From positions 1,984,001 through 2,048,000 of the forward strand of contig NZ_CP141614.1 in NCBI RefSeq assembly GCF_035593265.1: a stretch of 64,000 nt of DNA, given 5' to 3'. A program made the translations under genes and the position numbers. How positions within the stretch are numbered: position 1 is the stretch's first letter; each line of letters starts with the position of its first letter. Below, piece after piece: positions 1-64,000 of the stretch. The notes below the pieces were generated by a model that saw nothing but the letters and a program-made list of their open reading frames with translations, was not told where the DNA came from and ran no database searches. The stretch is from Limnochorda sp. LNt. GTDB lineage: Bacteria > Bacillota > Limnochordia > Limnochordales > Geochordaceae.

Positions 1-1161
1 CAGCACCTTCTGCATGGCCGTCAGGATGGCCTCCTGCGTGGCCTCCCAGTCCTTGATGTAGACGGCCTCCGGCACGCCGTAGCGGATGCCCTCGAGGAAC
101 GGCCGCCAGTACCACTGCTGGAAGGTGGGCAACGACGCCTCCTGTGGCATGGGCGGCACGAAGCCCAGCAGCTCGTCCCACTTGCTCTGATTGTCGAAGC
201 TGGTCATGAACAGGGCGAACTCCACCGCCAGATCCCGGTTGCGGGCCTGGGTCGGGATGGCGATGGAGTCCGTCACGAGCACGGTGGCGTAGGGCTGGAC
301 GCCCCGCGGGCCCTTGGGGATCATGCTGATGCCCACGTCGATGCCCGAGCCGATGGCCTCGATGGCGCTGAAGACGTGGTCGGTGTACATGCCGATGGTC
401 TGCGACTTGAAGAGCCGGATGAGATCCTCACGCCGCCACTCCACCGGCGACGGCTGGGCATACTGCCCGAGCCCGTTGATGTAGAAGTCGAGGGCCTCGA
501 CGGCCTCGGGCTGGTCGATGGTGGCGCGCCCCTGCTCGTCGGTGATGCGGCCGTTGTTGGCGTACAGCCAGTTTTGAAACTCCGTCACCGTCGAGACGAA
601 GCGGTTGCCGGGCAGGCCGAACCCGTAGAGGGTGGGCGGGTGATGCAGCTTGCGCGCGGCATCCAGCACCTCGTCCCAGTCGGTGGGCGGCTGCACGCCG
701 TACCGCTCGAAGAGGCCGCGGTTGTAAAGCAGCGCCTTGGTCGACATGGCGCGCACGATGCCCCAGATCTTGCCCTCGTAGCGCACGGTGTCCCAGACGG
801 TGGGGTAGTAGAGGTCGTACTTCTCCTGCGTGATGTACTCGTCGAGGGGGATGATGGCGCCCATGTCGGCCAGCGCCGGGATCCAGCGCGAGCCGATGTA
901 GATGATGTCGGGGGCGTTGCCAGCCGCGATGGAGGTGATGATGCGATCCCACAGGGCGTCCCAGCCGACGAACTCCATGTCCACCCGTACGTCCGGACGC
1001 TGCCGCATGAACTCCGTCGCCAGCGCCTGCTGGTCCTCCTCGGTGTAGCCGCCGCCGATGGGCAGCAACACCCGCAACGTCGCCGGCGCGGCCGACGCCG
1101 CCACGGCGGCTCCGAGCAGGCAGGCCACGATGACCAACGCGGCGATACGGGCTCTCCTCAC
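1..1161 (-). CDS. Sugar ABC transporter substrate-binding protein (3' end off window)
   Basis: Extracellular solute-binding protein, family 1 type, that would capture a sugar outside the cell for an ABC importer. The frame is open from a GTG at 1161 to the window edge, giving 387 visible residues. A GGGGGGA ribosome site lies just upstream of the GTG. The N-terminus is a signal peptide: basic RRAR, then a hydrophobic run ending AASAAPA, although no lipobox cysteine is evident at the cleavage site. Family-like stretches follow, such as WDRIITSIAAGNAPDIIYIG, ALLYNRGLFERYGV and PTDWDEV. It is downstream of the SIS and ROK genes on the same strand, so probably in the same operon. The permease genes presumably lie beyond the left edge. 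The substrate is not known; the neighbours suggest an amino sugar or related hexose. Confidence 0.9.
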   Translation of the reverse strand, partial: MRRARIAALVIVACLLGAAVAASAAPATLRVLLPIGGGYTEEDQQALATEFMRQRPDVRVDMEFVGWDALWDRIITSIAAGNAPDIIYIGSRWIPALADMGAIIPLDEYITQEKYDLYYPTVWDTVRYEGKIWGIVRAMSTKALLYNRGLFERYGVQPPTDWDEVLDAARKLHHPPTLYGFGLPGNRFVSTVTEFQNWLYANNGRITDEQGRATIDQPEAVEALDFYINGLGQYAQPSPVEWRREDLIRLFKSQTIGMYTDHVFSAIEAIGSGIDVGISMIPKGPRGVQPYATVLVTDSIAIPTQARNRDLAVEFALFMTSFDNQSKWDELLGFVPPMPQEASLPTFQQWYWRPFLEGIRYGVPEAVYIKDWEATQEAILTAMQKVL

Positions 1162-1181
1162 GGCGATCCCCCCATCCCGGG

Positions 1182-2126
1182 TCACGCGTCTTGCTCGCAT
1201 CCAGCGCGACGCAATGCCAGCACGGCGGCTCCCGTCAGCCCCGACCAAGGGCCCAGGCGTGCCCGCACGACCCTCGCGTCGCGGGCGACCCAGGCGGGAG
1301 CCAGCCGCTGCAGCGCGTTGCAGGCGGCCTCCACCGGATAGGCCGGGTGGGTGCCGAGCCCCCCGCCCACCACGATCCGCTGGGGGTCCAAGACGGCGAC
1401 GACGGTGGCCAGGAAGAGGGCGAGGTAGCGCACGACGGACCGGTACAGCTCGTCGAGGCCGGGCGCTCCCTCCCGCCCCGCCAGCAGGGCCTCGCTGGCG
1501 CGCCAGCGACGACCGGTGGCGGCGTGTGCGGCCGCCTCGATGGCATAGCCCGAGAGCAGGGCCTCGACGTGCCCTGTCTGGCCGCAGCGGCAGGCCGCGC
1601 CACCAGCCGAGGCGTCCAGCACCATGTGGCCCAGCTCGCCGGCCGCGAAGCCGCTCCCCAAGCAGGGCCTCCCCCCGACGAAGACCGCGCCTCCCACCCC
1701 CGTCCCGATGCTCACGTACACGACGTCGTCCACATCCATGGCGGCACCGGCGCGAAGCTCGCCGTAGGCCCCCGCTCGCACGTCGTTGTCGACGGCGACG
1801 GGCCAGCCCAGGCTGGCCTCCAACGGGCCGGCAACCGGTCCCCCGCGCCAACCGCGGAGGTTGCCGGCTTGCACCGAGACGCCCCGCACCGGATCCAAGA
1901 CGCCCGGAAAACCCACCCCGACCGCTCGCACCTCGGCCGGCGCGAGGGCGTGGAGCTCCACAACCGCTCTCACCGCGTCGCAGACCGCGTCGAGCACCGC
2001 GCCGGCTCTCTCGGGTGTCGGACGCACGACCACCTCGCCCCGGCGCTCCAGGCCCTCGAAGAGCGCGGCCCGCACGTTGGAGCCGCCCACGTCCACGCCG
2101 ATGACCCGGCAGGAGGCCCGGCTCAC
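1182..2126 (-). CDS. ROK family sugar kinase
   Basis: A 314-residue ROK kinase, expected to phosphorylate a sugar in the cytoplasm with ATP. It starts GTG at 2126, overlapping the stop of the SIS gene as GTGA, which fixes the start. The phosphate motif IGVDVGGSNVRAALFEG is at residues 9-25. The DNDV motif follows PVAVDN near residue 125, then SIGTGVGGAVFVGG, the GELGHM motif and the ROK zinc site (ACRCGQTGHVEALLSG). These are full family features at normal length. There is no N-terminal helix-turn-helix, so it is a kinase and not a ROK repressor. The operon order SIS-ROK-binding protein suggests it acts on the imported sugar. Substrate specificity cannot be read from the sequence. Confidence 0.92.
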   Translation of the reverse strand: MSRASCRVIGVDVGGSNVRAALFEGLERRGEVVVRPTPERAGAVLDAVCDAVRAVVELHALAPAEVRAVGVGFPGVLDPVRGVSVQAGNLRGWRGGPVAGPLEASLGWPVAVDNDVRAGAYGELRAGAAMDVDDVVYVSIGTGVGGAVFVGGRPCLGSGFAAGELGHMVLDASAGGAACRCGQTGHVEALLSGYAIEAAAHAATGRRWRASEALLAGREGAPGLDELYRSVVRYLALFLATVVAVLDPQRIVVGGGLGTHPAYPVEAACNALQRLAPAWVARDARVVRARLGPWSGLTGAAVLALRRAGCEQDA

Positions 2127-3022
2127 AGCACCACCGACCTCACGAGGTGGCGCGGCCGATCGGGGTCCAGGCCTCGACGCAGGCTCATCGCCAGCGCCAG
2201 GCGCTGCAGCCTCACGAGCTCCACGAGCGGATCGCGCGCACCCACCACCACCCGGGCGCCCGTCTGCTCCACGTCCGCGGCGAGACGCTGCACCGCCTCG
2301 TCCGGCGGGTCCAGGACGAAGACCAGCGTCTCGGCGTCGGCGCAGCTGATGGGGCCGTGGCGGTACTCCAGGGGCACGTAGCGCTCGGTCCAGAGCAGGG
2401 CCATCTCCTGGGCCTTGAGAGCGGCCTCGCAGGCGAGGCCGTAGCGCCAGCCGGACCCCAGCACCACCAGGTGGGCGAAGGGCTCGTCCGGCTCGACGGG
2501 CCGGGCCAGGGTCTGCTCCAGCTCCGTCGCCAGCGACTCGAGCGGCGCCCCGCCCGACAGCTCGTGCGCCACCGCTCGCAGCAGCAGGAAGGCCCCCGTG
2601 GCCGAGCCCGTCTGCACCACGCTCTCCTCGCGGATGAAGGCCAGCACCACCGATGCGTCGCACATCTGCGCCAGCAGGCTGTCGGGCTCGCACGTCACGG
2701 AGAGCGTGGGCACCCCCGCCGCCCGGGCGGCCCGGGCGGCCTCCAGCACCTCGGTGGTGGTGCCACTGCGGCTGATGAAGAGGGCACCCTCGCCGGGATG
2801 GGGCCGGTAGACGGAGGCCGGGACAGCCCGGGCCGGGATGGCCAGGCGCTCCTCGAGGTAGGCCGCAGCGGCGAGGCCCACGTAGTAGGAGGAGCCGGCA
2901 CCGACGATGGCCACGGGGCGCTCCAGCAGGGGCCGCATCGCCGCCGCCCTCGCCCGGGCCAGCGCGAGCACCTCTCGCCACTGCCGGGGCTGGGCCAGGA
3001 TCTCGACGGCGGTCTTGTGCAT
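2123..3022 (-). CDS. SIS domain sugar-phosphate isomerase/deaminase (AgaS/GlmS-C like)
   Basis: About 299 residues with two SIS domains like the isomerase half of GlmS and the AgaS deaminase. SIS signatures are IVGAGSSYYVGLAAAAYLEE near residue 45, the phosphate loop ISRSGTTTEVLEAARAA, and in the second domain VVLGSGWRYGLACEAALKA and the catalytic-region EYRHGPIS. No glutaminase domain is present, so it probably deaminates or isomerises an amino sugar phosphate. The ATG at 3022 is used because the family starts close to it. An ATG at 3076 with an AAGGTGG site is also possible. It is divergent from the DeoR gene and first in the operon with the ROK kinase. With the neighbouring aldolase it points to galactosamine- or tagatose-type catabolism (inference). 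Confidence 0.88.
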   Translation of the reverse strand: MHKTAVEILAQPRQWREVLALARARAAAMRPLLERPVAIVGAGSSYYVGLAAAAYLEERLAIPARAVPASVYRPHPGEGALFISRSGTTTEVLEAARAARAAGVPTLSVTCEPDSLLAQMCDASVVLAFIREESVVQTGSATGAFLLLRAVAHELSGGAPLESLATELEQTLARPVEPDEPFAHLVVLGSGWRYGLACEAALKAQEMALLWTERYVPLEYRHGPISCADAETLVFVLDPPDEAVQRLAADVEQTGARVVVGARDPLVELVRLQRLALAMSLRRGLDPDRPRHLVRSVVL

Positions 3023-3152
3023 GGCAGGCTGTGCGCCCCTCCCCCGACTGGATCCGCTGACGACCACCGACGTCATGCTACCCCACCTTCGCTCACGAGT
3101 CAACACGGACATGCGCTGATATGATCGATTTTCGCTAGCTGACCGCATGATC

Positions 3153-3181
3153 TTGCTCGCCACGCGCATCCGTGATACAGT
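3153..3181 (+). promoter_or_regulatory. Sigma-A type promoter for the DeoR-aldolase operon
   Basis: TTGCTC (3153-3158), a 17-base spacer and TACAGT (3176-3181) form a housekeeping-like promoter in the 120-base gap between the divergent SIS and DeoR genes. Transcription would start near 3188, only about 12 bases before the ATG at 3200. There is no clear ribosome site there. Confidence 0.5.
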
Positions 3182-3199
3182 GCCGGGCGTGAACCCCTC

Positions 3200-3955
3200 A
3201 TGCTGAAGGCCGAGCGGCACGATCGCATCCTGAGCGAGCTGGCGCGGCGGGGCGCCGTGGGCGTCGAGGAGATGGCGACGGTGCTGGGCGTCTCGACGGC
3301 CACGGTGCGGCGCGACCTGGCTGAGCTCGAGCAGGAGGGGCTCCTGCGGCGCACCCACGGCGGCGCGACGCTCCTGGAGGACCACGACGAGCTCCCCTAC
3401 CGCTACAAGGTGACGGCCCTGCTCCCCGAGAAGCGCCGCATCGGGGCTGCGGCAGCGGCCATGATCAGGGACGGGCAGGTGGTCGCCTGCACGGGGGGCA
3501 CCACCGTCACCCAGGTGATCAAGGCGCTGCGCAACCGGCGCATCACCGTCGTCACCAACGCCGTCAACGTGGCGGCGGAGCTGGCCTCGGCCTCGGGCCC
3601 CGAGGTGATCGTGTCGGGCGGGCGGCTGAGGCCCCAGTCCTACGAGATGGTGGGCCACGTGGCGGAGCGGACCATCCGGGAGTTCGTGGCCGACGTGGTC
3701 GTCATCGGGGTCGATGGCCTCTCGCTGGAGTACGGGCTGACCACGTTCAGCCACGAGGAGGCGCAGGTCAACCGCGCCTTCATCGAACAGGGGCGCGAGA
3801 CGTGGGTCGTCGCGGACCATACCAAGTTGGGGCGGGTGACACCGGCGGTCATCGCGCCCATCGACCGGATCCGGTACCTGATCACCGACGCGGCGGCATC
3901 GCCCGACTTCCTGCGGGCGGTCGAGGCCCGGGGCGTGCGCACGGTCACGGCCTGA
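3200..3955 (+). CDS. DeoR family transcriptional regulator
   Basis: A 251-residue DeoR repressor. The N-terminal winged helix is canonical: ERHDRILSELARRGAVGVEE, VLGVSTATVRRDLAELEQEG and LRRTHGG at residues 5-55. The C-terminal sugar-phosphate sensing domain has GQVVACTGGTTVTQVIKAL, VIVSGG and a late VVADHTKLGR motif. It is divergent from the SIS-ROK-binding-protein operon and 35 bases upstream of the aldolase gene, so it probably controls both transcription units in response to a phosphorylated sugar. There is no strong ribosome site before the ATG. Confidence 0.93.
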   Translation: MLKAERHDRILSELARRGAVGVEEMATVLGVSTATVRRDLAELEQEGLLRRTHGGATLLEDHDELPYRYKVTALLPEKRRIGAAAAAMIRDGQVVACTGGTTVTQVIKALRNRRITVVTNAVNVAAELASASGPEVIVSGGRLRPQSYEMVGHVAERTIREFVADVVVIGVDGLSLEYGLTTFSHEEAQVNRAFIEQGRETWVVADHTKLGRVTPAVIAPIDRIRYLITDAAASPDFLRAVEARGVRTVTA

Positions 3956-3990
3956 GCGCACGCGCACGGCCGGAGAGGAGGCGCCCATCC

Positions 3991-5019
3991 ATGTCGGCAC
4001 AGAGACGGCGGCTCAGCGTGGGCAAGATGCGGGGGCTGCGCCAGATCTCGAGCCCCGACGGGCTCGTGCTGTTGGCGGCCATGGACCATCGGGGCAACCT
4101 GCGGCGAGCCCTCGCCCCCGAGGCTCCCGACTCGGTCGGCGACGAGGAGATGGCCGCCATCAAGGTGGATCTGGCACGGGCCCTGGCTTCCGCCGAGGCC
4201 GGGGGCACGGGCGTGACGGGGGTGCTCGTCGACGTCGAGTACGGCTACCGTCCCCTGGTCTACACGGGCGTCCTGCCGGGCCACGTGGGCGCGCTGGTCT
4301 CCATCGAGAAGACGGGCTACGTGCGACGACCCGACGGCCGGGTGACCGAGCTGCTGCCGGGGCTAGACCCCGGCAAGCTGCGGCGGATGGGCGCCTCGGG
4401 CGTCAAGCTCCTGGTCTACTACCACCCCAGGGCCACCACGGCTCCCCAGCAGCGCGAGCTGGTCCAGCGGGTGGCCGAGGCGTGTCGGCAGCACGACGTG
4501 CTCTTCGTCGTCGAGGCCCTCTCCTACCCTCTCGACCCCGGCCAGGAGAAGACCAGCCCCGCCTTTCTCGCCGAGAAGCCCGACCTCGTCGCGCAGACAG
4601 CGGCGGACTTGACGGGCGACGGGGTCGACCTCTTCAAGGCGGAGTTTCCCGGCGCGGTGCCCGAGGATGGCCGGATCGGCGACGCCGAGCGCCAGCGGCT
4701 GCTGGAGGCCTGCGGGGCCCTCGATGCGGCCAGCCGTGCGCCGTGGGTGCTGCTGTCGGAGGGCGTCAGCTTCGAGGCTTTCTGCACCGAGGTCGAGATC
4801 GCCGGCCAGGCAGGGGCCAGCGGGTTCATGGTAGGCCGGGCGGTCTGGAAGGACTGCGTCGTGCGCGACGGCGAGTTGCGCCGGCGGCTGCTGGCGGAGC
4901 GGGCGACGCCCCGCATGCGCCACTTGAGCGAGATGGCCCGGCGCCACTGCCGGCCGTGGACCGAGCGCATCGACACGACGCCGCCGGCGGTCGAGCCCGA
5001 GTGGTACGTGGGCTACTGA
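3991..5019 (+). CDS. Tagatose 1,6-bisphosphate aldolase-like class I aldolase (LacD family)
   Basis: 342 residues, with a GGAGAGGAGG ribosome site before the ATG. The sequence matches the class I tagatose-1,6-bisphosphate aldolase (LacD) pattern: KMRGLRQISSPDGLVLLAAM then DHRGNL, GVLVDVEYGY, and SGVKLLVYYHP with the lysine expected to form the Schiff base. Further on are DLFKAEFPGAV and the barrel-end phosphate site VLLSEGVSFEAFCTEVEIAG and GFMVGRAVWKD. Such enzymes split tagatose-bisphosphate or related ketose phosphates into dihydroxyacetone phosphate and an aldehyde. It follows the DeoR gene in the same transcript and ends at a strong hairpin. Its true substrate here may be a sulfo- or deoxy-sugar phosphate, since the family is broad. 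Confidence 0.88.
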   Translation: MSAQRRRLSVGKMRGLRQISSPDGLVLLAAMDHRGNLRRALAPEAPDSVGDEEMAAIKVDLARALASAEAGGTGVTGVLVDVEYGYRPLVYTGVLPGHVGALVSIEKTGYVRRPDGRVTELLPGLDPGKLRRMGASGVKLLVYYHPRATTAPQQRELVQRVAEACRQHDVLFVVEALSYPLDPGQEKTSPAFLAEKPDLVAQTAADLTGDGVDLFKAEFPGAVPEDGRIGDAERQRLLEACGALDAASRAPWVLLSEGVSFEAFCTEVEIAGQAGASGFMVGRAVWKDCVVRDGELRRRLLAERATPRMRHLSEMARRHCRPWTERIDTTPPAVEPEWYVGY

Positions 5020-5028
5020 CCAAACCCA

Positions 5029-5053
5029 GGGGGCAGGCCGGATGCCTGCCCCC
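5029..5053. terminator. Hairpin between convergent aldolase and GntP genes
   Basis: A perfect 10-base stem, GGGGGCAGGC / GCCTGCCCCC, with a five-base loop starts 9 bases after the aldolase stop. There is no T-run. It sits between convergent genes and could act in both directions. Confidence 0.6.
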
Positions 5054-5088
5054 TCGCTCTGCCAGCGCCTCGTGCCGACCCCTGCCGC

Positions 5089-6358
5089 TCACAGGATGGC
5101 CGCGGCGATCAGCAGCGCCACGAGGGAGACGCCCGCCGAGAGTCGCAGCCTGAGCGGCCAGCACCGGTGGCACATCCAGGTTGAGGACGATGGGGGCGGT
5201 GATGGATGCCGACGTGATCATGGCGACGGTCCCGCTCCCCTGTGCGAGTCGGACCAGCGTTGCTACCAGGAACGGCAGCAGGATGGCCGGGATCCCGCTC
5301 GCCGCGATGGCACCGGCCAGGTAGTTGCCGACGCCGCTGTCTCGCAGGACCTGCCCCAGTGCACCGCCAGCTCCCGTGACGAGGATGATGATGCCGGCTG
5401 CGCTGACACCCTGCTCCATGTGCCGCCGGACGTCGGCTCGCGACGCCGAGGGGAGTAGTGTCCACAGCGCGATCAACAGTCCCACGGCCACTGCAATGAC
5501 GGGATTGCCGAGGAAGATGAACGCTCGGGCCCACGGCCCGGTGAGCTTGAGCGCCGAGAGCACCGTGTTGAGCAGGATGAGGACCACCGGCACGACAATG
5601 GGCGCGAAGGCCACGACGGTACTCGGCCCCTCTGGCGTGTCGTCGACGGCCTCCCCTGCTGCGGCTGCTTGTGCGACTGCATCGGCGGAGCCGCGGACCC
5701 AACCCAGGCCGGTGGCGTCCGGGACCTGATAGAGCCGGCGCCCCCACCAGCGCGCGTACCAAACCCCCGCCACGACGACGGGCGCGGCGAAGATCAGCCC
5801 GGCCATGATCATCGCACCGATGTCGACCCCGAAGATGCCGGCCACGGCCAGCGGGCCCGGGGTCGGAGGCACCGCGTGATGCGTGGCCACGAGCCCGATG
5901 GCCAGCGAGACCCCAATGGTGATGACGGAGCGTGCAGTCCGCCGGGACAGCGCCTTCGCGAGCGGCGAGAGGATGACGAAGCCCGAGTCGCAGAAGATGG
6001 GGATGGAGACCACGTACCCAGTGGCGGCCATGGCGGCGTCTTCTCGCCCCTTGCCGAACCACCGCAAGAATGTCTGGGCCATGCGGTTGGCGGCGCCCGA
6101 GACCTCCAGCAGTCGTCCCATCATCACCCCGAAGCCGATGACGATGCCGATGCTCCCCAGGGTGTTGCCGAATCCGGTCGTGATGGACGTGGCCACGCGG
6201 GTCGGCTCCATCCCCGCCAGAAGCCCCGTGAGGGCCGAGGCCAGGATCAGGGCCAGAAACGCGTGCACACGAGTCCGGAGAATCAGCAGCACCAGGACCA
6301 GTACGCCGATGACCAGTGCGCCGACCAGTTGCCAGCCCGGTATGGAAGCGGTGTCCAT
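5089..6358 (-). pseudogene. GntP family permease with C-terminal deletion and frameshift
   Basis: A gluconate/acid-sugar permease (GntP family), an inner-membrane proton symporter. About 400 residues are clear: hydrophobic helices from residue 10, GFGNTLGSIGIVIGFGVMMG, VVSIPIFCDSGFVILSPLAK and LVATHHAVPPTPGPLAVA, all typical of the family. The reading is normal up to ITAPIVLNLDVPPVLAAQAA near 5150. The conserved next helix (with the HVNDS-type motif) is then missing. A plausible last helix, AGVSLVALLIAAAIL followed by TGA at 5089, appears in another frame. In its own frame the gene would run on antisense into the aldolase to 4826. A deletion of roughly 40-50 codons with a frame change explains this best. 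It is downstream of the acid-sugar kinase and PdxA2-like genes, so it would import the substrate of that pathway. Confidence 0.75.
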
Positions 6359-6397
6359 CGCGTCAGTCCAACCCCTCTCTCGGGTCCCAGGAACGTC

Positions 6398-7858
6398 TCA
6401 TGCCTCTCCCCTAAGCCTTCGCACGCATCGGATGGCCGCGTCCTCACCCCCCACCAGGCCCCCTTTGGTGACCAGACGAAGCCCGCGCGATGGCCCGCCG
6501 ACCAGCTGCCCCAGCGCGGCGAGCGGGAGCACCTGGTCGAGTAGCTCGATCGCGGTGGCATCCAGGGCCCTCAGGACGGCTGCCGTGACGTCACCGCCGG
6601 TCGTGTAGAGCCCGGCGGGAGCAGGACGAGACTCCTCGGCGGCACGTCGGAGCGCCAGTCGCACCGCCAGGCCAAGGCCATCGAGCAAGTCGGCTTGCTG
6701 GCGCGCCGTCAGGCCAGGCGCCAGATCGTCGGGCCCGCGGCTCGTGCGGATGCCGACGCACGGTCGGGACCAATGGGCCAGGATGGACGAGGCCAGCCGC
6801 TCGATCTCCCAGGCACGGCGGGATTGGGCGCCGCACGCCTGGTCGCGCTGACCCGCCAGGGCACCCACGTCGACGAGTTCCAGGCGGAGTCCCAACGCCT
6901 GCTCGAGGGCCTCCAGCTGCCTGGCCGTCAGCTCGGTGGTGCTGCCCGCCACCACGATGACCGGACCCGGTGCGGTCCGCTGTAACACACCGGTGGGGTC
7001 CGCTGCTGCGCCTTCGACGGCGACTCGCTCCGGCGAGGCACCCTCACCCCACCCCCACAGCTCCAGTGCCTGTGCGGTCAAGGGGCCGGGGTCCGCGCAT
7101 ACCGCAGGGACGCCGAGACTTCTCGAAGCGCCCACCACGGCACGAGCTACGGCTCGCACGTCCTCATCGGAGACGGCGTCGACGACCACGAGACGCCGGC
7201 CCGCCCGGACCTCATCCACCAGCGCCTGCTGGACGGCCTCGGCTCCTCGAAGCGTCACGGACAGCTCCACGTGGCCCACGGGCCACGGCTATTGGGCCCG
7301 CAGCAGGGTCGGCACGTGAGACGACCGCACCGGCGACAGGGGATCGCGCCCCGCCCCCGTCCGTGTCACGGGGACGCCGTCGACCAGCAGATACCCACCG
7401 ACCACGATGCGACCCGAGGCGGGATAGGCAGGCGTCACCACGGCGAACGCGCCCGCCCCGAGCCACTCCACGGCCGCCTGAACCTCGGCGCCCACGTTGC
7501 CCCGCAGGGTGCTGTCGATGCGCTTGGAGACGATGGGTGAAAGTTCGACGTGACTCGCGATCGCTTCCAAACCGTCGCGCACCCTGCGGGCGGCTTCCTG
7601 GGGTGGCACCGTCCGAGAGGCGATGTCCAGGATGAAGGCGGCCGGCGCACGCTGCACGTCGGCGAGCCAGCGACTCGCCGACTCCAGCACCGGCCCGTCG
7701 GCCCTCAGCAACGATAGGGCACGATAGCCGCGCTCAACCAGCAGGACGCCAGTCGCATTGGCCCCGGTAAGGTCGTCAGCGATGACGACGGCTACCGGCG
7801 AGGGCCGCGGCTCACCGTCCGGTGCCGGTACGCCACGGGCGAGCATAGAGGGCCGCAA
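6398..7858 (-). pseudogene. Four-carbon acid sugar kinase (DUF1537), split by in-frame TAG
   Basis: DUF1537 kinases phosphorylate D-threonate, D-erythronate or 3-oxo-tetronate. The N-terminal half (7858-7289) has VVIADDLTGANATGVLLVER, the conserved KRIDSTLRGNVGAEV and VVTPAYPASGRIVV. The C-terminal half (7279-6398) has VIVVAGSTTELTARQLEAL, LYTTGGDVTAAVL and RLVTKGGLVGGED. Both halves are in the same frame, separated only by one TAG codon and three further codons at 7280-7291, in the region joining the two domains. No other damage is seen. So it is either a recent nonsense mutation, a sequencing error or two separate subunits. The 5' end overlaps the pdxA2-like gene by 47 bases, and the permease gene follows, so all are one operon. 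Confidence 0.85.
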
Positions 7859-8861
7859 CGCGTATCGCCTCCAACATGCTGATCTCCCGAGCCCGGCCCG
7901 TGCCGGCGATGTCCAGCGCGGTCCCGTGGTCGACGGATGTCCTCAAGAACGGCAGTCCGAGCGTCAGGCTCACGGTACGGTCGAAGTCGTAGACCTTGGC
8001 GGCGATGTGGCCCTGGTCGTGGTAGAGGGAGATGACCGCGTCGTGGCGGCCCTCGATGGCTTGTACGAAGACCGAGTCGGCCGGCACCGGTCCGGCCGCC
8101 TGGATGCCCCGGTCCCGGGCTTCCGCCACCGCGGGCGTGACGGCCCGAGCCTCCTCGTCGCCCATGAGGCCTCCGTCGCTGGCGTGGGGGTTGAGCGCCG
8201 CGACGGCGAGCCGCGGCTGCGCGATGCCGAGGCGACGGAGGTACCGATCGGCTGCCAGGATGGTCTCGAGCACCCGTTCGCGAGTGACGAGGTCACAGGC
8301 CTGTCGCAGGCTGACGTGACGGGTCACGAAGAAGATCCGCAGGGGTCCGGTCATGAACATCGTGTACGAAGACGAACTGCCCGTCAGGTCCGCGAGCATC
8401 TCCGTGTGGCCGATGTACGGCACGCCGGCGGCGCGGAGCGCCTCCTTGTGGATGGGAGCTGTGGCGATGCCGTCGAGGTGGCCCGCCAGGGCGTCGCGCA
8501 CGGCAGCCTGCACGTAGGCGAAGGAGGCCCGTCCCCCCGCCTCCGAGACCTCGCCGATGGGGACATCCGGGGGGAAGGCCGCTGTCACTTCGACCACGGG
8601 CACCCCGTCGTGCGCGGCCGAGAGAGCCTCCCGTACGTCGGCCACCACCTCGAGCCGCGGCATCTCCGGCACGACGTGGCGGATTCGCTCCAGAGCCAGC
8701 GCCTGACCGTACACGATGACCCGGGACCACCCGTGCACCTCGGAGTGAGCCAGGGCCTTGGCGACGATCTCCGGGCCTATCCCCGCGGGATCTCCAATGG
8801 TGACGCCGATGACGGGCCGGGGTGCCACTTGTGCCGTTCCAGTACCCAACTCGCCTCTCAC
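7812..8861 (-). CDS. pdxA2: 4-phospho-D-threonate/erythronate dehydrogenase (PdxA2-like)
   Basis: About 349 residues of the PdxA family: IGVTIGDPAGIGPEIVAKAL near residue 18, TAPIHKEALRAAG, YIGHTEMLADLTGSSSSYTM, the metal-binding NPHASDGG, ISLYHDQGHIAAKV and SVDHGTALDIAGTG. The histidines of the HTE, NPHA and YHDQGH motifs are the known metal and substrate ligands of the family. In PdxA2 enzymes the reaction is NAD-dependent oxidation and decarboxylation of 4-phospho-D-threonate or -erythronate to dihydroxyacetone phosphate. The partner DUF1537 kinase, GntP permease and DeoR regulator support this over the vitamin B6 role. Start taken as GTG at 8861; a GTG about 12 codons later is possible. 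Confidence 0.9.
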   Translation of the reverse strand: MRGELGTGTAQVAPRPVIGVTIGDPAGIGPEIVAKALAHSEVHGWSRVIVYGQALALERIRHVVPEMPRLEVVADVREALSAAHDGVPVVEVTAAFPPDVPIGEVSEAGGRASFAYVQAAVRDALAGHLDGIATAPIHKEALRAAGVPYIGHTEMLADLTGSSSSYTMFMTGPLRIFFVTRHVSLRQACDLVTRERVLETILAADRYLRRLGIAQPRLAVAALNPHASDGGLMGDEEARAVTPAVAEARDRGIQAAGPVPADSVFVQAIEGRHDAVISLYHDQGHIAAKVYDFDRTVSLTLGLPFLRTSVDHGTALDIAGTGRAREISMLEAIRVAALYARPWRTGTGR

Positions 8862-8896
8862 CCTTCTCTGGCGTGGACTCAGACGATGACGCGCCC

Positions 8897-9676
8897 TCAG
8901 CCGATGACCAGCTCGAAACCTTGCTCCTGTGCAGCCCGCTGCAGCGCCTGCAGGGCCGCCGGGTCGGCCGGGGCGTCCGTGATGAGCCGTCGGAAGCGGC
9001 TGAGCGGAAGGACGGTCGCCAGAAGCACTCTGCCGTACTTGCTGGAGTCGGCGACGAGCGTCGCCTCCCGGGCGGCCCCGACCATGGCCTGCTTGAGGCG
9101 CACCTTCTCGACGGTGCGGGTCGTCACGCCCGCCTCGATGTCGAAGGCGTCGGTCCCGATGAAGGCGTGGTGCGCGTGGATTCCCTCGAGGAAACGGACG
9201 GCGTGGTCCCCCATGAGGGCCAGCACCTTGGGCTGTACCAGGCCCCCGACGCAGAAGACACGGTAACGGGGCTCCTCCGCCATGGAGCGTGCGATGTCGA
9301 GGTCGCTGGTCACGATGGTCAGGTCACGCAAACGTCGCCGGAGCAGCTCCCGGGCGACGCTGCCGGTCGTGGTGCCCGCGTCGAGGATGACCGTCTGACC
9401 CGGCTCCACGAGAGCGGCGGCTGCACGACCGATGCGAAGCTTCGCCTCACGGTTGAGGCCGCGCTTGGCTCGGATGGGCTCGTCCAACACGCTACCGTCG
9501 GGCAGCAGCGCGCCACCATGCACCCTCACCACGAGGCCCCGCTCCGACAGAGCGTTGAGGTCCCGCCGGATGGTCATGAGCGACACCCCGAGCTGTCTGG
9601 CCAGCTGGGTGGCGCTGGCCTGACCCGACTGGCGGAGTTGCTCCAGGATGCGCCGGTGCCGCTCGGCCGAGAACAC
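8897..9676 (-). CDS. DeoR family transcriptional regulator of the acid-sugar operon
   Basis: 259 residues from a GTG at 9676 that has an AAGGGGG site upstream. A longer frame exists to an ATG at 9766 but adds atypical residues. DeoR winged helix: ERHRRILEQLRQSGQASATQ, LGVSLMTIRRDLNALSERGL, VVRVHGGALL. Sensor domain: GQTVILDAGTTTGSVARELL, VFCVGGLVQPKVLALMG and VADSSKYGRV. It is 35 bases upstream of the pdxA2-like gene on the same strand, so it probably represses its own operon until a four-carbon acid-sugar phosphate binds. Confidence 0.92.
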   Translation of the reverse strand: MFSAERHRRILEQLRQSGQASATQLARQLGVSLMTIRRDLNALSERGLVVRVHGGALLPDGSVLDEPIRAKRGLNREAKLRIGRAAAALVEPGQTVILDAGTTTGSVARELLRRRLRDLTIVTSDLDIARSMAEEPRYRVFCVGGLVQPKVLALMGDHAVRFLEGIHAHHAFIGTDAFDIEAGVTTRTVEKVRLKQAMVGAAREATLVADSSKYGRVLLATVLPLSRFRRLITDAPADPAALQALQRAAQEQGFELVIG

Positions 9677-9931
9677 CGAGCACCACGCCCCCTTGTCAGG
9701 CGTCACGGGCGATGTTCTCTTGGGGCTGTTCGATATGGTGCGGTCATGTTCCTTCTCGTGCGACACCGGGGCGACGAGGCGGCGGTGCTGGGAGCGGCGA
9801 CGCTGGTGCTGGAGGGCGGGCCCACGACCGCGGGGTCGCGGGTCGAGAGGGACTAGACGGGGCGGGGTGGAGCGGGGGGCAGGCTCGCTCGCCCCTTCCT
9901 TCCTCGCCCCCCACGCCCACCTTCATCCTGC

Positions 9932-10700
9932 TCAGGCGAAGTCGGCTCGCCGCACGTAGATCACCGAGTAGGTGAGGCCCGCCCCCCACACCGCGGCACA
10001 GGCCAGCGCCACCGTCCACCCGGCCGGCAGGCCCACCCAGGCGTACTGCGACGCCAGCGTGGACCCGGTGCCCACCGCTGCCGGGTCCAGCGCCTCCAAG
10101 GCGAGTTGGGCCGCCACCCACGGCGCCGTGGCCGGCAGCAGGATGCCGTAGCGGGAGTTGAGCCCCATGAACGCCATCACCGTCATCACGACCCCCCAGG
10201 CGGCCCCCACCATCTGGTTGCGGGAGCCCAGGGCGAGCGCCACGGGGATGGCGCTGGTGGCGTAGAGGGCCATCGCCCCCACAGCGTGCGCCGCCAGGCT
10301 CGCCAGCGCCATGCGCCAGGGCATGGCGTCCGGCCCCACCGCCACGAGCGTCACCAGGGTCGTCGCCCCCCACGAACCCAGGACGATGCCGAGCCCGAGC
10401 AGAGCCAGCGCCACCCACTTGGCGCCCAGCCACGCCGGCCGGGGCAGCCCCGAGACCAGCAGGTTGGGCAGCGTGCGGTCCGCGTACTCCCGACCGAAGA
10501 GCATGGACCCGATGATGGCCGCGCCCCCCGGCCCCTCCAGCAGCATCACCATCAGCAACGACTGCACCAGCAGCGTCGGCGCCGTCAGCTCGAAGCCCCC
10601 GGCCGTCGCCCGGTACCACACCATCACCGTGATGACGGCCGGAAAGAGCGCCCCGATGACGGCGAGCGTCAGGATGCTGTGGCGGCGCAGCTTCGACAGC

Positions 10701-10723
<23 letters not shown>
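9932..10723 (-). CDS. ABC-2 type transporter permease
   Basis: 263 residues with about six hydrophobic helices. The cytoplasmic start (TALIGAELSKLRRHS) is typical of ABC-2 permeases that work with a BcrA/NatA-like ATPase. The helices include ILTLAVIGALFPAVITVMVW and LGIVLGSWGATTLVTLVAVG. The ATG at 10723 overlaps the end of the ATPase gene by 23 bases, indicating a coupled pair. Substrate unknown; such pairs often export peptide antibiotics, lipids or ions. The GREYADRTLPNLLVSG stretch is a family-like loop. Confidence 0.85.
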
Positions 10724-11747
<1,024 letters not shown>

Positions 11748-11924
11748 GGGGCCACGCCCTCCTCTCGTGGGGTCGGGCTCGATGCGGGCGGCCGGCCCGC
11801 CGAGGTCGGCCCCGCGCGGTCGGCCTGCGCATCACGCCCGTCGAGGCCATCGTAGCGGGCAGGCGTGATCGGCCCCATGCCAAATGGTGACAAATCTCTT
11901 AAACCTAAGACAGGCCCCCGCCCA

Positions 11925-12974
11925 CTAACGGGCCCTCGCCGCACCCAGCGGGCCTCCGGCCTCAAACCGGCTCTCGCCCCACTCAACCAGCCTCTGCCCC
12001 TCGTCGTACCCGTGCGGCAGGCGCACCCGAAAGACGGTGCGGCGGGCAGATGGGTCGCTTTCGACCTCGACCTGGCCCCCGTGCGCCTCGGCCAGCATGC
12101 GCACGATGGCGAGGCCCAGCCCTGTGCCACGGCTCGAGCGGCCCCGAAAGCCCCGCTCGAAGACCATGGGCAGCTCCTCGGGCGCGATGGGGTCGCCGTC
12201 GTTGGCCACCTCCAGGCACCAGGCGAGGAGGGCGGCGCCGCTGCGGGCGTCGGCGCCGCCTCCCGGCTCGGCAGCGTGCAGCCGCACGGCGATCTCGTGG
12301 ACGGGGCCAGCGTGGTGGAGCGCGTTGTCCAGCAAGTTGGCGACGATGCGGGAGACGGCGGTGGGATCGGCGAGGGCGGGCGCCGGCTGCGGGGGCAGCT
12401 CCAGGGCCAAGCGGATGGCCCGCTCCTCCAGCGCCTCTCGAAACGGCTCGCACGCCCGCCGCACCACCTCGCCCAGATCCGTCGGCTCACGTCGCACGAC
12501 CCCGTCCCCCGCCTCCAGCCGGGTCAGCAGGAGCAGGTCATCCACGAGCCGGCCCAGCTGGGCAGCGCGGGCGGCCACGACGTCGAGGTGGCGGGCGGGG
12601 TCGCGGCTGGCGCCCGTGCGCAGGGCCTCGACGTACCCGATGATGGAGGTGAGCGGCGTGCGCAGGTCGTGGGAGAGGTCGGCCAGCAGGCGGCGGTAGG
12701 CTTCGTCGCGGCGCAGGCGCTGGATGCCGCTCTCCTCCAGGCGACGGGCCAGGTCGTTGAGGGCCGCAGCGAGGCGGCGGGCCGGGGGCGGGGCGTCGGG
12801 TGCATGGAAGGCGCGGACGGCGACCTGGCCCTCCGCCAGGCGCTCCACCACCGCCCGGGCGTCGTCGAGGGCCCGGGCGAGGGCCCGGGCCCGCCAGTGG
12901 GCCCACAGCGCCCACACGGCGGCGACGACCGCCACCACAGCCAGCGCGAGGCTCGACTCGACGGAAGCGGGCAT
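11925..12974 (-). CDS. Membrane sensor histidine kinase, no adjacent response regulator
   Basis: About 349 residues. One N-terminal transmembrane helix (SLALAVVAVVAAVWALWAHW) is followed by a coiled linker. The phospho-acceptor box is LADLSHDLRTPLTSIIGYVE (histidine in SHDLRTP), then the ATPase N box VANLLDNALHHA and the G2 box GTGLGLAIVRMLAEAHGG. There is no periplasmic sensor of any size, as in intramembrane-sensing kinases such as BceS/LiaS types. Starts at 12986 or a TTG at 13010 are possible; the ATG at 12974 has GGTGGGA upstream. A response regulator would normally be next to it, but none is seen on either side; the 700 bases upstream hold only palindromes. Confidence 0.88.
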   Translation of the reverse strand: MPASVESSLALAVVAVVAAVWALWAHWRARALARALDDARAVVERLAEGQVAVRAFHAPDAPPPARRLAAALNDLARRLEESGIQRLRRDEAYRRLLADLSHDLRTPLTSIIGYVEALRTGASRDPARHLDVVAARAAQLGRLVDDLLLLTRLEAGDGVVRREPTDLGEVVRRACEPFREALEERAIRLALELPPQPAPALADPTAVSRIVANLLDNALHHAGPVHEIAVRLHAAEPGGGADARSGAALLAWCLEVANDGDPIAPEELPMVFERGFRGRSSRGTGLGLAIVRMLAEAHGGQVEVESDPSARRTVFRVRLPHGYDEGQRLVEWGESRFEAGGPLGAARAR

Positions 12975-13203
12975 CGGTCCCACCATCGATGCAATACCCT
13001 GCCCAGACAAGACTCCCGGGCACCGCCTCCCGCTCGGGAGTCATCTTGTGTCGTGCAACCCCACATCATTTCACACGATGGAGCCTGGAGACAGGTGGCC
13101 CCGGGTACGCCCTTGCGCTGGCGTTAGCGTAACGCGCCCTCACCTCTCGAGGTACGCCCAAGCAGCGGTCGTGCACGAAGGCATCCCGGTCGAGCGCGTA
13201 GGG

Positions 13204-13227
13204 GTTTTTAAATAGCTATTTAAAAAC
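13204..13227. repeat. Palindrome A, copy 1
   Basis: A perfect 24-base palindrome with the core TTTAAATAGCTATTTAAA, in sharply AT-rich contrast to its surroundings. The same core is present at 20306-20339. It lies about 230 bases upstream of the kinase start and 260 bases from palindrome B. Possible operator or DNA-structural site. Confidence 0.85.
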
Positions 13228-13476
13228 GGCCTACGTGCGAACCCACCGATGACGTCCCGGCAAGTGGTACACCATCACCGGGGACTACAGCAACTCACCC
13301 CTTGCCTCACGCCCCGCCCCCCGCTCACGGCGCTCGCTGCGGGCCTCGCCGGTACCGCGCAGGGCTGTCGTCGCCGTGCCGCAACGACCCGGCGCCCCCC
13401 TGTCGCCGCCCTGCCGTCGAGGCTCGTCGCCGCTGCACCGGGGCGCTCGTCGAGGCCGTCGGCGAGGGTCGGGCCC

Positions 13477-13498
13477 CATTTCAACGATCGTTGAAATG
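13477..13498. repeat. Palindrome B, copy 1
   Basis: A perfect 22-base palindrome with the core TTCAACGATCGTTGAA. It is 179 bases before the dipeptide-binding protein start. The same core occurs at 20536-20559. The form suits an operator for a dimeric repressor. Confidence 0.85.
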
Positions 13499-13676
13499 CG
13501 TGGCGAGCGTTATCGTGCCGTGTGCCCGCCGCCACGCCGCCTCCGCCACTGCTCGGCAGCGGATACGATTCTCTCCTGCCCCTCACCAGGATCTGCCCTT
13601 GCCCCGTCGAAGACCGACCCCACACCCAGCCGGACTGGTTATGAAACTGTCTACTCGCAGAAGAGGGGGCGAGACC

Positions 13677-15332
13677 GTGAACCGGGCCCACCGACAGTCG
13701 GACTGGCGCAGTCCGTGGAGTCGTCTCATGATGGGGGTCGTCGCTGCCGCCTTGGCGGTCGCCGTCGGGGCGGCCCTCGTCGCGACCGGGTCGGCCATCC
13801 CCGCCGCCGCGGCCACGCCTCGCGACACGCTGGTCATCGGCATGTCGACCGGCATCCTCATCACGCTGGACCCGGCCGCGGTGTACGAGGTCGAGGGGGC
13901 CGTCATCGTCGACCAGCTCTACGACAAGCTGGTGGAGCTGGCCATGGTCGACGGTCATATCGAGGTGGTGCCCGAGGCCGCCGAGACGTGGCAGCTGGCC
14001 GACGACGGCGTGACGTGGACCTTCTTCATCCGGGAGGGGATGCGTTTCCCCAGCGGACGGCCCATCACGGCGCATGACGTGGAGTACTCCATCCGCCGCG
14101 CCGTCCGCCTCAACCGCGGTCCGGCGTGGCTGCTCAACCAGATCGGCTTCACGCCCGACAACGTCACCGACACGGTGCGGGCCCTCGACGAGCGGCGCCT
14201 GCAGCTCCGGGTCTCGCAGCCGTTCGCGCCCAACCTGGTGCTGTCGATCCTGACGTTTCCGCTGACCAGCATCGTCGACCGCGAGGTGGTAGAGGCCCAC
14301 CTCACCGCCGGCGACCTCGCCACCGACTACCTCAAGGATCACAGCGCCGGCTCCGGTCCCTACCGCCTGGTGCGCTGGGAGCCCAACCAGATCGTCGAGC
14401 TCGAGGCCAACCCCACCTACTGGCGGGGCGCGCCTCCCATCCGCCGCATCATCATCCGTGACATGCCCGAGCCCTCGGCCCAGCGCCTGGCCATCGAGCG
14501 CGGCGACATCGACGTCGCCTGGAGCCTCACGCCGCTCATGCGCAAGGAGCTCACCGCCCAGGGCCGCACCGACCTGCGGGTGGTGCGGGTGCCGGGCCAC
14601 GGCATCGAGTACCTGGCCATGAACGTCAAGTACGAGCCCCTCTCCCACCCCAAGGTGCGGGAGGCCATCCGCTGGGCCATCGACTACGACGCCATCCTCG
14701 ACGACATCTTGCTGGGCGAGGCCATCCCGCTGCAGACCTTCATCCCGACGGGGTACTTCGGGCACAACCCGGCTCGCCCGTACACACGTGACGTCGAGCG
14801 GGCTCGCCAGCTCCTGGCCGAGGCCGGGTATCCCAACGGCTTCGCCGTGGAGCTGGTGACCAACACGGGCAGTGCGACCCGGGCCGACGTGGCCCAGATC
14901 ATCCAGAGCAACCTGGCCGACATCGGCATCCGCGTCCAGATCACCCTCATGCAGGCCGGGCCCATGTACGAGAAGTACCGGGAGCAGGGTCTGCAGATGA
15001 TCGTGGCGGGCTGGGGCGTCGACTACCCCGACCCGGATGCGCTGGCCAAGCCGTTCGCCGACGGCAGCGTGCGGCAGCTGGCCTGGCGTAACGCCTGGTA
15101 CGACGAAGAGGCGACGCGCCTGACGGCCGAGGCCATGGTGGAGCGCAATTCCCAGCGCCGCCAGGCCCTCTACCAGCAGCTGACCGAGCTGGTGCTGCAT
15201 GAGGGGCCGTTCGCCATCCTCTACCAGCCCGTCAACGCCTGGGTCGTGCGCAGCAACGTGCAGGGCTTCGAGGAGGCGGCCGCCCTCGGCACCATGCACT
15301 TCGACATGACCCGGGTCCGCAAGGCCGGATGA
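13677..15332 (+). CDS. Dipeptide/oligopeptide ABC transporter substrate-binding protein
   Basis: About 551 residues, SBP family 5. The GTG at 13677 follows an AGAGGGGG site; an ATG at 13641 adds 12 residues without a ribosome site. The signal sequence has basic residues and then a hydrophobic run (MMGVVAAALAVAVGAALVAT) ending AAAA. Family features: ETWQLADDGVTWTFFIREGM, the YSIRRAV region, GSGPYRLVRWEPNQIVELEA, ANPTYWRGAPPI, REAIRWAIDY and LLAEAGYPNGF. It would bind peptides outside the membrane for the DppB/DppC permease. No ATPase genes follow in this window, so the complex must borrow them from elsewhere. A strong hairpin follows the gene. Confidence 0.93.
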   Translation: MNRAHRQSDWRSPWSRLMMGVVAAALAVAVGAALVATGSAIPAAAATPRDTLVIGMSTGILITLDPAAVYEVEGAVIVDQLYDKLVELAMVDGHIEVVPEAAETWQLADDGVTWTFFIREGMRFPSGRPITAHDVEYSIRRAVRLNRGPAWLLNQIGFTPDNVTDTVRALDERRLQLRVSQPFAPNLVLSILTFPLTSIVDREVVEAHLTAGDLATDYLKDHSAGSGPYRLVRWEPNQIVELEANPTYWRGAPPIRRIIIRDMPEPSAQRLAIERGDIDVAWSLTPLMRKELTAQGRTDLRVVRVPGHGIEYLAMNVKYEPLSHPKVREAIRWAIDYDAILDDILLGEAIPLQTFIPTGYFGHNPARPYTRDVERARQLLAEAGYPNGFAVELVTNTGSATRADVAQIIQSNLADIGIRVQITLMQAGPMYEKYREQGLQMIVAGWGVDYPDPDALAKPFADGSVRQLAWRNAWYDEEATRLTAEAMVERNSQRRQALYQQLTELVLHEGPFAILYQPVNAWVVRSNVQGFEEAAALGTMHFDMTRVRKAG

Positions 15333-15388
15333 GCCGGATCGACGGAGCGCCCGGCAGGCCCTGACAGGGGGGCTCTCGCACGAGCGCA

Positions 15389-15430
15389 GGCGGCCGGAGC
15401 CGGGCGTGGGTACGGCCGGCTCCGGCCGCC
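15389..15430 (+). terminator. Intercistronic hairpin between binding-protein and permease genes
   Basis: A perfect 15-base GC stem (GGCGGCCGGAGCCGG with its complement at 15416-15430) and a 12-base loop, with no following T-run. Its position after the binding-protein gene is typical of hairpins that stabilise the upstream message or reduce read-through so the binding protein is made in excess. Confidence 0.6.
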
Positions 15431-15494
15431 CCATACCTTGGCGGCGACCGGAGGCGGCGTCGCCGGCAGAGGGGAAGCCATCCATCCCGTGAGC

Positions 15495-16499
15495 ATGGCC
15501 CAGTTCGTGGCACGCCGGCTGGTGCTGATGGCCATCGTCCTGTTTGGGGTGCTGGTCATCACCTTCGTCGTGTCGCACGTCATCCCCGCCGACCCGGTCG
15601 GCGCCATCCTGGGCGGCAACGCCCCGCCCGAGAAGGTAGCGGAGCTGCGCCGCCAGCTCAACCTGGACAAGCCGCTGCCCCAGCAGTTCGTGACGTACCT
15701 GGCGGGGGCCGTGAGAGGCGACCTGGGGCGGTCGCTTCGCACCGGGCGGCCGGTGACCGAGGATATCGGGCGCTTCTTCCCGGCGACGCTGGAGCTGGCC
15801 CTGGCGGCCACGCTGGTGGCGCTGGCGGTGGGCATCCCGTTGGGGGTCGTCTCGGCCGTCGGGCGCAACCGGCTGCCGGATCACGTGGCCCGGGTGCTCT
15901 CCATCGTGGGGGTATCGATGCCGGTCTTCTGGCTGGGGCTGGTGCTGCTGCTGGTCTTCTACTTCCGCCTGGGGTGGCTGCCCGGCAGCGGGCGGCTGGA
16001 CCTCTTCACCATCGAGCCGCCACGGGTGACGGGGCTGCTGCTCGTCGACAGCCTGCTGGCGCGGGAGTGGGAGGCGCTGCGAAGCGCCCTGTCGCACCTG
16101 GTGCTGCCGGCGGTGGTGCTGGGCTTCTCGGCGACGGCCAACGTGGCGCGCACCTCCCGTTCCAGCATGCTGGAAGTGCTCTTCCAGGACTTCGTGCGCA
16201 CGGCCCGTGCCAAGGGCGTGCCCGAACGGGCGGTGGTGCTGCGCCATGCGCTGCGCAACGCCCTCATCCCCACGGTGACGCTGGTGGGGCTCATCTTCGG
16301 GAGCCTGCTGGAGGGGGCCGTGCTGACCGAGACCATCTTCTCGTGGCCGGGGCTGGGGCGCTACATCACGACCGGCTACCTGGCCCTGGACTATCCCGCC
16401 GTCATGGGCGGGACGCTCTACATCGCCGTCGTCTACAGCCTGGTCAACCTGGTCGTCGACATCCTCTACGCCGTCATCGACCCCCGGGTGAGGGTCTAG
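15495..16499 (+). CDS. dppB: Dipeptide ABC transporter permease DppB
   Basis: About 334 residues with six membrane helices. The N-terminus AQFVARRLVLMAIVLFGVLV and VSHVIPADPVGAILGG are the usual DppB/OppB start. Further features are LNLDKPLPQQFVTYLAG, GDLGRSLRTGRPV, and the cytoplasmic EAA loop ARTSRSSMLEVLFQDFVRTA with RAKGVPERAVVLRHALRNAL. The end is VNLVVDILYAVIDPRVRV. The stop TAG at 16497-16499 is directly followed by the ATG of dppC. Integral membrane channel half for peptide uptake. Confidence 0.95.
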   Translation: MAQFVARRLVLMAIVLFGVLVITFVVSHVIPADPVGAILGGNAPPEKVAELRRQLNLDKPLPQQFVTYLAGAVRGDLGRSLRTGRPVTEDIGRFFPATLELALAATLVALAVGIPLGVVSAVGRNRLPDHVARVLSIVGVSMPVFWLGLVLLLVFYFRLGWLPGSGRLDLFTIEPPRVTGLLLVDSLLAREWEALRSALSHLVLPAVVLGFSATANVARTSRSSMLEVLFQDFVRTARAKGVPERAVVLRHALRNALIPTVTLVGLIFGSLLEGAVLTETIFSWPGLGRYITTGYLALDYPAVMGGTLYIAVVYSLVNLVVDILYAVIDPRVRV

Positions 16500-17458
16500 A
16501 TGAAGGCCCCGACGAGTCCGCGCACCCGCGCAGGAAGGGGCGTCGCCGCTGCCATGTCGACCGCACCCCCCGCCGCACCTCGAGCCGCACCGCTGGGAGC
16601 GGTGCCCCGGGTGGCGCCCGGCGACGGCTGGCGGCGCCTGGCCCGGATCTGGTGGCGCAACCCGCTCAACGCCATCGGCTCGGTCATCATCCTGGGGCTG
16701 GTGGGGGTAGCCGTGGCAGCCCCCCTCATCGCCCCCTACGATCCCCTGCAGCAGGTGCTGAGCGAGCGGCTGCAGCCGCCCAGCGCCAGGCATTGGTTCG
16801 GTACCGATCAGTTCGGCCGCGACATCTTCAGCCGGGTCGTGTACGGCACCCGCATCGAGCTGCAGGTCATCCTCATCGTCTCGCTGCTGGGCAGCACGCT
16901 GGGGACGGCCGTGGGTTGGTGAGCGGCTACTTCGGGCGGTGGGTCGACGAGGTGCTGATGCGGCTCACCGACATCTTCCTGGCCTTCCCCAGCCTGGTGC
17001 TGGCCATGGCCTTCGCGGCGGCGTTGGGCCCGAGCCTGCCCAACATGATCCTGGCCATCGCCGTGGTGACGTGGACGCCGTACGCCCGGCTGGTGCGAGG
17101 CGAGACGCTGCGGCTCAAGAGCATGGAGTTCGTGGAGGCGGCCAGGGCGGCGGGGGCGCCGACGTGGCGCATCCTGCTGCGGCACATCCTGCCGCAGACG
17201 CTGCCGGTCGTGCTGGTGCAGGTGACGCTGCGCATGGGCACCGTCATCCTGACGGCGGCGGGGCTGGGCTTCCTGGGGCTGGGGGCGCAGCCGCCGACGC
17301 CGGAGTGGGGCGCCATGGTCAGCGACGGGCGCAACTACCTGGTGGACCAGTGGTGGATGTCGACGCTGCCGGGGCTGGCCATCGCGGTGACGGTGCTGGG
17401 CTTCAACTTGCTGGGCGACGGCGTGCGCGACCTGATGGATCCCCGCTTGAGGAAGTGA
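16500..17458 (+). pseudogene. dppC: Dipeptide ABC transporter permease DppC, frameshifted
   Basis: The first part (16500-16922) has the DppC N-terminal region: WWRNPLNAIGSVIILGLVGV, PHFGTD-type motif HWFGTDQFGRDIFSRVVYGT and LLGSTLGTAVG, and then hits TGA. From about 16920 a second frame continues the family exactly: SGYFGRWVDEVLMRLTDIFL, the EAA loop RGETLRLKSMEFVEAARAAG, and the end LGDGVRDLMDPRLRK. At 16908-16922 the sequence reads GTGGGTTGGTGA; one extra G (GTG GGG TTG GTG) would restore V-G-L-V-S-G-Y. So one base is missing from a G run, by mutation or sequencing error. If real, the peptide transporter is broken. Confidence 0.9.
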
Positions 17459-17547
17459 GGCGGGGGGGGGGCGGCCGGCGCCCCCGTCGGTGGCGGCTCT
17501 CGGTCGCACGAGTGTGCGGTAAGTGCACCGGCTCCCCCCATGCGAAA

Positions 17548-17575
17548 GCGAGGAGCGCCACGGGGCGCTCCTCGC
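17548..17575. terminator. Bidirectional hairpin between dppC and gerW
   Basis: A perfect 12-base stem, GCGAGGAGCGCC / GGCGCTCCTCGC, with a four-base loop, between convergent genes. On the minus strand it is followed by TTT, so it suits the end of gerW best. Confidence 0.65.
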
Positions 17576-17602
17576 CGTGCGAGGCCTGGTACAAGTCGGC
17601 CG

Positions 17603-18028
17603 TCAGGCCCCGGACTCGCCGGACGGGGGTTGCGAGGCGTTGCCGCCGCCCTCGGGCGAGCGCTTCGAGCCCCCCAGCTTCTGGGTAAGGGCGGGCACCA
17701 GCTCGAGGAGCTTCTCCAGGCCGCCGCCCCGACCGCCCAACGAGTAGACTCGCAGCTCGCCGTCGACGACGGCGGCCAGCGCCGTGGGCACGAGCCGCAT
17801 GCCGAGTCCGCCGCCGCCACCGGAGCCTTCGCCGGTCATCTTGCCCTCGCTGACGGGGCCCGTGCCGCTCCCGCCGCCGGCGCCGATCCCTACCGAAGCG
17901 GTCATGATGGGGATGAGGGTCACGTTGCCGACCTGGAACGGCTCGCCGATCACCCGGCGGGTGGTCATCATCCGTTCGACGTTGTGCATGAGGGTGTCGA
18001 TGAGGGCCGCCACGTTGGTCTCCGCCAT
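17603..18028 (-). CDS. gerW: GerW family sporulation protein (YtfJ)
   Basis: 141 residues. The start VAALIDTLMHNVERMMTTRR and then VIGEPFQVGNVTLIPIMTAS match GerW/YtfJ, a forespore-made protein needed for normal germination in Bacillus. The middle has the usual glycine-rich stretch and the end of the domain is GMRLVPTALAAVVDGELRVY. The C-terminal tail is low-complexity. The gene is 60 bases downstream of the DUF2953 gene, the same neighbour as in Bacillus (ytfI-ytfJ). It is the best evidence here for an endospore-forming relative of Bacillota. Confidence 0.92.
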   Translation of the reverse strand: MAETNVAALIDTLMHNVERMMTTRRVIGEPFQVGNVTLIPIMTASVGIGAGGGSGTGPVSEGKMTGEGSGGGGGLGMRLVPTALAAVVDGELRVYSLGGRGGGLEKLLELVPALTQKLGGSKRSPEGGGNASQPPSGESGA

Positions 18029-18088
18029 GTCAATCCGCTCCTTTCGATGGGCGCCGTCCGCTGGGGCGGCGCCAGACCAAACGACTGC

Positions 18089-18853
18089 TCAGGTGCCGCC
18101 CGACGGGGCCGATCGGGGGGCGCCAGACACGCGCCTGCGCAGGCGGCGCCACCGCCTGCGCCACCAGCGACTCAGCGCTCGCCTCACCAGCCGGCGGGCC
18201 GGGCGGCTCGTGGCGAGGCGCATGCCGGCCCCCACGGCCCGCCCGGGCCAGAGCCGCAGTCGCCCCTGCCACTCCATCTCCCACTCCTCGCCTCCCTCCT
18301 CGCCCGCCAGGGGCGGCCGCCCTGCCAGGGGCGGTAGCTCGATCACCTCGACCCGCCCCAGCCGTACGGGGATGCCTAACCCCCGAGCGGCACCCCCCAG
18401 CCCCAGCGCCCAACCGGCCACAGCCGGGTCGGCCACGGCAAGGCGAGGGACCTCGAGCGCCCGCACCTCGACCGACCGGAGCAGGCGCCGCACGAGCTCC
18501 GGCACCTCGGCCAGCCACTCCCGGGCGAGACGCAGCAGCCGCAGCGCCCCGGCGCGTCGAGCGGAAGCGGCGCCCTCGAGCGTGCGCGGGCGCCGTAAGG
18601 GCCGACCCTTAGCCGGGGCTCCCCCTCGCCTGCGAGCAAGCCTCGGCCAGCTCCGGCGAAGATGGGCCTTCCGCCGCCGCGGGTGCAGCCGCAGCCGGAA
18701 TCGCCCCAGTACCGTGGCCTCCAGCCGGTAGCGCCACTGCCCCCCGGTGCGCTCACCCCGGACGGTCAGGTCGACGGGGGCCAGGAGAGCCGCGGTGCCC
18801 GCCGCCACCAGCAGGCCCGCCAGCGAGAGCGCCGCGGTCAGGCCGGGGCCCAT
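18089..18853 (-). CDS. DUF2953 domain protein (YtfI-like)
   Basis: 254 residues from an ATG at 18853. A single N-terminal membrane helix (LTAALSLAGLLVAAGTAALL) is followed by a strand-rich DUF2953 region (LTVRGERTGGQWRYRLEATV, GRFRLRLHP). The remainder is very basic and arginine-rich, with LGLGGAARGLGIPVRLGRVE near residue 185. Function unknown; its partner downstream is gerW, so a spore or envelope role is likely by association. There is no stop codon in the same frame from 19513 to here, so a fused product with the zinc-finger protein is possible. Confidence 0.7.
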   Translation of the reverse strand: MGPGLTAALSLAGLLVAAGTAALLAPVDLTVRGERTGGQWRYRLEATVLGRFRLRLHPRRRKAHLRRSWPRLARRRGGAPAKGRPLRRPRTLEGAASARRAGALRLLRLAREWLAEVPELVRRLLRSVEVRALEVPRLAVADPAVAGWALGLGGAARGLGIPVRLGRVEVIELPPLAGRPPLAGEEGGEEWEMEWQGRLRLWPGRAVGAGMRLATSRPARRLVRRALSRWWRRRWRRLRRRVSGAPRSAPSGGT

Positions 18854-19513
18854 CGGCGTACGCCCTCCGAACCCGAACGGCGCCCTTCTCGCGCGCCCGG
18901 CACCATCCAGGCCGACGCCCGCCACGGCAACGTCCAGAGCATGCCTGGCGCCAGCCCGGCGAAGGGGGCAAGGCGCGCGAAAGGCCGCCCCGGCGGTGAC
19001 GGAAGGGATGCCGGAGATGGCGCCAGTGCCTGTTGCCATCTCCTGGCGAGGCGGCTGACCATGCCTCTCGTGCGGGCGGCGGCTCGCACGGCGCCGGTCG
19101 CCATCCCCCACGACCCCGCCAGCATGCGGCGGGCCACGCGGCCGCCGGCCCCAGGGCGGCCAGTCCCACTGCCGCCACAGGCCCGCCGGGCCCGACGCGG
19201 CCTCTCGGGATCCGACTCGCTCGTCGCCTGCCTGCCGGCCCACCCGGCCGGCCACCCGCCGCACCACCTGGCTGGCCACCTCGCTGACCACCTCACCGGC
19301 CGCTTCGGCCGCTGCCGCCGGTGCCACCGACGGTGCCTCCCCCCACCGCGCCGCCACCCAGCGCGCCACCGCCACGTGCTGGCCGACCCGCATCTGGCAG
19401 GCCGGGCATCGGCGCAGGTGTTGGACCAGCAGCAGGGTCGGCAGCTCCTGCAGCGTGCCGTCCGCCAGCTCCGCCAGCAGCTCCTCCGGCGGGCATGCTG
19501 TCCGGCTAACCAT
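18854..19513 (-). CDS. Zinc-finger anti-sigma factor, 3' end unclear
   Basis: The ATG at 19513 overlaps the sigma gene stop as ATGA, so the two are translationally coupled. The first 60 residues form a zf-HC2 anti-sigma domain: CPPEELLAELADGTL, then LLLVQHLRRCPACQMRVGQH with the HxxxCxxC zinc site. A helical stretch (AAGEVVSEVASQVVRRVAGR) follows and then low-complexity basic sequence. The frame never stops: it runs straight into the DUF2953 gene. Another frame ends at 18838, overlapping the DUF2953 start as coupled genes often do, so a frameshift is possible. No membrane helix is clear. Presumed to hold the upstream sigma factor inactive. Confidence 0.6.
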
Positions 19514-20121
19514 CACTCCCCCACCTCCTCGAAGAGCGCCCGCCGCAGCGCCTGCCTGGCCCGGAACACATAGGTCTTGGCCGTCCCCTCCGGCCACTCC
19601 CCGGCCGCCGCGATCTCGCCGTAGGAGAGTCCCTCGACCGCCCGCAGCCACAGGGCCGTCCGCCACTCGGCGGGGAGGCGGGCCCACGCCCGTTCGAGGG
19701 TGCGCAGCCCCTCCTGCAGCAGCACCTGTTGCTCGACGGCGCCGTCCTGCGAAGCCGCCTCGGCCGGCCGTCGGCCCTCGCGCTCGGCCGGCCCGTCGCT
19801 CGTGGCCGCCAGCGCCTCCCACGACGTCTCCCGCCGCTGCCGCAACCGGGCCTGCTCCCGCCGGTTGCGGCAGACGTTGAGCACCACCTGGCGCAGCCAC
19901 GGCTTGAAGGGCCGTTGGGGGTCGTAGCGGTGGAGCTGCGACGCCACCTGCAGCAAGGCATCCTGGCTCCACTCCTCGGCCAGCTGCGGTTCGCCGGCCA
20001 TCAGGCTGCACAGTCGCAGGACGTAGGGGTAGTAGGCCTCGAGCAGACGCTCCAGGGCCGCCCGGTCGCCGGCGAGCCAGCGCCGCACGAGCCGTCCTTC
20101 GCTCGCCTCGGGGCCCGACAC
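19513..20121 (-). CDS. ECF-type RNA polymerase sigma factor
   Basis: 202 residues. Region 2 begins LVRRWLAGDRAALERLLEAY and contains WSQDALLQVASQL and the -10 recognition stretch FKPWLRQVVLNVCRNRREQA. A variable glutamate- and alanine-rich linker follows. Region 4 is RLPAEWRTALWLRAVEGLSY, then GEIAAAGEWPEGTAKTYVFR, a helix-turn-helix that would read the -35. A cytoplasmic regulator, paired with the downstream zinc-finger anti-sigma gene. Its upstream region carries the second copy of the two palindromes. Confidence 0.93.
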   Translation of the reverse strand: MSGPEASEGRLVRRWLAGDRAALERLLEAYYPYVLRLCSLMAGEPQLAEEWSQDALLQVASQLHRYDPQRPFKPWLRQVVLNVCRNRREQARLRQRRETSWEALAATSDGPAEREGRRPAEAASQDGAVEQQVLLQEGLRTLERAWARLPAEWRTALWLRAVEGLSYGEIAAAGEWPEGTAKTYVFRARQALRRALFEEVGE

Positions 20122-20305
20122 CGGCCCGCCACCCCTCCCTTGCCCTCTACCCTGTCTGTACAGGCCAGGACCGGATTGGTTTCAGCTGGACACGCGCCTT
20201 CGGACACAGGCGAGAAGCCAGGTCCCCGGGGCACCCACTGACCATTTCGCGGCACAGGCGCGTCGCCTCCAAGGGGGCGCGTACAGGGGCATTCGGTTCG
20301 CCGCA

Positions 20306-20339
20306 TAGGGGTTTTTAAATAGCTATTTAAAACCCCCTA
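20306..20339. repeat. Palindrome A, copy 2
   Basis: A 34-base inverted repeat with one mismatched pair and the core TTTTAAATAGCTATTTAAAA flanked by GGGG/CCCC. The core is identical to copy 1 at 13204-13227, while the flanks differ. Confidence 0.85.
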
Positions 20340-20535
20340 GTGCGCGGACCGGCACCCACTCGCCACGCCCGCGGGCGACGGCACACGGCGATGGGCGTCA
20401 TGACAGGCTTCGTCGGCCCCGCCGATCGGCGCGAGTCGACGCTCCGGCGAAGGGGGGTGAGGGGAACAGGTGGTCTGGCCACGGCCTCGCCAGGTGCCTG
20501 GGATTGCGCCAGGCCCGCCATGACGGGGTCGGCAT

Positions 20536-20559
20536 GGTGTTCAACGATCGTTGAACACC
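20536..20559. repeat. Palindrome B, copy 2
   Basis: A perfect 24-base palindrome whose core TTCAACGATCGTTGAA equals copy 1 at 13477-13498. Outer bases differ but stay symmetric (GGTG/CACC here, CATT/AATG there), which argues for selection on symmetry. Confidence 0.85.
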
Positions 20560-20596
20560 GACACCCGACTGCCCTCGGGCCGGTCCCGGCGGCCGC

Positions 20597-21775
20597 CTAC
20601 TCCGCAGCCGCCGACTTTAGAGCCGTCGGCTTCATGCCAAACAGAAACCGCTTCAACCGGCTTCTCCTGACCAGCACCTCGTAGGCCACCAGCGTGAGCC
20701 CGCCCCCCACCACGCAGATGAGCGCCCACTTCAGGGCCACGCCCACCGGCCAGCGCACCACGAACCACCCGACCGCCACCAGCACCGTCTGGTGCAGGAT
20801 GTAGAAGGGGTAGGCCGCCTCGCTGGCATAGCGCAGCACCGGATGGGCGACGTCGAGGTGTGCGTGCGCCAACCCCACCAGGGCGATGACCCACGCCCAC
20901 CCATTGACCGTCTCCATGAGCCCGACCAGCAAGTCCCCGACCACCGACGAGGCCCAACCTGGCCGGCTCCCCCAGATGACCAGCAGCCCGGCGCTGGTGA
21001 CGGCGCCCACGGCCAGAGCGATCCGCCGGTGCCTATCGACGGCCCTCTGCCACGCCGCCTCCGACATGAGGACGTAGCCGTAGACGAACAGCAGCCAGTA
21101 GAAGAACGGGTTCTTGCCGCCTGCTTCGGGCAGGAGCTTCATCGCTGCCAGGGGCACCGCGAGCAACAGGATGGCCCCCGGCCTCCCGACCCAGCTCGCG
21201 AGCCGCCCGAGCCACCTCCGCCCCGCCTCCCCCCTCCAGGCGAGTGCGAGAGGCAGCACCGAGCACGAGATGACGAAGAGGAACAGGATGAACCACAGAT
21301 GCCCCGGCGTGAAACTCCCGAAGTATCCGGTCAGGTCACGGAAGTCACGGAAGTACCCGCCCACGAACTCGAGGTACGAAGCGGCGTACCCGGGCTCCCT
21401 CATCCGGGCCAGGTACCCTTGGGGCGGCACGATGACGAGGTTGCCGAAAAGGAAGGGAATGAGGAGGCGCCTGAAGCGTTCCGCCAGGTACCGGGACGGG
21501 TCTCTGCGGCCGAGGGAGAACCACGCCGCGCTCCCCGCGATGAAGAACAACAGCGGCATCTGCCACGGACCCATCAGCGCGACGAGGTAACTCAACCCGG
21601 CACTCGACTGGGCGTCTTTGACGTAAAACGGCTCCCAGACGTCGAAGATGCGGGCCGCATGGAAGGGGATCAGCAGCAGCACCGCCATGCTCCGCAGCCA
21701 GTCCAGGTCGTAACGCCGCGTCGCCCGGCCACCTGCTTCTCTCTCAAGCACAAGCGGTAGGCACAAGAGCAGCAC
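20597..21775 (-). CDS. Acyltransferase 3 family membrane protein
   Basis: About 392 residues with some ten membrane helices. RRYDLDWLRSMAVLLLIPFH near residue 20 is the acyltransferase-3 signature (the histidine of the R..D..R..A..L....H pattern). Next come MGPWQMPLLFFIAGSAAWFS, FRRLLIPFLFGNLVIVPPQG, LWFILFLFVISCSVLPLALA and, near the end, SEAAYPFYILHQTVLVAVGW. Such proteins transfer acyl groups to cell-wall, capsule or glycolipid sugars across the membrane. The acceptor is unknown. The first 18 residues are uncertain; a start nearer residue 20 is possible. Confidence 0.88.
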   Translation of the reverse strand: MLLLCLPLVLEREAGGRATRRYDLDWLRSMAVLLLIPFHAARIFDVWEPFYVKDAQSSAGLSYLVALMGPWQMPLLFFIAGSAAWFSLGRRDPSRYLAERFRRLLIPFLFGNLVIVPPQGYLARMREPGYAASYLEFVGGYFRDFRDLTGYFGSFTPGHLWFILFLFVISCSVLPLALAWRGEAGRRWLGRLASWVGRPGAILLLAVPLAAMKLLPEAGGKNPFFYWLLFVYGYVLMSEAAWQRAVDRHRRIALAVGAVTSAGLLVIWGSRPGWASSVVGDLLVGLMETVNGWAWVIALVGLAHAHLDVAHPVLRYASEAAYPFYILHQTVLVAVGWFVVRWPVGVALKWALICVVGGGLTLVAYEVLVRRSRLKRFLFGMKPTALKSAAAE

Positions 21776-21866
21776 TCACTCCCGGCAGCCCCCCGTCGTG
21801 CATGCAGGCTCGCTCGCTCACGCTACCCCGCGCAAGTTCGCTAGGTAAGGGCTATTTCCGTTGGCG

Positions 21867-22457
21867 TCAGGCAGGATGGGACGCGGCCAGCCGCTCGACT
21901 TCACGCCACAACTTGTCGAAGGAGGGCGAGCGCTGCCGGGCCCGGTCGAGGTCGAACATCTGCGTCAGGGCGGGCTGGTCGACGGTCTCCGAGTAGTACC
22001 GGCCGGGCTCCATCTGCTGCTGAAGGTACTCCTTGGCGCCACGGACGGACTCGGGGTCGACGGGGGCAGTCGCGTCCTCTCGCACGCCCCTGCGTCCTCG
22101 CAGGCCCTCGAGTCCGGCCAGCAGCCAGGACTCGTACTCCGCCCTGGCCACGACCACGGCCACGGGCACGCTCGCGCGGGCGACCGACCGGGCCACCGAC
22201 AGCAGAGCCGGTCCCAACTCTGCGGGGCAGTCGTCGTCAGCGTCCAGCAATATGAGGACGGCGGCATCATCGGCGACCATGCAGGCCAGGCGGACGGCCC
22301 GCTCGAGCCCATCAGGGTGCCGGAGCTGGCCCCTTGGGACTCGGATGTGCCTCTCCACTCGGACGTGGTGGGCCTCGCAGCGCTCCAACAGGCGCCGGAG
22401 CAGGACCGGTACGGCCTGGACCTCGCCGTGGCCCTCAACGATCGGAACGATCCCCAC
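21867..22457 (-). CDS. DUF4276 family TOPRIM-like protein
   Basis: 196 residues. The start GIVPIVEGHGEVQAVPVLLR carries the TOPRIM-type acidic motif (VEGHGE) and AAVLILLDADDDCPAEL gives the second acidic cluster (DADDD). These are the metal-binding positions of TOPRIM nucleases and of DUF4276 proteins. The next conserved stretch is VVARAEYESWLLAGLEGLRG. The gene overlaps the 3' end of the AAA ATPase gene by 23 bases. The pair resembles OLD-type systems split into separate ATPase and TOPRIM subunits, which are associated with phage defence. No activity is shown by the sequence alone. Confidence 0.85.
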   Translation of the reverse strand: MGIVPIVEGHGEVQAVPVLLRRLLERCEAHHVRVERHIRVPRGQLRHPDGLERAVRLACMVADDAAVLILLDADDDCPAELGPALLSVARSVARASVPVAVVVARAEYESWLLAGLEGLRGRRGVREDATAPVDPESVRGAKEYLQQQMEPGRYYSETVDQPALTQMFDLDRARQRSPSFDKLWREVERLAASHPA

Positions 22458-23682
22458 GGCCCGAGACTCCGTTCAGTGGAAAGAGTCGAAGCTGGCCCTG
22501 AATCCTTTGATATACCCGCTCGTCGGGTCTCAATTGCTCTAGCCGCAGCAGCTCGCCGACGCTGTACAGTTGCTCTCTTATCGCCTGCCGCATCTCCGGC
22601 CGCACCGGTGTGATAATGGACTCGTTGTCACGTGCCTCCACCGCCAGGATCGAGGAGATATCGATCCCGGGGTGGTCCAGCAGCTCCGGGCTATGGGTGG
22701 TGATGAGCAGGCGGGTCCTGCGGGACGCCTCCAGCAACGCGTCCATCAGCCTGACCGTCGCGCCGGGGTGGATGGCCACCTCCGGCTCCTCGATGGCGAC
22801 CAGGGTCGGCGGCACCTGGTTGGCTCTCGCCTGGAAGGTGGCCACGAGCACCCCGAGCACCCGCAACGTGCCGTCGGACATGTTGGCCGCCAGGAAGCGC
22901 CATGGCGCCTCGTCGCCGGCCACCTTCTGACGAAACTCGAGCGTCTCCTTGGGCCCGATGGCGCGCGCCACCACCGAAGAGACGCCCGGCACCACCGAAC
23001 TCAGGTACTCGCTGATGCGTTGGGCCAGCTCCGGCTGCTCGTCCGCGATCCGGCGCACCACCGACGCGAGGTTGCGCCCGTCGCGCTCGAGCAATTGGCC
23101 AGGGTCAGGGTCCTGGAGATCGCGGATCCGCTCGGGGTTGAGATTGTAGAATCCCATGTGAGAGAGTGCGTCATGCAGTGCGCGAAAACCCGAGAGGCCG
23201 GAGACCAGCGGAAGGTAGAGCCTGTCAGGTGACGTGGAGTCCGGCAAGTTCGGATGCGAGCTCTTTCGAAGTCGTCCGTTCTCGACGAGAAAGTGCCAGT
23301 GCTCCCCGTTGCCGAAGACCAGGCATTCCTCCCGTTGGACGTTGAAAGCACCGTGCTTCTGGGCGCCGACCTGAAAGGCATACCAACCGGTGGTCCCGGC
23401 CCCCAGATTGACGGTCAGGCTGATCCCGAAGTGTGTCGGGTGGCCTCGCGAGCGCCGTCGGACCTCGTGGATGCCCCCGCGATCCCGCAGGGCATGCTCC
23501 AGCGTCGCCCGCAGCGCGTCCGAGACGAACCGCAGAGCGTCGACGAAGTTGCTCTTGCCGGACCCGTTAGGACCCACCAGGAGCGTCAACGGCTGCAGCG
23601 ACACGTCGCATGCCGCGATGTTCTTGTAATTCTTGAGGGCCACTCGCTCGACGTGCGGGCCGGCGGCATCCGTCGTCGTCAT
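22435..23682 (-). CDS. AAA family ATPase (OLD/RecF-like) paired with DUF4276
   Basis: 415 residues, AAA_21/AAA_15 type. Walker A TLLVGPNGSGKSNFVDALRF near residue 33, the signature-like SDGTLRVLGVLVATF near 270, Walker B TLVAIEEPEVAIHPGA and the switch LLITTHSPELLDHPGI. No nuclease domain is fused; the downstream DUF4276 protein would supply it. The ATG at 23682 has a promoter-like TATACT 50 bases upstream. Likely a two-component DNA-damage or phage-sensing nuclease, by analogy with split OLD systems (inference). Confidence 0.87.
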   Translation of the reverse strand: MTTTDAAGPHVERVALKNYKNIAACDVSLQPLTLLVGPNGSGKSNFVDALRFVSDALRATLEHALRDRGGIHEVRRRSRGHPTHFGISLTVNLGAGTTGWYAFQVGAQKHGAFNVQREECLVFGNGEHWHFLVENGRLRKSSHPNLPDSTSPDRLYLPLVSGLSGFRALHDALSHMGFYNLNPERIRDLQDPDPGQLLERDGRNLASVVRRIADEQPELAQRISEYLSSVVPGVSSVVARAIGPKETLEFRQKVAGDEAPWRFLAANMSDGTLRVLGVLVATFQARANQVPPTLVAIEEPEVAIHPGATVRLMDALLEASRRTRLLITTHSPELLDHPGIDISSILAVEARDNESIITPVRPEMRQAIREQLYSVGELLRLEQLRPDERVYQRIQGQLRLFPLNGVSGRGDRSDR

Positions 23683-23730
23683 GGCTGACTCCTCGATACC
23701 AGCCGTTCTCGCAGGTCCGGGGACGGCTCC

Positions 23731-23760
23731 AGTATACGGCCCCGCGCAGTGGCGAGTCGA
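23731..23760 (-). promoter_or_regulatory. Promoter for the AAA-DUF4276 operon
   Basis: On the minus strand, TCGACT, an 18-base spacer and TATACT (23731-23736) lie 50 bases before the AAA start. The TATACT element recurs before other operons in this island. Confidence 0.4.
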
Positions 23761-23802
23761 GACGAGCGTCCCCTGGCGGCGGTTGCGATGGCACGACCCG
23801 GG

Positions 23803-26800
23803 TTACGCACTGTCACGACGGGCAGGCGAAGCGCCGGTGCACGTCGCCGCCTCGCCCCACGTCGTAAAGTCCGGCCGGTGGCTGAAGAGCAGCACCTGGC
23901 GCCCGCCGGCGGCGATGGCGTCGAGGGTTTCGCGGATGCGCCCCAGGCGCTCGCCGTCGCAGTTGAGGAAGGGGTCGTCGAAGATGAACGGTAGCCGCAG
24001 ATCCGACGCCATCAAGTCGGCGATGGCCAGCCGCAGCGACAGGTAGAGCTGATCCTGGGCGCCCTTGCTCAGTTGTGCCGGCACGGCGCGGGTGCCGTCG
24101 GGTTCGACGACCGAGACGGCAAACTGCTCGTCCAGCTCCACCCGCCGCCCCGCCCGCCCCGTGATGGCCTCGAAGTAGGCCGTCGCACCCCGCTCCAGCC
24201 GCTCCCGGTAGGAGGCCTGATACTGCCGCACCGTCTCCTCGAGCTCCCGGTAGGCCAGGGCCAGGGCCTGCGCCTCGAACCAGAGCGCCTCCCGCCGGCG
24301 GCGCAGCTCGGCCAGCTCGACCTCGGCCTCGGCGACGTTGACCGGCTGCTGGCCGGCGAGCCGGACCTCTTGCTCCCGCAACGCATCGAGTTCTTCGTCG
24401 AGCTGCTTGCGGCGCTGCCGGAGGGCGTCGGCTTGCGTCTGGATCTCCTCGAAGCGCTGGCTGGCCGACGCGAGATCCGAGACCATCTCCACCGGCGGCA
24501 GGGCGGGGTTGCGGCGCACGAGCTCGTCCAGCGCGCGGCTGGCCGCGACGGCGCCGTCCTGGGCCTGATCCACCAAGGCGGCCAGTTGCTCGGGCGTCTC
24601 GACCTGGCGGGCGGCCAGCAGGGTCTGCAGCGCCTGGCGGAGCTTGCCCATCTCCTGCAGGTGCTGCGCCCGCTCCTGCCAGCGCGCCAGGGCCCGGCCC
24701 GCATCGCCGCCGCAGGCCGCCAGGATGGGCGCCACGCGCCGGCGGATGTCCGTCGCCTCGGCCTCGAGATCGGCGATCTGGCGCTCGGCCTCCTCCACCT
24801 GGCTCGCCAGGGTCCGGGCGGCGCCGGCGGCTTCGCTGCGCACGTCGTCGAGCCAGTCAAGGCGGGCACGAGACTCGCTAGGGGCGGCCGCCCACCGGGC
24901 TCGCTCCTGTTGGGGCTCGTCCCACAGCGCCGGGTCGAAGCGCCCCAGCCATTCCCCCAGCTCGGCGACGGTGCGAGCCCCCGCCAGCGCCCCGAGCTCC
25001 GCCCACATGCCCCCGGCCCGGTCGGGCGAGAGCGTGTCGACGGCACCCGGCGCCGCCCCCCACTGCTCCCGGGCCAGCGACTCCAGGGCCTGGTGCACCT
25101 CGGCCCGCTGGCGCTCGAGCGCCTCCCTCTCCTGCAACGCCTTCGCCGGGTCGCCGTAGCGCGCCACGAAGGGCCGCACCGCATGCTGGAAGGTCTGCCA
25201 CTCGACTTCCGCCGCCCGCACCTTCGCCTCCAGCGCCGCCAGCGCCTCGTCCGACGGCACCTCGGCCTTGCGTCGCGCGATCTGCTCCCGCTGCGCCTGG
25301 AACTGCCGCCACTGCGCCCGCAGCTCCGCGAGGCGCGCCCCCGATTCGCCCGCCAGGTCGCCGAGCATCCGGTCCACCCGTGCCAGCTCCGTCTCGAGCC
25401 GCGCCCGCCGCTCCTGCACCTCGTCGACCGGCCCCGCGTCACCCCCGCCGAGCATCCTCGACGCCCCCACCAGCGCCACGATGCCGACGGCCAGTGCCCC
25501 CACGACGGCCACCGCCGCCCCGGCCCCGGCCGCCCTCAGCCCGACGAAGGCCACCACCGCCGCCACCGCCCCCGCCACGAGGGCGGTCGCCCTCGCCCGC
25601 TGGCGCCGGTCCATCCGCTCCGCCATCTGGGCCTCGGTCTCCCGGAGCGCGTCGCGAGCCTCGAGCAGCTCCAGCTTCTCGTCGATGGCGGTGGCCACCT
25701 GAGGCTCCATGGCGACCACCTCGGCGAAGGCCTGCTGCAGCTCGCGCTCCTGGCTCTCGAGGTCGCGGCGCCGCTCGAGGGCCCGGTCGAGCTCCGCCCG
25801 CGCCTCCTGCAGCTGCCGCTCCAGGCGGGCGCGCTCCCGTTCGTAGTCGCGCAGCCGCACCAGGATCTGGGCATCGGCCTCGCCCAGCGGGGCGTACGCC
25901 TCGAGCCGGCGCCCGAGCTCCTCCAGCCACGCCTGCAGCGTGCACCGGCGCTCCCACACCGCCAGCGCCGCCCGCCCCCATGCCTGCCGCAGCGCCCGCA
26001 CCCGCTCGTCCCGACGCCGACGCAGTCCCGCCAGCTCGGGCTCGATGTGAGCCAGGCGCTCGAGCAGCGTCCCCGTCTCCTCGGGCTCGCCCTCCATCTC
26101 GGGCCACTCCCGCCCGAGGCGCGCCTCGGCCTCCTTCAGGCGGCCCGCGAGTTGCGTGGCCTGCTCGAGGTGGCCCTTGAGCTCGGTACGCCGTCGTGCC
26201 TGGGCATGGTACCGGTCGGCCAGGCGCAGCCACTCCTGCCACGCCCGTTCGGCCGCCTCGGCCCGCTCCAGGTCCCGGCCGACCTGCGTCCGCTCCTGCT
26301 GCAGCTCGGCCAGCCGTTGGCGCACCTGCTGGAGCTCGTCGGCCGAGCGAGCCGAGGCCTGGATGGCGCCCTCGCGATCCCGGATGGCCTGCTCCAGGCG
26401 TTCGACCTCCCGTTCGGTATGGTCGTTGCTGGAAGCGACGCCCAGATCGCCCTTGCGCCGGGTGATCTGGCGAAGCCGGTCGACCAACGCCTTCAGCGCC
26501 CCCTGCACCGTACCGCCGCCCGCACCCGACAGCAGCGCCTGGACCTCACCGGGCAGCGTGGGCATCTCGGGCAATGGCTGACGCACGCAGAAGGTCTGGA
26601 TGAAGAGATCCCTCGAGGCGACCCCGACCAGTCTCCTCAGGTGCTCGTCGAAGCTGACGCTCCTGCGGCGCGCCCGGGGATTATGGGTACTGTCGAAGAG
26701 GACCTCAGGCTTGGTCCCCAGCCGCTCCAGCCGCACCCGGTGCGCGTCGAAGTCCCGCCATACCCGGTACCGCTGGCCGTCGGCCGCCGTGAACTCGGCC

Positions 26801-27051
26801 TCCCCCTCGAACCGGGCGGCCCCGCCCCAGTGCCGGTAGCGGGCTCGCCCGAAGGCGGCCGGGTCGCTGGAGACCGGCAGCCCGAACAGGACCGCCGCCA
26901 GCCCCTCCACCAGGCTCGACTTGCCGAATTCGTTGGGCGCCACGAAGTGCGCCAGCCCACCCGGGAACTCCACCGCCACCTCGTCCCGGAACGGCCCGAA
27001 CCCCCGCAGCACCAGGCGGTGCCACACCACACCCCCGGGAGTGCCGCTCAC
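23803..27051 (-). CDS. yhaN: YhaN-like SbcC-type AAA ATPase with central membrane segment
   Basis: 1082 residues. N-terminal ABC half with a P-loop of SbcC form, FVAPNEFGKSSLVEGLAAVL, and a Q-loop region IQTFCVRQPLPE. Long coiled coils follow on both sides of a strongly hydrophobic segment around residues 485-530 (ALVAGAVAAVVAFVGLRAAG), a feature of YhaN and not of SbcC. The C-terminal half has the signature LSKGAQDQLYLSLRLAIADL and Walker B LPFIFDDPFLNCDGE, then LLFSHR. The last residues after the ATPase core, beyond TTWGEAA, look unconserved. It overlaps the nuclease gene yhaO by four bases (ATGA) and would form with it a DNA-end processing complex. Confidence 0.9.
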   Translation of the reverse strand: MSGTPGGVVWHRLVLRGFGPFRDEVAVEFPGGLAHFVAPNEFGKSSLVEGLAAVLFGLPVSSDPAAFGRARYRHWGGAARFEGEAEFTAADGQRYRVWRDFDAHRVRLERLGTKPEVLFDSTHNPRARRRSVSFDEHLRRLVGVASRDLFIQTFCVRQPLPEMPTLPGEVQALLSGAGGGTVQGALKALVDRLRQITRRKGDLGVASSNDHTEREVERLEQAIRDREGAIQASARSADELQQVRQRLAELQQERTQVGRDLERAEAAERAWQEWLRLADRYHAQARRRTELKGHLEQATQLAGRLKEAEARLGREWPEMEGEPEETGTLLERLAHIEPELAGLRRRRDERVRALRQAWGRAALAVWERRCTLQAWLEELGRRLEAYAPLGEADAQILVRLRDYERERARLERQLQEARAELDRALERRRDLESQERELQQAFAEVVAMEPQVATAIDEKLELLEARDALRETEAQMAERMDRRQRARATALVAGAVAAVVAFVGLRAAGAGAAVAVVGALAVGIVALVGASRMLGGGDAGPVDEVQERRARLETELARVDRMLGDLAGESGARLAELRAQWRQFQAQREQIARRKAEVPSDEALAALEAKVRAAEVEWQTFQHAVRPFVARYGDPAKALQEREALERQRAEVHQALESLAREQWGAAPGAVDTLSPDRAGGMWAELGALAGARTVAELGEWLGRFDPALWDEPQQERARWAAAPSESRARLDWLDDVRSEAAGAARTLASQVEEAERQIADLEAEATDIRRRVAPILAACGGDAGRALARWQERAQHLQEMGKLRQALQTLLAARQVETPEQLAALVDQAQDGAVAASRALDELVRRNPALPPVEMVSDLASASQRFEEIQTQADALRQRRKQLDEELDALREQEVRLAGQQPVNVAEAEVELAELRRRREALWFEAQALALAYRELEETVRQYQASYRERLERGATAYFEAITGRAGRRVELDEQFAVSVVEPDGTRAVPAQLSKGAQDQLYLSLRLAIADLMASDLRLPFIFDDPFLNCDGERLGRIRETLDAIAAGGRQVLLFSHRPDFTTWGEAATCTGASPARRDSA

Positions 27052-28202
27052 CGCGGCTCACCCCCCGCCAGGGCGTAGAGGCCCTGCCGCAGCGCCCGCT
27101 GCAGCAGGCGGCGAGTCTCCTCATCCTCTGCCTCGGCGATCCTGGCCTGCATGCGCTTGACGAAGAGGCCCCGGATGGTCGGTTCGGACGCCCAGCGTTC
27201 GAGCAACGCCGGGGCGAATAGCACCTCGTCGTCCACCACGCTCAGGTGGAAGAAGAGCCCCGCGAGCGCCGACTGCAGCTCCCGGGCCGACACCTCGTAC
27301 GCCGGGGCACCCGTCAGCCGCACCTGCAGGATGCGCTCGGGGTCGGCCAGCGCTTCGATGGCCGATCGCAGCTCCGCTGCCCCACCGTAGGCCCCGGCAT
27401 CGAGGCTGATCGTCTCGATGGGCTGGACTCCCTCGGCCGGGCAAGTGCGCACCTCGACCCGTGCCCGCCCCCCGGCCCGCGCGGGCATGTCCACCTCGAC
27501 CACGGTCCACTGCCCGACGCCCGGGTCGTCCCACCCCTTGCCCTCCACCGCCCCGCAGTAGACGGCTGGGGTGCCGTCGAGGTCGTGCCGCTCGTGGCGG
27601 TGGATGTGGCCCAACGCGACGTAGTCGTAGCCCGCCCGCCCCAGCGCCGCCCCGTCCAGCGGCAGGCTCCGCTCGCCGCCCCACGTCCCCAGCGTGCCGT
27701 GCAGGACCGCCAGGTGAAACCCCGGCTCGTCCACCCGCGGAAACTGCGCCAGCGGCTCTTGGGTGGGCGTCAGGCCGCCGGTGTAGGCCAGGCCGTAGAC
27801 GTGGACGGGCACGCCTCCAACCGTCACGGTCCCGGCATGCACGGGCACCGGGCTCTGCACCAGCAGCCCCGGCCACTCGGCCGCCCGTTCGCGGTAGACG
27901 GAGTCAGGGTAGGTGATCTCGTCGTGGTTGCCGGGCACGGTGACGACCCGGACGCCCGCCGCCTCCAGGCGGCGCAGTTGCTCCAATACGGAAGCCACCT
28001 GGGCCCGGTCGGGGCGGTGCGATTCGAAGAGGTCCCCGGCGATGACGACCATCCCGATGCGGTTGGCGGGATCGAGGGCGAAGCGCACCGCTCGCTCCAG
28101 CAGGCTATCCCGCCGCCGGCGGCGCTCGGAGCGCCGGGGCTCCTCCATGTAGGCGGGCGCCCACCCCAGGTGAAGGTCGGCGAGGTGCAGCAGCCTCAGC
28201 AT
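27048..28202 (-). CDS. yhaO: DNA repair exonuclease YhaO (SbcD/Mre11-like)
   Basis: 384 residues from the ATG at 28202, where a GGGGAG site precedes it. All metallophosphoesterase motifs are present: LHLADLHLGW near residue 4, VVIAGDLFESHRPDRAQV near 55, VPGNHDEITYPDSVYRE near 92, LAVLHGT near 175 and ALGHIHRHE near 205. The C-terminal half is the capping domain and helical tail that binds YhaN. It should cut DNA ends with manganese. Part of its 5' half has a diverged duplicate at 40291-40451. The pair is widespread in Bacillota and may serve repair or defence. Confidence 0.92.
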   Translation of the reverse strand: MLRLLHLADLHLGWAPAYMEEPRRSERRRRRDSLLERAVRFALDPANRIGMVVIAGDLFESHRPDRAQVASVLEQLRRLEAAGVRVVTVPGNHDEITYPDSVYRERAAEWPGLLVQSPVPVHAGTVTVGGVPVHVYGLAYTGGLTPTQEPLAQFPRVDEPGFHLAVLHGTLGTWGGERSLPLDGAALGRAGYDYVALGHIHRHERHDLDGTPAVYCGAVEGKGWDDPGVGQWTVVEVDMPARAGGRARVEVRTCPAEGVQPIETISLDAGAYGGAAELRSAIEALADPERILQVRLTGAPAYEVSARELQSALAGLFFHLSVVDDEVLFAPALLERWASEPTIRGLFVKRMQARIAEAEDEETRRLLQRALRQGLYALAGGEPR

Positions 28203-28327
28203 CGACCGCTCCCCACGCTGATTCGCGGCCCCTCGGCAGGTGGCCAGACCTTCTCGTGACGCCGCAGCAGCTCTCCGGCTCTTCCTTCCATCCAGCCTAC
28301 CACACATGCGTTCGCATTGCAGGAGAA

Positions 28328-28861
28328 TCAAGTCAGGCAACGCTGGATCGCGTGCAGCTCTTGCAAGGCTGCGCCGATCGCGGCTTCTGAGAAATGCGGC
28401 TTCAAGCCTTTCACCGCCGCGATGACGTCCGGTTCGCGAGGCGCTTCGCCACCTGTCCCCATCCTCTTCCACACGTAGAAGCTGGTCGCCAGCAACTCCA
28501 GCCTCTTGGCCTCTGCCTTGCCAAACCGCTCGGCTACCCACCGAACACTATCGTGAAAGCGCGCTACCGACTCGGGCAACTCCCCAGGCGCTTGAGGCCC
28601 GGGATGGTAGTGCACGCCATACCCGTCGCCGCTCTCGACCTCGAGCCAACCCCGCATTCGCATGAAGGCGAGGTCGTCATCCAGATCGAAGCTGAAAGGC
28701 CCGTAGTGGTAGATGACGAACTCATACGGGACCGGGACCCGCGTCAACTCCCGCAGGAAAAACACGCACTTTTGGACGTGCGTGGCTCCGCTCCAGCTTT
28801 GGACCCGGTTGAGCTCCCGAACCAATGTCACGACCAGCATACGAGCCTCGCGACGCTCCAT
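28328..28861 (-). CDS. YwgA-like protein, partner of HD hydrolase
   Basis: About 177 residues. The segment THVQKCVFFLRELTRVPVPY, then EFVIYHYGPFSFDLDDDLAF, resembles YwgA and the wider Panacea/DUF4065-like fold (QK..YFL then FYxYGPYS). The C-terminal half is helical. The ATG at 28861 is chosen over a TTG seven codons upstream; an AAAGGAT site is present. It is directly downstream of the HD hydrolase gene with a 34-base gap, the same neighbour as in Bacillus (ywfO-ywgA). Function unknown; a toxin-antitoxin-like or phage-sensing role for such pairs is possible but not shown. Confidence 0.72.
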   Translation of the reverse strand: MERREARMLVVTLVRELNRVQSWSGATHVQKCVFFLRELTRVPVPYEFVIYHYGPFSFDLDDDLAFMRMRGWLEVESGDGYGVHYHPGPQAPGELPESVARFHDSVRWVAERFGKAEAKRLELLATSFYVWKRMGTGGEAPREPDVIAAVKGLKPHFSEAAIGAALQELHAIQRCLT

Positions 28862-28895
28862 AGAGAAACTACATCCTTTCAATGCCGATCAGGTC

Positions 28896-30158
28896 TCACG
28901 CGCTTTGCTTCACGCTCGAGCCCACTAGCTCGCGCGCCCGACTCTCCACTGCCTTACGTAGCGGCTTGTCGTTTCTTGCATAGACCCGAGCGAAACCGAG
29001 AGGCGGCAATGTCTTCAACAACCTCGACTCCTGCTCCCACGAGGTCCGCTTTTTCCCATCGACGACCGGCATTCCCAATTCTCGGGCAGGAGCGAAGGGC
29101 TTGTAGTCATAATCGACCCAGACGTCTTCTCCGAATTCTCTTTGAAGCTGCTTGGCAATAGGGCCAATCCAGTCTGCTAAGTCCTCATCCAGCTCCGCGA
29201 GCGGCACCTCGTAGGCGACCCTGTAGTGGTTTCGCGCCAGGATGTCTCTGGCGACCCGAGAGCGTCCGGCAGACCCCCACTCCACCAGCTCATGTTCCAC
29301 CAGTGCATCATCCCACAGCAGGTAGGCGTTAAGGTCCGTGACGGGAAAGCCCTTGCCTTCGAGCAGCTCCGTCACGAACTGGGTCAGGTGGTGGTCGTAT
29401 ATGCGGCGTACCTTGTGGAAATACACCTGCTGAAACATGAAGTAACGAGCCAGCAACAGCCCTTCAGCAGCGTGGACCCCACCTTTCTCCAAGGCCACCA
29501 TCGGATCTCCGGTCTCGGGATGGGCGATGAACGCCAGCGTGTGGATGAACCGGTCCGCGTCGAACTGGCCATACTTCACGCCTGTATGCAGCGAGTCTCG
29601 GAGCAAGTAGTCGATCCGGTCGGCTCCGAAGGTCCCCGTAATGATCTCCGTTAGGAATTGGCTCTGAGCACTGAGCTCCAGGCCGGCCTTTTGGGACTCC
29701 TTAGGACCGATGGCAACGGGAAGGATGTCCTTGACCTTGATACCGGCCTGGTAGAACCCGTCCTCAACGAGCTGCTGAATCTCGCCCTCTTCGATCAGGC
29801 GTTTCGTCATCTGCTCATGGCCCCCTGGTAGCAGGCTCTCAGGTCCATGGGAGAAGGGGGCATGGCCTATGTCATGGAGCAGAGCAGCCAGCCGCAGGAT
29901 CCTCCGTAGCCTCTTGGTGTCAGCGCGATCCGACAGTCCAAGGGCCACCTCCAATTCGGCCCTGTGCTTCAGAACGAGCAGGTCGAAGATCCGCGTGGCG
30001 AGGTCCATGACCCCGAGCGAGTGCTCGAAACGGGTGTGGACGGCGCCTGGATACAGGAGATACGTGGTCGCGAGCTGCTTGATGCGCCGGAGACGCTGGA
30101 AGGGGCGCGAGTTGATGAGGGCCCTCTCCATGTCGTCGTACAGGATGAACCCGTGCAC
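28896..30158 (-). CDS. HD domain phosphohydrolase (YwfO/dGTPase-like)
   Basis: About 420 residues. HD motifs are complete: H at TRFEHSLGVMDLA near residue 44, HD at LAALLHDIGHAPFSH near 92 and D at GADRIDYLLRDSLHTG near 180. This is the pattern of YwfO-type proteins and SAMHD1/dGTPase relatives that hydrolyse dNTPs. The GTG at 30158 lies inside the conserved start IRDPVHGFI; in-frame sequence upstream reads A-T-Y-E-I-R-D-P. The real start is therefore some nine codons earlier, near 30179, where the only candidate is an ACG after an AAGGGGGG site. It is followed by the YwgA-like gene. A damaged copy of its 5' region occurs at 53939-54029. Confidence 0.9.
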   Translation of the reverse strand: MHGFILYDDMERALINSRPFQRLRRIKQLATTYLLYPGAVHTRFEHSLGVMDLATRIFDLLVLKHRAELEVALGLSDRADTKRLRRILRLAALLHDIGHAPFSHGPESLLPGGHEQMTKRLIEEGEIQQLVEDGFYQAGIKVKDILPVAIGPKESQKAGLELSAQSQFLTEIITGTFGADRIDYLLRDSLHTGVKYGQFDADRFIHTLAFIAHPETGDPMVALEKGGVHAAEGLLLARYFMFQQVYFHKVRRIYDHHLTQFVTELLEGKGFPVTDLNAYLLWDDALVEHELVEWGSAGRSRVARDILARNHYRVAYEVPLAELDEDLADWIGPIAKQLQREFGEDVWVDYDYKPFAPARELGMPVVDGKKRTSWEQESRLLKTLPPLGFARVYARNDKPLRKAVESRARELVGSSVKQSA

Positions 30159-30277
30159 GGGGTCGCGGATCTCGTACGTGGCCCCGCCCCCCTTCCGTTC
30201 CGCCTACCGGACCGAGGTCGCAGGCCGACCCTCCAGAGTGCAGTTTACCCGAACAGGTGATCGGTCACAAGGATGGC

Positions 30278-31876
30278 CTAACCGTCTCGTGTCACCCTTC
30301 CAGCCACTGCCACCCCACCATCCGCATCTGCTGCGCCTGGGGCTCCCTTGCTCGTGCGCCCGCTGCCTCTCGGTGGGCAAGACGGTCCGGCGTCTGACTG
30401 ATCGGCCTCGCGGCCAGTCGACGTACAACGCCCATGCGAGACGTCCCCGGCCACGTCCGCGCCGAGTTCGGGCAGGAGGTTCTCCTGAAAGGCCTTGCGG
30501 CCCACGCGGAGCATCGCTTCCGCCAGTGGGCCGAGCTCGCCGAGAAAGCCCGGCGGTTGCGTGACGAAGGAGGCGAGCTGCTTCTTCTCTCGGGTCGTCA
30601 GCGGCACGGTGTTGGAGGCGCGGGCGAGTGCCCGTTGGTAATCGGCGGGCTCCATCCGCCACAGATGCAGGCGCTGCCCGTAGCGCACCTTGAGCGCCCG
30701 GGCGATCAGGATGCCGGGAAGGTCGAAATCACCGCCGTAGAGCATCCTCACACCCGCCCGGGCAAGCCTGTCCAGCAAGCCGTAAGCCGCCAGGGAGGGT
30801 TGCCCTGCCGTGCAGACGAGCGTCGGTCCTTCCGGATCCGAGAAGGACTCCGCCAGGGAACCGAAGACGCTGGGGTTTTCGACGATGAACGTGGGGTCGC
30901 TCGCCGCAACCTCGACCCAGCGCCGCACGGCACGCAACGGGTAGGCGATGGGTACACCAGCCTCCCGCACCCCCGTCACCAGCGGGTCCGACCGGCCATC
31001 CGTCAGGGTGGCAGCGCGCAGGTTGGCCACCAGTACCGTGCTCGAAAGGTCGTCTCGCGCCAGCCCGACCGCCGCCAGGATGGCTTCGCGGCGCATGGCC
31101 GGCGAATCGATGCCCGACAGGTCCAAGGCCAGCTCGGGCAGCAGGTCGGCCAGCGCCCGCTCCAGCAGCCGCCCCGCCTCCCGGTCAGGGTCCAGCGCAT
31201 GGGGGTCGCCCGTCAGGCTCGCCGCGAACACCGGCAGGCTCTCCTGACGGCCCCGCGGTCCGGGCAGGGAGGCGAGGGCCCTCGCCACGACCCGGGTAAC
31301 TTGGGGAAGAGGCGTTCCCACCCGGGCTGACGTATCGCCCTTCCCTTCGAACGCACGCCGAAGCCAGGAGAGGCTGTGGGCCGCCTGACCCTCCTGCAGC
31401 GCCGCCGCCCAGCGCATGGCCACGGGGTCATCGAGGGAGGCGGCCTCCTGTTGGATCGCGTCCAGAAGCCGCCCCCACGCCATAGCCCGGGCCTGCCGCC
31501 TGGCCGGCCGCGTGACGATGGGGCTGCCAAAGTACCCCTCGAGCAGCTCCGGCAGGGTGCATGCGAACCGGCTGGCCCGCAACGCCGCATCGAATCGACC
31601 CAGGTCCAGCGTCAGCACCGCCCCGCTGCCGTCCCCCGGGCCGACGCCTGGCCCCGCTCCGCCTGGCGAGGGCACCGCGCCGTCGCGCCGCAGGCGCCCC
31701 CGGTGCGTCCCCAGGAAGTCCCGCAACGCCAGCCGCTCTTCCTCGCTCAAGACCAGCCGCACCCGCCCGCCCACGCGGCCCAGCGACTCGTACCGCTGCC
31801 GGAGCGCCTCCAGGATGCGGGAAAACGGGCGCTGCCGAAAGTATCGGACCGCCTCGGCCAGACCCGGCTGCGCCAC
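30278..31876 (-). CDS. jetD: Wadjet-like JetD, TOPRIM nuclease subunit (DUF2399, TIGR02679-like)
   Basis: 532 residues. N-terminal stretch AEAVRYFRQRPFSRILEALR and SLGRVGGRVRLVLSEEERLA, then a helical middle (LPELLEGYFGSPIVTR). The C-terminal TOPRIM-like DUF2399 has FIVENPSVFGSLAE, PTLVCTAGQPSLAAYGLLD and LYGGDFDLPGILIA, with the acidic glutamate and DFD positions present. In Wadjet systems JetD is the nuclease that cleaves DNA held by the JetABC complex. The last 60 residues after LLPELGADV are low-complexity and may be read-through after loss of the normal stop. The start is seven bases after the JetC stop, last in a four-gene operon. Confidence 0.87.
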   Translation of the reverse strand: MAQPGLAEAVRYFRQRPFSRILEALRQRYESLGRVGGRVRLVLSEEERLALRDFLGTHRGRLRRDGAVPSPGGAGPGVGPGDGSGAVLTLDLGRFDAALRASRFACTLPELLEGYFGSPIVTRPARRQARAMAWGRLLDAIQQEAASLDDPVAMRWAAALQEGQAAHSLSWLRRAFEGKGDTSARVGTPLPQVTRVVARALASLPGPRGRQESLPVFAASLTGDPHALDPDREAGRLLERALADLLPELALDLSGIDSPAMRREAILAAVGLARDDLSSTVLVANLRAATLTDGRSDPLVTGVREAGVPIAYPLRAVRRWVEVAASDPTFIVENPSVFGSLAESFSDPEGPTLVCTAGQPSLAAYGLLDRLARAGVRMLYGGDFDLPGILIARALKVRYGQRLHLWRMEPADYQRALARASNTVPLTTREKKQLASFVTQPPGFLGELGPLAEAMLRVGRKAFQENLLPELGADVAGDVSHGRCTSTGREADQSDAGPSCPPRGSGRTSKGAPGAADADGGVAVAGRVTRDG

Positions 31877-31882
31877 CGCGGC

Positions 31883-34800
31883 TCACCGGCTCCCGTCCGC
31901 GGGGGCCTGTCCGTCGCGCGAACGGACGGTCGCCAGCCCGCGGCCGGCGTCCCCCGCCTCGGCGCCGTCCGCCTCCCTGCCGTCCACGGCCCCCGCCTCT
32001 TCGCTTACCAGCCGCCGCCCGTCCCACACGAACCACACGGGCGTGACCACGTTGCCGCCCTTCACGAGCTCGTACACCGAGCCGGCCGGCAGGGTCGGAA
32101 AGTCGCCCCACAGCTTCTCGCTGGTCATGATCCACGAAAAGCCCAGCCGGTCGAGCAGGCCGAACATCTCCCGCGTGTTGGCCTCGTCCACCCCCGCGAA
32201 CGCCTCGTCGAGCCCGATGAGCCGCGGCGCGTCCTCCGCCGCCCCCTGATACCGGGCATACGCCGCCGCCACCAGGGGGATGAACATCCGCAGCGACTTC
32301 TGCCCCCCGCTGCCCGCCGCGAACCGGGTGTCGGTCAGCTCCCGCTGCGGCTCGCCCGGCATGGCGCTCATCAGATGGAAGCGGAACCACTTCCGGTAGT
32401 CCAGCGCGTCGGCCAGCCCCTGGGCGAACACCACCTGGCTGTTGGGATCGCGGAAGCGCCGCCTCACCTCGTTGACCCGCCGCCTGAACTGCTCCACCAG
32501 CTCCCCGAACTCCGCGTCGGTCAGCGTCTCGGGGTCGCGCTGCAGCAATTCCACCAGGCGGCCCGGATCCTCGTGGGTCACCCGGTCCGCCGGCTTGGGC
32601 CGCCAGTGCAGGGTCAGCCGCTCCCCGCCCACCAGGGGGTGCTCCTTCAGAATCGCGTTGATGGCGTCCCGCCAGCGGTAGGCCATCTCCAGGCGGTTGC
32701 GGATCTCGTTGCCGGCGTCTTTCAGGATGATCTGCTCGTAGAGCTCCGTCTCCTTTTGCTGCAGGATCAGCTCGTCCCGGGCCTTTTCGTCTTTCAGCTC
32801 CGACTCCAGCTCGTTGGGCTGCAGCGCCACCCCCCGCCGCTTGAAGTAAAGGCGGTCGCCTTCGAGGATGGGCGGCAGCTCGACCAGGGTGATGCGGGCG
32901 TTTTGAAGGGATACGGTCAACTCCCGGAAGGCCTGCCGCTGGCTCTCCTCCACGCTCTCCCGAAGCCGGGCGTCAGCGGTACGGCGGAATTTGAGCAGGT
33001 CCTCGGCCGCCCTGGCCGGCCCGTCGGGGCCGCTCTCGAAGAGGTCGAGGGCGTGGCGCAGGCTCGGGTGGGCCTTCAGCCGGTCGTGCAGCTTCTCCCG
33101 GGCCTCGGCCTCCGCCTCGGCGGCGCGGTCCCGGCGGACGGCTGCCTCCTGCACCTGATGGCGGCAGTGCGTCACCTCGGTCTCCAGGGACCCCACCCGG
33201 GTGAGCAGCTCCTTCTCCTCCTTCTCGGCCGATGCCAGCTCGGCCTCCAGGCGCCTGAGCTCTGCCAGCAGCGCCTCGACCGAGACGCCCAGGCTGGCCA
33301 GCAGGTCCCGGCGGGCCGACACCTGGCCCTCCAGTTCCGCCACCTGCTCGCGGGCCGCCTTCAGCGCCGCCCGGTCGCCTTCCAGGCGCGAAGCCGCCTG
33401 GCTCCGGTCGGCGGCGGCCTGCCAGCAGGCGCCGGCCAGCCGCTCCTCGTGGGCCGACTCCCGGTCGAGGGCGTGAGCCTCCTGCATGACCTGGTCCGTC
33501 TGGTGGATGAGCAGCCGCACCCCATCTTCGTCGCGTCCCCGGGCCTCGGGCACGGGCCCCGTCGCCTCGGCCAGCGCCGCCCGGGCCGCCTCCAGCGCGT
33601 CGAACGCCTCCCGCACCCGCCGCGTCGCCCCGTCCAGCCGGTCCTGCTGCTGGCGCACGGCCTCCTCGGCCAGATCGAGCCGGTGAACGGCGTCATAAAG
33701 CGCCTGCCAGGCGGGCAGCGCTTCGCCCTGGCGCCACTTGCCCTCCAGGGCCTCCAGCTCGCCCCGAGTCCGGTCGACGGCCGCCTCGGCCTCCCACAGG
33801 TCCCGCTCCAGCTCTTGAAGTTGGGCCTGGAGCCGCTCCACCTCGGCCTGGCGGGTGCGGCGGCGGTTCTCCCGGCCCAGGTAGGCGGGGGCGCTGCTGG
33901 GTTGGGCCGAGCCCCGAAGCGGCCCCGCCCGAAAGCCCTCCGGCCCCACCGCCAGCGGGTAGGCGGACATATTTCCTGGGGAATGGGCCGAAGCGGCAGG
34001 TAGCCCGGCGGGGTGCCATCCCACGCTGCGCAGGGCCGCCTCCACGGCCGCCGCCCAGCGGGGATCCTCCCGCAGCGCCGGGTCCGGCTGCAGCACGTCC
34101 CACAGGGTCAGGGCCCCGGCGTCGCCCTCGGCGTCGCCGTTCCCGGAGGCGTCGGCGTTGGCCAGGACGGCAGAGCTGCCCGGCGCCAGCCACCGGTCGG
34201 CCAGCCCGGCCCCGACCAGTAGACCGGCCACCCGGTCGGCGTACTCCTGAGGGACCACCAGGGCGTCGAGCAGCCCCGCCTCGGCCAGGGCCTGCTCCAG
34301 CCGCCCCGCCGTCTCGCCGGCCACGGCCTGCCGCACTTCGCACGCCGCATACAGCGGCACGAAGGGAACGCCCGCCTCCGCCAGCAGGCGCCGGGCCTGC
34401 TCCTGCCCCGCCGAACGGGGCGGCTCCGCCTCCTCCTTGCCTGCCCACTCCTCGAGCGCCTTCGCCACCTCGTCTCGCCGCACGGCCAGCCGCTCCCGGG
34501 CCAGCTCCGCCTCCCTCAGGCGGGCCGCGATGCGGCCGGCCGCCCGGTCGAAGGCGGGGCGAAGGGGCTCCACCAGCTTCGAAAGCTCCGCTCCGTCCGC
34601 CGGGTAGCGGGCGATGGCTTCAAGGGCCGCCTCCCGCTCATCGGGCCGCACGTCGACCCCGCCGGCTCCCTCGAGCCACCCGTCGACGGCTCGGGCGGCC
34701 GCCTCCCTGGCGGCGTTCAGCGCCTCCCGGCAGCGCTCGGCCTCCCGGCCCCGTTCGAACAGCACCTCCCGCTCCCGATCCTCGAGCAGCCTCGCCTCCC

Positions 34801-36318
34801 GGTACTGCTCCTGCCGCCGGCGCAGCTCGCGCAGCGCCTCCAGGACCGCCCCCAGCGCCCGACGGCGGGCGGCACCCAGCTCCGACACGACAGGGGCCAC
34901 CTGCGGCAGGGCCGGCAGCCGCTGCTGGGCCGGGAGGCGCCCCGGCGCTCGTCGATGGCCCGCAGGAGCCCCTCGAGGGTCTGCACGCCCGCGGCCCACG
35001 CCGCCTCGACCGCCCGCCGCACCGTCTCCGCGGCGCGCGCCCGCACCTGGTCCAGGTGGCCGCGCCACTCCTGCTCGTGGGCCTGCAGGCGGGCCGTGAG
35101 GGCCTGCAGCTCGTCCTCCGAACGCCCGACCTCTTGCACCGCCCGCCGCTCCGCCTCCCTGGCCCGGTCGAGCTGCCCCTCCAGCCAGCGCAGCGCCTCG
35201 AGCCCCTTGAGGGCCTCGTGCTGCTCCAGGGCCGTCCTGCGGCTGCGAAGCTGGCCGATGGCGAGCTGCACCGCCTCCAGCCGGGCGCGCTGCTCGGCCA
35301 GCGCCCCTTCGGCCTTCGCCAGGGCTGCCGACGCCGCCTCGAGGCGGGCCACCGCCGCCCGGTACTCCCCCAGGGCCGCCTGGTAGTCGACCGCGGCCAG
35401 CTGGGCGACCTGGTTGAGGTAGGCCGCGTAGCGGGCGTTGAGATCCTCCACCACCTGCAACTGCCGCCGGGCCTCCTCCAGGGACTCCATGCCCTCGTCG
35501 ATGTCCCGGATGACCCGGGTCACCTGATCCAGCAACCCGCTCGGCAGCGGCGGCAGGGAGTCGGTCAGGAGTTCGCACAGCACCGACGGCTTGATGTCCC
35601 GGTTGAGCTTGGGGCTGCGCAGTTGATGGAGCAGCTCCAGCACAAACTCGTACTGCTCCACCTGCGGAAAGCCGAAGATGTAGCGGTTGACCAGCTCACG
35701 GTAGTCCGAGGCCCGCTCCACCACCCGGCCGCCGGGGCCCAAGAGCTCGGCCAGCTGGCGGGGCGCCAGCGGCTGGCCGGAGGGATCGACCAGGTCGAAG
35801 TCGAACCCCACCCGTCTCCCGTCGGTGACGACGAACCCCCAGAGGTCCACGGACTGGTCGACGCGGCTTCGGCTGGTGCGCAGCCCCAGCCCGATGGTGC
35901 GGTGCTCCCCGGTGCGGGCGTGCTCCAGCTCCAGCGCCACGTAACCGGTGCGGTTGTCGAAGTAGAACTCGCTGTCGGGCGTCGCCTCGGGGTCGCCCAC
36001 CAGGTAGTAGGCCAGGCCCCGGCCCTGCCCGCCGAACGGGTCGAGCCGCTCCCGGCGCTTCTCGGCATCCAGCACCAGCGTGATGGCGCTGACCAGGACC
36101 GTGGTCTTGCCGGAGCCGTTGGCGCCCCGCAAGAGCAGCCGCCCCTGGACGAAGTGGAAGACCTCGTAGTCAAACAGCCAGTAGTTGATGAGGATGAGCC
36201 GGCTGGGCCGCCACCCGCGGGGCCCGCCGGCCCCGAGCTCCTTCTTCAGCGCCAGCAGCGCCTCGGGCTGCCGGGCTTCGCCGAGCAGTTGGGGCCGTTG
36301 GAGGTCAGCGAGGGCCAT
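31883..36318 (-). pseudogene. jetC: Wadjet-like JetC, SMC-type ATPase (TIGR02680-like), frameshifted
   Basis: Would encode about 1478 residues. The ATG at 36318 overlaps the JetB stop by 14 bases and has an AAGGAGG site. Walker A LLRGANGSGKTTVLVSAI is near residue 50, followed by FGFPQVEQYEFVLELLHQLR. Long coiled coils come next (LEEARRQLQVVEDLNARYAA). The C-terminal half has AAGSGGQKSLRMFIPLVAAA and Walker B RLIGLDEAFAGVDEANTREM. The first frame is sensible to LLRAIDERRGA near 34945; the rest continues in another frame from PAQQRLPALPQVAPVV. One base is missing in the GGGGCGCC stretch near 34940. Without correction the ATPase halves are separated and the system would be dead. Confidence 0.9.
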
Positions 36319-37534
36319 GCGGCGACGTGCCTCCTTCGTCACCATCGGCCGTCGGCGGCTGCGTGGCCGCCCACGGCTCGTGGGCGCCGGTGTCCGCACC
36401 GTAGGCCGCGGCGTAGCGGGCCAGCGCCGGGTAGACGGTCAACTGGCCGTCGGCGTCAGGCCCCGTCACGAAATCCCACCCCCGCATGGCAGCCAGCACC
36501 TCCCGCACCAGCTCTGGCTCGCTCTTGCGGCCCAGCGTGGCCCCCCAGTTGGCCCCGTGGCGCTGGCGCAGGCGGCTCACCAGGTGGGCCAGTTGGCCCT
36601 CGCTGATGCGCAGTCGGTCGCAAGCGTCGGGCCGAAGCTCGCGCCGCCGCACGGCCGCCCGCAGCTCGGTGCCGATGAGGAGCACCACGTGGCCCAGCGC
36701 CCCGCGGATGGGAAACAGGTCCGGGTCGGCCGCCGCCGAGCCGGTCGGCCGCAGCACGGCCGCGAAGCTATCGGTCACCTCCAGGTCCCACCCCAACGCC
36801 TCCCGAAGGTCGAGGGCGATGCGCTCCCGGGCCTCCCGGCGGCGCAGCAGTTCGAAGGCCTCGGGGTCGGAGGCCCGGTACAGGGCCGGGTCGAGCAAGA
36901 GCGTGCGGTACAGCCGCTGCCGGGCGTCGCCCTGGCCGGGCAGCGGCACCAGGGCCGGCGGCACCTCAAAATCGGGCTCGCCCGCCCCGGGCGGCAGCTC
37001 CACCGTCAGGTACGACGCCAGCGGGGTAAACTCGTAGAGGGTGTCGCCCCGGCCGCTGGCCACCCACTCCTCGGTCTCCCCGTGTACCCGTACCAGCACC
37101 TGCATCGCCTCCAGACTCTTCAGCGCCCGGGCCATGGCAAGGCGGGTGGCGTAGCTGTCCCAGTCGATGTGGCCGGGGCCCAGCAGCACGTTGGCCCGGT
37201 GCTCGATCTCCTGGATGAGCTGGCTCAGCAGGAACTGTTCGGCGCCGTTGCTGTCGGCGAACCACAGCACCCACGTGAACAGTTCGTAATCCAGCGGCGA
37301 CTGCGCCCACCGAAACCCGTGGCCGGCGCTGGGCGCCGCGGGGATCTTGACCAGGCGCGCCAGCTCCCGGTTGAGCAGCACGGGCCAGCCGGTGCGGTCC
37401 GCGAACCACCGCCGGATGGGCTCCAGCGCTGCCCGGATGCGCCCGTAGGCGATGGGGTCCTCCCGGGCGAAGACGGCCGTGCGATCCACCAGGTCCACGA
37501 AGGCCCGCTGGTAGTCGGAGAGAGGCCGGTTCAT
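36305..37534 (-). CDS. jetB: Wadjet-like JetB (DUF2398, TIGR02678-like)
   Basis: 409 residues. The ATG at 37534 overlaps the JetA stop as ATGA, which fixes the start. Stretches such as YQRAFVDLVDRTAVFAREDP, GRIRAALEPIRRWFADRTGW and LVKIPAAPSAGHGFRWAQSP match the DUF2398 pattern. FTWVLWFADSNGAEQFLLSQ and LVHLVSRLRQRHG-type helices follow toward the end. In Wadjet complexes JetB is the MukE-like partner that bridges the kleisin JetA and the SMC JetC. The C-terminal 25 residues are low-complexity. Confidence 0.87.
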   Translation of the reverse strand: MNRPLSDYQRAFVDLVDRTAVFAREDPIAYGRIRAALEPIRRWFADRTGWPVLLNRELARLVKIPAAPSAGHGFRWAQSPLDYELFTWVLWFADSNGAEQFLLSQLIQEIEHRANVLLGPGHIDWDSYATRLAMARALKSLEAMQVLVRVHGETEEWVASGRGDTLYEFTPLASYLTVELPPGAGEPDFEVPPALVPLPGQGDARQRLYRTLLLDPALYRASDPEAFELLRRREARERIALDLREALGWDLEVTDSFAAVLRPTGSAAADPDLFPIRGALGHVVLLIGTELRAAVRRRELRPDACDRLRISEGQLAHLVSRLRQRHGANWGATLGRKSEPELVREVLAAMRGWDFVTGPDADGQLTVYPALARYAAAYGADTGAHEPWAATQPPTADGDEGGTSPHGPR

Positions 37535-39393
37535 GGGTGCGGCGGCTGCCCCCCGTCCAAACCCGAGTCGCCGGAGCCCGCAGCGGCAGAGACCGCGACC
37601 ACGGCGGTCGTGGCAGCCGAGGAGGCGCCGTGAGCGGGCACCCCCTGGCCGCGGCGGGCGAAGGCTGGCGGGCGGCGCACCATCCGGAAGGCCGGCAGGT
37701 GCAGCCGCCCGTCCGGGGCGGACAGCGTCCCGACCGAGAAGGGCTGCGGGGGCTTCAGCTCGATGATGGAGCCGTCGGGAGCCTGCGCCGTCCAGTCGGG
37801 GCTCACCAGGCAACGCCCCAGCACGGCCAGCAGGCGGAGGCGCACGGCCGGCTCCTTGACGGTGAGGGAGCCCAGGTCGATCTCGCCGTCCCGGAAGATG
37901 GCCTCCCAGATGGCCGCCTCGGCCTGCCGGCGGGCCCGCTCGGCTTCCAGCACCCGCTGCTGCTCCTCCCGCCGCGGCCGCACCGCCGCCCCCCGGCCTG
38001 ACTCCTGCCGGCCCCGCCGCACCGGCGCCAGTTCGATGAGCTGGGGCGCCACCTCCCACGCCGACCCGCCGTCGTCGAGCATGAACACCTCGGCGCTGCC
38101 CAGGAGGTGCCGCGGCGCCGGCGCCCCGAAGGCCAGACCCGCCAGCCGGTGGGCGTCGTCGAGGCGCTCGAGCCGGGCGAAGGCGACCGCCAGCCGTTCG
38201 AGGTCGTGGCGGCGGCTGACGGCCACCCGCCGGTCCATGAGCCGCTGGGCCTGACGGGTCACCTGCTCGATGGCGCTGGCCGTGCGCTTGCGCAGCGTCT
38301 CCCAGCCCCCGTCGGGGCGGAACCACCCCACCAGCCGCCGCCACTCCGCCTCTCGCACGGGACGCACCTCGTCGGCGGTGGGCAGCCGGTCAGCGCCCGG
38401 GCGGTACCGGGTCTCGAAGGCCACCAGCCACTCCAGCAGGCGGGCGGCCTTGCCGCTGCGCTCCCAGGCGGCGAGAAGGCTGCGGATGCGCTGGCCCTGG
38501 TTGTAGAGGCCGTCGACGAAGGAGGCCAGGTATTCGACCAGGAGGTTCTTGTAGGCCAGGAAGGCGTCCAGGTCGGCCATCTGCTCCCGAGCGCCCCGGT
38601 GCAGCGCCGCCAGGTAGTCGCTCGACTGGCTGCCCAGCTTGTCGAAGGCGTCGATGGCCTGGGTCCAGCGTGTGAACAGCGCCTGCAGCGCCGGCCGGGC
38701 CGGCAGGGCCTCCCGCTCGGCCTCCCCCGCGCCGTTGCCGTCCCTTTGGGCGTCTGCCCCCGCGCTCCCGCCCCCTGGCGTGGCGGTCGCGCTGCGCCCG
38801 TCCCCCGGCGCGCCATGCTCGGGCTGCCCCAACTGGACGTCGATCTCCCGGAGCTGCTCCCACAAGACGTCGATGAGGCCCACGTCGAGGGAGCCGCCCG
38901 TGTTGCGCTGGGACTCGAGCTCCACCAGGAGCCGCTCGAAGGCGATGCCGTACGGCGTCAGCCCGTAGCGCAACTGGCGCCGCACGAACTCCTCGACGGT
39001 CGTCGCCCGGCTGCGGTCCTGCTCGGCGTAGAGGTTGCCCCACTCGACCAGGGCGCGCAGATCCTGCTCGCACTGCTCCTCGGTATAGGCCGGGTCGACG
39101 TGGGTGCGCATCCACTCGTGCACCTCGTGCAGGCGGTGGGTGTAGCGGTGCTGCATGTGCTCGAGGTAGAGGAAGCGCATGATGGGCCGGTAGCGAGGGG
39201 CGTTCTCGGCGACCAGGTAGCTGGCCTCCCGCACCTGCCGCAGCAGGCGGTCAGGCACCAGCGTGCGGGCCGGGCGCAGCGCGTCGGTTGCGGGCTCGGC
39301 GGCGCTGATGGCAGCTTCGGGCGTGGAGGCGGCTTCTGGCAACGTTTCCCTTCCCAACGTGGACGGCCGCTCATCGGCCGGGTCATGGCACAC
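37531..39393 (-). CDS. jetA: Wadjet-like JetA (DUF2397, TIGR02677-like)
   Basis: 620 residues. After a 50-residue variable start come LRQVREASYLVAENAPRYRP and MRFLYLEHMQHRYTHRLHEV. EWGNLYAEQDRSRATTVEEF and RQLRYGLTPYGIAFERLLVE are the typical DUF2397 N-terminal winged-helix region, followed by long helices (DLDAFLAYKNLLVEYLASFV). The C-terminal part has LGRCLVSPDWTAQAPDGSI. JetA is the MukF-like kleisin of Wadjet. The start overlaps the acetyltransferase gene by 11 bases. Gene order acetyltransferase-JetA-JetB-JetC-JetD is one tight operon. By recall of Wadjet classes this DUF2397/2398/TIGR02680/2399 set is type II. Confidence 0.87.
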   Translation of the reverse strand: MCHDPADERPSTLGRETLPEAASTPEAAISAAEPATDALRPARTLVPDRLLRQVREASYLVAENAPRYRPIMRFLYLEHMQHRYTHRLHEVHEWMRTHVDPAYTEEQCEQDLRALVEWGNLYAEQDRSRATTVEEFVRRQLRYGLTPYGIAFERLLVELESQRNTGGSLDVGLIDVLWEQLREIDVQLGQPEHGAPGDGRSATATPGGGSAGADAQRDGNGAGEAEREALPARPALQALFTRWTQAIDAFDKLGSQSSDYLAALHRGAREQMADLDAFLAYKNLLVEYLASFVDGLYNQGQRIRSLLAAWERSGKAARLLEWLVAFETRYRPGADRLPTADEVRPVREAEWRRLVGWFRPDGGWETLRKRTASAIEQVTRQAQRLMDRRVAVSRRHDLERLAVAFARLERLDDAHRLAGLAFGAPAPRHLLGSAEVFMLDDGGSAWEVAPQLIELAPVRRGRQESGRGAAVRPRREEQQRVLEAERARRQAEAAIWEAIFRDGEIDLGSLTVKEPAVRLRLLAVLGRCLVSPDWTAQAPDGSIIELKPPQPFSVGTLSAPDGRLHLPAFRMVRRPPAFARRGQGVPAHGASSAATTAVVAVSAAAGSGDSGLDGGQPPHP

Positions 39394-39874
39394 GTGTTCG
39401 CCCGCGCAGGTCGCCAGTCCTGCCCAGGCACCCCCGCAACTCCTCGTCCAGCCACCTCTCCCACGTGCGGACGGCCATCATGCGCCGGCGGATCGGGTGG
39501 GTGAAGTACGTCAGCCGCACGAGAAGCCCGAACCGATCGTCGATCTCCATGCCGGTGATGAGGAACCCGGCCTTCAGCTTGGCGATGAGCACCGGGTTAT
39601 TGGTGGCGTGGTGGAGGCTGACCACCTCCTGGAAGCCCAGCGCCTCGAGATGCGGCAGTAAGGACCTGAGCAGGGCCGTGTAGATGCCCTTGCGACGGTG
39701 TTCGGGAAAGAGGGCGGTGTTGACCATCAGGTACCGTGTGGCCGTCTCCTGCTGGCCGAAGTACCATCCGGCCAGCTCCTCCCCCCGCTTGAAGAGGATG
39801 TGGTGGCGGATGCGCCGGTCGGCGCGGACTCGCTCGGCAAGGGCGTCGCGCCGCTCCCTCTGCTGCTCCGTCAA
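39383..39874 (-). CDS. GNAT family N-acetyltransferase
   Basis: 163 residues. GNAT core: a strand ETATRYLMVNTALFPEHRRK, the acetyl-CoA loop HRRKGIYTALLRSLLPHLEA near residue 78, and then GFQEVVSLHHATNNPVLIAK with the typical NNP stretch. The C-terminal part MEIDDRFGLLVRLTYFTHPI completes the sheet. It is coupled to JetA by an 11-base overlap, so it is co-transcribed with the Wadjet operon. It is not a known Wadjet subunit; it may have been captured by chance or modify a small molecule or protein. Confidence 0.85.
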   Translation of the reverse strand: MTEQQRERRDALAERVRADRRIRHHILFKRGEELAGWYFGQQETATRYLMVNTALFPEHRRKGIYTALLRSLLPHLEALGFQEVVSLHHATNNPVLIAKLKAGFLITGMEIDDRFGLLVRLTYFTHPIRRRMMAVRTWERWLDEELRGCLGRTGDLRGRTRVP

Positions 39875-40064
39875 GGCCCGCCCCCAGAAGAACGTAGCCC
39901 GTTCGTCGAAGATCCGGCCCCCGGCACCTTGCTATCCCCCATGACGAGCTGGGCTGCCCCATCTCCTGAGTCGGCATGCGCCGGGCTCGTCCCAACGGCC
40001 GACGCAACGACCTCCAGGGCAGGCCTCGCGCTGCCTCCCAGGCGGCCGAGCTCGCTCCGCGCCG

Positions 40065-40259
40065 CTACGTCGTTTGGTACTGGATGGACCTTGGTTCGCT
40101 CACGCGTCTCGAAGCATCCAAGATTTCAAGGCCAACCAGATTACCGTCGGCGTCGTAGTCGAGGATGACGCCGGGCTTGTCTTCGTCGCTCTCCGATACA
40201 GGCGCGTCGCGCAGGATGATCGTGAGGGTGTCCGTTCGGGCATCGTACGTGACTCTCAT
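40065..40259 (-). CDS. DUF2283 family protein, orphan copy
   Basis: 64 residues: RVTYDARTDTLTIILRDAPV, SESDEDKPGVILDYDADGNL, VGLEILDAS. This is the DUF2283 pattern. It differs from the copy at 46048-46242 by only three residues. In that copy a DUF4258 gene lies upstream and overlaps it, as a toxin-antitoxin-like pair. Here the DUF4258 gene has been replaced, except for its last codons, by a yhaO fragment. It may be an orphan antitoxin. Confidence 0.82.
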   Translation of the reverse strand: MRVTYDARTDTLTIILRDAPVSESDEDKPGVILDYDADGNLVGLEILDASRRVSEPRSIQYQTT

Positions 40260-40290
40260 CCAGACCGCCTCCCGTACTTGCCCACCTTTA

Positions 40291-40451
40291 CGGGGCTCTG
40301 CACCAGCAGCCCGGGCCACTCCGATGCCCGCTCGCGGTAGACCGAATCAGCGCAGGTGATCTCGTCGTGGTTGCCGGGTACGGTGACGACCCGCACGCCG
40401 GCCGCCTCCAGCCGGCGGAACTGCTCCAGCGCCGATGCCACCAGGGCCCGG
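40291..40451 (-). pseudogene. Diverged fragment of yhaO fused to the DUF4258 3' end
   Basis: 161 bases are about 84% identical (by eye) to yhaO positions 27849-28008. The encoded stretch contains RRLEAAGVRVVTVPGNHDEI and YRERASEWPGLLVQSPV. Immediately after it, at 40290, the frame switches to VGKYGRRSG, the 3' end of a DUF4258 gene like that at 46239. The other edge, near 40452, ends in unrelated sequence. A scar of illegitimate recombination; not a functional nuclease, since most motifs are missing. Confidence 0.85.
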
Positions 40452-40556
40452 CAATGCTGGCAGGCCCAGTGTACCACTCCCCGCGTGCAGGGCTCGCGCT
40501 GCCGCCTGCCAGTGCTGCGAGACTCGCTGCTCGAACCTGCCCTTGCCGGGCCATCT

Positions 40557-41732
40557 CTACAGCCCCGCCTGCTCCAGCCGGCGGATGAAGGTGTCTTTGC
40601 GGGCGTGCCGGGCGCGCAAGGATTGGAGCCGGGAGCCGAACGCGTCTGCCCGCCCGGCCTGCGCGCAGGCATCCCTCAGGTCTCGCAGCAGCTCGACGGC
40701 CTGATCGTAGAACCCCGGCCGCCGGGTGGCGATGAGTTCCTCGACCTGCTGCCATGCCTGCTCCTCCCGATTCGCCAGCTGCGCCAGGTACCGGGCCCGG
40801 CGAGCCGCTTCCTCGCGAGCGCGGCGCTCGCGCTCCTTCCGCTCCCTTTCCGCCTGCTCGCGCAAGCGCGCCGCCCGGCGCGCCTCGGCCCGGGCCAGCA
40901 GCTCCGACACGGTGCGGGGCGTATCGCCGCCTTTGTTCAGCCGGCCGTCGGCCGCCCCCAGTTCCCGGCGGGCCCGCTGGAAAAGCTCGTGGCCGACGTG
41001 GATGTCTCCCCGTAGCAGACGCAGCAGAAGCTCGTCTTTTTCCTGTACGGGTAGCCTGGCGACCCACGCGGCCATCGCATGCTCTGCCGGCAGAACGGCG
41101 CCCATATCCGGACTGCGCTCGGCCGCCACCGCAATGAGATCGGGGTCGACCCGCAAGAAGCGCGCCATCTCCTCGAGAGCCCCCGACAAGCGACCCAGGC
41201 CTGCAGGAACCGGCGGCTCGACGGCATCCTCCTCCAGCTCGCCGACCATGGCGCAACGTAGCCACCCCAGGTAGAGGCATCGGTAATCGCCCCGCGCCAG
41301 TTCGCCACGCACCGGGAGGATCGCGGAAAGCCAGTCTTCCCCCGTCTCGTCTTCCTCCGGGTCCCACTCCTCGCCCGACACCCCTGCCGACTCGCGGTCG
41401 GAGGTAAACTCGACGATCACGTGCTCCCCGCTGGCCCAGGCCGAGGCGCTCCCACCCGGACAGTATCGGGAAGCCGTCTCGAGGTTCAGCAGCCGGGAGG
41501 GCAAGCGGAGCATCAGCCGGCGAGTGCCCCAGTTGGCAAGGTAGAGAAAGGCATCGAAATACTGTTCCACGAGGGCTTTAGGGTCTCCCTTGAAGTCGCC
41601 CCAGTTGTAGAAGTTGGTGAAGCTGGTGGGCGTGATGTGGGCCCGGCTGGACAGGGCACGCAGCCTCGCCATCTCCTGGGGGCTCAACCTGCGGTCAAGG
41701 GACTGAAACTCATAATACTGGTATTCGCTCAT
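40557..41732 (-). CDS. Conserved protein of unknown function with coiled-coil tail
   Basis: 391 residues. The N-terminus SEYQYYEFQSLDRRLSPQEM, ARLRALSSRAHITPTSFTNF and YNWGDFKGDPKALVEQYFDA is strongly structured and resembles a conserved actinobacterial/chloroflexal family that I recall as hypothetical. YLANWGTRRLMLRLPSRLLN follows. Residues about 285-330 form a charged coiled coil (ARRAARLREQAERERKERER). The ATG is at 41732; the gene lies 37 bases after the stop of the IS-disrupted gene, so the two form an operon. No catalytic motif is visible. Confidence 0.8.
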   Translation of the reverse strand: MSEYQYYEFQSLDRRLSPQEMARLRALSSRAHITPTSFTNFYNWGDFKGDPKALVEQYFDAFLYLANWGTRRLMLRLPSRLLNLETASRYCPGGSASAWASGEHVIVEFTSDRESAGVSGEEWDPEEDETGEDWLSAILPVRGELARGDYRCLYLGWLRCAMVGELEEDAVEPPVPAGLGRLSGALEEMARFLRVDPDLIAVAAERSPDMGAVLPAEHAMAAWVARLPVQEKDELLLRLLRGDIHVGHELFQRARRELGAADGRLNKGGDTPRTVSELLARAEARRAARLREQAERERKERERRAREEAARRARYLAQLANREEQAWQQVEELIATRRPGFYDQAVELLRDLRDACAQAGRADAFGSRLQSLRARHARKDTFIRRLEQAGL

Positions 41733-42452
41733 CCGACCGCGCCTCCGCTCCCCGACCCGCCGCTGCTCGTCACACGCCGATGAGTCCTTGCCACTCCGGT
41801 AGATGCTCCCGCACGAGCGCCTCCAAGACACCGGGCCCTCGTTCGCGGGCCCTCCCGGCCGAACCCTTCGGCCGCCTGACCTGCAACCAGGTCTTGATGA
41901 CCGTCGTCGCCGCCTCCAAGGGAAAGTCGGGCGCCCACGCCAGCACCGGATGTTCGTCATTCCGCTGGCGCTTGCTCCAATGTCGCAGGCGGTAAAGGCC
42001 CACCAGGATCCCCCGGCACATCTCCAGCGCCTGCTCCTCCATGCCCAGTTCGGCATAGCGGGTCATCTCGTCGACGAAGGGCTGAAGCGCCTCCTCAAGG
42101 AGTTCCCAGGCAGCGTCGTCGGGAGACGTGTAGCCCCACCGGCTGGGTCCTGCCCGGGCATTCAACTCGTCAAGGCCTGGAAGGCGTAGCTCCGCTTCTA
42201 CGTCGTCAGCGACCCCCTCGAAGCTTACTTTCGATATCAGCGTCCTGGCGATTCCTTCCGCCTCCGCGACTAGTACTACGTCCCACAAGTTCGTTCCCTG
42301 GACATGACGGCTCCTTGACAACCTAAACCGGCACAGCCGGGCAAGAAATTTCGCAGGGCAGCAGGAGTCCGGCCGAAGGGCGCGAACTGGCGCCACGACG
42401 GGATCCGGAGACGTTCGCGGGGGTCAAAGGTGACCCGGAAACGGCTGCCCGT

Positions 42453-43571
42453 ATGGCGATGCGGAGCGCGGACCCGGTGAGCTGGCCGCTGCCCGAGCTC
42501 ACCGCGGACCAGCGCAAAGCGCTGCGGGAGTGGAAGTTCGGCCAGAAGGTCGAGCACCGGCTCTGGCTGCGGGCTTCCATCATCTGGGGGCTGTTTCACC
42601 ACCGTTCCTCGGTCGCACGAGTCGCCGCCTGCGTCGGCGTCACGGAGCGGACGGTCCGCAAGTGGCGGGACCGGTTCCTCGAGGCGGGCGTCGCCGGCCT
42701 CTACGATCGACCCCGCTCGGGGCGACCGCCGCGCTTTGGCCCGGAGCAGCGCTGCGAGGTGATCGCCCTGGCCTGCGACGCCCCCGCCAACTACGGCTTC
42801 GAAGGCCAGACGCTCTGGACGTACGACACCCTCACCGATGCCGTCCGACGGACCCTCGGTTTGCCGATGAGCCGGAGCAGCATCTGGCGGACCCTGGAGC
42901 AAAACGCCCTGCGGCCTCACCGGGTGCGCATGTGGCTGCACAGCCCCGACCCGGACTTCAAGCCGAAGGTGAACCGCATCGTCGGCCTGTACCGGGACCC
43001 ACCGGACGATGCCGTCATCTTGTGCATCGACGAAAAGACCGGGATGCAGGCGCTGGAGCGCAAGCACGAGACGCGCCGCGCGATCCCCGGCAGGCCCGGG
43101 CGCTGCGAGTACGAATACATCCGCCATGGGACCCAGTCGCTGTTGGCCGCCTTCGACATCCGTACCGGGCACGTCACGGCACGCTGCGGGCCGACGCGGA
43201 CGGCGGAGGACCTGGTGAGCCTCCTGGAGGCAGTCGCCGAGGCGTACCGGGAGGCGGCGCGGATCATCGTGATCTGGGACAACCTCAACATCCACCATGA
43301 CGGCCCGCAGGCGCGGTGGAGCCGCTTCAACGCCCGTCACGGCGGGAAGTTCGAGTTCGTGTACACGCCGCGGCATGCGTCGTGGGTGAACCAGGTGGAG
43401 ATCTTCTTCTCCATCCTGCAGCGCCGGTGCCTCAAGCACGGGGACTTCCACTCCGCCGAGGAACTGCGAGAGCGCGTGCTGGCCTTCATCGCCCGGTGGA
43501 ATACCGAGGAGGGTCACCCCTTCCACTGGACCTTCCGGGGGTACCCGATGCAGGAGAGGGCGGTGGCATAA
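42453..43571 (+). CDS. IS630-type DDE transposase, copy 1
   Basis: 372 residues. N-terminal helix-turn-helix (ARVAACVGVTERTVRKWRDR) near residue 55 and a Winged-helix second part with YDRPRSGRPPRFGPEQ. The DDE catalytic residues are in VILCIDEKTGMQALERK, RIIVIWDNLNIHHDG and ASWVNQVEIFFSILQRRCLK. All three acidic residues are intact, so it may be active. The TAA stop is followed directly by the GTG of the small second gene. Confidence 0.93.
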   Translation: MAMRSADPVSWPLPELTADQRKALREWKFGQKVEHRLWLRASIIWGLFHHRSSVARVAACVGVTERTVRKWRDRFLEAGVAGLYDRPRSGRPPRFGPEQRCEVIALACDAPANYGFEGQTLWTYDTLTDAVRRTLGLPMSRSSIWRTLEQNALRPHRVRMWLHSPDPDFKPKVNRIVGLYRDPPDDAVILCIDEKTGMQALERKHETRRAIPGRPGRCEYEYIRHGTQSLLAAFDIRTGHVTARCGPTRTAEDLVSLLEAVAEAYREAARIIVIWDNLNIHHDGPQARWSRFNARHGGKFEFVYTPRHASWVNQVEIFFSILQRRCLKHGDFHSAEELRERVLAFIARWNTEEGHPFHWTFRGYPMQERAVA

Positions 43572-43898
43572 GTGCCGCCAAGGCCTCCTTGGTGGGACCG
43601 GCCCGAGGTGCGTCGAGTCCTCAATGAGGCAGCCCGGGAGGAGATCCAGCAGCTCCTCACGGCCCGGGGGTTCACCCACCTGGGCGTGCTGAGCCGAGGC
43701 CGTCACCTGGTCATCTACGCGGAGGAGGGGGGCGAGAAGATGCCGCGCCTTCGCTTCGGCCGCATCGACCAAGGCCGGTACGCGCTGGACATGGCCAACC
43801 ACCGCGGGGGGTGGGAGCCCACGCCCTTCACCGGAACCCTTGCCGAACTGTTCAGCCTGGTAACCGAGCAGTTCGGCTGGGTTCTCCTGGAGCTCTAG
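43572..43898 (+). CDS. IS passenger protein of 108 residues, copy 1
   Basis: 108 residues inside the element, starting GTG one base after the transposase stop (TAA GTG). Sequence begins PPRPPWWDRPEVRRVLNEAA and has GVLSRGRHLVIYAEEGGEKM. The strand-rich middle and helical ends suggest a small DNA- or RNA-binding or regulatory fold. It is identical in copy 2. No known family recognised; its coupling to the transposase suggests a regulator. Confidence 0.8.
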   Translation: MPPRPPWWDRPEVRRVLNEAAREEIQQLLTARGFTHLGVLSRGRHLVIYAEEGGEKMPRLRFGRIDQGRYALDMANHRGGWEPTPFTGTLAELFSLVTEQFGWVLLEL

Positions 43899-44147
43899 CC
43901 GCATCTTCCTCTCGCTCCTCTTGTGACGTTCCCGCGGCAGTGAACGAACTTGTGGGACGCACTACTAGTACTACGTCCCACAAGTTCGTTCCCTGGACAT
44001 GACGGCTCCTTGACAACCTAAACCGGCACAGCCGGGCAAGAAATTTCGCAGGGCAGCAGGAGTCCGGCCGAAGGGCGCGAACTGGCGCCACGACGGGATC
44101 CGGAGACGTTCGCGGGGGTCAAAGGTGACCCGGAAACGGCTGCCCGT

Positions 44148-45266
44148 ATGGCGATGCGGAGCGCGGACCCGGTGAGCTGGCCGCTGCCCGAGCTCACCGC
44201 GGACCAGCGCAAAGCGCTGCGGGAGTGGAAGTTCGGCCAGAAGGTCGAGCACCGGCTCTGGCTGCGGGCTTCCATCATCTGGGGGCTGTTTCACCACCGT
44301 TCCTCGGTCGCACGAGTCGCCGCCTGCGTCGGCGTCACGGAGCGGACGGTCCGCAAGTGGCGGGACCGGTTCCTCGAGGCGGGCGTCGCCGGCCTCTACG
44401 ATCGACCCCGCTCGGGGCGACCGCCGCGCTTTGGCCCGGAGCAGCGCTGCGAGGTGATCGCCCTGGCCTGCGACGCCCCCGCCAACTACGGCTTCGAAGG
44501 CCAGACGCTCTGGACGTACGACACCCTCACCGATGCCGTCCGACGGACCCTCGGTTTGCCGATGAGCCGGAGCAGCATCTGGCGGACCCTGGAGCAAAAC
44601 GCCCTGCGGCCTCACCGGGTGCGCATGTGGCTGCACAGCCCCGACCCGGACTTCAAGCCGAAGGTGAACCGCATCGTCGGCCTGTACCGGGACCCACCGG
44701 ACGATGCCGTCATCTTGTGCATCGACGAAAAGACCGGGATGCAGGCGCTGGAGCGCAAGCACGAGACGCGCCGCGCGATCCCCGGCAGGCCCGGGCGCTG
44801 CGAGTACGAATACATCCGCCATGGGACCCAGTCGCTGTTGGCCGCCTTCGACATCCGTACCGGGCGCGTCACGGCGCGCTGCGGGCCGACGCGGACGGCG
44901 GAGGACCTGGTGAGCCTCCTGGAGGCAGTCGCCGAGGCGTACCGGGAGGCGGCGCGGATCATCGTGATCTGGGACAACCTCAACATCCACCATGACGGCC
45001 CGCAGGCGCGGTGGAGCCGCTTCAACGCCCGTCACGGCGGGAAGTTCGAGTTCGTGTACACGCCGCGGCATGCGTCGTGGGTGAACCAGGTGGAGATCTT
45101 CTTCTCCATCCTGCAGCGCCGGTGCCTCAAGCACGGGGACTTCCACTCCGCCGAGGAACTGCGAGAGCGCGTGCTGGCCTTCATCGCCCGGTGGAATACC
45201 GAGGAGGGTCACCCCTTCCACTGGACCTTCCGGGGGTACCCGATGCAGGAGAGGGCGGTGGCATAA
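44148..45266 (+). CDS. IS630-type DDE transposase, copy 2
   Basis: 372 residues, one residue different from copy 1 (R replaces H in DIRTGRVTARCG). Catalytic residues intact, as in copy 1. The junction between the two elements places the right end of copy 1 about 180 bases upstream, which may provide an extra promoter. Confidence 0.93.
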   Translation: MAMRSADPVSWPLPELTADQRKALREWKFGQKVEHRLWLRASIIWGLFHHRSSVARVAACVGVTERTVRKWRDRFLEAGVAGLYDRPRSGRPPRFGPEQRCEVIALACDAPANYGFEGQTLWTYDTLTDAVRRTLGLPMSRSSIWRTLEQNALRPHRVRMWLHSPDPDFKPKVNRIVGLYRDPPDDAVILCIDEKTGMQALERKHETRRAIPGRPGRCEYEYIRHGTQSLLAAFDIRTGRVTARCGPTRTAEDLVSLLEAVAEAYREAARIIVIWDNLNIHHDGPQARWSRFNARHGGKFEFVYTPRHASWVNQVEIFFSILQRRCLKHGDFHSAEELRERVLAFIARWNTEEGHPFHWTFRGYPMQERAVA

Positions 45267-45593
45267 GTGCCGCCAAGGCCTCCTTGGTGGGACCGGCCCG
45301 AGGTGCGTCGAGTCCTCAATGAGGCAGCCCGGGAGGAGATCCAGCAGCTCCTCACGGCCCGGGGGTTCACCCACCTGGGCGTGCTGAGCCGAGGCCGTCA
45401 CCTGGTCATCTACGCGGAGGAGGGGGGCGAGAAGATGCCGCGCCTTCGCTTCGGCCGCATCGACCAAGGCCGGTACGCGCTGGACATGGCCAACCACCGC
45501 GGGGGGTGGGAGCCCACGCCCTTCACCGGAACCCTTGCCGAACTGTTCAGCCTGGTAACCGAGCAGTTCGGCTGGGTTCTCCTGGAGCTCTAG
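45267..45593 (+). CDS. IS passenger protein of 108 residues, copy 2
   Basis: Identical in sequence to the copy 1 protein and likewise coupled by TAA GTG to the transposase gene. Conservation of this gene in both copies argues it is part of the element and not a chance frame. Confidence 0.8.
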   Translation: MPPRPPWWDRPEVRRVLNEAAREEIQQLLTARGFTHLGVLSRGRHLVIYAEEGGEKMPRLRFGRIDQGRYALDMANHRGGWEPTPFTGTLAELFSLVTEQFGWVLLEL

Positions 45594-46047
45594 CCGCATC
45601 TTCCTCTCGCTCCTCTTGTGACGTTCCCGCGGCAGTGAACGAACTTGTGGGACGCACTACTAGCTCGGGGTGCGCGGCCAGCAACCGCGTCAACACCGCG
45701 TGGGCTTCGTGCGGTGTGAGACGCCTCAGAATCGACTGGCCGCCCTTCGCCTCCGCTCCTGTGCTCCGTCTCACGTCGGCCACCCCTCACTTGCGTCGCG
45801 GGACGCTCGCGAAGTTGACTGCTTCGACAGCGCTGCAACGTTTCACCAGCCGAGGCAGCTCCGCCAATTCCGCAAGAAGGTTCGACGCCTCACGGGATGG
45901 TCAGTCGCCGATTCGCCGCGTCAGCCGACCTTCGAGCAGCAGGCAGGTCACAGGCACAGCCGGCCCCCCCCGACGCAGGAGCCTCAGCTTCTCCGGCATG
46001 GGGTCATCCAGGGACTCGGAGTGGTGGCAGGACATCACCCGGTACCG

Positions 46048-46242
46048 TTACGTCGTCTGGTACTGAATAGACCTTGGCTCGGTCACACGCCTCGAGGCAT
46101 CCAGGATTTCAAGACCCACCAGGTTGCCGTCCGCGTCATAGTCAAGAATGACGCCCGGCTTGTCTTCATCGCTTTCCGATACCGGCGCATCCCGTAGAAT
46201 GATGGTCAGCGTGTCCGTTCGGGCATCGTACGTGATTTTCAT
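46048..46242 (-). CDS. DUF2283 family protein
   Basis: 64 residues, KITYDARTDTLTIILRDAPV at the start. It overlaps the DUF4258 stop by four bases (ATGA). DUF2283 proteins are commonly found just downstream of DUF4258 genes, as toxin-antitoxin-like pairs. Near identical to the orphan copy at 40065-40259. The antitoxin role is by analogy. Confidence 0.83.
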   Translation of the reverse strand: MKITYDARTDTLTIILRDAPVSESDEDKPGVILDYDADGNLVGLEILDASRRVTEPRSIQYQTT

Positions 46243-46514
46243 CCAGACCGCCTCCAGTACTTATCCACCTTGCTGGTCCGGTATACCGTCACAACTTCGG
46301 CCGGCTGCCTGTCCACATCCACGAACACCCGGATAAGAGCCCACGGCTGTGAACCATGCCCGGCTACCCGGCTCTGGAACACCCACCGCCCTGGCCTCAC
46401 TTCGAAGGCTTGCTCAGGACGTCTCAGAACCCGGCGAACCTCATCCAGTTGGAGCTGCCGGCGGCGTACCTGATCGAGCGCATGTTCGGCAAAGACGTAG
46501 TCTGAAATCCACAC
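46239..46514 (-). CDS. DUF4258 family protein (putative toxin)
   Basis: 91 residues. ISDYVFAEHALDQVRRRQLQ near the start and the middle QLDEVRRVLRRPEQAFEVRP give the typical DUF4258 H.(A/R)..R pattern. WALIRVFVDVDRQPAEVVTV then YRTSKVDKYWR ends the strand. This small fold resembles RelE-like ribonucleases. It is directly upstream of the DUF2283 gene. Toxic activity is inferred from the gene pair only. Confidence 0.82.
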   Translation of the reverse strand: MWISDYVFAEHALDQVRRRQLQLDEVRRVLRRPEQAFEVRPGRWVFQSRVAGHGSQPWALIRVFVDVDRQPAEVVTVYRTSKVDKYWRRSG

Positions 46515-46604
46515 TGTGCCTTGCCTCGCTTCTCGCCGTCCGCCGGGCAGCTTCGATTCTACGAGGCGGCCACTGCTTTGACAATGCCCGCACGGCCTCC
46601 GCGT

Positions 46605-46736
46605 TTATGGGGCAATCTGATCCATCACGCAGTGCAGGATGGGCCGCTTGGCCACAGGCACAGGCTGGTTGGGCATGGTGCACGTGGGCCGGCTAAGCCG
46701 CGTCCCCTTCCCGCCCGCCAGCACCAGCGCCTTCAC
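46605..46736 (-). pseudogene. Fragment of a sugar-nucleotide (glucose-1-phosphate thymidylyltransferase-like) gene
   Basis: A 43-residue frame from a GTG at 46736 to TAA at 46605: KALVLAGGKGTRLSRPTCTM, then PNQPVPVAKRPILHCVMDQI. This is the start of RmlA/RffH-type nucleotidyltransferases with the GGxGTRL binding motif. The rest of the roughly 240-residue enzyme is missing. It lies between toxin-antitoxin genes with no link to sugar metabolism. A truncated remnant. Confidence 0.88.
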
Positions 46737-46748
46737 CGGGCGCAGCCA

Positions 46749-46920
46749 TCAACGACTGCGCCCCGTGCGCTGGCGCTCCTGGCGTGCCCGGAGCCGGTGG
46801 ATGTAGGCGGTGACGTCCTCGACGGCACGTTCGTAAAGTGTAGCCTGCCTCCTGAAGCTGGCGAGCGGCCTCCCGAGCCATTTGCTCCAGCTCCCTGATC
46901 TCCTTGCCCGTCATGGACAT
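46749..46920 (-). pseudogene. Small helical gene with one-base frameshift
   Basis: The start SMTGKEIRELEQMAREAARQ is followed after the frame change near 46846 by TLYERAVEDVTAYIHRLRAR and QERQRTGRSR to TGA. Removing one G at GGCAGGCT joins them into a helical protein of about 57 residues. Small helical proteins of this kind often precede or follow PIN toxins as antitoxins. Function not recognised. Confidence 0.55.
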
Positions 46921-46963
46921 CTTCGCCTCAGGTGTGAGGGTGTCGGGCGATGGTGGTCGCCAC

Positions 46964-47578
46964 CTATGCCTGGGAGCCCCTGCCGCGGGAGGGACCCCCG
47001 GCTTCCTCCACCGTCAGGCTGACGGGGAGGTCGTAAGAGATAGATACCGTGCTCCTCTGAAGGGCGTCGGGATCAAGGTTGAGATACCGGAGGGCATGAT
47101 AGGGCTCGAGGATGGGTATCCCGTGCCACGAGCCTACCTCCTCCAGGTGCCCATCCCGTACGATGATGACCTCCGCGCCTCCCTGCTCCGCTGCCCAGAA
47201 CAGGTGGGCGTCCTTCGTGTGGCTCCCTAGCTCGGGTACGACATAGCCGGGTGGCTTGTCGCTGACATGGTCCGACATCCCGACTAGCAGGTCGAGCTGC
47301 CTGAGGACCTCGCGCACCACGGCATCGGGGGCATTACGGCGCGCGCAGACCTCGGTGAGGGCATCGCGCCACTCCGCGTGGATCTTGGGGTTGACGACGG
47401 GGCGCACGTGGCGGTTGAGTACGGCCTTATATAGCGCACTAGCGTGGAAAAGCGAAGGGGCTAGGGCCGAGGCGTCAATGACGACAATCCTCGGCCTCGC
47501 GGCGCCTTCTGACGGCGTTGCGTGCGATTTCGGCGATCTCTTCCTCGGTGAGGCCCTGGGACCTGGTCCACTCGACAA
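46964..47578 (-). CDS. PIN domain protein (putative toxin)
   Basis: The core starts PRIVVIDASALAPSLFHASA, with the first PIN aspartate, and has EWRDALTEVCARR in the middle. The last acidic cluster is HTKDAHLFWAAEQGGAEVII and RDGHLEEVG. This is the VapC-like PIN ribonuclease fold. The ATG at 47578 is inside the upstream gene; the real start may be nearer 47490, close to the antitoxin stop, where no ATG exists. Expected to be an RNA-cleaving toxin. Confidence 0.8.
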   Translation of the reverse strand: MSSGPGPRASPRKRSPKSHATPSEGAARPRIVVIDASALAPSLFHASALYKAVLNRHVRPVVNPKIHAEWRDALTEVCARRNAPDAVVREVLRQLDLLVGMSDHVSDKPPGYVVPELGSHTKDAHLFWAAEQGGAEVIIVRDGHLEEVGSWHGIPILEPYHALRYLNLDPDALQRSTVSISYDLPVSLTVEEAGGPSRGRGSQA

Positions 47579-47660
47579 TGAGCTTGAGGCCCTCCTGGAT
47601 CCTGGCGCGCTCCTCCGCCGTCCAATCCAACTTGGGGCGAGTCGGAAGTGTCGCCTTCAT
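47475..47660 (-). CDS. Antitoxin-like small protein upstream of PIN gene
   Basis: 61 residues: KATLPTRPKLDWTAEERARI, QEGLKLIVEWTRSQGLTEEE and IAEIARNAVRRRREAEDC. A basic helical C-terminal end suits DNA binding or toxin binding. It has its own promoter 75 bases upstream, overlapping a palindrome. The stop TGA at 47475 overlaps the PIN frame, as in typical toxin-antitoxin operons. Confidence 0.75.
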   Translation of the reverse strand: MKATLPTRPKLDWTAEERARIQEGLKLIVEWTRSQGLTEEEIAEIARNAVRRRREAEDCRH

Positions 47661-47735
47661 GGTCCGATCACACTTTTCGTTGTTTTCTCGATGGCTCTTG
47701 GACCGAGCTGGCCCACAATGTCTCTTGGCACCCTT

Positions 47736-47764
47736 ATTATGCATCACGTGATACCCTCTGGCAA
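47736..47764 (-). promoter_or_regulatory. Promoter and palindromic operator of the PIN toxin-antitoxin operon
   Basis: On the minus strand TTGCCA (47759-47764), a 17-base spacer and CATAAT (47736-47741), 75 bases before the antitoxin ATG. The spacer contains the perfect palindrome ATCACGTGAT (47743-47752), a likely operator for self-repression by the antitoxin. This gap (47661-47883) has no gene. Confidence 0.6.
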
Positions 47765-47883
47765 CCCTTGCGTCCCAGCGTATGCACCGGGCAGCACGGC
47801 TATACGCTGAAGAGGTGGACATCTGCCAGAGGGAACGGGGAGGTCCCCCACCGCATCCTCGGACATCGCGGCCCCCCCTTCCC

Positions 47884-50800
47884 TCAACGCCGTGGCTGTC
47901 GCACGTGCAGCACGCCATGGAGGTCGAGGAGCTCGCCCCTGGCGACGAGGCGGTCGATAGCCTCCATGACGTGCTCGCGAGCCCGGGCCGAAATCCGGCT
48001 ATACCCGAGCACAGCCGAGGCGACGGCCCGAGCGGCCCGAGACCGTTCGGTGGCTCCGAGCTGGCTCAGCACCTCGAGTACTGCGGCCTCCCACTCCTCC
48101 GCACAGATGTGCTCGGGCGGCCGCGCTGCCTCACCAGGCCCCCGGGGCCGAACGCCCGAAGGCTCCTGGTCCGCTCTCCATAGGAAATCCCCCTGTTTCC
48201 TTACCCATCCCCGCCTGACCGCCCGGGAGACGCCTCGGGACAGGGCTTCCCGGATCCGCTTGCCGGCCCTCGAATGCCCGTAAAGGCCGCGCAGCCGCTC
48301 GTAGAGCTGCTCCACGTGGACAGGTGCCTCGACCTCCACGACCTGGCGGGTCAGCTCCGCCAGGACGTCGGGGTGTTCATCCACGACGGCGGAGGCCCGG
48401 ATCAGCTCCCGGCCGCCCCGGTACACCCGGTAAGCTAGCAACTGGACCACGAAATCAGACGCGCCGCCCGCCTGTCGGGCCGCATCGCCGCTCCATCCGC
48501 CAGCATCATCGCGGCTCGGCGCGCCGCCTGTATCGCCGCTCCGCCTGACGTCTCGCTGCGAAGTCTCATCGTTCGCTGCCACCGCCCGCCCATCGCTCGC
48601 CGCGGCCAGCGCAACCTCTTCGTACGACGCGGCCACCGGCGGCGCGCCCAAGCGGACCGGCTCCGAGCCCTCGGGCGCGCCTTGCAACCGTACGAGCGGC
48701 CGCCGGTCGTGGCCGTCGGCCCGCCCCTCGCCCGCGCGCACCCGCTCGATAGCCTCGACGAGGCGCTCGGTCGCCCGGGCGGGGTCGCGAATCCACTCCG
48801 TCGACCAGACCCGCAGGATCTTCCACCCCAGGTTCTCGAGGGCCACCTGCCGGATGCGGTCACGGTCTCGAGCCGTTCGCGCCGAGTGGTAGGTGGCCCC
48901 GTCGCACTCGATGCCGACGATGTAGCGCCCGGGCACATCGGGGTCCCTCACGGCCAGGTCCATGCGATAGCCCGACACCCCGACCTGGCAATCTACCTCA
49001 TACCCCCGCCCCACCAGCGCGTCCCGCACGGCCTCCTCGAACTCGCTCTCCGGCTGCCCCGTGCCCGATACGTCTGCGTTGACCCCGCCCTGCTTCGCAT
49101 AGCGCAGATACCCCGCCAGCATCTTCGGCCCGTCCCAGCGCGCCTGGCCGACGACGCCCGCCAGCTGCTCCGGCGTCATCGACGAGACCACGATCATCCG
49201 GTAGCGCGCCCGGGTGATGGCGACGTTCAGCCGCCGGTCGCCCCCCATGCGGTTGAGCGGGCCGAAGTTGAGCGAAGGCGTCCCGCCTGGCTCAGAAGGC
49301 CCGTATCCCACGCTCAAGATGATGACGTCGCGCTCGTCCCCCTGAACCGTCTCCAGGTTCTTCACGAAGAACTCCTCTTTGTCGGGCAACTTCACCTCCG
49401 GGTGCGCCCTCAGCAGCCTGCGCAGCGCCTCCTCGACGGCGTCCCGCTGCTCGATGCTCATGGTGATGACCCCCAGCGACAACCCGCTCGTCCTCCGGCA
49501 GTGCTCGAGCACGAGTTGGGCGACCCGCTCGGCCTCGACCCGGTTGGTGCGAGACCCGCCCTTGCCAAAGACGCCGTCCGGCACGTGCACGAAGGAAACC
49601 CCGGTCTCGACGCCGTCGGTCCCGGGAGCCGGGAACGTGATGAGCTGGCGCCCGTAGAAGTACCTGTTGGAGAACGCGATGAGGCGCTCGTCCCGACTGC
49701 GGTAGTGCCACTTGAGCATGGGCCCGGGGAAGTAGACGCTCGCGATGTCGAGAATGCTCTCGTAGTCCTGGGCGTCCGGCTCTTCCTCCTCGCCCTCCGC
49801 GTGCGCCCGGAAGAAATCCGTCGGCGGCAGTTGCTTGTTGTCGCCGAAGATCACCGCCTGCTCGCCCCGCAGCAACACGCCGACGGCATCGCCCGGCGGG
49901 AGCTGCGACGCCTCGTCGAAAATGACCAGGTCGAACCGGAACAGCTCCCTCGGCAGATAAGTGGCCACGGACAGCGGGCTCATCATGAGGCACGGCTTCA
50001 CGGCCAGCAGCAGCTTCGGGATCACGGGGAACAGCTTCCGCAAAGGCAGGTGGCGCCGCTTCTTGCGCGCCTCCCGCGCGAGCACCGTCAACTCGCTGGC
50101 CGGCAGCGGGTCGGGCAGGCGGGCCGCGACCGCCTCGAACGTGGCGATCACGGCCTGCTCCTGCAACTGCTTGTCGAGCTCTTGAAATCTCCGGCGAATC
50201 TCCTCCCAGGCATGCCCTGGAAACGAACGCAACACCTCGGACTCGCCGTACGCGGCCCTCAACCACCGCGCGAAGTAGGCCCGGCGGAACGCATCGGACA
50301 GGCGGCCGGCCGGCAGCCCCTTCGTGCGGCAGGCGGCGAAGAACGCCGACAGCCCCACCTCCTCGGCCTTCCGCATCAGCCGTCGGTGCTCGAGCCACTC
50401 CGGGAGGCGCCCGGCCTCCCGTTCCCACGTGGCGGCGTTCTCTCGCAGTTCGTCCAGGGAGACCTCCCGGAAAGAGCGCCCCCCGAGGCCCTCGGGAAAG
50501 CACCGGACGACGGGTTCGGCACTCGCCGCCGACCGCCACTCGTCCAGCGCCCTCGAGGCCGCTTCGACCAGCGAGGACGCCGTCCGCCGGATGACCTGCG
50601 GCGCCTCGCGAACGAGCCGTTCGCGCAGGCGCTCGCTCAAGTGCCCCCCGCCGGCCTGCACCGTCGCGGTGACCCACTCCACGGCGCGCACGGTCGCCTC
50701 GGGGTTCCAATCGTCCGTGCCGGGCTCGATGCCGAGCTCGCCGCGGATGCGCCCCGCGTGGGCGTCGATCCACGCGCGACTCTCCTGCACGGCGAAGAGC

Positions 50801-52821
50801 GCCCGCACCACGCCGACCGCTTCTGAGCGCCGCAGCTTCCGCCCTATCAGGCGGGCGAGCCGCCGCTGCACCTTCCATTCGGCCATGACTCGCCGGAGCC
50901 AGGGGCGCTTCGAAGCCTTTTCGAGGACGCTGTGCAGCGCCCTCACCTCGCCGGCCTCGATGTCCGGCTCCTCGCCCGGCTCCCCGCCGGGATTCACGCC
51001 TACCCCCCGAAGGTAGGCCGCACCCTCCCTTCTCCGGCGGGCATGCTCCTCGACGCTTTGCGCGAACCCCACCATCGCCCGCCGCCCGGCCTCGTCAAGC
51101 ATGAGCCAGGCCGCCTGGATGGTCGCATCGGGCATCCTCGCGAGCCACCGCAGCAGGCCCAGGCGCTCCTCGAGGTGCCGCGCCGTCTCGACCCGCTCTC
51201 CCGTGAACTCGAAGATCGCGTTCGCCACCCCGAGCAGGCCCTCGGTCGCCCGCCTCAGCGCCCCGTACGCGGAGTTCACCGCCTCCGCAATAGGGATGAA
51301 GTCCTCCGGCGCCGCCGCCTCGCGCCAGGGGTGCGTGCGTTCCTCGTCCCAGACGCCGAGCCTCGCGACCTGGCGCACCAGCTCGAAGACCGCGTTCTCC
51401 CGGTCCCGCTCGACCTCGAGGGGTCGGTCGAACGGGAGCGGAGCGTCCACGAAGGGCACCTCGTGCAGCCGGGCCAGCGTCCCGTGCACCTGGAAGGCGC
51501 TGCGACCCTGCCGATCCCGAGGCCTGTGGAGTTCTTCGACGTACTGGTTGAGCCGAGCCCTGACCCGCCGGTACTCCTCGAAAGCATCCCCGTCGGCCCT
51601 CTTCTGCCAGTTCTTCAGCTGCGCCAGGCTCGCCTCGAGCTCCTCCACGACGGCCTTGCGGCTGGCCCGGCTGCTGTGCAGGTCCAGACACAGGTCCGCC
51701 AGCCCGAGGCGCTGCAGGCGGGCGTAGACGACCTCGAGAGCCGCCCGCTTCTCGCTCACGAACAGCACCTTCCGCCCGTCCCGCAGCGCCTGCGCGATCA
51801 GGTTGAGGATGGTCTGGCTCTTGCCTGTGCCCGGCGGCCCCTGTACCACCATGGTGCGGCCCTGGCGCGCCTGTTCCATCACCTCGAGCTGGCTCGAGTC
51901 GGCGTCCGCCACGGGGAAGACCTCGGGCCGGGCCGACTCCTCCTCGACCTTGCGGACGTCGACCGGCGCGAGTTCGGAGCGCTCCCGCAGCCCGCACAGC
52001 GCCGCCACCACCGGGTGCGCCGCGGCCCGCTCGGCGACGCCGGGCGCTTCCAGGTCCCGGTACATCGGGAGCTTGTAGAAGGCGAACTGCGCCAGCCACG
52101 CCTGCTCCAGCACGGCCCACCCCTTGGGCCGCACCGACTCGCGCACCTTTCCGAGGAACTGGTGGATGGCGGCGCCACCGTCGGCCGCTTCCCCGTTCGT
52201 CTCAAGAGCCGGCAGTGCGATGCCGAACTCCCGCTGCAGCCGGTACTCGAGGGTCGGGTTCACCTCCGGCCCGTCTTCGTGCGGGCGCAGGACGTAACGC
52301 TGGTCGGAGCGGTCCAAATGGACCGGGGTCAGCAGGAGCGGGCTGTGCACCTTCTCTTCGGCGCTCTCCGCCTCCTTCCACTCCAGCATGCCGAGCGCGA
52401 GGAAAAGCGTGTGGACGCCCTGCTCTTCGTAGACGGTCCGCGTGTTTCGCCGCAGCCGTTCGAGCTTGCGGTGCAGATCCCGCACGTCCTTCGGGGTCGC
52501 CACGGGTGGAGCGAGCTCCAGGTCGCCAGGTACGACCCTGACACCCGGCTCGACCGTCTCCTCCAGGTCGAGGTCCTCGATCGTGATGCCGCGCACGTAC
52601 GGGAAAGCGAGCTGCTTCTCCTCGACGACGAGGGCCGCATAGAGGGCACGGACCCCCGGGCTCGCGATCTGCACCCGGGTCGCAAAGCCCCTATAGAAAT
52701 CGATGAGCCGGTTTCGCCTCGACAGGTCGAGAAGAGAGCGCTTCCACTCCGCGATGTACCGCCCGGCCTGCTGTATCGCCCGCTGGTCGATGGTCGCCCC
52801 TTCGGTCACCTGCTGCGTCAT
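47884..52821 (-). CDS. DUF4011-helicase-Vsr nuclease-DUF3320 defence-type protein
   Basis: 1645 residues. N-terminal DUF4011: EWKRSLLDLSRRNRLIDFYR near residue 30. SF1 helicase: Walker A VQGPPGTGKSQTILNLIAQA near 330, Walker B LVIFDEASQLPPGDAVG near 955 and motif III AVIFGDNKQLPPTDFF. Motif V/VI stretches VQGDERDVIILSVGYGPSE and NVAITRARYRMIVV are present. The nuclease is a Vsr/DUF559-type fold: ALVGRGYEVDCQVGVSGYRM, DLAVRD, VGIECDGATYHSARTARDRD and RQVALENLGWKILRVWSTEW. The C-terminal DUF3320-like part has YERLRGLYGHSRAGKRIREA. This whole order is known from single-gene defence proteins (hhe-type, from memory). It follows an HsdR_N-like gene by 41 bases. Confidence 0.9.
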   Translation of the reverse strand: MTQQVTEGATIDQRAIQQAGRYIAEWKRSLLDLSRRNRLIDFYRGFATRVQIASPGVRALYAALVVEEKQLAFPYVRGITIEDLDLEETVEPGVRVVPGDLELAPPVATPKDVRDLHRKLERLRRNTRTVYEEQGVHTLFLALGMLEWKEAESAEEKVHSPLLLTPVHLDRSDQRYVLRPHEDGPEVNPTLEYRLQREFGIALPALETNGEAADGGAAIHQFLGKVRESVRPKGWAVLEQAWLAQFAFYKLPMYRDLEAPGVAERAAAHPVVAALCGLRERSELAPVDVRKVEEESARPEVFPVADADSSQLEVMEQARQGRTMVVQGPPGTGKSQTILNLIAQALRDGRKVLFVSEKRAALEVVYARLQRLGLADLCLDLHSSRASRKAVVEELEASLAQLKNWQKRADGDAFEEYRRVRARLNQYVEELHRPRDRQGRSAFQVHGTLARLHEVPFVDAPLPFDRPLEVERDRENAVFELVRQVARLGVWDEERTHPWREAAAPEDFIPIAEAVNSAYGALRRATEGLLGVANAIFEFTGERVETARHLEERLGLLRWLARMPDATIQAAWLMLDEAGRRAMVGFAQSVEEHARRRREGAAYLRGVGVNPGGEPGEEPDIEAGEVRALHSVLEKASKRPWLRRVMAEWKVQRRLARLIGRKLRRSEAVGVVRALFAVQESRAWIDAHAGRIRGELGIEPGTDDWNPEATVRAVEWVTATVQAGGGHLSERLRERLVREAPQVIRRTASSLVEAASRALDEWRSAASAEPVVRCFPEGLGGRSFREVSLDELRENAATWEREAGRLPEWLEHRRLMRKAEEVGLSAFFAACRTKGLPAGRLSDAFRRAYFARWLRAAYGESEVLRSFPGHAWEEIRRRFQELDKQLQEQAVIATFEAVAARLPDPLPASELTVLAREARKKRRHLPLRKLFPVIPKLLLAVKPCLMMSPLSVATYLPRELFRFDLVIFDEASQLPPGDAVGVLLRGEQAVIFGDNKQLPPTDFFRAHAEGEEEEPDAQDYESILDIASVYFPGPMLKWHYRSRDERLIAFSNRYFYGRQLITFPAPGTDGVETGVSFVHVPDGVFGKGGSRTNRVEAERVAQLVLEHCRRTSGLSLGVITMSIEQRDAVEEALRRLLRAHPEVKLPDKEEFFVKNLETVQGDERDVIILSVGYGPSEPGGTPSLNFGPLNRMGGDRRLNVAITRARYRMIVVSSMTPEQLAGVVGQARWDGPKMLAGYLRYAKQGGVNADVSGTGQPESEFEEAVRDALVGRGYEVDCQVGVSGYRMDLAVRDPDVPGRYIVGIECDGATYHSARTARDRDRIRQVALENLGWKILRVWSTEWIRDPARATERLVEAIERVRAGEGRADGHDRRPLVRLQGAPEGSEPVRLGAPPVAASYEEVALAAASDGRAVAANDETSQRDVRRSGDTGGAPSRDDAGGWSGDAARQAGGASDFVVQLLAYRVYRGGRELIRASAVVDEHPDVLAELTRQVVEVEAPVHVEQLYERLRGLYGHSRAGKRIREALSRGVSRAVRRGWVRKQGDFLWRADQEPSGVRPRGPGEAARPPEHICAEEWEAAVLEVLSQLGATERSRAARAVASAVLGYSRISARAREHVMEAIDRLVARGELLDLHGVLHVRQPRR

Positions 52822-52862
52822 GCGTACTTCACGGCCCCTCCGCGCCCCCGTGTATGCACGGG

Positions 52863-53804
52863 CTACCCCACGACCTTGTCGAGGATTCCTAGTTGCTCGA
52901 GAGCGTCCTGCAGCTGCCGGTAGACGGTCGCCGGGCTGGCCGTCTGAAACGGCATGCGCCCCAAACTGGCGGCCGCCCGGGCGAGCCGGATCAGCACCAT
53001 GGGCGTATCCGCTTCGGGAATCCCGGAGACCTTCGCTCCGCGGTAGTTGCTGAGGACGGCCTGGATCGCCTTGGGTAGGCGTTTCTCATCGACGCTTCCG
53101 TCGGCGAGGCGGTAGGGGAGCTTCCAAGTGGCAGGGCGGGCGGCGTGGCCCACGTAGGCAAAGCACCGGGCAGGCAGGCCGTACTTGGGGTGAAGCAGCG
53201 CCGCCTCCTCAGCCCCCTCTTCCCGCTCCTCGCGCTCGACGGGCGAGGGTGGAAGCAGGTGCAGTTCGGCCCCTTGGGTGTCGGGACGCTCGCGGTAGAT
53301 CCCGTGGACACTCAGCCACCACAGGTCCAGGGGTGGCTCGTGCTGAGCCAGGGAGACGAAGGCCCGGTCCCGCATCCCCCCTCCCACCCCGTCCGCGGCG
53401 TATAACATGAACCCGTCGCTGACCGCAATGCAGCGCACCCGCTGCTCGGCCGCGTACTGGCGCGCCTGGTCGAGGGCTTTCTCGACGGCCCTCCGGTGCC
53501 ACGCAAGGGCCCCGGGCCGCTTCGTTTCGATGAGCAAGTACTTGATGCCCTGCTTCGTGAGCAGGATGTCCGCTCCCTCGACCTGATGGTTGAGGTCGGC
53601 CAGGGACCAGTCCAGCACTTTCGTGAAGAGGTCTTCGACGATGTTCTCGGTCACCTTCTCCACCGCCGGGTGCCGCTGCCCCTCGGCCAGCCTCGACGCC
53701 CGAATCTCCAGGAAGGTCGGCCACGAGGCGCGGATGCGCTCGACCCACCGCCGGTACGATGCGAGATGCTCCACCCCGAGGCCCGGTTTCATCGATCCGA
53801 TCAC
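52863..53804 (-). CDS. HsdR N-terminal-like nuclease domain protein
   Basis: 313 residues. The type I restriction R-subunit N-terminal fold (HSDR_N_2) is seen: AVEKVTENIVEDLFTKVLDW near residue 48, then ADILLTKQGIKYLLIETKRP, with D and the E-T-K of the PD-(D/E)xK site. RAVEKALDQARQYAAEQRVR and CIAVSDGFMLYAADG complete it. The C-terminal 100 residues are unrecognised. No helicase or methylase domain is fused. It is 41 bases upstream of the DUF4011 helicase and probably acts with it. The first 20 residues share a short stretch with a remnant at 57600-57680. Confidence 0.82.
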   Translation of the reverse strand: MIGSMKPGLGVEHLASYRRWVERIRASWPTFLEIRASRLAEGQRHPAVEKVTENIVEDLFTKVLDWSLADLNHQVEGADILLTKQGIKYLLIETKRPGALAWHRRAVEKALDQARQYAAEQRVRCIAVSDGFMLYAADGVGGGMRDRAFVSLAQHEPPLDLWWLSVHGIYRERPDTQGAELHLLPPSPVEREEREEGAEEAALLHPKYGLPARCFAYVGHAARPATWKLPYRLADGSVDEKRLPKAIQAVLSNYRGAKVSGIPEADTPMVLIRLARAAASLGRMPFQTASPATVYRQLQDALEQLGILDKVVG

Positions 53805-54764
53805 CTCGCCCGGTTGCGCCTGAAACCGGTGCGGTCTGGATGCGCTGCAAAGCAGCGTCCCCTGCCTTTACCACCCCGTCTGCACGGCATCTGCCATGCT
53901 GGAGCCCGCTCGTTCGGCGCCCCTCATCTCACTGACCCACGCCCGCCATGACGCCCAGCGAGCGGTCAAAGCACCTGTGAACGGCGCCTGGTAGACGAGG
54001 TGGATGAGTGCGAGCTGTTTGATGCGCCGAACACACCTTCGCCCGCCCCCAATGTTCGTCGAAGCTCGTGGCATTCCTCCAGAAGGATGGTTCGGCAGCA
54101 CCGAGCGCTGGGGAGCCGGGTCTTCCCCCGAAGTGAGCGGCGGCCGCGCGTATCGCGTCCCGATGGGCCGCGTTCGACTGAACGTAGCGACAGCGGGTGG
54201 TGCGGAGGCGAGTTCGGGGTGTAGGCCAAACCCAATCTTCGGGTTGGTGCTGGGCGGTTCGTTCCGGCCGAGGCGGCGCAGGAGCGAGGCGAGCTGGTCG
54301 GCCAGGGCGTCGAGCCAGGTGGCCAGCGCCTCCAGGTTGGCCGCTTCGGTTCAGCCGCCCGGGGCATCCCGGGGATGAGAGCGCCCGGGGGTCGAGGAAA
54401 CGCAGGCGGCGCCCACTCCTTGCCGTCAATCGCCCGCCATTGCGAGCCGCCTCGGAGCTCCCGAACGCAGTCGGTTGGAGCGAGGCGGCAAGGCCATCTC
54501 GGTCGTGCGGCGGCGCGCGGCGCTCCAGCTACGGCAGGGCGACGCGCTGGACTCGCCTTCGAATCCGGCGGCCGGGCTTGCCTTTCGACCGCTTGTCCCC
54601 GCTGCAACCTTGATCGAGGCGGCTCCAGTACGGCCGCAGCACCTCGACGAGCCGGACGGAGCGTCGGCCACGCAATCCCGCCGCCTCATGAACTGATACG
54701 GCCTCCACCAGGTCCGGTCTTCGCGCCCAACCCGCACCTTGACGGCTGCAATGGCCCGGCCAAT
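53805..54764. other. Degraded region without intact genes
   Basis: About 960 bases between the HsdR_N-like gene and the HepT remnant. One recognisable scrap of an HD hydrolase is at 53939-54029 (separate entry). Elsewhere short frames with natural-looking stretches such as EAANLEALATWLDALADQL (near 54290-54350, minus) end without start codons. I cannot assign them. The region looks like decayed coding sequence. Confidence 0.5.
53939..54029 (-). pseudogene. Fragment of an HD hydrolase gene with frameshift
   Basis: Reads RRIKQLALIHLVY, then, one base out of frame, PGAVHRCFDRSLGVMAGV. The intact HD gene at 28896-30158 has RRIKQLATTYLLYPGAVHTR and FEHSLGVMDLA at the same place. The catalytic histidine of the HD domain is replaced (FDRS for FEHS). 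A short remnant of a paralogue. Confidence 0.8.
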
Positions 54765-54985
54765 CTAGCTGCGGCCTTCGCCTTCGCCGCTCGCTTCCGG
54801 GCCCCCCACTACGGGTCTAAGGGCGGACAGCAGCAGGGGAAGGTCCCGCTGGACGGTCTTCCACACTACGGAGAGATCGACCCCAAAGTAGTGGTAGATG
54901 AGCACATCGCGGTATAGCGCTGGATTCTGCTGATGGCATCCAGGATGTGCCGGACCAAGACCAGGTCGTCACGCTCCGCTGACAT
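54765..54985 (-). pseudogene. hepT: HepT toxin remnant with internal deletion
   Basis: Starts SAERDDLVLVRHILDAISRI, the usual HepT N-terminus, then jumps in another frame to YRDVLIYHYFGVDLSVVWKT, VQRDLPLLLSAL, the HepT C-terminal end. About 50 central residues are missing and the frame is broken. The RNase motif RX4-6H is degraded: where relatives read RDVLIHHYF this has RDVLIYHYF. The start overlaps the MntA stop by 17 bases. Non-functional HEPN toxin. Confidence 0.87.
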
Positions 54986-55274
54986 AGAGAACCTGCCTCG
55001 ACGCCAGGATGCGATCCTTCAGGTAAGGGCTGAGCGCGCCCGGCGTGACCAGGTCTACCCTTCGGCCGAAAAGCGCCTCGAGGTCCTCCAGGACGCGGCA
55101 GTAGCCCAATAGCCCCGTCTCAACACCGGGCTCGAATTGGACCAGCACGTCTACGTCGCTCTCGCTTTCGAAGTCCTCCCTCAGGACGGATCCAAACAGC
55201 GAGAGCTCTCTGATACCGTGCTTCTGACACAACCGCTTGATGGCTTCCAAGTCCAGTTCCAGCTTCTGGCTCAC
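54969..55274 (-). CDS. mntA: MntA-type nucleotidyltransferase antitoxin
   Basis: 101 residues. The nucleotidyltransferase motif GSX10DXD is present: LSLFGSVLREDFESESDVDV near residue 25, followed by LVQFEPG and VDLVTPGALSPYLKDRI. MntA proteins AMPylate and silence the HepT RNase. Its partner immediately downstream is deleted, so this is an orphan antitoxin that may still be expressed. An extended -10 promoter motif lies about 90 bases upstream at 55364. Confidence 0.9.
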   Translation of the reverse strand: MSQKLELDLEAIKRLCQKHGIRELSLFGSVLREDFESESDVDVLVQFEPGVETGLLGYCRVLEDLEALFGRRVDLVTPGALSPYLKDRILASRQVLYVSGA

Positions 55275-55643
55275 TGCCCCGTTGCGCTCCTTTTCACCAT
55301 CGCGTGACCTCCGAGGGCGACCCGCAACCGGCGCCGAGCCCCCGGAACCTCGATGGCAGGCTCAGTATACCACGCCGCGGCGGACATCCACGTGGGGAGG
55401 TCGGGGATGGAGACGCAACACGCTCAAGGCAGCTGACAGCGCCGCCCGCCACGTCCCACACCCGGCTGGCCCGTTTCACGGCGCGGCGGGGGAATCCCCC
55501 TCCTTGCCGGTCATGCCTGCGGCCCTGCGCCGGCCGTTCGCCACGGCTCGGGCTGCCGCCGGCTTTCTTCCGTTGGCACCCTCGCACTCGTGCCCGCCCC
55601 CGACCTGGGACCTCCGTACACGTAACACACTGTGCATGCTCTC
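55275..55643. other. Intergenic region upstream of mntA
   Basis: 370 bases without a credible gene. On the minus strand it holds GGCGTGGTATACTG (TATACT at 55364-55369, TG extended -10), a likely promoter for mntA. The same 14-base string is found at about 59865. Confidence 0.55.
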
Positions 55644-56258
55644 TCACGATCTTGCTCCCGAGGAAGAGTCACCCGCCTTTGAACAGTGGGGCGCTGGACT
55701 TGACGGATCATGTTCCATTCCCGGTGCACGTTCGCGCGACCGCTGGAAACGTAGTTCCTCACTAGCCAGCCTGCCCCGTGCAAGACCGTAGCGGGTTATC
55801 GTACCCACTAGCCGTGCCGACAGAAGCAACGCATGCAGGAAAAAGAATGAGTGAACGCTTACGCCCCACTGAGCCCATTGGGAATGAACTTTCTCGACAA
55901 CCAAGGCCAGACCCGCTGTCAATAAGGCGGCGACCCAGTTGAGTGACGTCCATAAAAAAGCGAAAAGTAACTGATCCAGGGTTCCTGACTCGTACATCGA
56001 CGCTAAAAAGACGGTGGACCCAGACGCAAGAACTATAGCCACCGCGGCGATCACAATGCCGAGCATGGATGCGGAAACCTGAAGGGTCCCGAGCAGCAAC
56101 TCTCGCAAAAAGTCCTGGGTCTGGGACAACCGCGGGTGTAACCCGTACATAGCAGTGGCAACTAGGAGGGCGGTCCAGAACTGGAAAGAAACCAGCCTTT
56201 CCTTGTCGCGGTACCGGCGGAATAGCGATAAAAGCGACCAGTCACCCAGGTTGGGCAT
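55644..56258 (-). CDS. Four-helix membrane protein of a two-gene AT-richer cassette
   Basis: 204 residues. Hydrophobic segments: QFWTALLVATAMYGL near 27, TLQVSASMLGIVIAAVAIVL near 58, LDQLLFAFLWTSLNWVAALL near 93 and SVHSFFFLHALLLSARLVGT near 133. Soluble, acidic and serine-rich tail after residue 165. The ATG directly follows the TGA of the upstream gene, so translation is coupled. Base composition is near 50% GC, well below the neighbourhood, which suggests recent transfer. No family recognised. As with other small membrane effectors next to a cytosolic sensor, it could be the killing part of a defence pair (inference). Confidence 0.8.
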   Translation of the reverse strand: MPNLGDWSLLSLFRRYRDKERLVSFQFWTALLVATAMYGLHPRLSQTQDFLRELLLGTLQVSASMLGIVIAAVAIVLASGSTVFLASMYESGTLDQLLFAFLWTSLNWVAALLTAGLALVVEKVHSQWAQWGVSVHSFFFLHALLLSARLVGTITRYGLARGRLASEELRFQRSRERAPGMEHDPSSPAPHCSKAGDSSSGARS

Positions 56259-57113
56259 TCAAGCGCCTCCTGGAGATGATGGATCCTCTTTTATGGCAAG
56301 GGCTTTCGACAGAACGCGCATTACTTCCTGAAACACGTCTAAGTCCGGGCATTCAAGCGTTAGCCTGATACCGCCGTCTGACGACTTATAACGCACAATA
56401 TGCCCATCTTGAGTCTCGGCCTGGATTGAGGCCACCCCGTACCCCTTAGTCGTATATCTTGCGTAGTCCTCGATTTCAGTATGTTCCCAGTTGAGGCCAT
56501 CGGGGTCAGAGCTTCTCCACTGCACAAAGTGTGACGTGGCGTTCAGCTCTTGGAACTTGGCGACAAGCCGTTCCCATGTGTGCTCGCCCTCCAGGCCGTT
56601 GGGGGGCACCACAGAGAACTGAGCCGTTATGACTCGTTTCGAGGATCTTAGGAAGCCTAAGAGCTCTTCCTCCCGGCCTAGGGGGTGAATCGTGACTAAG
56701 CCCGCGCCCCTACCTTCAATTGCACGCGTGAACATAGCACCTACGGTCGCGCAGAAGCTTGTAGGTGAGATCCTTGGCGTCCTATCCTCGAAGACCATGC
56801 GCTCAGTGGAGGTATCCAGAGCCCAATGGGACCATTCCTCGGCAAGATTCTCGATGGTTGTGCGAGCCAGGCCGGCTGGAGTAATGACCGGGAAATCTTT
56901 CGTTTTGGCTTTATACAAGGTACCAAAGATTACGGAACCTTCAACAACAAGGTTGGCTAGGATCCACGTGGATCGTCCTCGATTCAGCTGTCTGGTACCA
57001 CCTTGCAATTCCTGGAGCAAGTAGGACAATGCTTGCTGAGGGCTGGGCGCGAACATCGTGGTCGTGACGCTCAGCTTCGCGAGTACGAGTGTCATCTTTC
57101 CTTGGCGCGCCAC
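56259..57113 (-). CDS. Unknown cytosolic protein of a two-gene AT-richer cassette
   Basis: 284 residues (the start may be ATG seven codons in, at TLVLAKLSVTTTMFAPSPQQ). Mixed helix and strand; segments include WILANLVVEGSVIFGTLYKA, KTKDFPVITPAGLARTTIEN and SFCATVGAMFTRAIEGRGAG. Further ones are HPLGREEELLGFLRSSKRVI and the end PDLDVFQEVMRVLSKALAIK. No transmembrane helix and no known catalytic motif. I do not recognise the family with confidence; DUF4747-type proteins are one thing to compare. It is coupled to the four-helix membrane protein downstream. GC near 50% contrasts with the island. Confidence 0.75.
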   Translation of the reverse strand: MARQGKMTLVLAKLSVTTTMFAPSPQQALSYLLQELQGGTRQLNRGRSTWILANLVVEGSVIFGTLYKAKTKDFPVITPAGLARTTIENLAEEWSHWALDTSTERMVFEDRTPRISPTSFCATVGAMFTRAIEGRGAGLVTIHPLGREEELLGFLRSSKRVITAQFSVVPPNGLEGEHTWERLVAKFQELNATSHFVQWRSSDPDGLNWEHTEIEDYARYTTKGYGVASIQAETQDGHIVRYKSSDGGIRLTLECPDLDVFQEVMRVLSKALAIKEDPSSPGGA

Positions 57114-57974
57114 GTGCTCACCTCCCAGGCGGCTTATGAAGAACGGGGCAAAAGGTGGAGAAATGAGGTCCCAGCCAACCGGCTGTTCACCACACCCGGG
57201 TGGTCCAGGCCTCTGGACACCTCGCGCGCTACCCCTCGTGGACGCCCCCGCTGCGTCGACCCGGGATCATGTGCTCGGCCGCCCGGCCCGCCTGCGCCTA
57301 CTACTGCGCCGGCCCCATCCTGCCCGAGGCTCGCTGCCCGCAGCAGCGCCACGTCCGTCCGCCCAGACAGCAGATCCAGATCCGTCTGCCCGAAATGCCC
57401 GTACGCCGCCAGCCGCCGGTAGATGGGCTGCTGGAGGTCAAGCCGCTGAATGACCGCCCCCGGCCGCAGGTCGAGGAAGCGTTCGACGACGTCGGCGATG
57501 ACATCGTCGGGAATAACCTCCGTCCCAGACGTCTCGACCCGTACCGACACGGCTCTTGGCACCCCGATGGCGTATGCGACCCCTGCTTCGGCCTCCCGGA
57601 ACCCGGGCCGGCACGAATGAATCCGTTGACGCAGCGCCGGTACGACGCCAGATGTTCGATGCCAGGACTGGCCCTCATGAACGACGTGGTCGCACGGGCC
57701 CACCATTGTAACCGAGCTCAAATCGTGAATTGATGCTGCTCGGAAGAAACTGAAGACCCGCCGCTACGAGTTCCCACGCCATGGGCTCCGACTCGACCCG
57801 TTCCGACGGGAGCTCCTGCCACGACCTGCGAAAGGCCCTCTGCCGCCTCGATCGCATCGACCCTTGCCGCGGAGCGACTGGCCTCGCTGCGACGCCTGTC
57901 CGCCTCTTGCTGCGTTGCCGTTCCGGGCTATCAGCCCCGCCACCCCGGCAGGCCCCGTCGCGCCCGCGCCGTAT
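57114..57974. other. Region with metK remnant and no intact gene
   Basis: About 860 bases upstream of the two-gene cassette. A fragment of metK is at 57330-57590, preceded by a short stretch resembling the start of the HsdR_N-like gene ([11 protein letters not shown]). From 57700 to 57974 I see no recognisable gene. Confidence 0.55.
57330..57590 (-). pseudogene. metK: Fragment of S-adenosylmethionine synthetase (metK 3' end)
   Basis: About 85 residues: [67 protein letters not shown]. This matches the last quarter of MetK, where relatives read YAIGVAEPVSI..DTFGT and IYRxTAAYGHFGR. The N-terminal three quarters with the catalytic lysine and loops are missing. It has no start of its own. A dead fragment of a housekeeping gene within a toxin-antitoxin and defence region. 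Confidence 0.9.
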
Positions 57975-58604
57975 TCACCCGCCCCCGCCAGGCCAGTCCA
58001 GGTGGAGGCGAGGAAGCCGCGCGAGTTGTTCCAGCCTGTATTCCCATGCGCGGCGGGCAAAACCGGGAACCACGTACTTCGTCCGGTTCCCCTCGAAGGC
58101 CTTGTAGAGAAGTCCCACCGAGATCAGTTCCTCGAAGGCCTCCGGCAGGAGGTCCTCCGAGAAGACAATCCGGTGAGCCACGCCAAAGCCGCCTCCGTCG
58201 TATACCTCCCCCTTTCGCACGCTCCCTTCCCGAAGGAGAAGAAACGCGATTTGCCGGCCCGGCCGGCTCAAGTCGGCGCATCGCCCTTCCACGGCTTCCT
58301 GAAGCCCGGCCAGATGCCCCTCGCACGCCCACCTCACCACGTCCCGGCAAGGTTCCTGGGTATCGGTGGTCTTGTCCCAAACGATAGCGCCTTGTGCACC
58401 CAACGCCCCGATGCGCCCGAGAACCTCGACGGCCTCCTTCAAGCTCTCCGCGGCTTCGACCGGCGCATACCGAAGACGCAGGTTCGCTTTCGCCAGCCAC
58501 TGGTCTGCGCAAAGGCTCAGGACGTACAGCGCTTCCACCACCGACGGCCGCCGTTGCGAAGCGCAGCTCCGCACCGCCTCCTCGAGTTCAGCTCGACTCG
58601 GCAT
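57975..58604 (-). CDS. Hypothetical helical protein with C-terminal winged-helix look
   Basis: 209 residues. Start PSRAELEEAVRSCASQRRPS, then VVEALYVLSLCADQWLAKAN. The middle has SLKEAVEVLGRIGALGAQGA and the C-terminal part IAFLLLREGSVRKGEVYDGG with VGLLYKAFEGNRTKYVVPGF. The last part has the helix-helix-strand pattern of a winged helix. The ATG overlaps the 3' end of the DUF3883 remnant by 17 bases. A second frame at 59887-60312 shares its start nearly base for base. Family unknown. Confidence 0.65.
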   Translation of the reverse strand: MPSRAELEEAVRSCASQRRPSVVEALYVLSLCADQWLAKANLRLRYAPVEAAESLKEAVEVLGRIGALGAQGAIVWDKTTDTQEPCRDVVRWACEGHLAGLQEAVEGRCADLSRPGRQIAFLLLREGSVRKGEVYDGGGFGVAHRIVFSEDLLPEAFEELISVGLLYKAFEGNRTKYVVPGFARRAWEYRLEQLARLPRLHLDWPGGGG

Positions 58605-58900
58605 AGCCCGCCTGCCCCTTTTCCTCCAGCGAGGCGTAGCGATCTTCCGCCAGCCCCCGCCAGTCGGCGTACCGGAAGGTCGGTTCGGGCAGCAACCCGA
58701 GCAGTTTCAGCCCGCGCAGCACGTACAGGACGGGATGGCGCAGGGCGTCGGCCACGACGTACACGTAATAGCCCTCGTCGGACAGCGCCTGATACTGCGT
58801 TCGGGTAAGGTCGATGGCCGTCAGGCCGGGAGCGCCCCTTGAGCTCGATGCGCCGTCCGCCCGACTCGAAGTCGTACCCCCGTACCCCAGAAACTCATGG
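58588..58900 (-). pseudogene. DUF3883-like (restriction-endonuclease-fold) remnant with frameshift
   Basis: Around 58,840-58,885 one frame reads GYDFESGGRRIELKGRS, the DUF3883 motif with the E-L-K of the nuclease-type fold. The other frame continues LTAIDLTRTQYQALSDEGYY, VYVVADALRHPVLYVLRG. The two join with a one- or two-base frame change near 58,840. DUF3883 is usually the C-terminal domain of large helicase or restriction proteins; no such body exists upstream here. A truncated piece, still overlapping the next gene. Confidence 0.75.
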
Positions 58901-59011
58901 ATAGATACCGAGCACCCCCCGGGCTCGCAAGCAGCCACGGGCGGCGGAAGGCCAAGGAGACCCTCTCATGAGCCGGCAACGCGCCTCTCAACACCATGAC
59001 GGCTGGTGAGC

Positions 59012-59377
59012 TCAAATAGGAAGGGGACGGACTCGCATCCGATCGTCTTCAATGACGACGATACTACCCTTCTCGAGGGATTCCTCAATGGCCGGAAGGT
59101 TGGCCAACAGAAGCCGTACCTGAGCATCGGGGCGGCGCTGGGACACCCGCCTAAATAGAATGACAGAAGGGCCCTGACCTTTACCCCACGCCAGGAGTGT
59201 CCCGAAATCTATATCTGCAGCCACGACGACCCGCCGCTCCCGCAACGCACGCGCCATGATCTCCTCGTCCGTGGCTCGGTGCATGTTCAGATCCCGCACG
59301 TGGACGACGTCATGACCTGCCTCTTGCAGGCCCTGTGCGACGAGTGGGGACAGCGAGTTATCGATAAGGAACCTCAT
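59012..59377 (-). CDS. DUF5615 family PIN-like protein (putative toxin)
   Basis: 121 residues: RFLIDNSLSPLVAQGLQEAG near the start (first PIN aspartate), HDVVHVRDLNMHRATDEEIM, ERRVVVAADIDFGTLLAWGK (central DxDF) and IVVIEDDRMRVRPLPI at the end. This is the DUF5615/Mut7-C-like PIN pattern. The ATG overlaps the DUF433 gene by four bases. Expected to be the toxin of a DUF433-DUF5615 pair. Confidence 0.9.
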   Translation of the reverse strand: MRFLIDNSLSPLVAQGLQEAGHDVVHVRDLNMHRATDEEIMARALRERRVVVAADIDFGTLLAWGKGQGPSVILFRRVSQRRPDAQVRLLLANLPAIEESLEKGSIVVIEDDRMRVRPLPI

Positions 59378-59604
59378 GGGACCGGTAGCAAGGGAAGTTG
59401 CCGCTCCTTAAGGGCCTCTGCGGCGTAAAGGAGGGCCTCCCGGATGTCCTCAGGTTCGAGATCGGGATACGCCTCAAGGATTTCCCGCTCCGACATCCCG
59501 TCTGCCACCATGGCCACCACGGTAGCGACCGGGATGCGCAGGCCTCGAATGCAGGGTACCCCGCCCATCTGGCGAGGATCGACCGTAATCCGGCTAAACT
59601 TCAC
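59374..59604 (-). CDS. DUF433 family antitoxin
   Basis: 76 residues. KFSRITVDPRQMGGVPCIRG, LRIPVATVVAMVADGMSERE and ILEAYPDLEPEDIREALLYA is the DUF433 winged-helix pattern. A GGAGGG site (59611-59616) is six bases before the GTG at 59604 but touches the ATG at 59610, so the GTG is the better start. Coupled to the DUF5615 gene. Probably represses its own operon. Confidence 0.88.
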   Translation of the reverse strand: MKFSRITVDPRQMGGVPCIRGLRIPVATVVAMVADGMSEREILEAYPDLEPEDIREALLYAAEALKERQLPLLPVP

Positions 59605-59655
59605 AGGCATCCCTCCGGGTTGACCGCTCCCCATGTGAAACATGAGTCGCCCTGG

Positions 59656-59817
59656 TCACGCGTCCTCCGCCACAGGTTTGCCAGTGGACTCACGGATCTC
59701 CGATGGCAGGCCCCCCTCGGGAGCGCAGCCACCGTACAAATGCCAGGACTGAAGCCGCTCAGGAGGAAGCTGTTCCAGCTCCTTGTGAACCAGCTCCTTT
59801 CGTTCCTTGCGCGGCAA
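59656..59817 (-). CDS. Possible small antitoxin-like leader frame
   Basis: About 53 residues from a TTG at 59817: KERKELVHKELEQLPPERLQ then a tail GGLPSEIRESTGKPVAEDA. The first part recalls DUF2281-type antitoxins (E-L-x-x-L-P-x-E). A longer frame to 59883 would include the promoter motif. It lies between that motif and the DUF433 gene. Weak; may be a remnant. Confidence 0.3.
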   Translation of the reverse strand: MPRKERKELVHKELEQLPPERLQSWHLYGGCAPEGGLPSEIRESTGKPVAEDA

Positions 59818-59864
59818 GGGGCGTCCCTTTCCCGAGTGGCCGACGTCCTTCGCTTCCCGGGGCC

Positions 59865-59878
59865 AGTATACCACGCCG
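59865..59878 (-). promoter_or_regulatory. Extended -10 promoter of the DUF433-DUF5615 operon
   Basis: On the minus strand GGCGTGGTATACTG contains TATACT (59865-59870) with an upstream TG. The same string precedes mntA at 55364. No good -35. Confidence 0.45.
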
Positions 59879-59886
59879 CTCACGCC

Positions 59887-60312
59887 TCAGCGGCCGAACG
59901 GGTAGACCGGCTCACCCACGCCATCGAACAGGCGATCGGGGGTCATCCGCTGCTTGCACCGGGCGGTGGCCCCGCGCCGGCGGGCGCCCTTCCCCAGCCC
60001 CCCGCTCCATCCGGCCGAGTCCCCCCCCACAGCGAGCGCCAGTTCGCTCAGTAGGCAGTAGAGGCTACCCGCGGCCTCTCGCGATGCACACCTATTGACC
60101 TTGCGGTAGTCCGCCCGAAGGCCGAGCCTCGAGAGCGCCTCCACCGCCGACGGCCGCCGGGCCGAAGCACAGCTCCGCACCGCCTCCTCGAGTTCAGCTC
60201 GACTCGGCATAGCGCCGGCCGCCCTTGCGAGCCCTTCCTCGCTCAGCCGAGCGAGGCGAATCGCCCACTCCAGAGCAGCCGCATTGAAGCGGACGCAGAT
60301 GGCCTGTGCCAT
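59887..60312 (-). CDS. Truncated paralogue of the 58.6-kb hypothetical gene
   Basis: 141 residues. Starts AQAICVRFNAAALEWAIRLA, then PSRAELEEAVRSCASARRPS and AVEALSRLGLRAD as in the gene at 57975-58604. After about residue 70 the sequence diverges to low-complexity basic residues that look unconserved. The shared ~70-base block is nearly identical at DNA level. Possibly a gene fragment fused to other sequence. Confidence 0.45.
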   Translation of the reverse strand: MAQAICVRFNAAALEWAIRLARLSEEGLARAAGAMPSRAELEEAVRSCASARRPSAVEALSRLGLRADYRKVNRCASREAAGSLYCLLSELALAVGGDSAGWSGGLGKGARRRGATARCKQRMTPDRLFDGVGEPVYPFGR

Positions 60313-60431
60313 TTCCCTACCCTGCTCACGGTCAACGTTGGCTGCCAGACCAGGTTGCCTTCAGCGTCCTGATGGCACCACGGATCGGCTATCCACACGG
60401 CCCGGCCCCGACTACGACGAGGGGCCCCTTT

Positions 60432-62576
60432 CTACCCCCTCACCACCACCAGCCACGCCGAGCGGGTGAACGGCAGCGGGCGCACGCGCCGCACGATGCG
60501 CAACCTGCCAGCGGGAAGCCGGCCATCCCACGCCTGCACGACCAAGCCCGGGGGTTCGTTGACCACGTAGGCCCGCCCTGACCCGACGAACGCCGCCACC
60601 GACGGATTGCCCTCGAATGCCACCGGATCGCACTCAATGAACACCGCCTCGATCTCGGGCGCCGGCTCGTCAGGCGTCGGCGTGGACGCCGACTCGGGCT
60701 TCGGCTTCACGCCCGGCTCAGGCGTAGCCGTCTCGACCGTCGCCATCGCGGCCGCTGCCATCGCCGGCGCCTCCGCCGCCGTCCGGGCCGCCACCTCCCC
60801 ATCCTCACGCCGGCCGCCGCCCTCGACCGCCCGCTCCAGCTCCTCCTCCAGCCGCACCTGCTCCTCGAAGCTCGCCACCCTACCGACGCCCGCCGCCTCC
60901 TCCGCCCCCTCGAACCACTCCGGCCGCCCGCCCAGCACGTAGAGCCTCGCCGACGCCCTCGACAGCCCCACGTACAGCAGCATCTGGCGCCTCGTAGCGT
61001 CCCACCCCTCCAACGCCTCCAGCTCCACCAGGATCACCACCGGACGCTCCAACCCCTTGAACCGGTGGATGGTGGAGACCTGGACGTACGGGGCGCCCAT
61101 CCGTGCCAGCGCGGGCTGCCACGTCAGCACGAAGTTGCCCACCCGCATGCCTTCCCGCAGCACCGACCGCTCCTGCCCGGCAGGGGTGAGCACCACCACG
61201 TCCTGGGCCGGGACCTTCCCCTCCCCCAGCACCTCGTGCAGCAGCCTCTGCAGCAGTCGGGGCTCCTGGCGGACCCCGACCCCCGGCCGGATGTCGGGCG
61301 CCTCCCCTTCCAGCGGCGGCGGCTCCGGCTCCATCTCGCCCCGGTAGAAGCGCAGCACCACCTCGTGGATCTTGCGGGTGAAGCGGATGTTGCGGGGCAG
61401 CCAGAAGGGAGGCTCGTGGACGGGCAGCTCCTCGGGCCGGGGGGCGTAGATGCGCTGGTTGTCGTCGAGGAAGACGTACAGGTACCCGCCGGGCTCCCGC
61501 AGCTCCAGCAGCGGCACCCACCACTCGGCGGCGAAGTCCTGAGCCTCGTCCACGATGATGGCGTCGAACTGCGGGCCGATCAGGCCGGCCACCTGGTGCA
61601 ACGTCTCGGCCCACGCGGGGTCTCTCGGGCCCGTCGTGTCCCTCGGCGCGGGCACCCCGTGCCGCCCGGCCAGCATCTGGCAGAGCTGGTGGTAGTTCTT
61701 GACGACCAGGCGCTCCAGCTCGACCGAGCCGCCTTCCTCGTGGCGCAGCTCATCGTAGGTGGTCTCCTCCAGCCAGTCGGAGAGCGGCCGGTTGAAGCAC
61801 GTCAGCAGCACCCGGTAGCCCTGCCGGTACAGCTTGCGCGCCAGCCGGGTGGCCAGGAAGGTCTTGCCCGAGCCCGCGCACCCCGAGACGGCCGCCTCTC
61901 GCCGGTTGCCCAGCACCTTGAGCAGGGTGTACTGCTCTTCGGACAGCTGCAGGATCTGCGTCTGGATCTCGTCGATCTCCATCCGCAGCGGGCGCCGGGC
62001 CACCATGGACTGTCCCAGGGCCCTCACCAGGGCCTCGACGGCCCGATCCCCCACCGCCCGGCTCTCCCACGGCCGGCGCACCAGGGTGGCCGCCGCGCGG
62101 CGCAGCCGCTGCGGCAGGTCCGCCAGGGCGTCGTGATCGAGGATGAGCTCCGGCGGGATGAGGCCCAGGGAGCCCGGCACCTCGACGTCGGGCAGCGCCA
62201 CCGCCCATGCGAAGGGGTAGCGGTGGTGGGCGGTCACCGGGATGGAGGCCAGTCGCTTGATGAGATGGTGGGCGTTGGCTTGCGCCTGTTCGAAGGGGCC
62301 GGATCCCAGGTCGTGGCGCACGCCGTGCCGGTCGATGCTATACCAGCGGCCCGCGGCCGGCTCGAAGCCCACCTGGCCGCCCTTGACCTCCACCACGACG
62401 ATCCCGACGTCTGGATGGGCCACGACGAAGTCGGCCTCGCCCTCGTACTGGCGTTCCACCAGCAGCACGTTGGCGAAGACCACCCAGTCGTGGGGAAGCG
62501 CCGCGCACGCTTCATAGAAGCGCCGTTCGGCGTCGCTCCGCAATCCCACCGGGCTCTCCGGAAAGATGCGCGCCAT
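60432..62576 (-). CDS. NERD domain and UvrD-like SF1 helicase protein
   Basis: 714 residues from an ATG at 62576. N-terminal NERD nuclease-related domain: GLRSDAERRFYEACAALPHD, EGEADFVVAHPDVGIVVVEV and KGG (E, D, E-x-K positions). Helicase: Walker A SGCAGSGKTFLATRLARKLY near 240, Walker B DAIIVDEAQDFAAEWW near 350, LYVFLDDNQRIYAP and VQVSTIHRFKGLERPVVILV with YVGLSRASARLYVLGG near the end. A proline- and glutamate-rich linker leads to a C-terminal domain of about 90 residues, VFIECDPVAFEGNPSVAAFV, not recognised. NERD helicases occur in DNA-processing and defence contexts. Confidence 0.92.
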   Translation of the reverse strand: MARIFPESPVGLRSDAERRFYEACAALPHDWVVFANVLLVERQYEGEADFVVAHPDVGIVVVEVKGGQVGFEPAAGRWYSIDRHGVRHDLGSGPFEQAQANAHHLIKRLASIPVTAHHRYPFAWAVALPDVEVPGSLGLIPPELILDHDALADLPQRLRRAAATLVRRPWESRAVGDRAVEALVRALGQSMVARRPLRMEIDEIQTQILQLSEEQYTLLKVLGNRREAAVSGCAGSGKTFLATRLARKLYRQGYRVLLTCFNRPLSDWLEETTYDELRHEEGGSVELERLVVKNYHQLCQMLAGRHGVPAPRDTTGPRDPAWAETLHQVAGLIGPQFDAIIVDEAQDFAAEWWVPLLELREPGGYLYVFLDDNQRIYAPRPEELPVHEPPFWLPRNIRFTRKIHEVVLRFYRGEMEPEPPPLEGEAPDIRPGVGVRQEPRLLQRLLHEVLGEGKVPAQDVVVLTPAGQERSVLREGMRVGNFVLTWQPALARMGAPYVQVSTIHRFKGLERPVVILVELEALEGWDATRRQMLLYVGLSRASARLYVLGGRPEWFEGAEEAAGVGRVASFEEQVRLEEELERAVEGGGRREDGEVAARTAAEAPAMAAAAMATVETATPEPGVKPKPESASTPTPDEPAPEIEAVFIECDPVAFEGNPSVAAFVGSGRAYVVNEPPGLVVQAWDGRLPAGRLRIVRRVRPLPFTRSAWLVVVRG

Positions 62577-62751
62577 GGCCGCGCCCTCGCCCCCCTTACC
62601 TTCCATCCTGTCGATTCGCCTGCACCCGGCGGGGTCCTCCGGTATCGAGGCGAACGCCAGACATCAAGGGGTCGGCGGGTCGGCGCCCTGGCTCCACGCC
62701 TCGGCCTGCTGTCGGTCGGGCCCGTCAGGACGCCGCAGGCTCTTCGGAAGA

Positions 62752-64000
62752 CTACGCAGCCGGCTCAGGGCTTGCCGCCACGGGCTTGCCCATCACCCGT
62801 TCGATGTAGCGCAGCAGGGCCGACTCCCGGGCCCTGTAAAACGCGTCGAAATCGTCCTGCCGTATGGCCGACGGCTCGATGAGGTGGCTTCGGAGGATCT
62901 CGTCCATGCGCGGCGGCGTGATGCCCGCTTTCTTCTCCAGGCGCGGCAGGTAGATGCTCGGGGCCGTCCCTCCGATCTCCCGGTTGGTTCGAGATGACAG
63001 CGCCGTCTTGTTGACGATGCTCTCGCACCGCTGCGGGTCGATCCCCTGCTCGTCGCACCAGCGCCGTGGGAAGATGTGGTGGATGTCGATCGTGTCGTCG
63101 TAGTAAGCCCGATCTGCGATGAGCTCACCCGACTGGAAGTCCAGGGCGCCCTCCCTCAGCAACAGCACATAGAGGCCCTTGTAGGCGGCGCTGTTGCGGG
63201 TGCGCAGGGTGAGCAGCCTCTCCGGCATGAAGTTGGCGTCTCGCACGGTACTGGGCTCGGCGCCGCCCCTCACCCACTCCACCACCTCGGGCAGGTCCCG
63301 AGCGAATCGGCTCTCCAGAGCGCCCCCGTATAGCTCCCCCAGTACCCCGCACCAGTACCACCGGACGATCTTGGCCTTGACCCCATCCAGGTCTGCCTCC
63401 GGGCCGAGGACCGTCAGGATCGCGGCCAGGGGTACTAGCTGCGTCCGGTAGGGAAGGTCCTTGGTCCGAGAGATCTTCTGCGAGAAGAGCAGACGTGCGG
63501 CCTTCAAGAAGCCTTCGGTCACCGCGTCCGCCGACTCTTGATAGGTGCGCAGGGGCAGGTCAAGGATGTCACCCCTCTTGCAGCTGACCGGGCGGGCCGC
63601 TCTCGGATCCATCCCCTGGCTCAACTGCGCCTCTCGGGCCCGATAGGTGGCCACCAGCGTGACGGCCTGCAGGAAGTCGGTGGCCTCTACCGTGCGTAGC
63701 ACAGGTTCCCGGCTCATCTCCTTGCGACGCTTCTCCCAATCGGCTCGAAGGGAGAAGTCCTCAGCGGCGTAAATGGCCGTGAGGAGCTCGAATACGGTGA
63801 GCGGGACGCCACCCGTATTGACCTTCTCGAAGACCTGACAGACGGCCTCCTTCGGGGTCTGCCGACTGAGGGTGATCACCGGCACCCAGTACTGCTCGAA
63901 CCGCTTGATGACTTCACGGTCGAATCGGTCAAACTGGCGCGTCTTCTCGGGATGGTGGTTCCAGTACTCGGCGTAGGCCCACCGCCACTCGGCGCAGTCG
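62752..64000 (-). CDS. DUF262/DUF1524 (GmrSD-like) protein, 5' end off window
   Basis: Open to the right edge; 415 codons visible. N-terminal part (near 63880) reads RFDREVIKRFEQYWVPVITL and VFEKVNTGGVPLTVFELLTA, the DUF262 core (GmrS-like ParB fold). The C-terminal DUF1524 HNH region has YDDTIDIHHIFPRRWCDEQG, then SIVNKTALSSRTNREIGGTA. These are the histidines of an HNH nuclease. Such proteins include type IV restriction enzymes that cut glucosylated hydroxymethylcytosine DNA, but many DUF262 proteins have other targets. The stop is at 62752; upstream is off the window. Confidence 0.9.
   Translation of the reverse strand, partial: DCAEWRWAYAEYWNHHPEKTRQFDRFDREVIKRFEQYWVPVITLSRQTPKEAVCQVFEKVNTGGVPLTVFELLTAIYAAEDFSLRADWEKRRKEMSREPVLRTVEATDFLQAVTLVATYRAREAQLSQGMDPRAARPVSCKRGDILDLPLRTYQESADAVTEGFLKAARLLFSQKISRTKDLPYRTQLVPLAAILTVLGPEADLDGVKAKIVRWYWCGVLGELYGGALESRFARDLPEVVEWVRGGAEPSTVRDANFMPERLLTLRTRNSAAYKGLYVLLLREGALDFQSGELIADRAYYDDTIDIHHIFPRRWCDEQGIDPQRCESIVNKTALSSRTNREIGGTAPSIYLPRLEKKAGITPPRMDEILRSHLIEPSAIRQDDFDAFYRARESALLRYIERVMGKPVAASPEPAA

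Follow-up and report, generated by a model that had tools for sequence, protein, structure and literature searches.

Ordered pairs of two palindromes in the Limnochorda sp. LNt chromosome, a candidate family of protein-binding elements

Two palindromes in the window

Two short palindromes of different sequence, here named A and B, lie in the same order upstream of a histidine kinase gene and upstream of a sigma factor gene of Limnochorda sp. LNt, which raises the question of what kind of element such a pair represents. We studied them in a 64-kb stretch (the window, positions 1984001-2048000 of the single 3,019,339-base contig) and then in the whole genome. A preliminary description of the window had placed the palindromes in these two intergenic regions, and the positions proved exact and the matches far above chance: the longest perfect palindromes of the 64-kb window are exactly these four A and B sites, each core occurs twice in the 64 kb with up to three mismatches allowed, and dinucleotide shuffles of the window gave 0.00 (A) and 0.05 (B) expected matches.

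In copy 1 the A module spans 13171-13260 on the positive strand (genome 1997171-1997260), with a conserved stretch of 36 bp at 13198-13233 and a perfect palindrome of 24 bp at 13204-13227. Its B module, also in the positive strand, occupies 13459-13522 and contains a perfect 22-bp palindrome (13477-13498) with the core TTCAACGATCGTTGAA at 13480-13495; the spacer between both sites runs from 13234 to 13476. The copy 2 A module lies at 20277-20369 (positive strand; genome 2004277-2004369), with the conserved 36 bp at 20305-20340, and its B module at 20506-20576 (positive strand), with a perfect 24-bp palindrome at 20536-20559 and a spacer at 20341-20535. The A palindrome of this copy had been given as 20306-20339; only the 20-bp core at 20313-20332 is perfect and the rest is imperfect flank. 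The centre spacings of 272 bp (copy 1) and 225 bp (copy 2) are as previously described, and the spacers of both window copies could not be aligned with those of other copies.

Copy 1 is bordered on its A side by the histidine kinase gene (HisKA and HATPase_c domains; 11925-13010, negative strand), whose start codon faces A, and on its B side by a gene for a peptide-binding ABC protein (SBP_bac_5; 13302-15332, positive strand) whose true start is probably near 13728, downstream of the copy 1 B. Copy 2 has on its A side the gene of an ECF-type sigma factor (Sigma70_r2 and r4; 19513-20121, negative strand), again with the start codon facing A, and on its B side an acyltransferase gene (Acyl_transf_3; 20597-21775, negative strand) whose stop codon is ~41 bp from the B core.

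Pairs in the genome and searches among relatives

A genome search allowing up to three mismatches gave 11 A and 11 B sites, and two further divergent A cores (2086745 and 2119893) were recognized by reading around unpaired B sites, so that the genome holds 13 A and 11 B copies. A sequence profile of A recovered the same 13 copies plus one marginal match at 1347435 (E=0.08). Counting both cores in the genome, a check that the preliminary description had proposed, revealed ten A-B pairs, as compared with ~0.03 expected by chance, and left three A and one B alone; the scatter of unpaired copies that it had named as evidence against its reading was not seen. Order and relative orientation of A and B were identical in all ten pairs, with centre spacings of 165 to 298 bp (mean 242, sd 45).

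All the copies fall within two arcs of the chromosome, 1.318-1.403 and 1.997-2.187 Mb (hereafter, the two districts), which add up to 275 of 3019 kb (9%). The pairs of the first district start (A/B) at 1318200/1318386, 1324855/1325112 and 1403411/1403114, the last one reversed. Those of the second start at 1997207/1997480, 2004314/2004540, 2086745/2086911, 2119893/2120154, 2121644/2121937, 2159259/2159525 and 2187076/2186871, the last one again reversed. Unpaired A sites start at 2155346, 2167401 and 2175704, and no B better than background was found near them; the unpaired B starts at 2156529. Note that A 2155346 and B 2156529 (2155346-2156544) keep the usual order at a distance of 1.2 kb and enclose a gene for a HEPN-domain protein. 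The second district also contains an AT-leaning palindrome, GGTTTTGATGGTCATCAAAACC, at genome positions 2125169-2125192, unrelated in sequence to A and B.

Searches among relatives with the A profile gave nothing convincing in 17 genomes, which included a same-genus genome (in 800 contigs) and same-family and same-order genomes. The exact B core was found in none of 397 other genomes of the phylum, and with up to two mismatches there were single imperfect matches in 2 of 13 relatives. Absence from close relatives, which the preliminary description had taken as an argument against its own reading, was thus observed in the same-genus, same-family and same-order genomes tested, and it indicates that the system is lineage-specific, not an ancient conserved one. 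The sigma factor operon is syntenic in two same-family genomes; homology ends ~40 bp upstream of the sigma start codon, that is, before the element, and therefore no clean empty site can be read at this locus.

Conservation of the cores and likeness to known repeats

Judged by information content, A reaches from about -18 to +18 (~36 bp), has an AT core with a variable dinucleotide at its centre and consists of the inverted half-sites WTTTAAATA-SS-TATTTAAAW with GC-rich outer arms. B, with the sequence ATTTCAACGATCGTTGAAATG, extends from about -10 to +11 (~21 bp) and has a weaker CGGGGT ~20 bp from its centre, on the side facing A. The arms of A are consistently, if slightly, asymmetric (the distal one GG-T/A-TTTTAAA, the proximal one often AAATTCC), and asymmetric B copies carry an AATG flank distally, i.e., away from A. 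The bases next to the cores had been said to differ between copies and yet stay symmetric, as in binding sites or structured DNA. This holds for the B copies of the window, but when all copies are considered, arms from the same copy are no more alike than arms from different ones: at positions 9-20, the match was 0.503 within and 0.484 between copies for A (p=0.34), and 0.355 within and 0.380 between copies for B. Since covariation within copies is absent, a hairpin or cruciform under structural selection was rejected, and the proposal of structured DNA is not supported; the sites would be read as double-stranded half-sites rather than be maintained as hairpins. Structured RNA was also rejected, as the spacers are unalignable and the Rfam covariance models run on window positions 12900-20700 gave only sub-threshold matches at chance level, none of them over the palindromes.

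Between copies, the spacers cannot be aligned except in two duplicated pairs, and the B core is kept in full (16/16) in 7 of 11 copies. In the duplicate 1318200/1324855 the spacers were 63% identical (103/164), with 28/36 matches in A and 20/21 in B; in the duplicate 2119893/2121644 the values were 69% (168/243), 32/36 and 19/21. Because the cores are better kept than the spacers in both duplicates, these sequences argue for continuing constraint on the cores and disfavour a uniform decay of dead insertions. Cores that outlast the spacer in distant as well as in duplicated copies, together with the ten ordered pairs, lend support to the earlier suggestion that A and B may be binding sites under selection. 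The first duplicate belongs to a segmental duplication (1318200-1326000) that comprises an ArsR-type gene and the A-B element together with parts of the gene for an FeS protein, its second copy being truncated. In the second duplicate, the ~70% identity is limited to the element (about -28 to +44 around the cores) and the flanks are unrelated.

We tentatively favour, at slightly less than an even chance, the explanation that the A-B elements form a lineage-specific family of composite elements, bound by protein as double-stranded DNA, that would have spread by copying, kept their cores through selection and modulate adjacent promoters. Each element would consist of a putative A site and a putative B site ~165-300 bp apart in fixed order and orientation. 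Copying may have proceeded by segmental duplication and/or transposition, after which selection would have kept only the A and B sites. One or two dimeric DNA-binding proteins of the lineage are predicted to bind A and B, and the bound proteins together would form a nucleoprotein complex, most likely one that modulates the neighbouring promoters; a DNA loop between A and B is a guess. Copying and subsequent selection on two dimer-type sites would account for the fixed order and polarity, the conservation of the cores only and the unalignable spacers.

Decayed non-autonomous mobile elements (MITE- or BIME-like), with A and B as ends recognized by a transposase or recombinase and hence with conserved-looking cores, are an unlikely origin but one that several results fit. 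The ~13 copies in fixed order and orientation imply descent by copying, the homology of 2119893 and 2121644 covers the element only, both window copies adjoin points where synteny with relatives ends, and GC content in the districts is slightly below that of other genome samples. Dead copies, however, should decay evenly, and in both duplicated pairs the cores surpass the spacers; elsewhere B is often 16/16 next to spacers that cannot be aligned. Moreover, neither palindrome is an inverted copy of the other, no target-site duplication is apparent to the eye with the element limits roughly given by one duplicated pair, and no transposase was found between any A and B, the 1.2-kb pair holding the HEPN gene instead. 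The sole transposase looked at, in the window, has different ends.

The window carries, at 42269-45663, two identical tandem IS copies with a period of 1,695 bp and a DDE_3 transposase (372 aa, positive strand). Where the two copies abut, their ends make up a long palindrome (about 43938-43995), which was rejected as a source of A or B on account of its different sequence.

Comparison with known systems showed that REP/BIME, MITE, matS, replication terminators, parS/Noc and RNA families each depart from the A-B elements in at least one tested feature. Like BIMEs and REPINs, the elements are lineage-specific and consist of short palindromes that lie between genes, in ordered pairs interspersed in one genome. 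REP sequences, though, are hairpin-forming repeats of 20-40 nt that share a single sequence, carry a GTAG or CGTC tag and are mutually inverted and closely spaced, whereas A and B differ in sequence, are 165-300 bp apart and present neither loops nor covariation. As non-coding intergenic units of ~300-400 bp, multicopy and apparently spread by copying, they are also reminiscent of MITE, BOX, RUP and ERIC elements; MITE copies, in contrast, have a common interior and terminal inverted repeats, and A-B elements have an unalignable interior and two unrelated palindromes as ends.

The B word has a counterpart in other bacteria. A search of 84,980 species (the own genome perhaps left out) found the exact B 18-mer in 27 stretches of unrelated organisms, none of them with an A nearby. 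In the three stretches whose ORFs were read, the 18-mer flanks a TetR-family gene (family assigned by eye), which suggests that the word can serve as an operator elsewhere. The TetR-family operator TTTCAACGATCGTTGAAA of Woeseiaceae and other proteobacteria has the same 16-18 bp core as B; it lies beside its own TetR gene and has no A, whereas here B is paired with A and no such TetR was seen. In seven contigs from Woeseiaceae and other proteobacteria, several B-like palindromes occur within about 0.7-1 kb, and those flanking a TetR-type gene in two such contigs are probably the operator set of that regulator.

It might also be proposed that A and B are two ordinary operators of unrelated transcription factors whose target genes coincide by chance, a proposal that we regard as very unlikely. 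It would agree with the TetR genes flanked by the 18-mer in several proteobacteria and with the regulators among the A-side neighbours (ArsR, sensor kinase, sigma factor, ROK and IclR). Nevertheless, ordinary regulons are not confined to 9% of a chromosome, nor do they keep two operators in fixed order and orientation at ten unrelated loci. In addition, the four TetR_N matches of the genome (three over the cut-off and one weak) include two that were read, both with other recognition helices, and a TetR reader of B in this genome is not supported by these sequences.

Neighbouring genes, chromosomal position and possible function

All the copies are intergenic according to a simple, purpose-written hexamer gene caller. 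In 11 of 13 copies the neighbour's start codon is turned towards A, 155-514 bp away, a weak bias (P=0.02 against other long intergenic regions) that depends on this home-made gene caller; B faces starts and stops about equally. The neighbours are functionally unrelated: ArsR, FeS protein, SDR, sensor kinase, sigma factor, formamidase, GH28, DinB, ROK, IclR, 2-hydroxyacid dehydrogenase and a citrate-type transporter. Copy 2121644 sits between convergent genes, whose promoter cannot be its target, and a simple promoter scan from A to the start codons revealed no common sigma-54-like or strong sigma-70-like site.

Control of the adjacent promoters by one or two lineage-specific proteins would be the most economical function for the composite protein-binding elements proposed above. 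This is weakened by the unrelated neighbours, by the copy between convergent genes and by the regional confinement, which is odd for an ordinary regulon. Against it are also the widely variable distances from A to the start codons and the A-B spacing of the ten pairs, which showed no helical phasing (Rayleigh p about 0.3).

With dnaA at 56 kb and the sign change of GC skew between 1.54 and 1.60 Mb, the skew places the terminus at about 1.54-1.60 Mb. The districts flank it asymmetrically, at about -250 to -170 kb and +430 to +620 kb, and no copies occur within ~165 kb of it, the nearest sites being those at 1.403 and 1.997 Mb. When 11 independent loci were placed at random 200,000 times, none of the placements was this tight, by a statistic chosen after seeing the data. 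The A-to-B polarity is positive for most copies on both arms, with one minus copy per arm.

Such a distribution would suit chromosome-organizing or domain-marking sites bound by a nucleoid protein in two districts either side of the terminus, which we consider improbable. The tight confinement, the position of the districts on both sides of the terminus and the unrelated neighbour genes are in its favour, but the empty region around the terminus, the asymmetry of the arcs and the lack of opposite polarity on the two arms are not. The sites are, unlike those of known organizing systems, absent from all the relatives tested, and the three ParB-like genes of the genome are far off. Somewhat differently, A and B might together serve as docking sites for a nucleoprotein system peculiar to the lineage, which would mark or organize the two districts largely independently of neighbour function and would have arisen within one species or genus; we hold this to be quite improbable too.

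Palindromic or paired sites enriched in terminus-proximal parts of the chromosome are also a property of matS/MatP and of Ter/Tus and Ter/RTP. A matS-like system was rejected because A and B are not densest at the terminus and are restricted to the lineage, and a polar fork trap of replication terminators because polarity is not opposite on the two replichores. The parS/Noc sites have a consensus different from the sites described here and are distributed either ori-proximally or genome-wide; this candidate was discarded as well, with ParB-like genes at 62, 64 and 300 kb and B sites only at 1.3-1.4 and 2.0-2.2 Mb.

A literature search for the A and B words retrieved nothing, copy 1 had no match in plasmids and copy 2 none in phages. 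The exact B 18-mer was absent from viral contigs; an A 18-mer had matches in 8 of them. The elements represent a clean case of two short palindromes that stay nearly unchanged, with order and direction fixed, while the intervening DNA is completely turned over, and this pattern recurs across both districts of the same chromosome, beside genes of unrelated function. It suggests a DNA-binding system that we did not find described in any of the papers, phage records or plasmid records searched, and A and B are short and perfect enough for direct pull-down.

Elsewhere in the window, positions 30278-39393 (negative strand) encode a Wadjet type II anti-plasmid system, with matches to JetA2, JetB2, JetC2 and JetD2 in order, and positions 47884-52821 a very large helicase-nuclease (DUF4011, MTES_1575) whose best PADLOC match was PDC-S37, a candidate defence gene.
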